Shown here piece by piece: positions 1-64,000 of a stretch of 64,000 nucleotides of DNA. This DNA comes from Paramacrobiotus metropolitanus (lineage: Eukaryota; Tardigrada; Eutardigrada; Parachela; Macrobiotidae): positions 124,001 through 188,000 of the forward strand of contig NW_026570330.1 of NCBI RefSeq assembly GCF_019649055.1, read 5' to 3'. Position 1 is the first letter of the stretch, and each line of letters opens with the position of its first letter. The notes beneath the pieces were generated by a model. The model saw only the letters and a list, made by a program, of their open reading frames with translations. It searched no databases and was not told where the DNA came from. Both the position numbers and the translations under genes were made by a program.

Positions 1-289
1 TATGTATACGGATTTTGTACTGTGTAGTGTGTATCACCGGCACACTTTGCTTATTTAAATGTCCATTTATATTTTATATGCAATGTTGTCCATTCGTACC
101 GCACATACAGTACATCATGCCGCCTCTCTTCATTTAATGGAGCTACAGTAAATCAAAGCACAGATTACATGGCATTTACAGGAGCGGTGATCCTTTGTTT
201 TACGCGTATCCGCATGCTCAAAGTAAACTGATTTTTCGGTTCATCAGACTGATTGCAGTACTGCAAAAACGTTAATTCTTATCAACATT

Positions 290-1110
290 TATGCAGTAGT
301 GTTAATTGTTATTATTTAGCGGATGAGCTTCGGAGCTTTAGATACCATAATGAGTGAGCTTTATTAGTGTTTATCGCGTAACTGATCACTGAGCAAGCGG
401 TGCACCCAGTTCAGAGTTCACCCAACCCGTGCTAATCAGACATCGAGGTGATACTTGCTTTCTGTTGACGACCGAATGCAAAAACAATCTAACAGCCACA
501 CAGGAAGCATTACATTATAAAGTTAACACACAGCGGAAATGATGTGCACTTACTTTCTAAGTATTGTAATACTGAGCCTGTTTCCGGTGGTACGAAAAGT
601 GTGGTAGCAGGTCGCTGTTATACCGGTATAAAAGCGGCCTGATAGCACACTTTTTTTCACTACACATTAGAATTCTACAACATACAGCAGCGTGTATGCG
701 GCTTCCGGTTGTTGTTTGCATAGTTTATAATTATCATCGTTTTGCTTAATTTGAGACAGATTGTGATACCTGTACGTTTTTGCATAGTATCGGCATCCTT
801 TTGCTGTTGCTCTGCGAACGTCAAATGCGCTGTTGAGCTTCGTGTGACCTTAATTTCTTTTGACGTTGATTTCTTTTAATGGAACGACATATCTCTACTT
901 AATTATTGCAGACGTCAAGCTTACAAAGATCATCACGCAAAATAACGGTGAAGGCATATTTGATAAAAGGGGTATGGAGCATTATCGATGGAAGAAATGC
1001 CTGAGAATGTTACAACAGGTCTCATAATCTGTTGGAATGTTGTGTCCAACAGATAATGAGACTTGTTGCGACGCTTTTCGGCTGCATGTTTTCGCGACGC
1101 ACGTGGTCCG
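290..1110. repeat. Diverged dispersed repeat, copy A
   Basis: First of three copies of one sequence family. Shared landmarks, in the same order in all three, are a TATCGCGTAACTGATCACT-like box (about 373), a GAGCCTGTTTCCGGTGG-like box (about 575), a GTGATACCTGTACG-like box (about 763), a GCGCTGTTGAGCTTCGTGTGACC-like stretch (about 827) and an ACAGGTCTCATAATCTGTTGG-like box (about 1015). Spacing between boxes is conserved, but point differences and small indels are many, so the copies are old. No protein reading frame is conserved between copies. Confidence 0.6.
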
Positions 1111-2364
1111 TTGTATATGTACGGTGATGTACCTAACAGCTACCGGTTCTTTTTCCGTACCTTGGAAAAAGATGTTGGGGTCGAGTGCGCCACAGCCTTG
1201 CTTGTATACGAATTTTATGGTTGCGGTTTGTTTATCTGTGTTTCTGTTAAGACTTATCTGTCCTTGTTGAAATCAAAAACTTTTCTGTAATGTTGTTTTG
1301 TTTCTTAAATTATGCGTCTCGAGGATAAACTAAACTGCACAATGGATAAACAAAACTATACTACGTACTGTACATAAACTACTACTACTAAACTAAACTT
1401 CTTACGATTAGTAAGCTTTTAAAACCTTAGTGCTTTTACGAGCATGAACTACAGTCATCTGAACCGTAAAAGACTAAAAGTATACTCGATGTACACTGTA
1501 CTCGTCATGCAGTTAGCGCCACGACTCGCGCCTCTTTATCGGATGGCGTTAAATAAGGCACTAATCGATAAGTATCGCAGGAGCCATGACCCCTTATTTC
1601 AAGCGTTTTCAAACGGTATTAATACATCAATCGGTTCTTTACATATCCATTGGTGGAACAGAAAATCACGCAGTAAATCACTTCAGTACGTAATACGCTT
1701 CGTCCAACTTCTTACCGATACAAAACGTTGCCTGTACACAAGCAGCATTGCCTCGCATTAAAGCAATACTAATGCTCTGCTTCAAGAACTGAATGGACCG
1801 CTTTTCTTGTATCCGCTCAAAAACCATTTTACCGTCTTCAAAATGAGCATAAATTTAACAAGGAAAGCGTTTTTACTGGCTCTTCAACGTACTTAGGTGT
1901 ACGTTATACATTTTGACAGATATAAATGCTACATGCTTTTCGATTCATCTCTGGCTGGCTTGTAATGTATGATATTAATAGTTGTGCTGTAACGTGGATG
2001 GATACATTAACGATGCGTGTACCGGAAGTGTAGATGATACCCACTAGAGAATGAGCATGCCGAACAGCAACTTGTATATCTGGCCTTGAACAGTTTCAGA
2101 TCTTGATATATTTAGAGTACGAAGGCGTAGCTACCTACGTAGCCTTCCTTATGCAATGGCCTTATATGTGAATCCCTGATAACATAAACATACTACAGGA
2201 TATTACAGTACAGGCCGTATATGCTCATCCCCGATCTGATGCTGATCAAAGTGATCTTTTTCATGAGGAACATCGAACTGCTCACACTCACAGTACTGTA
2301 CCAATGCGAAGAATTACTACTGTGTGTTCCCATGACAGCCGGTTTTCGAGGTGGTGGAAGTGAA

Positions 2365-3065
2365 GCAGACCGTTCAGTATTCCTTTGTTATTTAGCTGGT
2401 GGACTATAGATTCCATAAAATTTACTTGTAGTGTATTATCGCATAACTGATCACTACGATAAGTAACCGGAACACCAAGATTGTCCACCCCATTTTAAAC
2501 TGACATCAAATTGGTTAGTCTCTGATATACGGAGCCTGTTTCTAGTGGTCTATATTTATCGACACTAGGGTTCAACAGCACTACCACCAGTAGTCTACAA
2601 ACCACTTACTGCTGCTAGTGTACCCTAAAAATGATATAACATGTGTATGCGCGGCTTGCTGTTCATCTTCGTGGATCGTATACTTACTGTATATCTGAAT
2701 ATCCGCGTTATTTTCTAATCTGGAACACAGTATGATACCTGTGCGCCGCTGGATATGGTATCGGGATGATATTGTTATTACCACACCCAGGGCGCTGTTG
2801 GTCTTCGTGACCTTGATTTCTGATTAACGTTGCTTTTCTTCAACGGCATCGTCCATTAACGATGTCAAGGTCGTGTCTACCAATAGCGCGAAATTCCTGG
2901 CGGCGGAAAAGGATCGAGTGAATGGTTGATGGGAGAAATACCTGCGAAACGTCACGGTGCAGCAGGTCTGACAATCGGTTGGAAGGCAATGTCCAACAGG
3001 TAATAATGATGCGACTTCTGGCAGTGTTTTAATCAACTGTATCTTTTCGCAGTAGGCGATTGGTT
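2365..3065. repeat. Diverged dispersed repeat, copy B
   Basis: Second copy of the family, with the same ordered landmarks: TATCGCATAACTGATCACT near 2435, GAGCCTGTTTCTAGTGG near 2531, GTATGATACCTGTGCGCC near 2730, GCGCTGTTGGTCTTCGTGACC near 2790 and GCAGGTCTGACAATCGGTTGG near 2962. It is followed almost directly by copy C, so B and C form a tandem pair with a period of about 0.79 kb. Confidence 0.6.
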
Positions 3066-3159
3066 CTTCAATCGAACATTGAACTGATATACTGCAAAAG
3101 AACAAAGTACTGTAAAAGTGTGCGGAATTATGATTACTGTGGTATTCTCATGAAAGCGG

Positions 3160-3865
3160 TTTTTTTGCAGTATTCCTTTGTCATTTACCCGATCAACTAC
3201 AGATACCAATCATACCACAATTATAAGCGTGTTATCGCGTAACTGACCACTAACCATGGCCGGTGCAACAAATTTGACGAACCCATTTTCATCAGACAGT
3301 AATTGCAAGGTGATAAACTGGTCATTGGCGTCTCTTACTAACACGAAGCTTGTTTCTGGAGGTACTCGTATAATTATAAACAACCTGTTCGTGTAACTCA
3401 AAAATGATAGAAAGTTACCCCGGTCTGTGTGCGGCTTTCGGAACTTCTTTGCGTAGCAATGTAGCATATATTTGTCATGTACTATTCTTATGTTTTCTGA
3501 TGTTTCTTATTTTTTAATTTCGAACAGATTATGCCTGCATTTGTGCGCCACTGAAAAGTCTCGTGATGATATTCCTTTTGCTCAACGAACACTAAATTAT
3601 GCGCTGTTGACCGTCATGACCTGGATTTCTGTTAACACGTAGCCTTGCTAGACGGCATCGTCGTTCAAGATATCAGGACTATGACGTACAACAGCGCAAC
3701 TTCCTACCGGTGGAAGAGGATTACATGGTTGATGGTAATGCGCTGTCTGAGAACCTCGTCGCAACAGGTCTCCTAATCTGTTGGGAAAGTAATGTTCAAC
3801 TTCAACACATAACTAAGGGCAACGATTTAGCGGCTGCCTGTTTGCGGGGAGGACGTGATAAGTAC
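3160..3865. repeat. Diverged dispersed repeat, copy C
   Basis: Third copy, with TATCGCGTAACTGACCACT near 3235, AAGCTTGTTTCTGGAGG near 3346, TTATGCCTGCATTTGTGCGCC near 3528, GCGCTGTTGACCGTCATGACC near 3600 and ACAGGTCTCCTAATCTGTTGG near 3763. After the last box, homology with copy A continues through a GCGGCTGCCTGTTTGCGGGGAGGACGTG-like stretch, which suggests the original unit extended beyond the boundaries visible in copy B. Confidence 0.6.
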
Positions 3866-5289
3866 GCTATTCTGGTCCTGGTTTCCGTACCCTTCATCTC
3901 GTCGGCATGCGGTACCGCTCCGTTTACCGACCGTACTGTACATACTGTACACTGCAACGTTATATTACTGTACTTATTGTGGATCATGTCCTATTAATTT
4001 AATACCAGCTTGTGCTAATTTTTATAAAAAAAAAGGATTCGTTATTTCGTATGCGGCAAAGTTGTTGATGAATTGGTGATGTTTACCTTCATCAATCCAC
4101 CAACAGTGTTTTGCACACGGAAGGTACGGTTTCTGCCAGTAAAGGCATAAGATAAACGGTGTGCGCAACAGGAACATATTTTATCTGTACTGTATCCAGT
4201 GCTCACTAGATCACGAGCAGGTATTTGCTTCACGATATATACTGCATTAAGTTTTCGTTCATCCTGCAATAAATGTGTTCTTGTTTGCGTATACATGATA
4301 TTGTTTAGTTTTCCTTATTAAGCGTTGCAAGGTCACACGAAACAAAATAAATAAAATACATAAATTACATATTAACTTAATTAAAATTTGTATATTTAAA
4401 TAAAATGCATTAATTTTTTTCGCTTTAATATAATGAAAATCGAATAAAATGAAATACATACGTTGTACTTTGGAAGATACTTAATAAAACGCGTTGTACC
4501 TACATCGTGTCAAAACGTACGTACGAACAGGTATGGAACGAGGAAGCAGCGAAGCGGAAGTACTGCCAATAACCATTCCAGCTTCGGTAATGTAATAATG
4601 CGGCCGACTCGTTAGCCATGCCGGCAAAAATGCCGCATAAAAAGTAATTGATCTACTAATGCACTTGATGACAAAACATATGACAAATTCAAGAAGCCAT
4701 TTGTTGAGCGTTTGAATTTTTTTTCTCAGTTTTTCGTGGATTCGCTTGTTATATCTGCTGTGCGCTTTATCCCAATTATTGAGAGTGCTCCCGCTGTACT
4801 CCACATTTTTTAATTACATTACCATCAAGTGCATTAAAGCACAAACCGTGGTCTTGAAATTCTGAATCGCCTGCTTAATTACTGCATAATTTCCCGTCAC
4901 AGGTTTTAATCGTATGGTCAAGTGGCCACTGACACCCTGCATCCCACCGCGACATACATCAGTGACGGAAGCATTTATGATAATTCGAATGACTAGAGCA
5001 GAAATATTCGAATGCAGAGCGCCGATGAAGTGGCACAATCCTGCGCTGTATGCGCCATGATACCGCACATTTTCCGTATATTTCCGCCGCGTAATTACGC
5101 ATCGTTGCGGCGCTTCCCATGAGTGTAGTGTTTACTTATAAGTTGGCCACAATGCTTAATTATATACTTTATTTGCAATAAGTACAGAGACGAGCATCGC
5201 TCATGCACAAAAATGCGTTCAAATGCATAATTAACGGCGCATGACGATGGAAGAAATTACCAGTCACTTCCGCTGTCAGGAAATGCAAC

Positions 5290-5950
5290 CGCGAAACGCT
5301 TTAATTTCGCATCAGTTGTCTGCACAATGACGATACAATGTCGCCGCCAAAAAGCACCGGTGATTTTTTTCATAATTAAAATAATGCACGTCATTACAGA
5401 AAAATACCGCTGGCATGAAATACATGACCTTTGCAAATTAATTCCACTTCTAAAATTAAAATGTTCGATTTTCTTTTAATAAAATATATTGCCGGAAAGA
5501 AACTAATCAAAAGTGAAAAATAATTCGAGAATGTAAAAATTATAAAAATTAAGAAATAATTTTAAAAATATTAAAAATCGTGAAAATAAATCTAGAAAAT
5601 CGCAAAAAATCTGCGGAAACACAAAACGCTTTAATCTCCCATCAATTGTCTGTACAGCAACTATACAATCAATGTCGCCAGCAAAAACACACCGGCAATT
5701 TTTGATCAGAATTAAAATAGTGCATAGTGATCAATTAAAATAGTGAAAAGAAATAAAATAGTGCACAACATCACAGAAAAACATCTGACGTGTAAGTGAC
5801 CTTTACACATTAATCTCAAAACAGGCATTTTCGAAAACTAAAATATCCAATTTAATAAAATATATTACCGGAAACACATCAATAAAACTGAGAAAAAAAA
5901 TATTGTAAACCAAATCGTGACATAAATTCAGATAAATCACGAAAAATGTA
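5290..5950. repeat. Two-copy tandem repeat, ~0.33 kb unit
   Basis: A unit starting with CGCTTTAATTTCGCATC (about 5297) recurs as CGCTTTAATCTCCCATC (about 5627). Both copies then show ACAATGTCGCC..CAAAAA..CACCGG, AATTAAAATA, CATCACAGAAAAA, GTGACCTTT and TAATAAAATATATT in the same order. The copies differ by substitutions and small indels. The repeat is non-coding and sits downstream of the stop codon of the neighbouring minus-strand gene. Confidence 0.6.
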
Positions 5951-5985
5951 ACGGGCATGACAAGTGACCTTTACAGCGGCCATCC

Positions 5986-8547
5986 TCAAGCTAGCACCTT
6001 CATCTCAATATTATTAGGCCGCGCTTCATCCCGCTCCACGCCAAACACCACCGTGCCTTCCCGTTTGGCGTCTTTGTCGTCCAATGATAATTCGGCATCG
6101 TGTTTATGGGAATCTTTGATCATCTGGTCGATCCGCTCCGACGACAAGGGAACGTCTTCGTCAGAGTGATGCGAGGCGGCGGCGAAGGCAGCGGACAGAT
6201 TCCCGGAGTGTTCGGCGGCGTTGCGCTGGATGAGATCGGGATTGAGGAGCGCCAGCGGGACGGAGGAGGAAGCGGCAGCGGCGTGGGCGCCGGTGTCGCT
6301 CTCACCAGAATCGTCTGCAAAAAGGTTGTACAATGTTTATTGAAAATTGCGGTTCGTACGCGAAAGTTTTTATACGTAATTCATTACAAGAAATATTTTT
6401 GGAAACTTTTTCCAAGTGTATTTTCTGAAATGCTTTCAAAATAAATACGGAATAATTTCGATATTCTGATTACTCGTACGCAGGGTATCTTTATTGTCTC
6501 GCATTCCTAAAGAAACGACCATTATATTTACTGTCGCTTATATTTTTCATTTATTTAATCTGCATCTTTGTTTATGAAATTTTACTCATGTTTATTGTGA
6601 TTTTATGGATAGCCGTTTCAGTAACATTATTCTTATTAAATGTTATCCTTGTTGCATATATAAAATTAAATGTTTAGTCTTGTGTCTATGGTTCGCGTTT
6701 GCATTTTTACTGACGGCATTAGTAGCCAAAATTAAACTGCTCCCTGTTCATTTTAATACCAAATAGACAAATAAAGTACTTAAGCATAAAGCAGGGTGTA
6801 AAAGCATAAAAGCAAATAAGCAAGACGAGTAGTAAATAAAATGGGAAAACTGCAAGCAAATATTTTGGCGTGGCGGCATGCGACAGTCAAATTCCAGCCA
6901 GGCGCACAGCTGCCGTTTTATGATCTCCGCGAGCAGTTACAGTAAATTCTTTTATTTTATATGCCAATAAAAAAGCATCAGACCGATTCAGACGTCCTTT
7001 ATTTTATTTTTATAAATTAACTGCACTATTATTCCACAGCTGACCGCGCCTAAACGTGAGCATGGTCGCGTTTTACAACCATAAAAAAATTTCTTTTCCG
7101 ACTGCCAATAAAGCAAAAAGTGTATCTGTATTTTTTGCCACAAAAAAAACCGAAGAGCTCCCAAGAAATGATGAAATAAATTTTAAAAAAAACGAAGCCA
7201 ACCTGCCAAAAAATAATAAAAAAATAGGCAGACTTTGAAAATAAAATCTTTTTATTCTGGCTGGTTTTAATTTGTAAAAATTGCAAAATGCGAGCGAAAA
7301 TGTGCGGGTTAGAAGCGTTAAAAGCGCTGTACCTGAGCCGCTATCGCTATCAGACTGCGAGGCGCTGTGCCGGGACGCTGCTGACCTTTCGCGGGGCGCC
7401 GACGGACTGCCGTCGACGTCGTCGTGCTCCTGCCGGATCTTGGCCTCCCAGCGCTCCATGTCCAGCTGCTCCAGCGCCTGCGCCGTGTTCAGGGCGCGGC
7501 GTTTCTTGGCGTGCCGGCGCGCCTTACGGTCCAGGTGCAGCGCGTGCAGGATGTGCCCCACCGGGCTGTGGCGGTGCTCCCCCTCGCTGTCCTGTACAAC
7601 AGTAATTTAACATGAATTTTATGGTACTTTATTGCTGTTATTCGTTTATTTTTCCTGCTTCTTTTTGTAGCCAATAATCTAACTGGTGATTTGATGTCTA
7701 ATATTTTAGCAAGTAAATGCTGGGGAACTATTGAATTTAACTGAACGAATTCTACTGCAGCCATCATTTTTTTAACCAAGGGTCCAAGGTAGTTAAATTA
7801 TTTCATTTAATTTCACAATTAAATGAAAATAAATAAATTAATAAAATTAATTATTAATTATTGAATAAGTTTTACAATTAATTATTTATTATTAATTAAT
7901 TATTAATTAATTATTAATTATTTGCAAATGACAAAATCCGAAAAATTGTTTAATCTAATTTCAAATAAATTTAGCGCTCAATAATTTATTACTTACTAGT
8001 ATTAATTTCTGCGAAATTATTTACAGATAGTTTTACCAAAGGGATTAAATTATGTGAATTTACGTCATACATACAGATACATATCTGTATATCGTCGAAA
8101 CCGATGCTAATTACGTATTTTACGAGGCTTAATTTTTACACAACACCTAACGCATTTTTTTAGTATGGATTGCTTTCGAATGTATGTACGTACCGGAGAA
8201 TGCGATTTGTTGGATACCGAGGACGTCTTGCGCTCGCCCAGCCCGTAATTATGCAGGGAATCCTTGGAATCCCGGCGGGAATGCTCCATATAGTAACGCG
8301 TCGGGTCGGACGCGTCCGAGTTGTTCTTGTTGAGCCAGGCCAGGAAGTCCGCATCGTCCACCACGGTCTTATCCAGCTCCTGCAGTGTCTTCATGTCGGC
8401 CAATTTACTCGCTCCACGACCGGCTTCGTCGCTCTTCCGCGCGCCCAACGGCGTCTTCCCGTTGGTGGCGGGACTGTTCTCGCTGGTGTCCATGCTCTTC
8501 AGGGAATTATTCGACGCCGACGTCTCACTCGATTTCACCACGGCCAT
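5986..8547 (-). CDS. Uncharacterised 313-aa hydrophilic, low-complexity protein
   Basis: I do not recognise this protein. Three exons join in frame: 8547-8194 (118 codons, phase 0), 7591-7333 (phase 1) and 6314-5986, ending in TGA. All four splice borders are consensus (CCG|GTACGT, GTACAG|GAC, TCAG|GTACAG, TTGCAG|AC). The protein is rich in Ser, Asp, Glu, Lys, His and Ala, with no signal peptide or membrane segment. The N-terminal ~60 residues are Ser/Thr/Asn-rich. Around residues 130-160 lies a basic helix-forming stretch (DRKARRHAKKRRALNTAQ). The C-terminal third has an Ala-rich run and an acidic end. A good 3' splice site (TTTTTCAG) lies 10 nt before the ATG, so a 5'-UTR intron is likely. 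The next gene upstream is LEA-like, so a stress-related disordered protein is possible, but that is inference. Confidence 0.72.
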
Positions 8548-8557
8548 CGCTTATTCT

Positions 8558-11500
8558 CTGAAAAATTCCCAATGTTATTATTTCATTTTTTAATTGCCTG
8601 ATGATTGTTCGAAAAATCCCTTGAATTAAAAATTACAAATCAAATGCAGATTCCAAAATTTAACGTCAAACTGCACCCGTCAATTATTTTGTAATAATAA
8701 TACAGGCGTAGAAATCCAGCTGGCAAATACTAGAGAAAATAATATTATCGTTATACTACTACAACTACAACTAAAAAATTACTACAACTAAAATTAATTC
8801 AATTATCAACTTTTGTTAATTTAGGCTGGAGCAGAATACTAAACGAAGATTAATTTTATGAATTTACCGCAATTTTAAAAACTAAAATGGTTTAACTTAA
8901 AATAAAATAAGCAAGCAAGACGACCGGAAGTAGTGCCAGGAATTCTTTTTAAAGATTATTGTGATTATCGAAATTAATTTAATTATTTTGAAATCCAGGC
9001 TGAAATAACATACGAAATAGGAATTAATTTTACGGACTTATTTCGCAAGATTAAAAATAAAAATTGGTTTAAATAATAAAAAGACCTGCGGAATTGCTTA
9101 TGATTAATACCAGTTGCGAAACAATATCAGCAAAATTCTCACCAGCAATTACACAGTGGGATACAAAAATCGAGGCAAATAATTTGTGCACAATCACGAA
9201 ACAGTAATCCGAGTGACCCCGATCAGAACCTTTTAACGACGAGTGTATTATATACGCGTATATTTCGATAATTTAATGAGCGATCGATCAATCGCGATAG
9301 GGAAAAAACAAGACGAACGTAACGGTTCAGCTGCTATTAATAGCGCTGTACAGAAATTAACGGTGTGAAAACTTCCTCCAGGCCACCAGGAAATTACAAG
9401 TACTAATCTTGTTTTTTTAACAATTACGATGTATGTTTTTTTGTCTCCGTTAGGCGAGCGTCGGCAGGTAATATCGTAGAAAACAAATAATATCCGGGGA
9501 GATTTTGGGCGCAAAAAAACATGCAGCTTCGATGAATTTCTTGTAATACGGCGAAAATAAAGAAACCCACTTCCGGTTGCACTTGAGCGCGAAATGTATA
9601 AGTAGAACGACGAGTAAAAGGGAAAACAACAACTTTACAAAACGGGTGAGTACAGCAAAAATAACACCTTTGTCGCAGAAATTGCTGCAGGGTGTGGCGC
9701 ATGTAGTATATAACCACTTCCACTCGGATAAATTACATAATTTATAATTTGTAAACAATCCTTATTTTATAATTCATTTCCGATTATTCCTGTTATCTCC
9801 ATAATTTTTTCCATAACGAAACAACATCATGCACATGCATACGGACTAATTTCCAATTTTTATACAATTTTTCATTAGTCTTATTTCTATTTTATTTTTT
9901 AAATGTATCCTTTTTCCACTTTCTACGAGTATTTATATTTCAGAATACAATAATTATAAGAATTCACCCAAAATTAATGCTCCAATATTTACTAGCAGTT
10001 ATTATTTTTAGTTATAAAATTTTTAATGATGCCATGCATTCCAGCGTGAGATTTAATTGTTAATTAATTAAAAGAAAATTAGCCATTGAATTACAGAAGA
10101 AAATTAACCTTTATAATTTTGCAGTCCTGTCGCAGCAGCAGCCACTAAGCATTCCGCTAGAAATATAATTCTACATTATTTTCTACGGGCTAAATATAAA
10201 TTACAAATCCAGACTCACCAAGTTGAAATTATCCTGATAATTATTTAATCCCTCAAGGAAAATAACGGATTATTTCCAAATATTCAAAGATTTAACAGCA
10301 GCACCACTTCCGTCGTCAGAACTGGATGGAATCGGTAAAATATTCGTCAGAAAAGTTCCAAGATTCCGAAGTCAATGATCTGCTTTTGCAAAATCAAATT
10401 ATGGCTGTCAAAAATTCTGGTTTCAGCTTGCAAATTTTGCTCAAAAACATGAATGATGGGCAAAACTCGGCGATCAGTGGAAAATATCGCACGCTGATAA
10501 GCGCGTCAGAACACGCACGCCTGGACAAAGGCCAGCTGGGACTCCGCCTCCTCCGCCGCGCAATTGGCTACCGCACAATCAGGAAATTTCTCGTACTCGA
10601 TGCAGCGGGATATTCCGCGCCGGCGATTGGTCACTTGGCCGCGATTAGCGCCGTGCACGTACAAAAATAGCCAACGCTGTTCAACTTTTAAAATGTTACG
10701 TCGTGCGATCTTATCAAGTGGCGTAGAAACAATATTATCAGATCTATCAGACGGTGAGTGCAGACTGGCAAGTGCTGGCTTTTATAGGTGAATTTCCGTC
10801 TGTACCGGCACAAAACAAGCACATCAACACGTAAACATTTCGCAATGTGTTCCAGGGTTGATTATGCCTGAATCAGCACTTTAAGAATGCTTGACGGGTT
10901 TATCAATTATTATTCGATGCGCCGACCTTTGTACAAGTTGGACTCGCGTACACTTGTCATGACGGAGCGGAAACAAACACACCGATTACTGCGGATATCA
11001 GTGTAGCGTGGAAGGCGGCTTAATTCATTTGGAAAAATATTTATTCAGCTCATTCTTCGTAAATCGAATCTAAAAGGACGGAAGTTTTCAGGTTTACTCG
11101 AGAAGGACACCGCTGAGGCGTTGACAGTAAATATATTTAGTTCTGATGAATATTTCCCACGATTTATTGTTGTTGAATTTCTTTTGCCGGACATGCACTA
11201 GGACTAGGTTAAAGAGCGCTGCTACGAAGGTGTGGCTGTCTGGGAAATCCGGGAAAGTACATACAGTACACAACATCGTGCTGGTACTTAATATTATGGG
11301 TGGCGGTGTAAATCCAACCTTTAATATGCCGGCTAAAATTACTGTTATAAAAACGCGGCGCATGCACTGCTGTGAAATACAGTGGTTGTCAAGCCGGCTG
11401 AATAAAATCAAGTATACCGTATACGTACGAATAATATAGAGGCCAATACGAGTGTCGTATTAATTTAATTAATTCTAAGGATTTAATTCGTACTCGACGA

Positions 11501-12274
11501 ATCTCTGGTGCACCGGAAACGGAATGTATCTGTTTGTCCACAGAATTAGCAGTCAGCAATATTTCAATATAACCAAGTATGTTTTTTTTGCAGATTAATA
11601 ATACGGTTGCATAATAAAACTAACGGGTCGTATCCATCGCCGTTAATAAAGTGAAAAACAAACCCACAAAAGCTTCGTTTAAAAATAAAATGAATCCTAA
11701 TAAATAAAAAAGCATAAATTAATCGTAATAATTAAATCCTACTAGAATATTATTTGGTACGAACAGCTTTTTCCGCTGTGGATCCGTCCAGTGACGAATA
11801 TATTGGTGCAATTCGTGATAATTACTGTTGACCATTACTCATTAGTATTTGATTTGTGTAATTCAATTAAAATAATTTCAGCGCGATGAAAGAAAATGTT
11901 AAAGCTAGAAATAATGGACTCTGTACCGCCTTCCGTTTATCGAATTTGTTTTACTGAAAGCCCGATATGGTGCAAATAGTGCATGCTCTCCACAGGGCCA
12001 ACACGACCATTTCCCAACCGAGACAAGAAACACTGTGAATTATCCGCTGTGTAGCTGTCAAAAAAGCAGCCATCTCAAAAAACATATCCTTGACAGAATA
12101 TTATACCAACGAAAATTCATACAAAAAAAAGGAAACCGAAATTCGAAAATAAACAGGAATGCACAGACAATACTCTTAATCAGTTGGAACCGTGTTTGAT
12201 TGTACAGCGACCGCGCGAGAGAGACGAGATGATTAATTCAGAGGAATAAATACAGGGAAATGCAGGGTGCGCGT
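8558..12274. other. Long AT-rich intergenic region with candidate promoter material
   Basis: Between the LEA-like gene and the 313-aa gene, both on the minus strand, I find no convincing coding exon. The stretch is AT-rich except for a GC-richer island at about 10.49-10.68 kb carrying two ATTGG words (10563-10567, 10626-10630). A minus-strand TATAAAAG lies at 10779-10786 and a consensus minus-strand donor (CTTG|GTGAGT) near 10220. These fit a non-coding first exon and 5'-UTR intron for the 313-aa gene. Small open frames here (for example 10326-10670) have no supporting features. Confidence 0.5.
10779..10786 (-). promoter_or_regulatory. Candidate TATA box for the 313-aa gene
   Basis: Read on the minus strand this is TATAAAAG, a canonical TATA box. 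It lies about 2.2 kb upstream of the ATG at 8547. Because a 3' splice site stands directly before that ATG, the distance can be explained by a 5'-UTR intron. The pairing of this box with that gene is inference. Confidence 0.35.
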
Positions 12275-13593
12275 CTACTTGCTGACATTGTGCTCGATGA
12301 CGGTCTTCTCTTCCTTCTTGTACGGCACATTCCCCACGTCGCCGGCCGTCGCGGGCGCATTGGGATCCAGCGCGTGCGCCACCTTCTCGTAGGCGGCCGT
12401 GGCGAGATGCGCGGCGCCCTCAGCCGCTGCGGCAGCGTATCCGCCTGTACAGAGAAAACCATGGAAATTAAATACTGCGCAAGCTGGTGGGGTGCCTGTA
12501 CTACGTGGCAGCTTGTAATGAAAGGCGGAAATCGATCGCTCGTTAAAAACAAGGCGCGCATTAACAATTATCCCGTTTACACCGGCTTAACGGAATTTTT
12601 AAAAATGAATAAAATAAAACGAAATTATACGTATATGGATACGAATGGTAAAACATGAAACAGAAAATGAATCATGAATGGATGCGAATCTACAAAAATA
12701 AAATGCAAATAAAACTTCATAATTATGTCAAGTGCTTGAAACCAGGCCAAGGAAATTCAACAACAAAGATCCGGCAATTATTCATGAATAATCATGAAGG
12801 AATTCAAAAATAAACTGATAAATGATTAAACATTATTGCAGAAATATTGGGAAATTACTGAGAGATTATTCAGGAATGTTTCAGAATTTTTAAGAAACAA
12901 TAAATTACGAAACAAATTAAAAAATTATCAAGGCATTAGTAATTAGTTGATCAGAACGAAATCATAAAAACCTATTTCGAAATTATTAAGGAATTATGAA
13001 GAAATAAATATTGCTGAAAAGTTCAGAAATTGATGAAAAAAAAATTCTTAGAAAAATCTTAACTGTTCATCGCTCTAGGAAAATGATCACAAATTATTGT
13101 AAATTAATAAGAATAAATTGAACGTACCGACGACAGCAGCCGCCGACTGCACATTCTCCCCCACGACGGTGGCCGCGTGCGCCGCGCCCTCCTTGGCCTG
13201 CTCCAGGAAGCTGCGGTTGTCCTGCACGGCGTCCTCGGCCTTATCCAGCTGCTGGTTGACCTTGGTGTTGCTGGCGTCGGTGGCCTGGCGCGTCTTGTCG
13301 ATGGCGGCCTGTGCGGCGTCCTTGCTCTTCTTATCCGCCGCATCCTTGGTCTCCTCCCACTTCTGGCCGGCCTGCTGCTGGACGTCACGGGCCGTATCCT
13401 TCACGTTCTCGGCGGCCTCGTGGGCCTTGCGCTGTACATTGTGGGCGGCATGCTGGGCGTCGTGCTTCAGCTCTTCCTTCTTCTCGTGGGCCGCCTGTTT
13501 CGTCTCGTCCAGCTTGATCTGGCCGGCCTGTTTGGCGTGCTCGGCGGCGGCGCCGGCTTCGTTCTTGGCTTGTTCCCACTTACGATCGGCCAT
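12275..13593 (-). CDS. Group-3 LEA-like hydrophilic protein (211 aa)
   Basis: This is a late-embryogenesis-abundant-type protein; such proteins are largely disordered when hydrated, fold into amphipathic helices on drying and protect proteins and membranes in desiccation-tolerant organisms. Two exons, 13593-13128 (155 codons plus one base) and 12444-12275, join G|GC across an intron with donor GTACGT and acceptor CTGTACAG. The sequence is almost entirely Ala, Lys, Glu, Gln, Asp and His in repeating amphipathic 11-mer-like blocks, for example KWEQAKNEAGAAAEHAKQ at residues 4-21 and KWEETKDAADKKSKDAAQ at about 77-94. There is one tryptophan in each of these two blocks. No mitochondrial presequence, signal peptide or membrane span is visible, so a cytosolic role is likely. 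The C-terminus is less repetitive and ends KKEEKTVIEHNVSK. The family call rests on composition and periodicity, not on a diagnostic motif. Confidence 0.75.
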
Positions 13594-13721
13594 TGTTTTA
13601 TCGAGGATAATAATTCGTCAGAAAAACTGCTTCAGAAAAAGTCAGAAACTAAGATTTGTAAGGTTGCTGTGGTAATCGATTTCGACTGTTAACGTGGCTC
13701 TTGTCTGGCTCGTACACGCGG

Positions 13722-13730
13722 CTTATAAAG
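13722..13730 (-). promoter_or_regulatory. TATA box of the LEA-like gene
   Basis: CTTTATAAG on the minus strand lies 129 bases upstream of the LEA-like ATG. A transcription start about 30 bases downstream would leave a ~100-nt leader. The word is palindromic, so direction is set only by the gene. Confidence 0.5.
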
Positions 13731-13826
13731 ATCTCTGACTGTGGGTCGGGCTGGGAAAGATCCCATTCACCCGTACTTTCGACGGAACGGAAGCTGGCAA
13801 GCTAACTCCACCTCTGCGTGGTTGTC

Positions 13827-13910
13827 ATTGGCTGAAATCCTACAGTACGCGAATGAGCATTGGTTAAACGGTGTAGCACGCCTCGTCCGCACGTACAGCG
13901 CTCCGATTGG
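13827..13910 (-). promoter_or_regulatory. Three CCAAT boxes upstream of the LEA-like gene
   Basis: ATTGG on the plus strand, which is CCAAT on the minus strand, occurs at 13827-13831, 13859-13863 and 13906-13910. All lie 100-190 bases upstream of the TATA box at 13722-13730. Multiple CCAAT boxes are typical NF-Y sites in strongly expressed animal promoters. The assignment is inferred from position and orientation. Confidence 0.45.
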
Positions 13911-13930
13911 CGGATTAGCCAGCGCCTCGT

Positions 13931-14975
13931 GCCCGCCCACCAGCTAGCGGCAGCATCGACCGCACGAGGCAAAAACCCAAACAACGTGAAAGCAGCGCTT
14001 TAGCAGGGGATTTTCGTGTTGTGGTGTTTGATTACGGCTGCGTGTTGGCTTTTGCCTTTTTCTCAATTGCATACCGCTTATCGATAATCAATGGGGAATT
14101 TGTAAACGCTACCGATACGCAATCGCTGACATGTTGCAAAATATGACTAATCAATGAACATAGTGCTCCGGTTACGTTACATCGGAAAATACCATTATGA
14201 TAGATGAGCCATTTGTGAACTATGCATTTTGACCTGGCGCCGGCTTAATTACCGATTATTGACCCGAATTTGCGGTCAGTTTAATTTTAAAAATTACTGC
14301 ATTTTTACAGAGTGTTTTTAACTCCCTTCTGTTCAGCTGATATCTTTGACGGATCAGCGAGTTTGTTTTGATAGTCGAAAAAAATTATTTAGCTGGCGTT
14401 TCTGATTTTCTGAAACATATTTTGTTGGATTAAGTCTGTGTAAAAATTTCTTGGAGAATTTTAGTCTTTTTTCGCTCACCATAACTGATTTTAATTTTAT
14501 TTCTTAATTATAGTTTATTATAGTATTTAATTTTTTCGTGGCTTGCAAAATTAAAACTACAATTACTTTTTATTTATGAAGTAAAATTTATTACAATAAA
14601 CTTATTTATTATAATATTTTTTCATTTATAAAATAAATCACGAATATTTTTTCATTTTATAAATTTCCATTTATCAATAAGAAACACAATATCAAGATGT
14701 GTCTAAGTAAAATTTATTTAATTCTTGGTCACTGTACATTCGCAATTAAAAGGTCTAAAATGATCATAATTATGACGAATGAATTAGAATTATTGCATAA
14801 CAGTATAACACCAATAAATAACATCGCTTTGAAAATTTTCGCTGGAAGCCGCACGACAGATCACAAATAAAAGGCACATTAAACTGTACACCATCCTAAC
14901 ACTGTAACACAAACATCGATGCACGGCAACGGAATGTCAAACAAAAAAGTGCTGATGAGACGCGGGAAGGGGAAA
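13931..14975. other. AT-rich spacer, no feature seen
   Basis: Between the LEA-like promoter and the 3' end of the 118-aa gene the sequence is mostly AT-rich with no supported exon. The 3' UTR of the 118-aa gene must lie at the right edge. Confidence 0.5.
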
Positions 14976-16148
14976 CTAATGCTTTTCCGGCATGCGCACA
15001 TCCTTCAGCAGCTCGTCCTCGGCGCGCTCCTGGGCGCTCTTGGGCGCCTCACGCACGGCGCCGCCCTGACCGTGGGTGACGGGGAAATCGTCACGCAGCC
15101 CGTCGGGTCCGGCCTGGCCTACATAATCAGTCAAAAACATGTCAGAATGTCAAACAAGAGACTTTGATTGCCAACCACAATACCGTGTCAATACGCATTG
15201 ATTTTACATTCGAGGAAAAATTTTTAAAAATATTTAAGTATTTCCAGCAAATTGTCAGTTGCCGGGTTTTGTTAAAAATAATTTTTCTTAGCTTTATTAC
15301 CGGATTAATTTTCGATCTGTAAAAAATAATTCAGCTTGAAATTAATCAAAAAACAAACGTTATTTATTTTCGGATTAGTTTTCAATTTAAAAATTAAGTA
15401 CGCATTAGTTACTAATTAATTTTACTTTTCGGTTCGTCTTCGCCGTGCTACGCATCGCGTTTTACTCGACTTCCGGTACCCCAGCTGGCGCAAAATGATT
15501 TTTAAATTTAAAATAAAACACTGGAAAAATGTAATCCAAAATTGAAAATCTGCACAACGACCGGATAATTATATTCCAGTAAATTACAAGCAGCTGTTCC
15601 ATAATTAAAATTGATTCAGTTCCATTTTTCTCAATTAAATTCTGAAATAATGAAATTTTCATTCATCAAGCAGACTACTCTAAGTCTACTCGTCACGTCA
15701 AGAAATTAATTCGAAAATATTAAAAAATGAAGCTGGAAAATTACAGTACAAATTCTAAAAAAACTGTGAGAATGTTTTGAAAAGCAATTTCAATTATAAA
15801 TAAGCGAGGTGAACTATAAAAATAATAAAATTTTAAAATGTTAAATTGAATTTCTTATTTCCACAAGAAATCACCGATCACGTGAGCTAGACTTTGATTT
15901 TTCTCGGATCGCATCATCGCCATCCATCCCTCACCTGTCGCGGGTGGAAAATATCCAGCCAGATCCTTATCAGCGATGGGGATGCCCTGATTGAGGAGGT
16001 CCTGATCGGCGGCGTGGTGGCGCGCCTCGGCCATATCGGCCGCCAGATACTTGTCTGCCGTGGCGATGCTGGTCTCCGGCGGATGGACGGGATGCACGCT
16101 GTGCGCCTCCGCTCCCACCTCACCGCTGCTCTGCCTCCGCAGCGACAT
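14976..16148 (-). CDS. Uncharacterised small hydrophilic protein (118 aa)
   Basis: I do not recognise this protein. Exon 1 is 16148-15935 (71 codons plus one base, donor ACAG|GTGAGG). Exon 2 is 15118-14976 (acceptor TTATGTAG), joining G|GC in frame and ending in TAG. The product is polar and probably disordered: His, Ala, Asp and Glu are common, and a loose repeat is visible, with ATADKYLAADMAEARHH followed by PIADKDLAGYFPPATG. It has no signal peptide, transmembrane segment or cysteine pattern. Its hydrophilic make-up, small size and position next to a LEA-like gene suggest a hydrophilin-type stress protein, but nothing in the sequence proves a function. Confidence 0.6.
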
Positions 16149-17191
16149 TATTCCGACAAATTCCCGAGAAAATATTCAACAGATTCACCACACACTCGCT
16201 GCAGGAAAAATGAGAACAAATTAGCCAGCGCTGTCTGAAAAAAAGGGAACCAAAAGTAGCGCGTCAGCTGATGCGGGATTACGCGGCACAAATTACGATC
16301 GCAGTGTGTTGCGTGAGAAATCATAAACACCTCAAGGAGAATCGTACAGTAGCGTACCTGTGTAATATTAAAAATCCGCAGGCTACAGTCTAGGCGATAC
16401 ACTTTTACCGAATTTTGTGTCGGACTCGTTAAAAAGCTCTCTGCCGAATAAAACCGTATTAAAACCTGTTTTAACGGTGTTTGCCTGTTTGGTAACACGG
16501 AATTATGGCTGTTTTCCTTGAGCGCAGCGTTAGCATTGCGCAACCGGTCTAAACAAAGCTGACGTCACGTACAAAGGCACGGCTGGCTGCGCTGTGTTCG
16601 ACAACTTCTACTACTGTGTGTTGTGTTGTCTACCATGAAATGACGGCTTGCGCCTATTCTACCGATCTGTCAGGCGGCAGCGGATTACTGAGCGATTAGA
16701 ATGCGCATCGTTTTCCCAAACCCATTCATTTTCGAATTTCTTGGGTTATTTTCATGAATTCAGTATTTATTTTGCAAATCACCGAATGCTTGTGCCTTGT
16801 GGAATATATTTTATTTAGAATTGTTAAAACAATAAAATTTCAATGTTCGACGTTTTGCAAAACTTGGCTGGATTGCCTGATCCTGCGTGTGTTGCTACCG
16901 TGAAATTATCGCTTGCGCCTTTTCTTCACTGATCTGCGCAGATGCAAATCATGCAGCTGATCAGAATGAACGTCACTTTTTCCAAACCCATTCATTTCAA
17001 ATTTCCTTCTTTATTTTTTTGAATTCGTTTTGCATTTCACCGAATGTTTGTGGATTACTTGAGTTTAAATTTTTTAAAAAGTTAATAAAATCGCCATTGG
17101 ACTTTGTACTTGTCCTGCCAGTGGATTATTTTAATTTATTTCGCGAATTGTGCATTCTTCCTGGACAGTCTTCCCGAATTATTCCCCCAGC
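16149..17191. other. Divergent promoter region with an internal duplication
   Basis: This spacer separates the start codons of a minus-strand and a plus-strand gene and must hold both promoters. A block at 16620-16845 is repeated at 16885-17100. Both copies carry CTACC(A/G)TGAAAT.A.CGCTTGCGCC, a CTGATCTG-like word, CCAAACCCATTCATTT and CACCGAATG in order. The duplicated copy lies immediately upstream of the coiled-coil gene. Confidence 0.5.
16620..17100. repeat. Two-copy tandem duplication upstream of the coiled-coil gene
   Basis: The two ~220-base copies (about 16620-16845 and 16885-17100) share ordered words despite many substitutions, for example TTTCCCAAACCCATTCATTTTCGAATTTC against TTTCCAAACCCATTCATTTCAAATTTC. 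The downstream copy reaches to within 100 bases of the ATG at 17192, so it probably forms part of the promoter or leader. Confidence 0.55.
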
Positions 17192-17578
17192 ATGCCCGAG
17201 AACACTCCCCCACCCTCCCTCCGCACCGCCACCGCCGCCGACCGTCCCTACGCCGGCATCCTCTCCCAATCCAGCCCGGCCACCGTGGACTTCATCCTGG
17301 ACATGTACGAACAGGAAGACCGTCGCCGTGAGCTGGAAGAGCGCAAACGCCTCCTGGAAGCCCGTCTCCTGGAGCTCAGTGAACGCCTCCGCGAGCTGGA
17401 ACAGCTCAAAGCCAAGCTGCAGCGTGAACGCGACACCCTGGAACGGGAGTGCCAGGATATGGAGGCCCGCGTGGATCATCTGGAGCAGCTGGTGCAGGAG
17501 GCGCAGCAGGAAGGGGAGCCTCTGTCGGAGAACGGAGATAATGGTCCTGAATGGCCGGATGCAGAGGAGGCGCTGTAA
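17192..17578 (+). CDS. Small coiled-coil protein (128 aa)
   Basis: A single-exon frame with strongly GC-rich codon use. It starts at the first ATG and ends in TAA; the in-frame codons just upstream contain no other ATG. Residues 1-30 are Pro/Thr/Ser/Ala-rich. Residues about 32-108 form one long, highly charged coiled coil (EEDRR, LEERKRLLEARLLELSERL) with leucine at heptad spacing and almost no helix breakers. The C-terminal ~20 residues are acidic. The coiled coil should make it a dimer or an adaptor. No basic DNA-binding region precedes the zipper, so a bZIP factor is unlikely. I cannot name the family. An intronless gene of this size could also be a retrocopy, but no poly-A tract or flanking repeat is evident. 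Confidence 0.65.
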   Translation: MPENTPPPSLRTATAADRPYAGILSQSSPATVDFILDMYEQEDRRRELEERKRLLEARLLELSERLRELEQLKAKLQRERDTLERECQDMEARVDHLEQLVQEAQQEGEPLSENGDNGPEWPDAEEAL

Positions 17579-19122
17579 GATGGTGCGCAGAATGCAGGAT
17601 CGGTTTGTGGTTGACTGTGATATTAGAATTCGGCTTGGGGATTTTAAGGGATAGGATGGCTATTGGTTCTTTATTTTTCGGAGGCTGTTTTTTCAGTTTC
17701 TCGCGTTTTTATTCTCTCAACGTGTCCAGCGGGTATTTTCTCTTGTATTTGTGCCAGTTGACTGTTTCTCATAATTTTGCCGGGTTTTAAATGTTGATTA
17801 CGGCTTGATGCTGAATCTGTATGTTTTTTCATGAGCTTGAATTAAAGTCGTATTTTTATAATTCGTGCCAGATTTGCGGTCGCATTAGTTGATAATGTAT
17901 TTTTTTAAAATATGCACAAATTAAGTGGTGCCAAATATCGGCAATAAAGTAAAAAAATTACAGAAGTCGCGTCGATTAAATGTTTTACTGCAGTTTTAGC
18001 AGTAAATTAACGGGAACTCAAGCGCTGAATTAAATCGGTATTTTTGTAGCGCGTTTTTCTTAATTCTTCCCAGATTTACGTTCGCATTAGTCAGAATTTT
18101 TATTGATACTTTATACAAATTTCGCGATGATAAAAGCAGCGTCCCAGAAACTAGTGATGTGCTACTACAGCTTCATGCTACCTTACTTACTATTTACTAA
18201 TCTACCAAAACTTTTACTTACTATTACTTACTATTAACCCCAAAATTTTTGAAATACTTACTATTACTTACTATTCCCATTTTTCCCAACCAATTACTTA
18301 CTAATTATACTAAATAAATTTTATCTAATTTTTAATTTAAAGTTATTATCATTCTTGGGACGCTTGTGCGTTTCATGAAGTAATCAAAATGTACTGTACT
18401 TTATGCGAATCTATGGTGTAAAGGCAAAATCTAACAGTACAACTGCGCTGCACAATCGGCTTGCCAGGCTGCTGCTGCATTGCAGTGTTTCAAATCCTAT
18501 AATTATAAGTACTTTACGTAACCGCAGTTTCGGGTTGGCGGTACATTGCGTTTACGTGAACAGCAATACCACCGTCTGTTAGGGCACCAACTTTAGTATG
18601 CATCACCATTAATGATGAACCTGCCCTAATACAGCAATGAGTCTTCTGGATATTCGAAAAAATTCGATTAGTAAATGAATTAGTAAATAACTTTTTTTAG
18701 CGAAAGCCAAATCTTACTATTTACTTACTATTTACTATTGTAGCTGAATATTTACTTACTTTTACTAATCTTGGCTGTAAAACTTTACTGTTTACTACAC
18801 ATTTAATTTCAGGGAAGCTTTTACTAATTAACCAGCACTTATTTAGTTTTATTTAGTAGCACATCACTACCAGAAACGTCCCAAAATATTAGTAACTCGA
18901 CAGTCTGCGTCGATTAATTTTGTACAGTTCAATGCTTCAAACGATAAATCAGTGTTTAATGCGATATAAAATTCGGTAAAATCGTTATTAAGAAATTAGG
19001 AAACGCAAAATCCGACCAATCAGTAAGCGGATAAAAGATGTCAACAAATAAATAAAATATCCGATGCCAGTGGAAATGTCGACGGAACCCACAGGGAAAT
19101 CTCAGCCAATACGGAACGGAAT
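17579..19122. other. Spacer containing a hAT-like MITE
   Basis: No coding exon is visible between the coiled-coil gene and the stop codon of the minus-strand SNRPA1 gene. About half the spacer is one complete 718-bp MITE, listed separately. The remainder is AT-rich. Confidence 0.55.
18152..18869. mobile_element. hAT-like MITE, 718 bp, complete copy
   Basis: The element starts TAGTGATGTGCTACTA and ends with the exact inverse TAGTAGCACATCACTA. It is flanked by a perfect 8-bp direct repeat, CCAGAAAC, at 18144-18151 and 18870-18877. An 8-bp target duplication with TAGTG-type ends is the signature of the hAT superfamily. Next to each end are clusters of TTACTTACTATT words in inverted arrangement, as expected for transposase-binding subterminal repeats. 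No transposase frame exists, so the element is non-autonomous. A second copy of exactly the same length lies at 54863-58751, where it is interrupted by another insertion. Confidence 0.88.
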
Positions 19123-21603
19123 TCATTCGATCTCCATGTCGTCTTCTTCCTCGACAATATTCCCACCTAAACAAGAAATTCCCAGTTGATTCATCTAACG
19201 GGGCAAATAATCGCCAATTTCAACCAAATAACAACCGATTTTTTAACCGATTAATAAGCATATTTTCATCAAATAACAGGCAAAAATAATTAATAATAAC
19301 CCGTTATTACTTAAATAATAGGCAATTATCTGTAAATGCCAATTTTAACCAAATAACAAACAACTTTTTTAACTGAGAATACGCATATTTAATCAAAATA
19401 CAGGTAACAATAATAACCAGTTTGTATTTAAATAATAGGCAATTACCTGTAAATGTCAAACTTAACCAAATAACAACCATTTTTTTAAACTGAGAATAAG
19501 CATATTTAATCAAAATACAGGTAATAATAACAACCAGTTTGTTCTTAAATAACAGGCAATTATCTGCGAATTACCCGCAGCGACGGCCTCGCCGTTGGTG
19601 GCCGGCTGACTGCCGGGGATTTCGCCGGCGGCCAGCATCTCGTGTAAACGTTCCACTTCCTCCAGAGAGCGGGCGTTGGCTATGGCGTTCTACCAACCAT
19701 GACATCATCAATTCAAAATTATCATCAATTATTACCAAATTATCATCAAATTTTCATTATTATTATTACTATTAATTTAAAAGAAAGAAAAACAAGCGAA
19801 CGCCGAAAGCGAAGCGAAGAACACTTCTTATTAAAACACCAAAATTACTGTATAAAAATAGTGAAGCCATAACGATTTTCAAATACAGCCAGGCTAACCT
19901 TGATAGCTTCCACTTCCGCCGCGGATCGTCCGGCTGTCGCCGCCGCCAGGACGCTGGGTTCAGCGGTGGCCACACCAGCCACGACGGTTTTGGTCTTCTG
20001 GCCCAGTTCCTTCTCCAGCTGGCGGCCTTTTTTTCCCTTAAACATCGCGGCGGCTTCGTCGCGCTCCTGCAAAAAAAACGTACAATCTAGTTTTCCAGCT
20101 GCCGACATTTTTCTCAATTTTTACGATTTATTTGTAACGATTGTTTATGGTTTATTTTTCCCAACTGAACCACCAGATTTACTAGTCTGCCATTAACGAA
20201 GAAAGAAAAAGTTAACTTAAAAAACTGAAAAGTAAAACCAAGGTTCTGGTAAGCTGAAACTTTTTTGATAAGATATTAATTCAATAAAAAATAACTAAAA
20301 AATCTGGAAACCTTGCCTGTTGTTTGATCTTGCGGAAATCCAGGACGCGCAGCGAGGGTATCCGGTGAATAACGTACAGTCGGTACTGCGGATGATTGGA
20401 GACGGGATTGCGTGTGAGACTGCAGTCACAAGCAAATCGTGCGACAAATTAATCCCAATTGCTCAAAGTGCCTCTCTGCATCGGCGCATCATTCACCTCA
20501 AATACTGCAGCTTCTTCAGCGGCGCCAGCGCATCTAGATCGCCCAACTCCTGCATCATGTTATTAGTCAGTATGAGCGACTCTAGCGACGGCAAAGATTC
20601 TTGCAAATTTTCACCAATGCGACTAGAAGCACAATCCACAAGAGATTAAATAATTCAATAATAAATTCGCCATAATTCGCACATATCGTCTTTCTTCGCT
20701 TTTACTGTTCTTAAATAATTAGTTTAGTATTTAATTACCTAATAAAAACTTTAAAATTGTAAACTGGGAATGAAACATACTGTACATTTATCATAGGAAT
20801 CATCCAAACAAGGCAACAGAAAAGAATAAAAATTAAAATATTCATTACTAAATAAGAAAATTAACGGCTAAAAATGACTTCTGGATTCATTTTGGACTTC
20901 ATAAAAGTGATATAATTTCATTAATTATTTTTTAGATTATAAAAATTCTTCAGTTATACAGTTACTAAGATTTAAGTAATTATTGCCCATTTACAATATT
21001 TCAAACCATTTAAACTGATTTTTAAACCATGTAAAGTTTTAAACTGATTTAATTCATAATTTTTCAAAAATAATTCAACGATGTCATCCAAATCCCTGTA
21101 CAACATTACGAAACAGCCCTACGCCAGTACAGAATCTACTGTTTTGCGCCGCAGTGCGGTCGCTACAAGCCGTAAGCGCGCTGCTCAGCTTTCGCATGAG
21201 CAAATGGGAGAAGCTCGAATGGCTGTCATCCCAGAAAAACAAATTGCAATGCAGATAAAACATCACCAAATCGCCTGTGTTACCATATGCGGTTGTTGTT
21301 GCAGAGGAGCGTCTTGAGACGATAAAGCAGCGGGAACCCGTCGATTTTGCGGATATCATTGTCGGAGAAGTCGATACAGTCAAACTGATCCTATAAAAGA
21401 AATGCCAAATTGAACATTTATTATAAATAATATATTCACCGAGCGCTTTTTAAAAAAATCAAGTAATAAAGTAAACAAACCAGAGTGGCGCCCAGGTTCT
21501 CGATAACGGTAACTTTGGCTCCTCGCAAGTCTAGCATGCGTTCCTGGCAGGGATTGAAGCACTGCGGCGCTCTCTGGATTACATCGGCGGTTAGCTTCAC
21601 CAT
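19123..21603 (-). CDS. SNRPA1: U2 small nuclear ribonucleoprotein A'
   Basis: U2A' binds stem-loop IV of U2 snRNA with U2B'' and is a core part of the U2 snRNP that selects the branch point. Seven exons join in frame: 21603-21481, 21390-21284, 20622-20497, 20419-20317, 20066-19899, 19689-19575 and 19166-19123, giving 261 aa against 255 in human. The N-terminus (MVKLTADVIQRAP), the LDLRG and VIENLGATLDQFD leucine-rich repeats, the FSDNDIRKIDGFPLL and ILTNN repeats, RLYVIHRIPSLRVLDF and the MFKGKKG motif all match the family in order. The tail is acidic, as usual. The intron between exons 4 and 5 has donor CAG|GCAAGG and acceptor TTGCAG, a GC-AG intron; only this junction gives the family sequence KIKQQ-ERDEA. 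The divergent PWWP gene starts 0.7 kb away. Confidence 0.96.
19205..19570. repeat. Three-copy ~120-bp tandem repeat in the last SNRPA1 intron
   Basis: Three head-to-tail copies share AAGCATATTT(A/T)ATCAAA, ACAGG(T/C)AA.AAT, TTAAATAA(T/C)AGGCAATTA.CTG and AACCAAATAACAA in order. The third copy runs right up to the donor of exon 6: its AATTATCTGCGAATTACCC replaces the AATTACCTGTAAATG seen in the other copies. Each unit therefore carries a sequence similar to the genuine donor on the minus strand. Confidence 0.65.
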
Positions 21604-22295
21604 TCTGAGCGTAGATTATCAGCAATGTATGAAAAAAACGACAGGTGGACAGGATGACGGAATAATAAACCAGGGAAAGTCGAAACAGTGGAAGAGCCAA
21701 AACATTCCAAATCCACAAGTGACAACTGGAGATTTTAGAAATTCAGACGAGGAAATAGGAGGCGAGCGTCACGAGACGAAGTTGACTTAATTTAACTTGG
21801 CAACGCCGCCCTTGCGTAGTCACTGCCAAACAAAGGTAGCGTGCGTTGCAACCGCCCGCGAGGGGCAGTTATCGCTCGTCACCGTACTCTGTTACTTCCG
21901 GTTCTCTCGATCCGTTTTCACTTTTCAGACATGTCACTCAGTCACTCGTAGGTTTTTTAGTGCAGTTTCTGTTTTCTGTTTCTGATCGAAACTTTCAAGT
22001 TCAAGATCCAAGAATTTTACCCTGGTCGGTAGTCTGATTGTAGATTGCAGTGATTTTGACAGTTTCGACTTCCGGGCTGTATTTACTCTGCCAGGTTTTG
22101 AGAACACCTACGCATTTTGATTTGTTACGCTGTTGAGTGTTGCTACTGTTGCAGTAGCAACTGCAAATTCAGATTTTTGATGCATTTGAAGTTCTGAACT
22201 CTTGCAGTTGTCCGCGTTGTCGAATTGTGACTGACTGACTGTCGTGTAGTTGCCCCTTGGTCCTTGGAATTCTAACTTACGGAGGAACTGCGGGG
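21604..22295. promoter_or_regulatory. Bidirectional promoter region, SNRPA1 and PWWP gene
   Basis: The start codons of SNRPA1 (minus) and the PWWP gene (plus) face away from each other across 692 bases. This short spacer must hold both promoters and leaders. I see no strong TATA box in it, which fits housekeeping promoters. No coding feature is supported. Confidence 0.45.
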
Positions 22296-25200
22296 ATGTT
22301 CCGTTCCCAATTAACCCCATCCACCTCGCGTCTGACGCAGACGGACGACGTGGAGCGGGAATCCGACACCGAGTCTAGCGACGATTCCGGGGACGGCGCG
22401 GGCCTGGATGACGCCAGCCAGGAGCCCGTCGACGCCATCATGACCGTCCTCCTCAACGCCGTCAAACTTCCCCGCAGCGCCAGTGAACGGGCGGGCACGC
22501 TGGGGTTCCTGGAGAGCGAGGCGTACGTGGAGGCGGGGCAGACGCTGGATCTGATGCTGGAGCACTGGCAGCACCATGCCTCCTTCCAGCCGGGGTTTCT
22601 CGATGAGGCCGCCCAGCGGGATCTCGATCCGCATCGCTTCAGCTGGGTGAAGGTGGGCCAGCTGGTCTGGGCCAAGCACAAACGCTTCGATTGGTACGCT
22701 TTCTGTCCCATACTCAGCAATAGATGGCGAATTAATAAAAATTGCGCATACGAATATTGATTTTTTTTAAAAAGCCCGTAATAGAATGGTATGGCTCACG
22801 CTGATTAAAAATCTGGCTCTATTAAAGATCAGTTATTATTTTAATTGGTTTTAATAGAGTGAAAAGTACAGTATTCTATCGCAGGACCGATAAATTAAAT
22901 AGATAATTTGATATGTGTTCTTTAAACGACAAAATAATGGACGACTTTCATAAATAATGGTTCTGATGATTTTTTAATACTGTATCCGCTCGCACATCTT
23001 GAACCACAGAGTGTGTGTACGGGAAAAACGCGCATTCAATATACACACTCTAACCGGGCCAAACGCGCGATTCGCGATTTGATAAATTTCTGATGTCTTT
23101 GCAACATCTGGTCTGGAGAACTTCTTGAATATAAAAAAAAATTGGAGCTCTAACAATTTTAAACTTGTTTATGCTCGATAGCAGCCATTAACATACAGCT
23201 TTGCCGTAAGCACGAGTTACAGACTGATTTGTTGTGGTTTTTGGGGTACCCCTGGAAGGGGATGGGTACGTTCAGCGTCAACATTCTTGATGGCGATGAA
23301 CCACAGAACAATTCGAGCTTTCAGCTGCGGAACCTTTTTCCAGAGTGAACTGCCATTTAAATGAAAATTCTTGGTTTATTGGACAAATTCACAAGAAGAA
23401 CTGTTCATCTTGAAACCAAATGAGCAATATTTCGTAGTCGTGCATTTTGCCCGGTTAGAGTGTGTATATTGAATGCGTGTTTTTCCCGTACACAAACTCT
23501 GTGGTTCAAGATGTGCGAGCGGATACAGTAATTTTTTAATAAAGTGAGGCATGATAGTATATCACAATTTACGGGCACGTACGGGATCGTAAGTTAAATA
23601 ATATACATATGCGTTTGCCAGATGATGAAACAAAATAAACAGGCTCGAGGCAAATCAGTATGATGATTTTTAAAAAAATAAAATTAAAAAGATTTTTAAA
23701 AAAGCCTTTGAAACCCCGTATTGATTGTATACTTACATTTTCAAATTGAATAGGTGGCCAGCGGTGATAAAGAGCATCAAGCGTAAGAAACGGCAGCGGA
23801 CCCTCAACGCCAGCAGCCACGTGGTGGTGATGTTCGTGGAGCCGGTGTACGATCACTATCTGCAGTACGTGAAGAGCGGACTCAAGTACGTCCTGGGGGC
23901 CGTTCACCAGCTGACGCCCATGCATCTGGCCCGCTCCGAGGGGGAGATACAGCGCTCCAAACGCTCCTGGATGACCGCGGAGGATTCCTACATGGACAAC
24001 ACCATGTTCGAGGTCTCCGAGCGGATGGTACGGGCGATGACGACGATCATTAATTTTGACAAAATAATGAATTAATGGACTACACTAACAACATCCATGT
24101 ATCAGTAAATTTACAAATTAAAAGGTAAATATAAAAAACAGATAATTTAAAAAATAAATTTACTGTACAGATAGTAAATTAAATTTTAGATACACCCGCA
24201 AAATACGGCAGTGAAAGTTTGTTTTCTTCCTGTGTTGCAGGCCGTGGTGTACGAGATGAACCGCGATAAGTTGGTGCGCGACGGAACGCTGAATTTTGAG
24301 CTGCTCGGGGCGCTGTACTATCTGGCGGAGATCGTGTGGTGCAAGATGTGCTCCATGCATGTATGTCGAGAGAAATGCTGTAATTCCTTGAATTTTATTG
24401 ATAACAACAATGAGGATGATTTTTTATTGATTTTTTTAAAAATTCTTTCCGAAAGATGATGTTTTAGTTCCTTGTAATTCCCGAATTTTATCTACAAGAA
24501 AACTCCTTTGGAGTTTGTTTCTTTATTTCCTGGAGTTTCATCGATAAGGAGAATCTGGCCTTCTTTTCATCCGATGCCGTAATATTTTCGTAACAAATAC
24601 CTTTACGGAACATCCGATCAAACACAAAAATATCGGAAAATCCATTTTAAACGCTTTTTCGTTTTAAAAAAATTTTTATAGTTGTGAAAATTGGTCACTT
24701 CGTGTTCTTTCTCTTGCGAAAGCTGACCGTGAGTAAGTCGATAACTGTGTTTTCGTACGTATCCCTGGACTTTCTAGTTAGCCTTTGTACTACGTTAACC
24801 GCTGAATTGTACAACTGGAATATTTCCAGGTTGTCGCTTGCTTCGTACTAAATTAGCGTTTAATGCAGCTGAGCGACGGTAATCTCTGGCAGTCGACTGA
24901 CTGCGATTTGGATAATAAATATTAAATCAGTTAGGAAAATATTTAGCCTATTAATCAGTCAATTAATTAGAAGAAGTATTAATAATAATAAATAGCAAGT
25001 AATTAATGTACATCATGATGGAATAATAAATTAAATAATCACGAGTGAGCAATAATAAATCAGATAATTGAATATTTATTTGATTGACTATTTAATTAAC
25101 AAAAATTTATTATCGACAAATAAATTTGATGTTCTTTATTGTTAATAAATGCAGATTATCCCGCCCAACCCCTTACCCAACCTGGACCCCTTCAAACCCT

Positions 25201-28200
25201 TCCTGTCCACCCTGGAGGACGTGTCTTTCTGGCGCGACACCGCCCAGCCCCGTCCCCCTCGGCCGCGCCCCTACGCCGACCCCACGGACCCCCCGGTCAC
25301 CGAGCCGACGGAATGGTACGGCTTCGACTTCATCCAGATTGCCCTCCAACGCGACCCCACCAAAATCGACTACTCGGAGGAGAATGCCGCCGTGGTGCAG
25401 CAGCGCAACGTGTATGCCGCGCGTCTATTAGACGCCATCCGCAGCCCCGGGTGCCAGCGCTATCTGACGACGCTGCGCGATGCCCCGCGCACCGATCGCC
25501 GGCACACGAAGCGGACGCGGGCCTGGGTGATGCGGGAGATGTGGCAGTTGGTGCATCAGGAGATCCGCTGTCCCTCCGGACCCATCGTGGAGGATGGGCA
25601 GGTGTTTGAGTTGTATAGACTGATGAGAAGGATCCGGAGGAAGGAGGACGATGATAATGTGCAGTTTATGCGCGATTGCTATGATGTCTGGCTGCCGGAG
25701 GCGGTCATCTATGCGATCATGGTGAGACAGTGATGGATGCGACATAAACTGATTTTTTTAGGAAATTAATTATAGTTTTTTTAGGGATTAAACTGTAATT
25801 AATATTTTGTAGAGATTAAATTGTAAATAATATTTTTAGGGATTAATTTACGATTAATTTGGTTAATTCCCGTGTTTTTCTTATAGAAAAAATAATAAAA
25901 AAATGTAGCGTTGTTTTATGAACGAATTAATGTAAAACAATATAAATTGAAGATAACTGTGATTCTGCTGGGAATCAACCTGATTTTTGCTTAAATATGT
26001 CAGTTCTGGCGTTTTCATGTTTGTAAAAAAATAAAGTAGATTAGACGGAAAGAGTGTAGTGATAATGTGCAGTTTATGCGGGATTGCTATGATGTCTGGC
26101 TGCCGGAGGCGGTGATCTGTGCGATCATGGTAAGACAGGGGATGCGACATTACTTCATATTTTTTGAGGGTTACCTAAATTATAATCAGCATTTTTTAGG
26201 GATTAAACTGTACTCGTATTAATATTTGTTAGAGATTAAATTGGAAATAATGTTTGTTAGGGATTAAATTAGTTGTAGATTAATTTGGTTATTTAATTCA
26301 CGGGTTTGTCTTATAGGAAAAAAAGTTGTAAAAAATCATAACATATTTAGAAACGAATTAATGTAAATTAATGCAAATAACTGGAGATTTTCTGTTAATT
26401 AACTAAATTTTTACTTAATTACGTCAGTTCTGGCTTTTGCTTATTTTAAAAAAAATTGACGAATTATGCGGCGGATCGGGCGGGAGGATGACATCATCGT
26501 AAAATTAAGCGCTAAAGTGCAGGAAGCGTAAAGAGGAAGTAAAAGCAGCATTGGGAAGTAATTTAAAAAAACTTACAATTAACTTCAAATTTAATTTAAG
26601 ATGTCTGATGCCATAGAGAAGTATGCCATAGGGAAGTGATAACTGACCTTGAGCGTTTGAAAACGTTCGAGCCATAGCACTACGATTCTGTCGATCAGTT
26701 AAACGTTTTTCGGGTATACTCGTTACTTTTCGCCATTTCTTAATCGAAACGTAATTTTTAATTAGGTATGTCACGTCTTGGCACAGATGTTTATTGTGCC
26801 ACTCTGGCCGGATAGATACTGAGTAATAATGATAATAATGGAAATACTCGTAGTACCACATAAAATGCGTCCTCTACAGGTCAACACAGTCATGCGGGTT
26901 GCTACGCGCTAATATGGCGCGTAGCCACTACACTACATCTTCACCCTTAAAATGAAGTGAAAAAGCAGAACATTATGGCAAAATGTCGAAATAATCTTCC
27001 TCGACATTGTAGACGGTATTGACCTTTTCCTTCTTCTTGTTGTCCTTCTGCTGGCATGCCCTCTCTATATGGCCTTTCATGCCGCAACCATTGCATCTGG
27101 TGTTTTTATACCAGCATTCTTCTGGCGTATGCCGCCAGGATCCACATCTTTTACATTTCCGCCGGGACGGCATCTCTTCTTCACTTCCACTTTCGTCATC
27201 ATTCTCTTCCTGTCTCTTTTCTCTACTGCTCTTCTCCTCTTTCTTCACTCTTATTTCTCGCTTCTTAATGTTGTTCACCACATTCTCTTCCACATTAGTT
27301 TTTCTCGCCTCTTTCACGCTTGTTTCATATTTGATAGCAATTTGGAGGGCGGCGTCGAACGTCTTCAGCTCTTGCAGCATTAGGTAGCGTCTTGTTGCGT
27401 CGCTTTTGACGCCTGCCACGAGCACAGCACTTAAATTCTTCTCCAGCACTGTTGCCGGAAAGTCGCATAGGATCGTTTTGTCACGTAAACGTGTCGCGAA
27501 GTCCACCAGGCTTTCTTTTTCGTCCTGCCGAAGACTGAAGAACAGCGCCCACTCGGTTATTTGGTTTGTGTACGGGGCGTAGGCCGTTTCCAGCTTCGTG
27601 ACCAGTTCACCCAGTGTGAAGTCGGACGGCATCTTGGGTTTGCACATCGAAACTAAAAGCTGCAGGGCCTTCGTGTCCAGACTGTTTATTAGCAAGGCAC
27701 GGTGCTTGTCCGTATGAAGGTCGGTCAGCACAGTATAATTATCATACAAAAACTTCCACGCCTTCCAGTCCATGGTTTCCGGATTGAACTTGGTCAATTG
27801 ATCGGTTGTGGTCGTCATTTTCGATCTCTTATTATATAGCGCTCGCTTTCCTCTTCTCCTTTCCCGCTTCAGAGTTCAGAGAATACTACACTTCACGCCA
27901 ATTGTCACGTCTTGGCACAGATGTTTATTGTGCCACTCTGGCCGGATAGATACTGAGTAATAATGATAATAATGGAAATACTCGTAGTACCACATAAAAT
28001 GCGTCCTCTACAGGTCAACACAGTCATGCGGGTTGCTACGCGCTAATATGGCGCGTAGCCACTACACTACAAGGTATTTGCTATTCAGTGACATGGACTT
28101 TGTCTGATTGTGGTATGTTCACTTTTTCATACTTCTTACATCATAATTTCAGTATTCACTGCCGTTATTGCCACGAATTAATCAAATTCATTTTAAATCC

Positions 28201-28464
28201 GGTAATTGTGTGATGTGTATTATCTAAAAAACACAAGGCTCATAAATAAATAAAAACTAGTAATATTTATTAGAAACAAAATTCAATAAATAAATCTGAA
28301 AAGTGATAACAAGGAAAGATGTTTCCGGGCAGATGATTGACGGGGTGAACTATCCGGAAGCGGAGCGGCGGTATGTGATGGGCGCGCAGTACACGGAGGA
28401 AGAAGTGGAGGCCGGCTGGGATAAGAATCCCGTCCTCTCCATGGTGGCTGCCATGGAGAAATGA
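22296..28464 (+). CDS. PWWP-domain protein, PWWP3A/MUM1-like (496 aa)
   Basis: PWWP3A (MUM1, EXPAND1) is a nucleosome-binding chromatin factor that works with 53BP1 in DNA-damage responses. Five exons join in frame: 22296-22693, 23754-24027, 24241-24360, 25155-25721 and 28333-28464. Residues about 120-200 form the PWWP domain, with VGQLVWAKHKRFDWWPAVI; the core motif DWWPA (132-136) is created across the first splice junction. The acidic Ser/Asp/Glu N-terminus is probably disordered. The C-terminal part, WLPEAVIYAIMMIDGVNYPEA, followed by ERRYV and G, resembles the end of vertebrate MUM1 proteins as I remember them; this supports the subfamily but needs a search. Intron 1 holds a MULE-like MITE. 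Intron 4 holds a partial copy of exon 4 and an antisense LTR element. Some exon borders (especially 28333) have weak pyrimidine tracts. Confidence 0.82.
22978..23530. mobile_element. Mutator-like MITE with ~82-bp inverted repeats
   Basis: This 553-bp element begins TACTGTATCCGCTCGCACAT, and its right end is the inverse of the left for about 82 bases with only two mismatches. It is flanked by a perfect 9-bp direct repeat, ATTTTTTAA, at 22969-22977 and 23531-23539. Long terminal inverted repeats with 9-bp target duplications point to the Mutator-like superfamily. A reading as a TA-duplicating mariner-type element (TA next to CTGTATCC) is the alternative. The interior has no coding capacity. It sits in intron 1 of the PWWP gene. 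Confidence 0.8.
25653..26460 (+). repeat. Tandem duplication of exon-4 end plus intron (~408 bp)
   Basis: The last ~70 bases of PWWP exon 4, its donor and ~340 bases of intron 4 (25653-26060) are repeated head to tail at 26061-26460. The coding part of copy 2 still reads FMRDCYDVWLPEAVICAIM up to a good donor (ATCATG|GTAAGA). The intronic parts share words such as TTAGGGATTAAACTGTA, TAGAGATTAAATTG and GTCAGTTCTGGC. Confidence 0.85.
26073..26129 (+). other. Possible 57-bp cassette exon from the duplication
   Basis: In copy 2, the word GATAATGTGCAG could act as a 3' splice site just before TTTATGCGG, and the donor ATG|GTAAGA follows 57 bases later. The segment is exactly 19 codons, phase 0 at both ends, with no stop. 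Its inclusion would repeat the last 19 residues of exon 4 with one Tyr-to-Cys change. Whether it is ever spliced in is unknown; it may simply be a relic. Confidence 0.3.
26769..26937 (-). repeat. LTR (3' LTR in element orientation)
   Basis: This 169-bp repeat is identical to 27903-28071, base for base as far as I can compare. It contains the palindromic segment GCTACGCGCTAATATGGCGCGTAGC near its right edge and, on the minus strand, a CACAATAAACA polyadenylation-type signal. Confidence 0.93.
26973..27818 (-). CDS. Gag-like protein with two zinc knuckles (281 aa)
   Basis: A Gag-type structural protein of an LTR retrotransposon, expected to form the particle that packages element RNA. The first ~150 residues (WKAWKFLYDNY, LQLLVSMCKPK, FATRLRDK) have the character of the helical retrotransposon Gag domain of Ty3/gypsy or related elements. 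A Lys/Glu-rich linker follows. Two CCHC knuckles lie near the C-terminus: CKRCGSWRHTPEECW and CNGCGMKGHIERAC. The second has the exact C-x2-C-x4-H-x4-C spacing, and the first is a variant with longer spacing. The frame is intact. No downstream pol frame exists before the LTR. Confidence 0.9.
   Translation of the reverse strand: MTTTTDQLTKFNPETMDWKAWKFLYDNYTVLTDLHTDKHRALLINSLDTKALQLLVSMCKPKMPSDFTLGELVTKLETAYAPYTNQITEWALFFSLRQDEKESLVDFATRLRDKTILCDFPATVLEKNLSAVLVAGVKSDATRRYLMLQELKTFDAALQIAIKYETSVKEARKTNVEENVVNNIKKREIRVKKEEKSSREKRQEENDDESGSEEEMPSRRKCKRCGSWRHTPEECWYKNTRCNGCGMKGHIERACQQKDNKKKEKVNTVYNVEEDYFDILP
27903..28071 (-). repeat. LTR (5' LTR in element orientation)
   Basis: The second 169-bp copy. 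For the minus-strand element this is the promoter LTR. It abuts the right-hand copy of the AGGTA target duplication and, on the interior side, the putative primer-binding site. Confidence 0.93.
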
Positions 28465-28924
28465 ATCTTTCTACTTTTTTATAATTTCCGGAATTTTTAT
28501 TGGAATTTTTCTGGAATTTCTTGATATGTTGGCATTAAGTAAACGAATGAAATGCACCGATAACTACTATTTTTTCATCGCTTGTTTTTTTAAGTTGTGG
28601 TACTCAATAAGGAAGTACAGTGCTTAATTTTTTCTGTACAGTCAATATACGAGTTTACTTATCTTGTTTTTGAACAGTCCCATAATGAAAATAAATACAC
28701 GGTGTGTTGCGAAATTCCCTAGCAACAAACGTTCGTAGAAGAAAACCGTTGAATTTGGTATAATAACTGCCATTAAATTGACTAAAAAATTAGTAAATAA
28801 AATAAATAGTTAATATTTTTTAAGTTTTGATTTTTAAAAATAATTTTTCGGTACGAAGATATTTTTTTTCTGAGCGGAGGAAGTCAAGGAAATTCTGAAT
28901 ACTCTGTATTTTTAACGGGGAAGA
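28465..28924. other. Short spacer holding the glycogen phosphorylase promoter
   Basis: Only 460 AT-rich bases separate the stop codon of the PWWP gene from the ATG of glycogen phosphorylase on the same strand. They must contain the PWWP 3' end and the phosphorylase promoter. No clear TATA box or extra exon is visible. Confidence 0.45.
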
Positions 28925-31900
28925 ATGCTGCAGCCCTCGCTGGACCGGGGGCGTTTCCTCAGCGTCCGCGATGTGAACACGTCGACGACGGTGGCGGCGG
29001 TGAAGCAGCGCTTCAACGAGCACCTGCACTTCACCGTGGGGAAGGACCGCTTCACCGCCGACCAGCACGACTACCTGCAGGTGCTGGCCCGCACCACGCA
29101 GGACCATCTCATGAAGAAATGGATCCGCACGCAGCAGCACTACTACAATCAGGATCCCAAAGTACGCGCTTTATCCTCACTGGACCTTACGTACGAGTAC
29201 CGTAGAACAGGGGAAAATCTGCTCAGAAAATAGCTCAAATTAAAAATAAATTTTGACATGAAGAAATAATACAAATAAATCACTCAGTTTGCAAAAAATT
29301 TTTACATTTAATCGTCATGTAACATGAAGGAATCTGTCTAAGCCAGTACGTGATACTTGATACGTACTTATACTCGTAGTATCAGCTAAAATTTAAAAAC
29401 AATTTTGGTAATACAGGTAAATAAATCAATGTGCACAAATAGAAAAGCGGCGTCAAATTAATAACAGTATATTTAACGAGCTGACTAATTTATTTGCACA
29501 TATATCTGATGGTTGTAATATCAACTAAAATAAACTGCACTTACGAGGAAAGAGTTTATGAAAGCACTGGACGGCCGTATCGAAAAATTAATTGTAACAT
29601 AGGAAAAGCGAAAAACTTTGCAAAAAAAGAGAATATTTCGGCAAATGGACTTGCACAACCTGTACTGGCGTTTGCCGTATGCTAAGCGCGAGAATAGAGA
29701 TGGCAGAAAACGCTATTTAAGCCATTACACTACGTTACGTGTCGTTAGTATGTAATGTGCCTTCGCTAGTCTCAAGCTGTTATTTCGTACAAATATTATA
29801 AATTTAATTACAACAGAAATTTTTTTAAAATTTGGCTAAAAATAGTAAGACAAATTACACGTGCAGTTAAAGAGTATATTTATATAACAGCATTGGACAG
29901 GAGCATTTTAATAATGATTTTGTACAAAAACTAATCGCCAAAGCGGGAGAAAAAGACTGGCGCATTACATAATGTACATCATGTACGAAAAGTTGTACGA
30001 TATTATCATGTGAACGTAAAACCAGACAGCGACTTTACATCGGCCAAAAGCCATAACACTACGATCCGTTCGTTATGGCATAATCATGTCGCGGCCCCCT
30101 GAAAATTTATACACTGCCCAGCAATTAATTTCTGTCTACAGTTTTTCATAACAGAGTATTAGATGATTGAATTAATTAGCTGATGAATTATCAATATAAA
30201 TCTGTTTCTTTTATCCATTATTACTTTGTGTGCGTACCGAAATACGGTACATAAATATGTATCGGGTATTTAGATGGTGAATTCCATCTTGAACCTACAG
30301 ATAAGTCCGAATGATTATTTTAATATAATTAATCATAATTGCAATAATTTTTATTAATATTTTCGTTTTTTAATAATTTTACCGCACTCAACAACAAAAC
30401 GTTATTTTAACAATTTTAAGATGACCTTTGTAGCGTGTGTACTACCTGTCGATGGAGTACCTGATCGGGCGGACCCTGCGCAACACCATGGGCAACCTGG
30501 GCATCACCGATCCCTGCGTGGAGGCCATGGCCGATCTGGGACTCAAACTGGAGGAACTGGAAGAGCTGGAAGTGGACGCTGGGTTAGGGAATGGTGGACT
30601 GGGACGACTGGCCGCCTGTTTCTTAGGCAGGTACCGAGAGACCCCTTCTTCCGGTGTTAATCAACCTAAAGGTCATGGTTGCCGGTTCGGGTCGTAGATT
30701 CCCTGGCGACGCTGTCCATCCCGGCGGTGGGGTACGGAATTCGCTATGAATTCGGGATCTTCAAGCAGGCGATTGTCAACGGGGAGCAGCGGGAGGAGCG
30801 CGATGATTGGCTGGAGTTTGGGGATCCCTGGGAGAAGATGCGGGTGGAGAGAAAGGTCACCGTGCATTTTCACGGGCAGGTTGTCAGGGAGGCCGGCGGC
30901 CGGGCGCGGTGGATCAACACGCATGTAAGAAATTAATTTCAATAATTCGCCATTTTATTACTTACCGTTTATGACATTTTCCTGCGTTTAATCCGTGTTT
31001 GGAATTTCCTTACGTTAGTCTATACATAGTAGTTGTCTCCTGTGTAGTGTATTCTGTAATGTATCAAAAAAGGCAGTAAAACTATTTTGTTGATTTTCTG
31101 TTTTATTGCTGGGTTTATTTTTTTCATTTTTTGTTTTATTGACTTCTCTTGGCACATCTTCAAGATTGTACTGCTGTACAGATGGTTTTGTATGTTATCA
31201 CATATGCATGTTACTATTCTCGATTTTATTCTCCTTTTTTGAAGTTTCAAAACTTTCTTGTCGAATTATTTTACGCTCCTTTTCGAAACGTAAATACGCT
31301 CGTTATTTACGTTATTTACGCTCCTTTCCGAAACGTAAATAACCGCGCGCTGATTCGAACACCGGCAATAAAAATGCAATAATAAAAATAGAAAAATGAA
31401 TTAAAGAAATAAGAGAAGAAGGAAATAAAACATAAGCAATGAAAATCAGTGAAAAAAATGGTGAATAATAAAAGTTTGAGTGCAACGCGTAATAAATAGA
31501 TAATGTTATGAATAAAAGAATGCATGTTGAACGACTGCAGGAAAAGAACTACGAAAAAATAGCCATTTTGCATATTAGCACTAAGTCTTTCGTTAATTAG
31601 TGGAATATTTGCATATGGATCAGTTGATCCAAGCGGCAGTCTGAGCCAGTCCACTACGATATGCTACTGCATATACTACCGTTTATTAGCCTTGTTTATT
31701 AGCCGTGCTGGGTATCGAGAAAGGAGAAAAACTAGAAAATCCAATGATAAATTTTGAAATAATAAATCTTATTTGGTAAAAATGCCAATATCTGCAGACG
31801 GTGTACGCCGTGCCCTTTGACATGGCCACGCCGGGCTTCCGCAACGAGACCTGCAACATCCTCCGTCTGTGGTCGGCACGCTCGCCCAACACCTTCCAGT

Positions 31901-34900
31901 TGGAGGATTTCAACGCCGGCAAGTACATGAGCGCGGTGCTGGACCGGAATACGGCCGAAAAGTGCGTGAACTGATTCAGCAAGGTAACACCGGTTTGTAG
32001 AAGTTCACACTAACATACATATACAGTCAACTAACGTGTCGAATGAAGCGTTTGGTTATTACCATTTGTATTTTCCATAGCGCTTCGTTTGTGCTACGGT
32101 AAGCATATAATAAATATTTATAATTATAATAATTATAATAAACAAGGTAGCAATTGTAATTACAGGAATAATTATAATTCTAAGAACCATTGTTTTGTAC
32201 GGAAGAGATAAAAAATAAAAGATGCAAAAACTAGAAAAATATATGTTGGATTACAGCAGTTTTGATCTAACTGTGACTGACACACGAAGAATAGCCAGTT
32301 CCAATGTAAGCCATCATTCTGCGATCACTTTACAAGCATAGCACAACACAGCCTTGCAGTTATTGCATTTCTTGTGTCAATTTAGCTTGAGAACTTCCGG
32401 ATACTTACTGTAATAATTGTGATAGAAGTAGAACGGCAGTTGCTTTAATATTAATCAAGGGATTTAATCATTTTCGTATTTTTATTTTATTTGTTTGTAG
32501 AATTTTTTAATTGGGATTAAACAAATTCAGCCAAATTCGTGAATAAGCATTAGTAACAAGAATTCAGGACTGTAAATCCATACAAGTACGAAATGAACAC
32601 TGTGTGACTGTGGTGTACTTGTACGGTATTCGAAAGATAAAAGTTCATAAAACCCGGTAGTCTCCATACTGCACGACTGCATCAGTTATCTGCCAGGATT
32701 AACTAGAAAAACAAGTTTTTAGCTTCGTTGGTTTTAATTGAGGCTCTTTGGTACATCGTTTTCGTGCGACAGATTATCTTGTTATTTTTCTTTTTTAGAA
32801 ACTTAACAATATTTTCGCCATGCCGAACAATTTTAAAAATAATCAGTAGCATTTAAATTTGACATTTACTTTACATTTGGTGAATACATTTATTTTACTG
32901 GAACATTTGTATTTATTTTATATTCGGAGCCTATATACTTATTTTATATTCTATAGATTACATATATCTTTCATTCATTTTGTATTTATTTCAAATTCAG
33001 CCTACTATAGTTATAATCGCCCATTTCCATGTACGTATATTTACGAGGGTTTAATAATTCGCCACTTACATTTTATTTTACTCGGGGTATTTAATACATT
33101 TGGTGGATATATGTGGTGGATGGGTTGTTACAGTATTTCCCGTGTTCTATATCCGAACGACAACTTCTTCACCGGCAAAGAGCTGCGTCTGCAGCAGGAG
33201 TATTTCCTGGTGGCGGCGTCCCTGGCGGACATTGTCCGGCGCTACAAGTACGCCATCTATGGCTGTCACGAGCCGACCCGGACGTCCTTCGCCGAATTCC
33301 CGGAGAAAGTGGCCATCCAACTGAACGACACCCATCCCTGTTTAGCCATCCCGGAACTGATGCGGCTGCTGGTGGATGGGGAGGGGCTAGCGTGGGAGGA
33401 GGCGTGGCGCATCTCTACGCGCACTTTTGCCTATACCAACCACACCGTGTTGCCGGAAGCGCTGGAACGCTGGCCGGTACGCGAAATAATAATTATTATT
33501 ATCATTATCGAACCAATAGTAGCCACACTCCACTTGGGAGACTTTAAAGGCTATTGGAATTTATTTTTGGTATTTTGAAAATTTATACTTTTTTTGGTTT
33601 GATTTTATGAGATAAAAGTTGCTCATCTGGGAATCGAACCCAACCTGTACAGTGCAAAAGAATTCTAGCAATTTTTGTAAATTTTGTGCCGTTATTTTCA
33701 AATTAATGGTGGTAATCATTATTAAATATTAATTAGATATAAAATAAAAATATTTATACAAAATTAAACATATAATTTGAAAAAACAATAAATTGAAAAA
33801 TCTAATTATATAAAAAATTCTCAGTGTTATTTATGTTTTGATTTTCATAGAGATATTTTTGCTCAGTAATTAAAAACGGTTTTTTTCCCTTGGAAACTGC
33901 GATTAAGTTAAGTTATTTGATTAATTTGATAGTGCTATTTGTTTAGCTAATTTCGTATTACATGCAACAAATTCTTTTCGAGAATCTCATCCGCAAAAAA
34001 ATTTACAAATTTGTTTTCTTTAGGTGGAAATGCTGGAGAAATTATTACCACGGCATCTGGAAATTATCTACGAAATTAACTGGTGGTTCCTGTACGAGAA
34101 AGTGAATAAAAAATGGCCGGACGGCAGTCAACTGCGCAGCATGTCCATCATCGAGGAGGCGGATGTGTTTAACCCGCGGAAACGCGTCAACATGGCGCAT
34201 CTGGCCATTGTCGGCTCGCACACCGTCAACGGCGTCGCGCAGATCCACAGCGACATCCTCAAACGAGTAAAACATACAATTTTTGGTACATTAAATGTAA
34301 AATAATTCGAAAATAATATTTATCATATTTCTACCAGATTTATTCAAATAACAAAAAATAACTTGGAATTAATTGGACATCTTTCTGGTCTGAATTACTG
34401 TAATTGAGAAAACTGGCGAGAAAATTCGCATTCAGATAATGGGCAGTAACGCTGCTGATTTAATTATTTGATTGATAAATAATATAATACATAGCCCATT
34501 TTTCTGTATAATAATAGATAAAAATAATATTTTTATTTGAATGAATTTGATTGATTTTTTTAATTAATTTAATTTAATTTTGTATTTTGAAGGTAACGTA
34601 ATTAACATTTTAATATAACTTAATAGAATATTTTGATTAATTTTTTATTTAATTTTTTTATTTGCTAGGTGATTTTTAAAGATTTTTACGCGTTGTGGCC
34701 GGAGAAATTCCAGAATAAGACCAACGGCATCACGCCGCGCCGCTGGCTGGTCAACTGTAATCCGCTTCTCACGGGTTTTATCTGTGAGAAAATCGGTCCG
34801 CTGGACGACTGGATCCGCCATCTGGAGGCCCTGCGCAAACTAGCGGCTTTAGCCGGTGACAAGGACGTCTTAACGGAGTTGGCCAACGTCAAACTGCAGA

Positions 34901-37547
34901 ATAAACGGGAGTTTGCGCGTTATATTAAGGAACACCACCACCTGGACGTCAATCCCGAGGCCATGTTCGATGTGCAAGTAAGAACAGTTTCCGGAACGTA
35001 TCCAAATTTTATTGACACATCGCCGAACCAATTTATCTTTGAATTAATAAATGAGTGATTATTCTTTAAAATTTCTACTAATTTGCCGCATGTGAAATGA
35101 GAAAAATATTTGATTAATAATTAATGCAGTAATTTAAAAGTTAAGTAATTATCTGAATAATTGTTTTTTTTTATTTTTGAGCAGTTTTTTTTTAAAATGA
35201 GAAAAATAAATTGTTGATTAATAATTGAAATGAAACTGGTTAGAATTCCACTACATACCTAGTAAACTCATATTAAAACAATCGGACGCGATCCGCAGAA
35301 AATCCGGCCAGAAAAAGTTGGCCGGTCTGCGTACTGGTCCGTTGAGCGGGGATGGAGCCCCGACCCAAGGTGTTTTTTGGAGCTTTGTGAAGTAGAGAAG
35401 AGGTGAGGGGTTTGTATGGAACTGCTGTAAGTACACTCGGCCAACTAGCGTCGCCGTGGTTAACATTTTTTCGGCCAGGCACAGAGTGCCGAGTTGGTGC
35501 CTATCTGCCGACGTCAGCTATCGTCGTCATCCGGCGCTGCGTGCCGTTTACAATCAAGCAGCTTGCAGCTCCATATAAAAAATGCGCCGAAAACTATAGA
35601 TACAGTCAGATACATATATATGACCAGCTTCGGTTAGAATTTTCATCGGTTAAAATCGTCGGTCGGGTTTCATCGGTTAATTGTCATCGGAAATTTGATA
35701 AAATTTTTGATAAATTTTTTGATGAAATAATTGGTAGACAGGTTAATTTTTTAAAAGAATTTTTATGGTAAATGTGCGCTGTACACAGCACGGTAGAATA
35801 AAATGAAAAGCAGCTCTAAGGGTATTTTTTTAAATCTCGATTTTTGACAGGGCTGATTGTTTGGCTTTTGATTAAAAATAATTTGAAAAATAAAAAAATA
35901 ATACTCCAATAGATAAAGTGAAAATAATAAGAATAAAAACAATATAAATACAATAAAAATAACAGAAAAATAAGGATAGAAATAATAATTTTGCTAGGTG
36001 AAGCGCATCCACGAGTATAAACGCCAGTTATTAAACTGCCTGCACGTCATCGCGTTATACCGCCGCATCAAACGCCACCCGGCGGCGGAGATGGTCCCCC
36101 GCGTCGTCATGATCGGCGGGAAGGCGGCGCCGGGCTACGCCGTGGCTAAACAGACCATCCAGCTGATCAACGCCGTCGCCGGCGTCGTCAACCACGATCC
36201 GACCGTGGGCGACCGGCTGAAGCTGATTTATCTGGAGAACTACCGGGTGACCCTGGCGGAAAAGGTCATCCCGGCCGCGGATCTCAGTCAGCAGATCTCG
36301 TTGGCCGGGACGGAGGCCTCCGGCACCGGGAATATGAAGTTTATGATGAACGGGGCGTTGACTATCGGGACGCTGGACGGGGCTAATGTGGAGATGCGGG
36401 AGGCGGTTGGGAAGGAGAATTTCTTCCTGTTTGGGATGGATGTGCAGGAGGTGGAGCAACTGGCCACCGCCGGGTGAGAAGCGGTCAATAAGATGATTCC
36501 CGTCGATTTTATTTAATTTTCTTCTTGTTTTTATTTTTTTTATTAATTTGAATTGTATACGTAATATTATAGTTTTGTTAATTTACTTAGTGTCGTTGCG
36601 ACAGTTAATGGATGTAATTTATTAATTACAGTAAATAACCGATGAATTTATTCCGCATTTGTTCGACAACTTTTGTATGCTTTTTTGAGAAATTATGCAA
36701 TTATTTCTATTTTTTATGAGTACATTTCTGAATTTATTAAGTAACTGCTACTTTTACATTTAATTTAATTTCTGAATTTTATTTAATTTATTTGCAATAG
36801 ATTTTCGAAATTATTATAGGGTATGTACAGACACAGTTACTTTATACTTGTTGCGCTGTAGGTATAATCCTATGGATTATTACATGAAGAATGAGGAACT
36901 TCGAGAATGTCTGGATATGATTAAGGACGGGGTTTTCTCGCCGAACAACCCGAATTTATTCAAGGGATTCGTCGATCATCTGCTGCGATGGGACAGGTAC
37001 ATGCGCCGTCATATAACAACGATGTCATTTTTTTCAGATTTAACTGATGTTTCTTAAATTAACGAGTAAATAAAAACTAACTGTGTACAATAAATGAAAA
37101 TTTCACAAATTGACTGTAAAGTGTAAACGTATATACAGATAAAGCACAGAAATCCATGAAGAATAATGCAGAAAATATTTTTTCAAAATTCTGTACAGGT
37201 ATATACAGATATATTTAGAAATTATTAAATATACACATATATTTAGAAATTAGCTGTAATGCATAGAGGCACAATGATTCATGAAGAATAATTCCGATAA
37301 AATTTTTAAAAAAATTCTGTACAGGTACATGGTGTGTGCGGATTTCGGGGACTATATGCGGGCGCAGGCGGAAGTCAGCGCCGCCTACGCCGACCGGGAG
37401 CGGTGGAATCGGATGGCGCTGCTGAATATCGCCGCCAGTGGCCAGTTCAGTAGTGACCGCACCATCCGTGAATACTGCCAGCATATTTGGCATGTGGAGC
37501 CCTGTGAGCCGGCGCGCGCCCTCTCCACCATCAACGAAGTGCCCTAA
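28925..37547 (+). CDS. PYG: Glycogen phosphorylase (849 aa)
   Basis: Cleaves terminal alpha-1,4 glucose units from glycogen with phosphate, releasing glucose 1-phosphate in the cytosol; uses pyridoxal phosphate. Ten exons: 28925-29161, 30434-30626, 30698-30924, 31798-31961, 33134-33476, 34024-34266, 34669-34977, 35998-36473, 36862-36996 and 37325-37547. All junctions keep frame and follow the vertebrate sequence almost colinearly (human about 842 aa). The regulatory serine is present (FLSVRD, Ser13, equivalent to Ser14). [44 protein letters not shown] and the cofactor site [14 protein letters not shown] (Lys about 686) are intact, so the enzyme should be active and phosphorylase-kinase responsive. 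Intron 2 (30627-30697, 71 bp) uses a GC donor: only TTA G|GCAGGT..TCGTAG|AT gives the conserved LDSLATL. Introns 1 and 4 exceed 1.1 kb. Confidence 0.97.
35240..35590. other. GC-rich structured island in phosphorylase intron 7
   Basis: Within an otherwise very AT-rich intron (34978-35997) this block is GC-rich and full of short inverted repeats: CCGGCCAGAAAAAGTTGGCCGG near 35310, CGGGGATGGAGCCCCG near 35348, and AGTTGGCCG against CGGCCAACT about 125 bases apart. No reading frame is convincing. A SINE-like insertion or a structured non-coding RNA is possible. I see no target duplication or poly-A tail. Confidence 0.35.
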
Positions 37548-37816
37548 TTAATGGAGACTCATGAATTCGTTTTATTCGCATTTTTCTCTTATGTTTTTCT
37601 GATTTTTTTCTAATTTTTCTTCTCTCCTTATTTATCGCATTTTGTCTCACTTTATGTCATTAATTGCCTCATTTTTTTATTAATACATTTTCTCTTGTTT
37701 CGCTTTGTTGGATTAGATTTTCTTTTTTGTACTTGTTGTTTCTTACTTTTATGCAGATTTTTTGCAGCTCTCGATATATATTTTTTTGCAGTTTGTCGTG
37801 AAAAATTTATTAAATT

Positions 37817-37822
37817 AATAAA
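37817..37822 (+). terminator. Polyadenylation signal AATAAA of glycogen phosphorylase
   Basis: AATAAA lies 270 bases after the stop codon and is followed closely by TTGCGGTAGTTGTGCG, a G/T-rich stretch suitable as a downstream element. Confidence 0.45.
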
Positions 37823-37867
37823 GGCTTGCATTTGCGGTAGTTGTGCGTAAAGTCATACGTATATAAT

Positions 37868-37873
37868 TTTATT
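37868..37873 (-). terminator. Candidate polyadenylation signal of the SLC16 gene
   Basis: TTTATT on the plus strand is AATAAA on the minus strand, 179 bases past the SLC16 stop codon. It lies only 50 bases from the opposing phosphorylase signal. Confidence 0.35.
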
Positions 37874-38051
37874 TCGAATTCATTTCTTCGAAACAATTTT
37901 GAGCATTCTGGATGAGCAGGCAGAAGAACACGCGGTCTGGTCTAGACTCTAGACAAATAATTATGTATTTCACCATTGAGCATTTCCATCACAGCAATAC
38001 TGAACAAAACATGGTTGTATTTTTCTATATAAAGAAATATAAAGAAAATAA

Positions 38052-41000
38052 TTATTGGCCCAGCTCCTCGAGGCGGTAGGTGTCTTTCTCGTCTCTTACC
38101 ACCTTCCGGCGTCGCGCGGCCCCCATCCGCCGCCCGATGGGGATCAGCAGCAGCAAGAAGCCGCCGACAAAGCCCAGGATGCCGGTGAGGACGAAGACGA
38201 AGGAGTGGCTGTTCCCGAATTCCATCACCAACCAACCTATCACAGACACAAGACTGTACCATGCGTAAAGGTCATGCGGCATTTATTTTCTTAAAGAAAT
38301 TGTTTTGCGAACATATTTTCCTTTCGACCAGATTAATGAAGTCGTACAGATTCAGAGCTAATGTAAAAATACATTTGTTAATACGGAAAAGATCACCTAA
38401 TGGTTAGGGCCACCTGCGAATTATGAAAAAAAAACTAATAATTCATAAGAGAACCGAAAATAAAAAATATTGTAAAAATGGGAATCACTGAAAATTTAAC
38501 AACAAAAAGAAAGAGAGGAAAAATCGCGTGACAGAAAAAAGCGTTAATGTGGAAGTATTGTTAGAACAGACGTACCTCCGAGCGGCGGTCCAATCAGGCA
38601 GGCCACGCCCCGAAACACCCCAATATTCCCGTACAGCGGCCCGAATATCGTTATCCCAAAGAAATCCACCAGCACCACCGTGGTCAGGGCGAACATGCAG
38701 CCTATACAACAGCAGCAACGCACGGTAAAGGTCACCATTGCAAAATTAATATTTTATTCTACATTTACATTTACATAATAATTCTACATTTACATTTAAC
38801 TAAATAACAAGATTACAAACATGGCATACATTTGCATGATAACATGTTATTCATAATTATCTAAACGTGTAAAATTAATTTGTGATGTACAGTATATTAG
38901 TGTATCGAATATTTATCTGTAAATACATAATTATATAATGATACAGACGATAGCCTACTAAGAATTTTTTTCTTAATCGTTTAAATAAGTACTTAAAAAT
39001 ATATAATACCCATAAATATGAATATATATAATAATAATAATTTTTGAGAAAAGTCAAAAGTGACATTATACAGACCACTAGTGACCTTTATCTTACCATA
39101 GCCGGTGCCGAAGACCGCAGCGTACAGACACACGGACCAGTAGCTCTGGCCCAGCACACTCAACGCCGTCGCCGCGCCGTACATCATAATGTTGGCGCTG
39201 AGCAAATACAGCCGGCTGCGCGGCACCGCATTGCCCAACGCTCCGAATCCCAGCCGCCCCACGGTGTTGAAAATCCCCATGATGGACAAGATGAACGCGG
39301 CGTCCAGTTTGTCAATGTTCAGATCCCGCACAGCGCGGTTGTATAAAAAGACCAGCGGGGCGCTGGCCGAGTAAAAGGTCAGGAATTGGTTAGCGGCGAA
39401 GATCCAGAAGATCCAGTTGGACAGCGCCGAGCGCATGGTGAGGACGTCCGGGAGGATGGACACCCGGCGGGCTTTGGACATGGAGGTCAGGGTCGGGACT
39501 TCGCGCAGCGGCTTCGTCTCGTCGGAATTATATAACAATTCGCCTGTAAAAAAATAAAAATAGCCGTAAAAAATAGAAAGTTTTGGTGCACAATCGAATT
39601 TTTTCAAAATAATAAATAAAATAATTTTCAAAAATATTTTCAAATAATTTTCAAACTGATAAATAATTTATTGAAAAAGTTTTATTAACCCAGTTTTTAA
39701 TCGTTCTTAATCTGAAATTGCTTCGGAGTGTCTCGAGTGTTAAAAAGTAATCATCAAATAATTTCTGAATTATTAACGTTTTTTTTGTTTTCCTTGATTT
39801 ACGCCCATTTTTATTTTATTATAATTGTAACAAAATTATTTTTTAAAATACTTTTATTAAAATTTTTGATTACGCATCATATTCTTAGTCATCGGTTTAT
39901 TTCTGTTACATACGTTAAACCGATCACTTCCGTTTAAATACTGTTCAGTAAATCGGTTTCGGTTTAAATGCAGTTCAATATATAAAAAATGAGCTGATTA
40001 GTTTTTATATCATTTTTAATATTCAAATAATTCAATGCCGGCCTTTACCGTTGGACGATTCCGGACTGTACGGTGACCCGTCGGCATTAACATTCTTATG
40101 TGGACCAACGTAGACTTTCAGCGGAAGATGCTCCACCGTCCTCCGCTTAATGGTGACCTTTCTCCGAGTGGGTACCGGTCGCAGCAATAAAGCGAAAATA
40201 CACCCGTTGAACGCCAGTCCGCCCTCGATCAGCATCGCGCCCGGTCGTTCATAGTGGACGATCAGTAAGCGGACGAGCGGCGAGAAGGCGAAGACGCCGA
40301 AGCCGGCGCCGCACACCGCCAGCCCGGTGGCCAGGGCGCGTTTCTTGGAGAACCAGCGGGTGACGGCCGTCACCGCCGACAGGAACATCAAGCCGGTGCC
40401 GATACCTGCACAAATAGATCAATAGAAGTAAATGTAATGTATACGAGAATGCCATGGCTGATATGGGCACTAATCAAAATATGATGAATTTAAATAATGA
40501 AAAAATATATATCATGCGTTAAAAAAGACTGATAATATTTGTTAATTAATCTCGTATACATGTTTGTATAAAAATACTAATTATCACGTAATCCATTTTG
40601 AGATAAGTTTTAATAGGACACTGATGAAAAACTAAATTTTAAATTAAAGGAAACAGATAAAATGGCTTAAAATTACGTGCTAAGCGGTAAAAATTATTCG
40701 CGCGTAAAATACCGAGGGCTAATAAAGTACTAAAATTTACGTCAATATGTAATTTTGGTACATGCACAAAATACATATACCGGTATATGCAGCCGTTGGA
40801 TTAAAACGGGTGGACTCAAAATACAGTAATTCAAACATCAAGAAGGTTTGATCGCATGTATGCAAAAGAAATAAAAACTTCGATAAATAAATAACGAACA
40901 AATAGCTCAAAATAAATACGTAAGAGAAAAGCGGGATATTTACCGGAAAAGGCGCCGATGCCCAGGATAACGACGAGGATGGAGGGCGCGTAGGCGGCAA

Positions 41001-42204
41001 TAATACAGCCCACGCCGCAGATGATGCTGCCCAGGAAGGACACCGCCGCCGTGCCGATCTTGGTCACCAGCCAACCCGCCAGCGGGCCTGTTCATCAGAT
41101 ACATGCACCGCAATTACTAAGCAGTCAATCAATTATCCATTTACCGTTATCTTCTTTTCTTGTTTTAAGCCTAGACAGATACAGGTATCTGGGAAAAATA
41201 GTGAGAATCATTGGAAAAAAAATGAAAAATACTAAAAGATTAAAAATATGTATGAAAAATTCTCAATTCTCCTGTGACCAGTAGATAGAGTAAAATTGTT
41301 AAAAAATGTCAACGTAAAATGTAAAAGCAAAAAATGGTTCAATTTAGAAAAAAAAAACTTTAATGTAAGTCACGGAGAATTCCATTATTGTATTACTCGT
41401 GGATTTTTCTACTGCTGCTAATTTCGTTATGACGATAGTATAAAGTCTTCATTAATGCAGACTGATCCCATGTACTACGATCGTTGCCCACTCTCAGCAA
41501 ATTTCAATATCGTGCTGTATATTCAGGAAAATTAACTGCTGCCAGAATGATTAATTCCCGAATGTTAAAAGTGCAACGATTTCTGTCTGAATTGCATCCA
41601 AGTAGAAAATACTAAAATTTTTCTTTTCAAAAAAAAACAGGAAATTTATAACGAAAATTGTCTTTTAGTATTAATTCAATGCGGCTTTTCCCTTACAACC
41701 CTCAATTTTTTGCTCATTTTCTGATATTAATTGGTCCATTGCACTACGATCATCAGTCAACGGCAAATCGTCGACAAACGTATAGAGTCAACATTTCCGT
41801 TTGCAGTACGTTGTATAATGCATGGCACCAATTAATCCAGAAAAACATAGTAATAAAATTAACAGTAAAAATTCAAAAAATGATGATATTGAAAAATCCC
41901 ACAAAGTTCCTGAAACATTTCTGAAGCGAATAATTAAGCAAAAAAAAACGCAGAAAGATTTCTTACCGCTGCCGAAGAGCATAGCCAGGTGGGCGGCCGC
42001 CACCCAGGCGGTGGTGGAGGCGTCCGATTTGAAATCCTCCTGCAGCGAGGGATAATACACGCCCAGCGTGTAGCCCACGCCCAACGAGATAACATGCTGC
42101 ATGAACGTGGCGAACACCACCACCCACCCAAAGCCCCCGTCCGGCGGTTCCGCCGGCTTTATTGTAACAGCCACCCGCTCCTGCGACACGCGTCCGTTAC
42201 GCAT
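38052..42204 (-). CDS. SLC16 monocarboxylate-transporter-like protein (498 aa)
   Basis: A major-facilitator membrane transporter; SLC16 members carry lactate, pyruvate, ketone bodies or related acids, usually with a proton. Six exons join in frame: 42204-41967, 41087-40944, 40405-40049, 39543-39097, 38701-38576 and 38236-38052. The family signature at the start of TM1 is present (PPDGGFGWVVV, residues 20-30), followed by the usual two blocks of six hydrophobic segments. RWFSKKRALATGLAVCGAGFG at the TM4-TM5 region (given here in part) matches the conserved SLC16 loop. A cytosolic loop of about 90 polar residues separates the halves, and the C-terminal tail is short and charged. All five introns are phase 1 and split a glycine codon. 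The substrate cannot be told from sequence; an orphan SLC16 such as MCT9/12/14-like is as likely as a lactate carrier. Confidence 0.93.
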
Positions 42205-44581
42205 AATGTAGCCGGGAAATAAATAAATAAAATATCCCGGCAAAATAAATCAAAATATTCCAAGAAAAAATCAGTATAAAAATTCAGATGAAATTATATG
42301 CGATGCCGGTGACTGTGCATCGCCGCGACGGCCGCTTTAAAAAAAGCCGTAGTACGAGATTTTTACCGCATTTTTGTTTTTGGCCCAAAGTTTAACGAGT
42401 TCGGTAGCGTGATTTATCGGCCGAAATAAGTGCACTTGGAAAAGCGGTGAAATTGTGCAATGCGCCCGGAGGATGGTGAAAATGGCCGGTACACGGCGAA
42501 TATAATCAGCCGGCGTTGATCGCGTTTGCGTTTTTTCTTTGAAAGATATTAAAACCGATTATCTGCGGCTGATTAGCAAGCCCGCAGTCGCACCGCTTAA
42601 CGAGTACATACCGTTAAGCAGCGTACGTGGGAATTAAAGGCAGTACAAATCGATAAAGCGCCAACGTAAAGTGTACAGTAGAGAGTGTTACGTTGCGGCG
42701 CTACACGTGTGTACACCAATGTTGGCACACCGGCGGAAGTGGCAGATAGCGGCTGTTGTAATAGGAAGAATTTTAAATATTATTTATGGGCCGTATTGTG
42801 CAGGGTGGTGACTATTGATGGCGGGTTGATCGGTGTGGAAATGGCACGGTCAGCATATTGATGCGGGGATTACAGGGCGGAAATGCAACAGTCAACAGTT
42901 TTATATAAAGTAACGATTAATATTCCCGCTGCGTGTATTGCGTCATTCACCGTACGAAAGACTGCCAGTATTAAAATTATGCAAAAACCCGATTTACATA
43001 GCACACGCGCTACAATTAACACAACAAGACGGTTTTAGACTTTTCACAAAGTTAATGACAGCATACCATAAAATATGAACTTTATGTACGTTTCTGAAGG
43101 TTTGGTTCAACAAGCGAAAATAACCACAAATCATGGGTAAAATCCTAATTAAGGCCTCGGCTACCTTACCGTAAAAATTATGCTCTCAATGTCGTGAAAA
43201 ACTGTGTGGTACTTTTCGGCAAAAGAAAATTTATATATCATGTGTTCAAAGGAAAAAGAAACCTTAAAAGAGTTTCTATAGTAATTATGTGCTCCAGTTT
43301 TCAACTATTGGTAGTACAACGATACCAGGTGAGGATGAGGATAGTACGCCACTACACTACAATATCATTGCTATCATATGTACGAGTGAGCGCCGTACTT
43401 GGATGTGATAGGAGTAGAGCCCCCAAACAGTAACAAATTTTTGTACGGCTACGTACGGTTTTCGCTTACGGCACCTACGGCTACGGTACGGTTACGGCAG
43501 AAATAACGGGATTGACCGTACGGTATACCGTATACGGCAGTACCGTATACGGCAAGCCCATTGTGAAACCGTGTTTTTGGCTTACGGTTACGTACGGCAC
43601 TTCCGTTACAGTACCAATTTTCACTACGGTTACGTACTGTTGTGCCGTACAGTATGCCGTATACGGCAGTACAGTATACTGTTTGGGGGCTCTAGATAGG
43701 AGTAATTTGCAGCACTAAATAATTTCTTTGGCGAACTTCAAGAAATACATCTACGTAGCGTTGTTAGGCAACCTGCCGTGTTTAGCAGTATTTGCACACA
43801 CTGCTTAACGCCGCAACGCTGCAACATGGCATATTGTCGCAAACAGTACCATAGTGCATTTAAATAAGCAATAATTATTTATTTAAGTATTGCGTTAATT
43901 AAATATTATTATATCCAGGAAGCTTACTGACTACTACGAGTACAAACTACCACGCGTAAAACGGACGCACTACCATGGCCTTGATCGATTAACGAAGCAG
44001 TTGATGATCGCTTAATCTAACGTGATCCAATGTACCGATAGCGTTTACTGTACTACTAAACGGTGCACTGATAAAAACAAAAATTTAATGGCCACCGGCC
44101 CACCGGCATGTGTGTCTGTGTACATGTATATCAAGAGAATTTTTGGATGTCTTGTCTAAATTTGCGTCCAGACGCTCACGGTTCACTGGAAGGTTAACGC
44201 GAGCGTTGGTCACGGTTTGAGAGATTACTCTCCCGAATTCTGCCTGATCCACATCGTTATGTAATCCATTTTATCTGGCGTTAGACAAACAACTGATAAT
44301 ATAATGAAGTGTATTATGTCCGTTACGGTGTAAACGGCGTTCCAGCACGCAAAAGGCTTCCGTTCCCATAATTATTATTATGCATGTATTTATCGGCAGT
44401 GTCGTACACACAGATGACCCGATAGCGCCGTTTTATCGGGCACCCACCGAGGTCATCACACACCGCGGAATGCACAGTCGGTACACTCGATAATCAGCGC
44501 AGTATGTGAAACATCGAAAAGCGTTGGTATTCTTCCCATGCAGCGCCGTCAGGTTCATGTGCAGCGCTTGGAAGTGGCACC
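42205..44581. other. Divergent intergenic region with a MITE
   Basis: This 2.4-kb spacer lies between the start codons of the SLC16 (minus) and carboxypeptidase (plus) genes. It holds both promoters and one 280-bp MITE. No coding feature is supported; the small open frames at 43.2-43.7 kb are inside or beside the MITE. Confidence 0.5.
43415..43694. mobile_element. hAT-like MITE, 280 bp, TACGG-rich interior
   Basis: Perfect 18-bp terminal inverted repeats, TAGAGCCCCCAAACAGTA (43415-43432) and its inverse (43677-43694), are flanked by a perfect 8-bp duplication GATAGGAG at 43407-43414 and 43695-43702. This is a hAT signature. The interior is a dense patchwork of TACGG, GTACGG and GTATACGGCAGTAC words with strong self-complementarity. 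There is no coding frame. Its ends differ from those of the 718-bp family in this window, so it is a separate family. Confidence 0.9.
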
Positions 44582-47500
44582 ATGTCGGCCTTATCACAGA
44601 TATCCCAGGTTGTGCTTATGCTGGTGATTGTCCTGTGCGGGAGTGTGAATGCCTACGGACATCGCCGGAAGAATGTCTACTGTAAGACGCGCTACTACAC
44701 GCAGACGCTGGATCATTTCAGGTAGGATTTACGTGTGCCATAATTATACATGTGTACGGAAAAATTCCCTATCCGCTTCATATTGTCGCTTAAAGCGTAA
44801 AAAATTTATTCTGTGTTCGTACTAGTATACGCTTTGAAGCGTTTGCCCATAAAAGTCTGTACGGCACACGATCCGTAAAATCCCTGGTTTTTGTTTGAAG
44901 ATTAAAAGAACGTAAAAAAACGGTTTTTTCTGTGATCAGTTAGTGGGTGCTTCGATTTGGCTATTTAAATTTTTGATTAGTTGGTTCATTAATTTGACGG
45001 TCCGACGAAACGCTTTTACATTTTTAAATAATATTCACTGTTGCCGGAATTGCAAAAGCGTGCAGTACGAACCAGTTTTTACGAGAAAAAGCGTAAATTT
45101 GTTAAGCCGGTTATTTACAAGGGTTGGCTGTTGATAGTTTCTCCACGAATGCCACATTCCAGCAGCGTTATGTCATCTGCAAGGAAAGCTGGACGAAAGG
45201 CGGCCCGATCCTCTTCTATACCGGCAATGAAGGTCAGTTTATCGAAACCAGAACAACGCTTTATAAACTATGCTGTTTTTCACACAAAAACAATCATCAT
45301 ATTACGCGTGCTGAATTTTCCATTTTTTGACGAATTTAATTTATGAATGCATTACGTATAACGTGGCGCATAGGTGACATCATGATGTTCGTCAACAATA
45401 CCGGCTTCATGTTCGAGCTGGCGCCCCAGCTGGAGTCCATGGTCATCTTCGCCGAACACCGCTACTACGGCAAATCGCTGCCTTTCGACGGGACGCTGAA
45501 CGGGACGACGCTGGCTTATCTAACATCCATGCAGGCACTGGCTGATTACAACGATTTGATCGATCATCTCAAGCACAAAATTCCCGGCGCTGCACGATCA
45601 CCGGTTATCGCCTTCGGTGGCAGTTATGGCGGCATGCTGGCCGCCTGGTTCCGTATGTACAACAATTTTTCTCCGGATTTTTTCTAGTATACCCAGAAGG
45701 TCCCGTATTCATCCGCAATATCATCGCGTGATGCGCATCACTCGACGATATTACGGATGGATACGGGTGGCAGCTACGGCGGCATGCTGGCCGCCTGGTT
45801 CCGTATGTACATACAACAATTTCTCTCTGGATTTTTTCTAGTTCACAGAAAAATTTATATTTATTTTTTTTACAGTTTATTTTTAAGGGATCCAAATTTA
45901 TTTGATCCTAGATTTATTACTGAACTAAATAATTTATTTTATAACATGCTGCAGAAAAAGGTTTTCATGGAAATTTGTTTTAACAAGTATTGTTGTATTT
46001 ATATTTACCGTGTAAAATTTAATTTTAATTTTATTTAGCAATAACAGTTAGTTTAATATTTTATGAGCATGTTACATTACTTATACATATTCAGTTGCTT
46101 CAGTAGGAGCTAATTAAAAACACTTCAAGACATTTGAACAAAATAATTTAAACTGCAAATGTTCTTAATTTTAGGCATGAAATACCCGGCGACGGTGATT
46201 GGCGCCCTGGCCAGCTCCGCCCCCATCCTGCAGTTCGACGACATGGTGCCCTGCAACACCTTCGCCCAGATCGCCACCCGCGACTACAAACTGGCCGCCC
46301 CATCCTGTCCCGACCTCATCCGCAAGTCCTGGAGTATCATCCAGAATTTCTGGCGGTCCAAGGACAACCGCGATTGGCTGCGGGATACCTTTAACCTCTG
46401 TGGAGTGCTGGACGAGAAGAACAGCACTCTAGCGGATTTCCGGGCGTGGCTGTTTGCCGGGTGGACGTACATGGCCATGACGGACTATCCCTATCCCACG
46501 AACTTTCTCAAACCGATGCCCGGGTGGCCGGTGAAGGCGGCGTGTCAGTTTCTGAGTGATCCGCAGCAGCTGCGGACGGATAAGGCGGTGATGCAGGCCG
46601 TGTTCAAGGCGGTGTCGGTGTACTATAATTACAGTGGGCAAGCGACGGGGTGTTTTAATATCAGTGATTCGTCCAGTGGAACTGCGCTAGGTATGTTATT
46701 AGCAAGCGAATCGAAGCGCTCTTCAATTGTCTTGAGGTTTTCCTGGGTTTCGTATGTTTGAGGTTGATTTAGGTTTTCTTAGTTTTTCTTAGGCTGTTTG
46801 TTAGGCTTCCTAGGTTTTTAAGATTATGTTAGGTTATCTTGGTTTTCCTTAGGCTGTTTCTTAAATTTCGTTCTCTGTGAACCTTATACAAAATTTTCTC
46901 AGGTTTTTTACTTTTTTCTGCGGTTTTTTAGGTTCTTAGATTTCTTGAGCTTCTTAGCTTTTTTTAGTAGTGGGTTTTTAGGTTTCTTAGGTTTCTCGTT
47001 TTCTTAAATTTTCGTAGTTTTTTCTCCGTTTTTTCGTAGTCTGTTTGTTAGCATAATTAGGTATTTTGAAGTTGTACGAACAAACTGTACAGTCAAATCA
47101 TCTTAAAAACTTAGAAAAAGGAATTAGAAAACGTAAAATTGTATTTCTTTGTTAAAGTATAACCTAAATACATATATTATGTTTTAAGAGCTTCTCTATA
47201 TGGCGTAAATAACTAACCGTGGAGCTGGAAAATGAAGTTTTCATCAGATTGGATCCGAAAATGTAGTTTTTAATATACCTACATAAGCCGATAAAATGCT
47301 AAAGATCACCGTTTTTAGGGGACATTCAGTGGGACTACCAGGCCTGTTCAGAGATGGTGATCCCCGACTGCAGCGACGGCAAAAAAGACATGTTCTACTA
47401 CCGTCCCTGGAACCTAACGGAATACTCCGATAGCTGCCAGAAAACCTTTAACGTCCGTCCCGACACGCGCCTGGCGATCCGGGAGTACGGCGGGGACAAT

Positions 47501-47788
47501 TTGCAAGCGTACAGCAATATCATATTCTCCAATGGCAACTTGGATCCGTGGTCCGGTGGCGGTGTGCTGAAAAGTAGTAACCCGGCGTTGACGGTGATTG
47601 TCATCCAGGATGCGGCGCATCATCTCGATTTGAGGGCGTCACATCCTGATGATCCTGATTCGGTGATTAAAGCGCGGGAGAAAGAGATCGAGGTGATGAA
47701 GGGTTGGATTGCGGAGTATAGAGCGCGGTGGAAGTCGCGTCGGCGAGGGATGCACGGGGCGCTCGAAGCGCCGGATGGTTCGTTATGA
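44582..47788 (+). CDS. PRCP: Serine carboxypeptidase S28, lysosomal Pro-X type (499 aa)
   Basis: Removes C-terminal residues that follow proline; animal PRCP acts in lysosomes and outside cells. Five exons join in frame: 44582-44721, 45138-45232, 45374-45652, 46175-46690 and 47319-47788. A signal peptide is clear (residues about 1-24, hydrophobic VVLMLVIVLCGSVNA). The alignment with mammalian PRCP is close along its length: DHFSFSTNATFQQRY, GGPILFYTGNEGD, FAEHRYYGKSLPF, GGSYGGMLAAWFRMKYP, SSAPI, VYYNYSGQ and SNGNLDPWSGGG. The catalytic Ser162 (GGSYGG), Asp419 (LDPWSGG) and His in the AHHLDLR motif (444-445) are present. The exon 3 end carrying the catalytic serine is duplicated downstream. 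Intron 4 contains degenerate TTAGG-type repeats. DPP7 is the related alternative; the GMLAAWFRMKYP match favours PRCP. Confidence 0.94.
45616..45841 (+). repeat. Duplicated exon-3 end flanking a 66-bp palindrome
   Basis: The catalytic-serine end of exon 3 with its donor and 35 bases of intron (45616-45687) recurs at 45766-45841 with few changes; both copies read GGSYGGMLAAWF or a near version, then CCGTATGTAC and end in GGATTTTTTCTAG. Between them lies a near-perfect palindrome, 45702-45767, centred on GTGATGCGCATCAC. Confidence 0.88.
46700..47010 (+). repeat. Degenerate TTAGGTTTC-type repeats in PRCP intron 4
   Basis: The intron is packed with imperfect TTAGGTTTTC, TTAGGCTGTTT, TTAGGTTTCTTAGG and similar words. 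They resemble the much cleaner TTTCTTAGG array at 60924-61080. The repeats are degenerate and the whole tract is T-rich on the plus strand. Confidence 0.6.
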
Positions 47789-48132
47789 AAATTAATGGGT
47801 GCGGTTATGTTGGATGAATAATAATTGGGTCATGTCTGGTTTTTTTAATTTGATTTTTCTTTGTCGCAGTCTTATACTTCTTGTCTTGATTCGAGAAATT
47901 CAAAACAAACATAGAAATGTACGGTACTATGTACTTTGCAGGCGTCATATTGATTTTGTTTCCATAAAATGCTGAAAAAAGTCGTATAAAAGACAACTAT
48001 AACGCAGTTCGCACGGTTTGAGCGTAAAATATTCCAGGAATTACTAACTGATAAAAAGATTTCTTAGACGCGAAAACGGGCATGCTACGAATATCAACAA
48101 CAACAAAATTTAATAAGAACACATCCAGTAAA
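47789..48132. other. Convergent spacer, PRCP and four-TM gene
   Basis: About 340 AT-rich bases between two stop codons on opposite strands. It must hold both 3' UTRs. Nothing else is seen. Confidence 0.45.
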
Positions 48133-49881
48133 TTATTGACTATCGAAGTGGGATTCTACTGGACGCGACTGCGCTGGCATATCGTCGTTTTCGTTGACCG
48201 TGATGCAGTTGTCTGGAGATGACCTTCCGGTAGTTTCTACAGGAACTGCCGGAACAGCTGTTTCCGGCTCTGTACTGTTTTGGACCGTCACGGCAGCATC
48301 TGTCGGTGACCATTCTACTGGCACGCCATAAGGAACCGGCGGCAAGGTTTCTCCTTGCCCGACATTCTCCACACCGATAAACGTGAACGGTGTGATTGTC
48401 CTTTCTAGTGGCACGTCGACATAGGGCACCGGCTCGCCCATACAGAAGGGTACCGCTAGAGCCAGCTCCGACGTCACCGGGAGACTGTTGGTGCTGGTGC
48501 TGGCGGAAGTGCTTTCCAAGTACGACGGCGGGAGTTCGTAGTCGTCGCCCTTGGGATCCAGGTGGATCTGTGAATAGGGCGGCGGGAAGGCTATGGCCGG
48601 GTCCACCGGGATGGTGGCGATGTCCATGCGGGGATCCGTGTGGCCCGAGCTGGGGGTGGGGGAGCGGGGGCGCTCGTAGCCGTGGGCGCGTAAGCGTTTG
48701 TAGTCCGCTATACAGCTGCCTGCAAAAATTGCGTTTGTTTCGATGTACGGTAAATCACTCAACTTAAATGCACCGGTCATCGAAAACACCGTTGTCGTAA
48801 GAAGTCGGAAACGCACAATTTAGGACATTATCTCTGTTCTTCGAAATTCTTGGCCCATGGACCAGGTGAACAAAATTTCAGTGGGTAAAGCCAACGCACA
48901 CTTCTCGAAAGGAAACCAGTGTTTTCAGCTGATTTTTTTGGTTACAAGAATTACGGCTAAGTTTGTAGCGGAAAATCATTTACCGCTTTTCTCAATTTGT
49001 AGAAAAGCTGAAATGCGCACTGGATGTTTTAAGTTAATACATACTGCTTGTTAACCGAACTATCCCAGCTTGGGACGCGGACCGCTTGGCTGCTTTTTAC
49101 TGTATCCTAAATTTTGATACAGTACCTGGGCCTTTCGATTACAAGAAGAAAATAACGAAAAATTCGAAAGCATTGATATCCTAATGTATGTAAATCAAAT
49201 TTTTTCTATACCGGCAATAAAAATGTTGATAACAATGGACGCCACACCGGCAATGGCGGCCGTGGAACCGTGATCGAATTGGGTGCTAGGAGTTACCCCA
49301 CCGCCGAATTCCCCGAAATAGTACACCGTGCCGTGGATCCCGGAAGCGATGCTCAGGACAATCAAGACACCGCACGCAGCTGCGTACACTTTGAGGAACT
49401 GTCCGTGGATCTTGACAAGGCGTTCTTCCGTCGGCAGTTGGACGTTCTCCGGCTGGGTCCGCCGCGACGCCTCCAATAATTGCCGGGTGCTGTTGATGTA
49501 ACTGGAACCCAGCAGCGCGTAGATACCAGTTAAGAGCAATGATACGCAGAGCGCGATCGTCGTGCTGAGAGATTCTGCAAAACAGGTAAAGTACTCTGTA
49601 ACCATATTCAAAAGCTTACTTTTAAGGAAGCCGTTTCGAGTTTTAAATATGCAAAAAAATAACGGTTTTGTAGGTTCTGGCACGTGTCCCACAACGAGTG
49701 ATTTGTTCTTCATAAACACACTGTAAACACTTTTTTCGGGAATGGTGGATAAAATTACGCAGTAAACTACAGAAAACTTGAAAGTGATCTCACGGATTGT
49801 CATGCTGGGAACGGCGATGATGAGGCCCAGAATAATCTGCACGCCTCCGTACCAGACAGTGGACAGGGCCATCTTCACCAT
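48133..49881 (-). CDS. Four-transmembrane protein with PY-motif tail (345 aa)
   Basis: Three exons join in frame: 49881-49794, 49574-49212 and 48719-48133, with phase-1 junctions. Four hydrophobic segments lie at about residues 11-29, 36-52, 92-115 and 133-151, all within the first 151 residues. The rest is a ~195-residue Pro/Thr/Val-rich tail predicted to be cytoplasmic. The tail carries two PY motifs, PPPY (196-199) and PPSY (214-217), which bind WW domains of NEDD4-type ubiquitin ligases. Topology and size resemble MS4A/CD20-like or MARVEL-type four-TM proteins, but I see no motif that settles the family. The ATG at 49881 is the first in-frame Met of the exon; an upstream coding exon cannot be excluded. 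A sorting or receptor-trafficking role would fit and is inference. Confidence 0.75.
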
Positions 49882-51048
49882 GGAACTAACAGTTCCGCGT
49901 TTTATTCCACAAAACACTAACACATGCCATACGAATCCTGGATTGTAGCGACGATTGAATGATGCTAATGATCAAAAGTGTAATCCAGAGCAGAAAATCC
50001 AGTGATACTGCGGCAGAGAAAGATAACGGAATAACTTAGACTGAAGTAATTTTTTTTCTATCCCGAGGATTTTTAAAAAAAAGCGCAAAGGATAATTAGG
50101 AAAAACTGAGAAAGAATTGTTCAGTCGTTTGTTTACGTGTCCGTCTTTACAACGTATATGTATTAGTCAGAATAATCATGTTATAATGCTTGCTGTAATT
50201 ACTGCTAGCGTTCATCGCGCTACTTCCATTATGGAACGAACATGTGGTTCTTATCAGTGCAGTTTGTGGTAGACAATAGACCACTGATAAGATGTCTCTG
50301 TAACCAGTACGTACATCCGGTACATGTGTGGAACACCGGATTATCTACAGCTGCAGCAACAGGTGCAGTGCCGGTACAAATCTGTCAGGAAGGTAATAAC
50401 ATGCATAAAATATATTGTACTAGAAGACGATCCAAACAAAACTAAGTGGCACAACGAAATGCATTTCTGACGACACTACGCCACATATACCATACGGTTA
50501 CCGGATCGGTGAATCGATGTGTTGGCCGAAACGTAGTGGAGATCTTCTATGTTCACCGTTGCGGAAAATGTGGTGTCCGCAAATCGTAACGTTATCGTCG
50601 CCGGCACTAACTGTTTTTTATTACACAGGATTACTTACGGAAGACGGAAGTTACTTTGGCCGTAAGTGCTCAGGGTTGTAAGTTCCGCTACTGTTTGTTG
50701 ATAACTGATCATACGTCTCAGTAAAAGTATCCGTCTTGCCTCACGTTTTTGTACCATTATTATTCTTATGCCAGCAGTTAGCAGCAGCGTTCCTTCGAAA
50801 AGATTCTAAAAGGGTATCAAAGATGCTACAAAATGGACATTGTAATATGAATATACATAACTGAGTATACACTGGGAAACAGGGATAAGAGCAAGTTAAG
50901 AAAAACACCATTCCTCCGCGATTACAGCTCGAAAACTATGTTACAGCAACAAAGAGCGAAAGCAAATGCAGACCGAAATTGCACGAAAGCCGGTGAATAA
51001 TAAAGCGGCAAACTGACACAGTTGGAGAGTTCGTTCCATGGGAAGGCA
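49882..51048. other. Intergenic spacer, no feature seen
   Basis: The region between the four-TM gene and the F-box-like gene, both on the minus strand, has no exon-like frame. It should contain the four-TM promoter and the F-box gene 3' end. Confidence 0.45.
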
Positions 51049-52060
51049 TTAAGGAGTAAACCACGCCAATTCAATGTCGAATTCTGTTTTGGTTATGCGA
51101 CAGTACATCAGATACTGCACCATTCGCGTCAGCTGGTTCACAGCAACAGACTCCAGCTTATCACACCACGGATCCAGGACAATGCAACTCTTCCGAGGAT
51201 CCCCATGTTGACGCCAACGCAGAATCTGCAAGGCGCAAAACCACACAATAAGCTCTACGGCGCAGCAGTTACAACGGCGTTCACGCGCTCTTCCCACGAC
51301 TACAATTATTAGACTGTTTTACCTTTCGTAGATCTTTGTAAACAAAATTATGGACTTGTTCACGGCCGCTCAAGACATCGGAGAGCCGATTCTTCTGTTG
51401 ATCGTCCAGCAGAGGGCAGCTTTGCTCAATCATGTCCCACCAATCAGTGACAGTGAGACGCCGATCATGATTCAGTTTTCCAAAAGGAATTCGCATCGTC
51501 ATCAGTACGCTGCCATCCCGGTAAGACGCTGTAACCTGGTACTTGAAATTCTTCACGGCCAGGTTACGACAAATCGCCACCAGCGAGTCAAATGCGTTTT
51601 GAAGGGCGGAAATGTAATCTTCATCGAACGGCATAATCCAGCAGGCAACATCTTTTAGCACCAGGTTGTCCAAGAAGACTTTCTGTTCGGCTCCTCCTTG
51701 CACGCTCTCACACAGGAAGAAGTAATCAAATAATAGCATATCAAACGTATCTTTCTTGTGCATCGAGACGGAGCAAGAAACGGCTACATCGCGATTTCCG
51801 CTACAGTGGTGTGCACATACACTAGGGACATAAGTCGTGCCACCGCATGATAGCGAAAAGCGCCTCCAAGCTGACCAGCCTTCCTGGGATGGCAGTCTAA
51901 TTGTGCACCAAGCGTTTAACCGCGGCAGATGTGAGGATGCAGTTCCAGCCGGCGCACACCGCCCGCAGCCGGTCAACGGTGTGCAGGTACTCGAATGCCT
52001 CGGCCATGATTTCCACGGGCAAGAATCGAAGGCCGTCAAGCTCACATGTCGATTTCGAGA
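51049..52060 (-). CDS. F-box-like protein gene (structure partly resolved)
   Basis: F-box proteins bring substrates to SCF ubiquitin ligases through an N-terminal F-box that binds SKP1. On the minus strand, about 52030-51909 encodes LPVEIMAEAFEYLHTVDRLRA and continues VCAGWNCILTS, a good F-box. A TAG follows in the same frame at about 51898, just after a possible donor (CGCTTG|GTGCAC). A second frame is open to 51323 and encodes a ~170-residue region (DTFDMLLFDYFFLCESV, LDNLVLKDVACWIMPF). Its 5' border is uncertain; an acceptor at CACAAG|AAA gives an in-phase join. The last exon, 51225-51049, joins in phase 0 (AAG|GTAAAA..TTGCAG|ATT). The start codon is not identified. It could be a functional gene with a short intron or a pseudogene with a frame break. 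Confidence 0.5.
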
Positions 52061-52555
52061 CGGCTGACGTTAAGGTGCTATTTCCCGTCTTCTGGCGCTT
52101 CGCAAGTGGCCCGAGCGCGAACCGGCTTAGCGTCAGTACCTCAGCTGAACATGGAGTTCCTGCAACAAAATGCAGCTCTTAAAGAGCTCCCTGTCTTTAA
52201 AATTCTGTATAGACACTTCCGGTCAGCGTCTGCATCCGGCAGAAATGTTCTTAAAAACCACTGTTCTGAATGAAAGCGCTAACGTCAAGCGAAAGAGTTA
52301 ACGACAGAAATCATGCATGTTATGTACGTATTTCATCTAGAAATAAACGCTTCAGCAAAAAAGTGGCTGTTAGTTTTTATAAGGACGCATAAGAAAGAAT
52401 GATTACAACTACCCGACCCCGAAATGTATCCCTGAAACGCGTATAAGTAGGTATATTTGGAAAACATTTACATTAAGACACCTCGGTACTCGTGAACTGG
52501 GAAGTGTTTACAGCAGTACTTACGTAGTTGGAAACTTGGAAGTAATGTCGCTTTC

Positions 52556-54337
52556 GTGCAATATTTAGAAGACCACAGTGAGTATTCAAAACGCTTTATA
52601 TCCAGACCGCCACCCAACCCCAACCACGGTAACACTTTAACCAACAGCCACGTTGCTAGTGCTCACCTCCCTGAATATGCGGACTACTTGCACGCGTGCT
52701 ACGGCTACCATACTGATTTGTACATCGACGACGTCCTGTCTTCACAGTGTGGTGTCCACCAGGGCGATCCTCTTGGCCCGCTTTTGTTTTCCATGGGAAT
52801 TCTTCCAATAACATCTGCGCTGAAGTCCAAGTTTAACGCTTGGTTCCTTGACGACGGTACAATGGGTGGGGATGTCGAGACTGTTGCAGAAGACTTTCAG
52901 ACTGTGATCGATGCCGCACGCGCAGTTGGATTAAGCGTTAACATGTCAAAGTGTGAAATCTTCGTGAGTGGCGGCACCGTTGAAGACCAAGACTCGGCTA
53001 TTAGCACTTTCCTGAACCGGTTTCCAACAGTCACTGTCGCCGTAGCAGAAAATTTGAGCTTACTTGGCGCACCACTGCTGAAGGACGGAATTAAGTCTGC
53101 GATCCAACAGAAGACAGAAGTGATGCGCCTGATAGCCAACCGTCTCGAGCTGCTACCGAAACACCAAGCTTACTTCTTGCTGAAATGCAGTCTCAGCGCA
53201 CCAAAGGTAATCCATCTGTTGCGGTGTTGTCCATCTTTTGAAGCCCGAGATAGCCTTATCGAGTTCGACGCAGTCTTGAGGGATACGTTACAGTCTTTTT
53301 GTAATGTTCGAATGGATCAGCCTGCGCAACGTCAAGCTTCCTTGCCAGTGCGTTGCGGTGGACTTGGTATCCGACGGGTTGATGAATTATCATTGCCGGC
53401 CTATTTGGCCTCGATTTATGCTACCCGTAGCCTGGTTTCCAAACTACTGCCACACTCAACAGGAGTTGCCGCGGATGACCACATTGCACTTTGGAGCTAT
53501 CTCTCTGACGACGCTTCGCCGCCTCTCTCCGAAAGCAGACACTTACAACGTGCTTGGGATACGCCTTACTGTTTAGCAGAACAGGCAACTCTGCTGTACG
53601 AAGCGTCAGATGCCACTAATAAGGCACGGCTGCTGGCTGTTTCAACACCAGAGTCCGGTGTGTGGACCCACGCACTACCCTCGTCCTCCATCGGTAATCT
53701 CCTGGACGACGAATCTTTCCGCATCGCCGTTGCCATTCGTCTGGGCGCACCTGTTTCCGCCAAACACCAGTGCAGGTGTGGTACCGATGTCGCCGCTAAC
53801 GGCCACCATGGCCTAAGTTGCAAATTTTCAGCTGGAAGAAGGCCAAGACACGACTGCATCAACGATATTCTGCGTCGGGCTTTGGGTTCAGCAGGCATCC
53901 CCGCGCGAACGGAACCTAGAGGTATGCACTACGAAAACGACACACGCCCAGATGGAATCACTACCTTCCCTTGGGCCCGAGGGTTATGCTTAGCATGGGA
54001 CGTAACCTGCGTCGACACTGTCGCCCGCTCTCACTTGGACCTAACCAGCGTAAAGGCCGGAGCGGCAGCCGACCATGCTGAAGCGGAAAAAATGAAGAAG
54101 TACAGCTTCCTGTCAGGACGATATGAGTTTGCCGCTGTCGGTTTCGAGACTTTTGGTAGTTTTGGTACATCGGCTAAGAAGCTGCTCAAAGAAGTCGGAA
54201 GGAGGATCGAGTTACAAACCGGCGAGATAAGAAGCCATGAGTTTTTAAGGCAGAATATGTCATTAGCAATTCAAAGGGGTAATGCCGCTTCTGTTACTGG
54301 TACGGTTGAAATTGTTGATTTCTTCAACCGAAACTGA
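52556..54337 (+). mobile_element. 5'-truncated RT/endonuclease ORF of a non-LTR-type retroelement
   Basis: One uninterrupted 593-codon frame. Recognisable homology starts near residue 35, so the N-terminal part of the usual protein is missing, as in 5'-truncated reverse-transcribed insertions. The reverse-transcriptase palm carries GVHQGDPLGPLLFS (about residue 65) and the catalytic box FLDDG (about 97) in place of the common F/YADD. Further on are a CRCGTDVAANGHHGLSC zinc-binding segment (about 405) and RPDGITTFPWARGLCLAWD (about 463), which has the spacing of a PD-(D/E)XK restriction-like endonuclease. This organisation is that of R2/NeSL-like elements, though the exact clade needs a search. 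No frameshift is present, unlike the two relatives nearby. Confidence 0.85.
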
Positions 54338-54862
54338 TTCTTGATATTGTTATCGCGTTTTTGGAAATAAAAGGTGGTCGTACCAACAGCCGAAATTACT
54401 GTGTCGAATCAGAATGGCTGCCCTTGCTGGGTGGCGGTTTGAATACCAACAGCGTTTTGAATGCTTAGTGAGTGTTCAAATACACATTACTTCCAAGAAC
54501 TGCGTACTGGAAAACCAGATTCAGTAAACTGTAATTGTAAAAAATACGTCATGCTTCGCGGCTCAGAATCGTAATTGAAAAAGTATTCTCTCAAAGATCT
54601 TCATAACTTAATTTTCAGAATTACCTGAATCGACGCTGCAGGGATCAAGCAAAGTTGCGGGACCCGAGGAATCCACTGCAACTGGGGTTTGGAGGACTTT
54701 GATAAAGGGGACACACTCGTTCCGTCTGCCAGCTCTTGAAAAATCCATGGCCCTTTGACTGTCTGAAGCTGCTACTGTTACGTCACAATCACGCACTCCA
54801 TTTTCGTTGGGACTTTCCACAACACCAGCAGGATTCTTCATACTCTCCATCGATATAAAATC
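54338..54862. other. Spacer after the RT ORF, no gene seen
   Basis: This contains the 3' tail of the preceding element, with an AATAAA-type word in GGAAATAAAAGG just after the stop codon, and unannotated sequence up to the 8-bp duplication that begins the interrupted MITE. The minus-strand frame at 54608-54850 is polar and unsupported. Confidence 0.4.
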
Positions 54863-57800
54863 TAGTGATGTGCTACTACAGCTTCCTGCAACCTTACTTA
54901 CTATTTACTAATCGTCCGAAACTTTTACTTACTATTACTTACTATTAACCCCAAAATTTTTCGCATACTTACTATTACTTACTATTTCCATTCTTCCCAA
55001 CCAATTACTTACTAATTATACTAAATAAATTTATTTCAATTTTTAATTCACTGTTATAAGAACTGGGACGCTTGCGCTTTTCATGAAGGAATCAAATATA
55101 CTATACTTTATGGCTTTATGCGAATCTACGGACTGTAAGGGCGCAAAATCAAGCAGTACAACTGTGCTGCACAATCAGCTTGCCATGCTGCTGCATTTCA
55201 AATTTCTAAGATTATACGTAACGTAACCGCAGTTTCGGGTTGGCGGTACATTGCGTTTACGTGAACAGCAATACCACCGTCTGTTAAGACACCAACTTTA
55301 GTGTGCAACACCGTTAATGATGAACCTGCCCCAGTACTGTACAGCAACGAGTCTTCTGGTTACAGTTTATTGGGCAATAGCCACCATAACAACAAAAGTG
55401 CAAGCGCGGGCACACTACTTTACAGTTAAAATTTAAACATTAAAAAAACAACCAAAATCTCTATCCGCCCGCGGATTAAAAGGCAACGTACTTAACACAG
55501 CAGTAGCATTTCCCTTAATGACAGCCAAACTAAAACGTTGCTTCATAAAAGCAGTAAAACGCGCTTCTCCAGTTAATTCACGAGTTTTACGGCCCATAAA
55601 ATGTACAAATTCACTTAAAGCTAGGCCAAAGACACCGAACGTTTCAACAACTAAGGGATAGAAAAGGTGTCTGCTTTCCAGTAGAGAGTACTTCCGTCGC
55701 TTCTCATTTTCTGCCAAGTGAGCCACACTTCCTGCCTTCTTCGAACTTCCGTGGACATGGGAATCGGCTACTGTACACCAACTTGTGACATCCCATACAA
55801 CAGACTTTCCTTGACGGACTGGAATAAGCGTCATGCCGTCAGGTCGAATCGCCGCACTTGGTGACAGGCCTGTCGGTTCCAGTTGACATGGGAATCCTGC
55901 ACTCTCGCAACAGTTTTGGGCAATACTGTTCATTTCTCTATGTCTGGCCCATCGCCCTTTCGTTGATTTATTGCAGGAAAGCCCGTGATGGCCATTCGTT
56001 TCCACTAATTTGCCGCATGCCACGCAGTTATGAGCTGTCACTACGGGCAATCCGAAACGTAATGCCACTCCTACTCTTACTTCTTCATCTCGTAAAAACT
56101 TTCCAAGACAAGGCGCCGGTAATGCATTCAGCCAGGCCCCAGAATCTCTGCTAAATGCAGCCAACAATACGGCTCTTGCGCGCTCATCACCAACCGTTGA
56201 TAACATCAGTTTTGATACATCCCTGTCAATCATCGGCACATCCCACACGTACTGAAACTTTCGCACACAATCTTCTGGTAGCGAGCAGTGTGTCATCTGA
56301 AGCCAGTTCTGTACAGCCGATTGTGTCATATGGTCACCAGCTGGCGCGTAAAATCTGGAAACGAGAGGCTGCACAGCGTGCACCGATGCCAAAAAGGCAC
56401 AAATAGCTAGTGACTCTATGCGCTGCGTTCCCAATCCACCACGCCGAACTGGTAAAGCCATCTGCATCCATTGGGCTTCTGTTATGCTTACGTTGGTCTG
56501 CTGTTCCACACCATTCCGCAGTTGTTGGTCATAATCTTTCAACAGCTCTGGAAATTCATAGCATCGGGCAGTGCGTAGGCCATATAAAACCTTGGGGATG
56601 CTAAGGCAATTTTTTAAAAGAAAAGGCTGTAATGTGCAGGTAGCTTCGTGAGCCGCTGTACAAACTTGCTTAGGTGATCTTTCTTTTCCATCAGGAATTT
56701 CGCACAACCGGCTGGTTTTAAAGGTGCGCCCAACAGGTAAAGGTTTTCTGGATTTAACTGGATCATTGTTGGCCATATTTCCAACAAAGGCTTACCCGCA
56801 TCCACAGTTGAATTGATGAGGTAAAACTCGCATTTGTTGAAATTCAGTTCAAGGCCCATCTTCTTCCCTTTCTCTTCAATATGTTTTATCGCAGCGATCA
56901 CTTTCTCCATGGTACCGGCCAGAGTAACATCATCAAGAAAGCCCAGGAACAGATCGCAATCTAGTCCGTCGAAGAGCGGTAGCGATGTGAGGCTGTAACC
57001 GAAGGGGCCACTTGGATCGCCCTGCTGCACCCCCCGGGCGGACGACAAAACTTCTTCCCCACAAACCAAATGGCTCGCATAACGATAAGATTGCCAGAAA
57101 CAGCCGTAATAATTGGGAAAATGCTGTCTTACGGCTTCCAATAACGCGTCCCGTCTCAAAAGGTTAAAAGCGTTCTTAAAATCCAGCTTTACCAGTACTC
57201 GTTCTCCGTCGTGTGTAGCTTCCAGGTACGAGCGGACCCCGTGAATAATTGCTTCGGCTCCGCCTTTCGTGCCACAGCCATACTGCACAGTGTCGCACAA
57301 TTCCTTCATCTTGTCAGAACAACGCTGGGTTACTATTTTAGAGACTAAACGGCGAAACGTTTCCCCAACTGCAATTGGCCGAATTCCTCCGTCTTTTTGG
57401 CAAGGAGATTAGCCTTGCTCCAAAGAAAAACGGTCTAATGTCCTCCGAACGCCTCTGCAGAACATGATTAACAAAATCAGCCAGAGCACAGCACAACTCG
57501 CTTTCTTCGGCGGGCCGCCTAGGAGGTCTTTCAGATGTTGTGGGCGTAGATCCGAAAAGCCACCGGTAGAACCCGAAGGGAAGCTCATGACTGCTTGAAG
57601 CACTTCGGCAGGTGCTACTGAGGGCGGTACGTTAGACTGGTCGGGAGGAGGGGATACAAACTATCCGCAGGTTCGCAAGGGTGCTTGTTGCGCAGCTCTT
57701 TAAGGGTTTCCGCATTTACTGGCGCTACTGAATCGTCGCCCATTACCAGTCCAATGGCGCGTCTGATGTTGTTGTCCTGCAACATCGATGTGGCAGGGCT

Positions 57801-58751
57801 GACATGCGCTCGCTCGATAGCTCACCCTGCTGAGTTCGTGGAGGAGCATGTTGACGTGGAGGATGTTGATGGCGAGACAAATCCGACAAATTTTTGCGTA
57901 TCATGGAGGACAGGGATTCTTTGCGGAGGGTTTTGGTGGCGGGCAAGCAGAGGGCTCTTGATCCAAACAACAGCAAATCTGCCCAGCTCGCCGATGTGTT
58001 TTCTCTGATGCATGTACGGAGGACTTCGGTCAGGGACTGAGCACACAGGCGTCGGACAGACTTCGGCACTCTTTTTGGGACGGCGTAATGCTTCCCGGCC
58101 AAAAAGGATTGAAGCGGTTGTTGGTCGGGTGGAGAGGACGTGGAACCAGGAGCTTGTGTGGGTGCTTTCTTGGCGCAGGCTTTAACATGGTTGGAGAGCC
58201 CAGCGCCTTTAGTGAAGGGCTTTCCACATATGTGGCAAGGCTCTTTTGGCTGATCTCCTGGCATAGTTAGAAGCTATAAAAGAATTCCGCAAGCCAGCAA
58301 ACAGAGCAGAGAAAACGAGTGCCGTTTAACGATGCGAAACGACATACCCGCATCACCTGGGGTTCACAAAAGTTCCCCCCAAGTAATCTGTGCGAAAGCC
58401 CAATTGTCATTCCGACGTCGATATTGTCAATCCACAAAACAGTCCGTGCTAATTGTCAATCCATAAAATCCATAAAATCCAATTAATTCCCTCGCATCCG
58501 GAATGTTTTCTGACATTGTATGTCTTCTGGTTATTTGCTAAAATGCGATTAGTAAATGAATTAGTAAATAGCTTTTATTTAGTGAAAGCAAAATCTTACT
58601 ATTTACTTACTATTCACTATTGTAGCTGAATACTTACTTACTTTTACTAATTTTACCTGTAAAACTTTACTGTTTACTACACATTTAATTTTAGGGAAGC
58701 TTTTACTAATTAAATAGCATTTATTTAGTTTTATTTAGTAGCACATCACTA
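54863..58751. mobile_element. Second 718-bp hAT-like MITE, split by a nested insertion
   Basis: The left end (TAGTGATGTGCTACTA, from 54863) and right end (TAGTAGCACATCACTA, to 58751) match the MITE at 18152-18869. The copy is flanked by its own 8-bp duplication, ATAAAATC, at 54855-54862 and 58752-58759. Removing the nested insertion and one copy of its target duplication leaves 500 plus 218 bases, which is 718, the same length as the intact copy. Confidence 0.9.
55363..58521 (-). mobile_element. Nested RT/endonuclease retroelement, frameshifted
   Basis: This 3.16-kb minus-strand element is bordered by a perfect 12-bp direct repeat GTCTTCTGGTTA at 55351-55362 and 58522-58533, inside the MITE. 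From the 5' side it encodes an N-terminal zinc finger (CHICGKPFTKGAGLSNHVKAC, near 58235), then RT segments with GVQQGDPSGP and the FLDDVT box, then a CVACGKLVETNGHHGLSC zinc segment and an RPDGMTLIPVRQGKSVVWD endonuclease-type motif, ending at 55433. The coding region is split over at least four frames, with shifts near 57.73, 57.5, 57.4 and 56.65 kb, so it is a pseudogene. The 3' end has no poly-A tail. It belongs to the same RT type as 52556-54337 but is clearly diverged from it. Confidence 0.88.
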
Positions 58752-58759
58752 ATAAAATC

Positions 58760-60655
58760 GAAGTTATTCACCCCTCCGGTTTTAAGATTAACACTGTTTA
58801 AAAATTAACTCCAGATGGCCGATATAAAATCTATCTATCTAAAAGAATAAGAAGGTGCACAAAATTTGTGTGTGTCAGGGTCTAAGTCATAGACACGTTC
58901 AACCAAACTTGAATGTCTATATACCGTTCGATAGCCCAGAATGTGTAGATTTGTACAAAGTTATCAGATTTCAGAAAAACATAAACAATTTGGAGAAAAA
59001 ATTCATAACTCTAACATGGAAAGTCTACGGGACGTCAAAAACCAGTTAACGAGCGCAGTTAAGTGAGTAGCCGCCACCTGGCGCAGGATGTGTGGCTCTG
59101 CTCAGTCTACTGATTTTACCGTAACGGCAAAGAAGTGCGGCTTCAGCTTGCAACACAATATCCCGTTCGTAGTCGAGTTCGTTTAATTTACGTTTACATT
59201 TTCGAAGGTAAAAGGCACACGTTTCAACTTTAAAGTGTGTTCGGTTGTCATTTGCAGATTTTTGCAAAACGTACTGTAAAAACTACACATAGTTATCTGT
59301 AGCTATGTATCTGACAGCTATTTCCGATTTCCCGTTATGAAATTTGAGGGCAGGCACACGCGGAGTGTGCTTGCCCTCAATAGGTTGTGCAGCCCTTAGT
59401 TTGTGCAGCTGCTGCAATAGTTTCGCAATGTAAATCTGTGGAAATTGCTGCAAGTAACAACGGAAAAAAACTGGGAAATTTTGTGTTTGTTATGTTCAGT
59501 TTTTGTAAGCTTGGAAACTTCTTGCAAGCTATGCCGCCGTTCGGGTTTCCAACTTCATGTTACCCAATCTGATAGTTTCATAGCAGCTGTGACGCCGGGC
59601 GACGCGAACCAGCGGATGCGAGACATTCTGCATAGTGCTGCGTAATTCTGTGGCACAGTAATAACACAATCCCGAATTTACGTAAATTAAAAGTACACAG
59701 CAATCTTAAGATTGGCGAAAATGGAAAATTAGATTTGCTTTTTGTGTTTTCTGAATTGTCCTTTCAATCCACAAGTAGACGTGGAAAACTGAAAGCTAAA
59801 AGTAAAGGCGACCACTCCGTTACAGACTTTTAAAATCGTTGTTTCGACTACGACCGTTCTCACTACGCTCACCCCGTGCACAACATTGCGTACCATTTAC
59901 CCGGTAAACTACCTTTTCGGTTTTCGCCTTTCACCGTCCGTTATGGTCCGACGTGGGAAAACACTTGGCAGTGTTTCCTGCACAATAATTTTACTATCTT
60001 TGAAAAGATGTACGCGTTATTTTAATACCTAAATTCCAGAAATTATTATTCTTATAAATTCCAAAAATAAATTCTTTTGAATTTGATCAGAAATTATTCC
60101 GAACTGTATGTAAAGAAATTCATTGCGCGAAAACATAATAATTATTGGTATTTTGTCTGACTGTTTAAAGTAGCAGCGTTTACGAAATACATACTATTTT
60201 GAAAAACGAAAATGAATGTACAGTACAGAAATATTTTGAAAGCAAGCATGTGTGGTGAAAGCAAATGCAAATATCAAGCGACGGTAGTTTGAATTGGACC
60301 GTTGGGCCAGGCAGTAAAACTAAGTAAGTAATGAACGGAGGGAAAAGTAGTACGAGTACCGACAGCTTCAAAGTTTTTTGTGAACCGAAAATAATACGAG
60401 TACGATTGAAAGGCATTGCGGAAGTGGTGAACCGAGTCGTCAAATTAATCATTTATTTTTAAAAGTTTTAAACGGTGCCGCAGCCCAGTGTTTTTGGTTG
60501 TTCCGCTGGCTGTTCATATTAACACTGGCTGCTGATTTAGTACGTATTTATCACGATGGTGGTATTATTAACGAAAATAAGTACAGTACTGTACGATTGT
60601 AGTATTGTACGAGTAGGTCTCCATAGTTCGTGCAGTTATCATCCGCTAATTTCCT
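58760..60655. other. Non-coding region with one strong hairpin
   Basis: I find no supported gene. Short open frames at 58.8-59.6 kb lack any feature. The one clear structure is a 15-bp stem at 59345-59379. An 'AGTAGCAGCGTTT...' to 'GTACGAG' AT-rich stretch follows with nothing recognisable. Confidence 0.45.
59345..59379. repeat. 15-bp stem hairpin
   Basis: TGAGGGCAGGCACAC is followed by the 5-base loop GCGGA and GTGTGCTTGCCCTCA, which pairs along the whole stem with one G-T wobble/mismatch. There is no T-run after it. Confidence 0.7.
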
Positions 60656-60672
60656 CCGCGCAATTTGCGCGG
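60656..60672. repeat. CCGCGC-AATTT-GCGCGG palindromic motif
   Basis: A near-perfect palindrome followed by GGTCCACTAGTTA. A related copy (CCGCGCGATTCGCGCGG then AGTCTGCCAGTTA) is at 63898-63914 in the same orientation, and the window ends inside a likely third copy (CTCCGCGCAG). Confidence 0.55.
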
Positions 60673-60731
60673 GGTCCACTAGTTAGAATTAAAACACCAA
60701 TAAACGAACGTTCGATATACAATGTAGGCCC

Positions 60732-61250
60732 CATACCCAGCATTCTGTACGCAAGCGGTGCAGTGCACTTGTACGAACCGGATATTTTGAACTGGCCTAG
60801 ACTCCAACTGTGACTCTGACTCTGATTCTGACCACTCAAACTCTGACTCTGACTACTCAAACTCTGACTCTGACTACTCAAAGTCTGACTCTGACCGCTC
60901 AAAGTCTGACTCTGACTCTGAAGGTTTCTTAGGTTTCTTAATAGGTTTCTTAGGTTTCTTAGGTTTCTTAGGTTTCTTAGGTTTCTTAGGTTATTCTTAG
61001 GTTTCTTAGGTTTCTTAGGTTTCTTAGGTTATTCTTAGGTTTCTTAGGTTTCTTACGTTTCTTAAGTTATTCTTAGGTTATTCAGTCAGAGTCAGAGTTT
61101 GGACAGTCAGAGTCAGACTTTGAGTAGTCAGAGTCAGATTTTGAGCGGTCAGAGTCTGAGTCAGAGTCAGAGCTTGAGCGCGGGCCTTTTGAACTCGGTC
61201 GTACAGTGCACTGCGCAGCATGCGTATTGAATGTGGAGATGTTGGGTATG
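60732..61250. repeat. Long foldback repeat with TTTCTTAGG core
   Basis: The left arm (60732-60923) and right arm (61081-61250) are imperfect inverted copies. Their outer parts share CATACCCA, a CAGTGCACT word and TTGAAC/GTTCAA-type words in mirror order. Their inner parts are tandem CTGACTCTGACTACTCAAA units on the left and the inverse TTTGAGTAGTCAGAGTCAG on the right. The ~155-bp centre is a tandem array of TTTCTTAGG with some TTATTCTTAGG variants. No protein is encoded; Ser/Gln- or Ser/Asp-repeat frames here are by-products of the repeat. Confidence 0.85.
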
Positions 61251-61307
61251 CGACCATTTGGTCCTAAGCTGTACAACTACAAGTAACAATAACAAGAATC
61301 CACGACA

Positions 61308-61985
61308 TCATTCACGTTTAGCTAATTTAAAGACAAAATACACATCTTCCGGCTCAACCATGTCGCTGAATGTACCGAGAACAGAAACTGTGTTTCCTCG
61401 CTGAATCTCGATACCAATTTTTTGGCGCAAAAACTCCCCTGAGCGAAGGTTGCCTGTACAGTCGCTAATCTTTCTCGACAAATCTTTAAAGAATTTCTTC
61501 GTCAGTGGCCCGAATGTGCCCGTAGTTTCAAACGCCAGCGGCTGAACGATGTAACGTTCAGCCATCCCGCTGTATTTTTCTAACTTCCGATTTTCGCGTA
61601 TTTCCGCTGCGCTTCCCGGCACCCTGGACGTCTGGTCGATGTACGTTTGGGCAAACGTGTCAGCCACGGTTACATCCCATAGCTAGTGGACTAGTGGCTT
61701 GCCATACTTCCAAGGGAATGCTGTGACTCCATCAGGTCGCTTTCCATCTCCTCTGTTCAAGCCCGCCGGCTCAAGTGTCGATGGCACTCTTGCCGAGCAT
61801 AATTAATGCCCGCTTTGTTGCTTCATTTAAGACGGCATGAACACCGTGCCTTCCTTTCGCTAGCTTGCAAACCAAACCATGGTGTCCAAGACTGTCAACT
61901 GTATGGCCACACCGACAAACATGAGGCTGGCATACCGGAGCTCCCAACCGCCGCGCCACGGCAATCCGCAAGTGGGTGTTTATTG
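61308..61985 (-). pseudogene. Third RT/endonuclease-type fragment, broken
   Basis: Only the C-terminal portion of the family remains: LRIAVARRLGAPV, the CRCGHTVDSLGHHGLVC zinc segment, then RPDG and WDVTVADT endonuclease-type motifs, then PLAFETTGTFG and IEIQRGNTVSVLG, ending near 61308. A frameshift near 61795 separates the zinc segment from the RPDG motif, and a TAG near 61683 interrupts the endonuclease region. It is closer in wording to the 52556-54337 ORF than to the nested element. Confidence 0.8.
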
Positions 61986-62214
61986 TGATGTATCTAGATT
62001 CGCGTGTTTGTTGACATTCTTGTACTTTCTGTATTTCTGTTCTTTGTCCTTCGTCCAAGCAACGTCTGTGCTTCTTTTGTTCTCTGGTTACGGTTCTTTC
62101 CACTACATTCAGTCAGTTCTTTGCTCAGTTGCGATACACATTAAAATGCTACAATACAAGTCCATATCGTACGCTACCGTATACATAACTACAGATCTCA
62201 CAATGGCGTGAAGG

Positions 62215-62776
62215 ATGAGATTGTTGGCAGCGGACTGTGAGACGCCGTCAGATTTGGATGCATTGACAGAGCAACTACACAATGAAATAAATTACGGCAT
62301 TACGCTGCGATCGCTCCTTGGTCTGAAAACCGTCAGGTACCAATGCCTTCGTGGAGCATTATTCTTAGCACAAAGCGACAAAAGATGCTCCGATTCTTCA
62401 TAAATTGGAGACTTAGAAATACCCTTGAGAATTGGATTAATTGCAAGCGTAAATCCGGGCAGGATTTAAAAATACAGTTAAAAGCGCAAAACGTCGATAC
62501 TTTCGAGAAAATTTTACACCGAACCATCAAAGCCTTCAGTCAATGCGGCCAAAGAGATCTATTTTACTTAACCCGCGGTGTTCCTTAAGGTTTTCCGCTT
62601 TCTCCACTGCTTTTTATTATTTTCCTTGATAACCTTTTAAAGAAGTTTATTAAAAACACTGGATTCATGGGACAAGCATACGCAGACGATCTCATGGTGG
62701 TACTCCGATCAGCCAGTTACCTTTTTATCTGGCCATCTTTGTTTTCGTTGGCGCACTTGTACGTTAAATAGTTCCC
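62215..62776 (+). pseudogene. Reverse-transcriptase fragment with YADD box and internal stop
   Basis: A piece of an RT of a different type from its neighbours: FPLSPLLFIIFLDNLLKKF followed by GQAYADDLMVVL has the canonical Y-A-D-D active site. Immediately before it, the frame reads RGVP, then TAA (62586-62588), then GFPLS. The stop therefore sits exactly where the conserved glutamine of the PQG motif is expected. The frame ends at about 62774. The upstream stretch from 62343 (RFFINWRLRNTLENWINCKR) is in the same frame and is probably the fingers region. Confidence 0.7.
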
Positions 62777-64000
62777 AGGAGTAAGAAGCCACACCACTAA
62801 CGGCTAACCCGGCAAGCCACTCCAATTAAGGCGTTCGCGTTTCTGGCGCGTTGCTTTAGTTCTGGCGACATCTGCCTGAGCTTGAGGTGGCAGAGGGTCT
62901 CCACTAGCCACCTTTGGTTTTCTGGGTCGCCGCTTCTTCGCGGGAGAGGTCTTTTATCCTTTATAATAAAAGGATAAGGGGGGGGGGTGTGGCCATTATG
63001 TTTGCGCACCTACCCAGAACACAGTACTGCAATGGTTTTTGCTATCTATCAAAACTGTACTCAAGGGGTCAGCACTCCTTGAGTACCCCTTGAGCCCCTT
63101 GAGTACGTTAGCCCCCAGTTTTGTATCTATACATCATTTGATGCCCCTAAGTGAACAGGTTTTTACAATTAGTTTGTTTGAGAAATCAATAAGGTCATAA
63201 AGAAAACTGTGAAAAAAGTTACTATACAAAGTCTACGGAACATTGTAACAGCCAACCAGAAAATTTGAAATTGCTCCGATACCACTTGGTGGTCAAGTAG
63301 CTGCCTCAAGAAGCGGTAGGCTCACTTTGTTGTTCAGCAGTATGCAACCAGATAGTGAGAAAACGGTGTGTACGTACAATTTTACTGTACAGATAGTTCT
63401 AGATCTATCTGTTATTTATTAAATGTTTTTCAACCGTTTCGGTTTATAATCATTATTTACCCAATTTTAGTTCTTGTGAAGCAGATAAAAATCATGGTAC
63501 AAGGTATGGTACAAATAACCCTGCTGGTTATTTGTACCAGCGTACAAGCAATTTTTTTGTTTAAAATTTTGCTGGATACCTAAACGTTTGTAATACCAGA
63601 TTAGTACAGTACTTCTACTTCAGTTTGCATGGTTTATGGAATTAGGTAGTACCAAGATCACGCTGATTCCGGTATGGCAACTGGGAGCCGTTTCACATTC
63701 TGTACACGGGGTTGTGGAATACGTGACATCGTGCGGTACAATTTTAATTTTGCTAAAACACATTTAAAGACAGCAAATGTGTTGCACGCTATACTCCATT
63801 GTACAGAACGTACATAAATCCAGCATTGATTGTCACTGGATTTGCACACCGGTGTGTTCTGGAAATAATAGCACAATTTACTTACAGCCGACTTATTCCG
63901 CGCGATTCGCGCGGAGTCTGCCAGTTATAAGCTAATTTTGTATTCGTGAGTTTGTGTCTTTTGCATTTTGTAACCCATCGCTCATATTTACTCCGCGCAG
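62777..64000. other. Repeat-like terminal region without genes
   Basis: No supported gene. It contains a small hairpin with a ten-G run (about 62951-62987), a cluster of CCCCTTGAG/CTCAAGGGG words at 63058-63106, a perfect 13-bp stem at 63508-63538 and two copies of the CGCGC palindrome. Confidence 0.45.
63508..63538. repeat. Perfect 13-bp stem hairpin
   Basis: GGTACAAATAACC, loop CTGCT, then GGTTATTTGTACC. Pairing is perfect. A partial extra copy (GGTACAAGGTAT) stands just upstream. Confidence 0.75.

Follow-up and report, generated by a model that had tools for sequence, protein, structure and literature searches.

Gene islands of the midge Polypedilum vanderplanki, the ARIds, represent the closest described precedent for a LEA gene surrounded by unfamiliar neighbours. 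In the available part of the source, a LEA island contains orphan Lil genes that drying induces (PMC7363813). These Lil genes are paralogues of one another and encode hydrophobic proteins (PMC7363813, same part). Group-3 LEA proteins have as their main feature the 11-residue motif TAQAAKEKAGE (PMC6559209, accessible text). In addition, the accessible text on HeLEA1 describes weak amphipathic 3-11 helices, a change from disorder to helix at charged membranes, and weak and reversible membrane binding (PMC10808001).

In a stretch of 64,000 nucleotides from the tardigrade Paramacrobiotus metropolitanus (hereafter, the window), four adjoining genes, P1 to P4 (Table 1), had been proposed to constitute an undescribed cluster of desiccation-protection genes around a LEA gene. 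No description of this neighbourhood was found in the literature searched. The reading that we favour, with a probability of about 0.7, is that P2 acts like a group-3 LEA protein, and that P1, P3 and P4 are independent genes lying next to it by chance. That the four genes form a system is unproven and, on present evidence, unlikely.

Table 1. Coordinates of the predicted genes and candidate regulatory features in the window
Feature	Position	Strand	Description
P1	8547-8194, 7591-7333, 6314-5986 (span 5986..8547)	minus	3 exons, 313 aa
P2	13593-13128, 12444-12275 (span 12275..13593)	minus	2 exons, 211 aa, group-3-LEA-like
P3	16148-15935, 15118-14976 (span 14976..16148)	minus	2 exons, 118 aa, orphan hydrophilic protein
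P4	17192-17578	plus	single exon, 128 aa, heptad coiled coil with polar ends
Putative P2 promoter	13721..13910	minus	TATA (CTTTATAAGC) some 130 bp upstream of the ATG, with three CCAAT boxes before it in the gene's orientation
Palindromes	16536..16567		TTGCGCAA (C/EBP-like) and TGACGTCA (CRE-like), between divergent P3 and P4
Tandemly duplicated segment	16622-16794 and 16888-17052 (16622..17052)		73% identical, upstream of P4

The window is eukaryotic DNA with GC-rich exons and AT-rich introns. The gene models, rebuilt from GT..AG boundaries and translation, are predictions from sequence; the expected ends are present in all four introns, of which P1 has two and P2 and P3 have one apiece. Coding character was scored by codon log-odds, with 13 other ORF stretches from the window as the training set and base shuffles as the reference for z. 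For every one of the eight coding exons this score ranked the true frame best of six, with values between 3.4 and 9.4 (P1, 5.9, 4.3 and 5.5; P2, 9.4 and 4.4; P3, 3.4 and 4.7; P4, 6.7). Five comparison ORFs ranged from 0.0 to 2.6. The score misses some real exons, since in the U2A'-like gene, which is genuine, one exon stretch reached only 1.6. Two ORFs (10326-10670 and 10506-10781) were considered as a fifth gene and set aside, with weak coding z values of 2.6 and 2.2 and no Pfam match.

The spliced models recover the lengths and extent originally assigned to the four genes. As had also been claimed, three of the four share a strand, an arrangement with a chance probability of 0.625 for at least three of four. 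All four products are polar (GRAVY -0.72 to -1.09, FoldIndex negative in every case), and the proposed lack of signal peptides agrees with a hydrophobicity check, used in place of a signal-peptide program, in which the first 36 residues of each protein contain no strongly hydrophobic stretch. At the level of gene prediction, it is confirmed that the four genes were correctly read, that one is LEA-like, and that two have no recognisable family in the libraries searched.

To the right of the four genes lie a U2A'-like gene and then genes for a glycogen phosphorylase, an MFS transporter and an S28 peptidase, with reverse-transcriptase copies farther along. Three exons of the first of these, here designated U2A'-like, match Pfam LRR_9 (E 4e-12 to 1e-16). 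The best PDB matches of the phosphorylase exon are mammalian muscle glycogen phosphorylases, in keeping with an animal source, although no feature found in the window demonstrates tolerance of drying. The window has no Rfam matches at gathering scores and no tRNAs detectable by tRNA scan. Several repeats were observed along this DNA. Directly 3' of P1 (5294-5898) there are two diverged direct-repeat pairs, 78% and 69% identical. Beside P4, positions 18148-18400 are 88% identical to 54859-55107, a dispersed repeat, and a 117-bp tandem repeat of 2.4 copies (19292-19566) adjoins the U2A'-like gene at its last exons. An inverted repeat (22978-23530) has arms of 93 nt, 95% complementary and 367 nt apart, and a segment of 92 nt (25639-25730) recurs 408 nt downstream at 89% identity (within 25639-26138) as a partial duplication of the exon-like ORF there. 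At 26769-28071, two identical direct repeats of 169 nt, 1,134 nt apart, flank a minus-strand ORF of 300 aa with two CCHC-like cysteine knuckles recognised by eye and no Pfam match; this looks like the remnant of a young LTR element with a gag-like gene.

The case for P2 as a LEA-like protein is built on its periodicity. In the period scan, residues 1-135 show a hydrophobicity period of 3.66 that was reached by none of 300 shuffles, and a second hydrophobicity scale gives 3.67 for residues 1-140 (0 of 1000 shuffles), with no signal at period 3.5. Taken alone, residues 1-70 are not significant (38 of 300 shuffles); residues 66-135 are (3 of 300). About twelve 11-residue rows can be laid over residues 5-136, and in the best register 35 of 132 positions are identical to TAQAAKEKAGE, where shuffled sequences average 24.7 (P 0.0002, 5000 shuffles), while the consensus of the rows matches the motif at 7 of 11 positions (P 0.02). 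P2 thus displays the loosely conserved 11-mer of group-3 LEA proteins, and its GRAVY of -0.92 and FoldIndex of -0.07 agree with their hydrophilicity and predicted disorder. Its best four helical windows have a weak hydrophobic moment, with discriminants of 0.07-0.40.

On the other hand, Pfam LEA_4 (PF02987) is not among the three families listed for P2 at E values up to 10, in a search whose HMMER filters drop most weak matches. For this reason P2 is termed LEA-like and is not filed as LEA_4: the 11-residue amphipathic repeat bears out the proposed group-3 likeness, but the Pfam family assignment does not follow. The best Pfam matches, DUF6468 (E 0.031) and Apolipoprotein (E 0.17), both fall below cut-off, as, by a wide margin, does the top NCBIfam match, the Ag473 lipoprotein, which at E 0.0015 scores 19.3 bits where 100 are required. 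The sole match among PDB sequences up to E 1 is V-ATPase G1 (E 0.38). A single-protein scan, sensitive to close relatives only, found none in viral contigs (tblastn) or in bacterial and archaeal contigs.

From its likeness to HeLEA1, we infer how P2 might work. It would be a soluble cytosolic or nuclear protein acting like a group-3 LEA: disordered in water, it would fold into a 3-11 amphipathic helix when dried or when it meets a weakly charged surface, and would shield proteins or membranes against aggregation. Eleven-residue repeats are also used by apolipoproteins, perilipins and synucleins, and the end of P2 may resemble synucleins. It is nevertheless unlikely that P2 is a lipid-associated repeat protein of one of these kinds instead of a LEA. 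Apolipoprotein (PF01442) is indeed its second Pfam match, and the Ala/Val-rich C-terminal segment (131-183) has a period of 3.68 that was reached by 5 of 300 shuffles, but that match amounts to 12 bits where the family's curated cut-off is 90. Moreover, the hydrophobic moment and discriminant are low, the 11-mer rows fit the LEA motif, and the N-terminus has no hydrophobic stretch.

P1 had been described as disordered, which is just partly right because its single-sequence model contains a confident helix at residues 128-178, with residues 131-170 at pLDDT 90-94; nearly half of the protein (149 of 313 residues) does fall below pLDDT 50. The model also shows a C-terminal beta hairpin, and the flanks are polar. 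Within the central helix lies a basic cluster, RKARRHAKKRR, with eight Lys or Arg in 13 residues (shuffle P 0.0045). P1 has no match in Pfam or NCBIfam and none in PDB sequences up to E 10, and tblastn on viral contigs, which would detect close relatives only, returned none. P1 is best read as polar with a single basic helix, and nuclear, nucleic-acid or calmodulin contacts are possible.

P3, recovered as the hydrophilic protein that had been predicted and with a negative FoldIndex, likewise matches nothing in Pfam or NCBIfam and no PDB sequence up to E 10, and close relatives, the only ones within reach of these scans, were not found in viral (tblastn) or bacterial and archaeal contigs. It contains two I-x-x-A-D-K-x-L-A segments, and an internal 9-mer repeat is identical at 6 of 9 positions (shuffle P 0.017, for a word length picked post hoc). 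Its model is poor (pLDDT 62, pTM 0.15), with helices at 28-53 and 100-111. It may resemble plant SMP proteins, and it would be best regarded as a small hydrophilic orphan.

P4 conforms to the coiled-coil protein that was foreseen. Over residues 46-114, 74% of the heptad a/d positions are hydrophobic (Ala included) against 14% elsewhere, and none of 200 shuffles, scored over the same grid, reached the heptad score of 4.96 (shuffle maximum 4.09). These heptads are shared with generic coiled-coil proteins (ATG16, HAUS1, tropomyosin-like), but the best 25 of 54 Pfam matches, ATG16 (E 4e-05) and HAUS1 (E 8e-05) included, all lie below each family's cut-off, and so do the best 25 of 37 NCBIfam matches. 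The Pfam matches are many and unrelated, and therefore reflect coiled-coil similarity only. There was no PDB match at 0.01 and no relative in viral contigs by tblastn, which is limited to close relatives. An identification as HSBP1 was rejected, its 16.6 bits falling short of the 28.6 needed. P4 would probably form a coiled-coil oligomer. Of the three genes proposed to be unrecognisable, P1 and P3 gave no match in the libraries searched, and P4 is a coiled coil.

The upstream regions were compared for P1, P2 and P3; P4 was left out of the word comparison because its upstream region overlaps that of P3. The three regions have 16 8-mers in common, against 7.1 expected and a random maximum of 18, a count towards the upper end, and for words of 8-10 nucleotides overall the count stays within the random range. 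P2 is preceded by the only place in the window where three CCAAT boxes occur on the same strand within 90 bp, and the same patterns find no such TATA and three-CCAAT layout in the 1-kb upstream regions of P1, P3 and P4. Heat-shock elements were considered as a common regulator and rejected, the window containing no exact three-part HSE.

Between P3 and P4, whose start codons are head-to-head and 1,044 bp apart, the palindromes TTGCGCAA and TGACGTCA, which we take to be a C/EBP-like and a CRE-like site, are each the sole copy in the window and stand 16 bp apart; a pair of this type within 40 bp was found in 1 of 60 random windows. Together with the tandem duplication upstream of P4, these features could indicate that only this divergent pair is co-regulated, from a shared bidirectional stress promoter with P2 as a separate gene. 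We consider this improbable, given that the motifs were first picked out visually and the scan of nine motif classes came afterwards. Motifs and duplication, chosen post hoc, are leads for a shared promoter.

A co-regulated desiccation island, in which P2 shields and its three neighbours serve as new protectants or scaffolds, is very unlikely as an account of the whole locus. It is favoured by the polarity and negative FoldIndex of all four products and by the midge precedent of a LEA island that holds lineage-specific genes, the ARIds with PvLil (PMC7363813, available part). Nevertheless, four polar genes in a row are not especially rare here: the probability is 0.08, 0.21 or 0.42 for 12 genes of which 5, 6 or 7 are polar, and 0.05 or 0.13 for 14 genes of which 5 or 6 are. 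Among the 10 other exons or exon sets measured, 2 have a negative FoldIndex. Known ARIds, as described in that part of the source, consist mostly of highly duplicated paralogues (PMC7363813), whereas P1 to P4 are no tandem paralogues: they lack mutual homology (the strongest cross-match has E 0.18), the search for further copies in the window gave no match better than E 0.6, and tblastn detected no second P2 there. The island is further opposed by the differing upstream layouts, the absence of common upstream words beyond the random range among P1, P2 and P3, and the position of P4 on the opposite strand. With gaps of 3,728, 1,383 and 1,044 bp between the coding regions and P4 being a coiled coil, the claim of a clustered desiccation system is not supported.

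Chance neighbourhood is accordingly our preferred reading. It is not proven, because in Polypedilum vanderplanki orphan genes beside LEA genes are induced by drying; we infer both the functions of the four genes and the absence of co-regulation. A bolder version of the island reading would make P3 and P1 the founders of undescribed, lineage-restricted hydrophilic protectant families that are co-induced with P2 on drying, with P3 and P4 on a bidirectional promoter of CRE/C-EBP-like type, the whole forming a small mixed-family island; this we regard as highly improbable. If co-induction of the neighbours were true, position beside LEA genes would offer a route, beyond midges, to new protectants. 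At present the result is mainly an annotation covering four genes, of which P1 and P3 have no recognisable family in the libraries searched, and P2, if its LEA-like status is confirmed, would be one more 11-mer repeat protectant.

Among known systems, P2 is comparable to the group-3 LEA proteins HeLEA1 of Hypsibius exemplaris and LEA-1 of C. elegans. As far as the accessible parts of the sources go, it shares their hydrophilicity and negative FoldIndex, as well as the 3-11 helical periodicity, TAQAAKEKAGE-like 11-mers and weak hydrophobic moment (PMC10808001, PMC8670023, PMC6559209), and it differs in the missing Pfam LEA_4 match. HeLEA1 has a predicted mitochondrial signal in the portion of the report at hand (PMC10808001), whereas the N-terminus of P2, assessed from its residues and not by a targeting program, is charged and not hydrophobic. 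At the level of the locus, ARIds with PvLea and PvLil have in common with P1 to P4 that a LEA-type gene lies beside genes without recognisable relatives (PMC7363813, available part). However, those islands consist for the most part of duplicated paralogues whose induction has been reported (PMC7363813, available part), while the tardigrade genes, predicted from sequence, show no paralogy, and a mixed-family island would be unlike the paralogue islands of Polypedilum. Finally, the PvLIL proteins are described in that part as hydrophobic transmembrane proteins (PMC7363813), whereas the products of P1 to P4 are polar.
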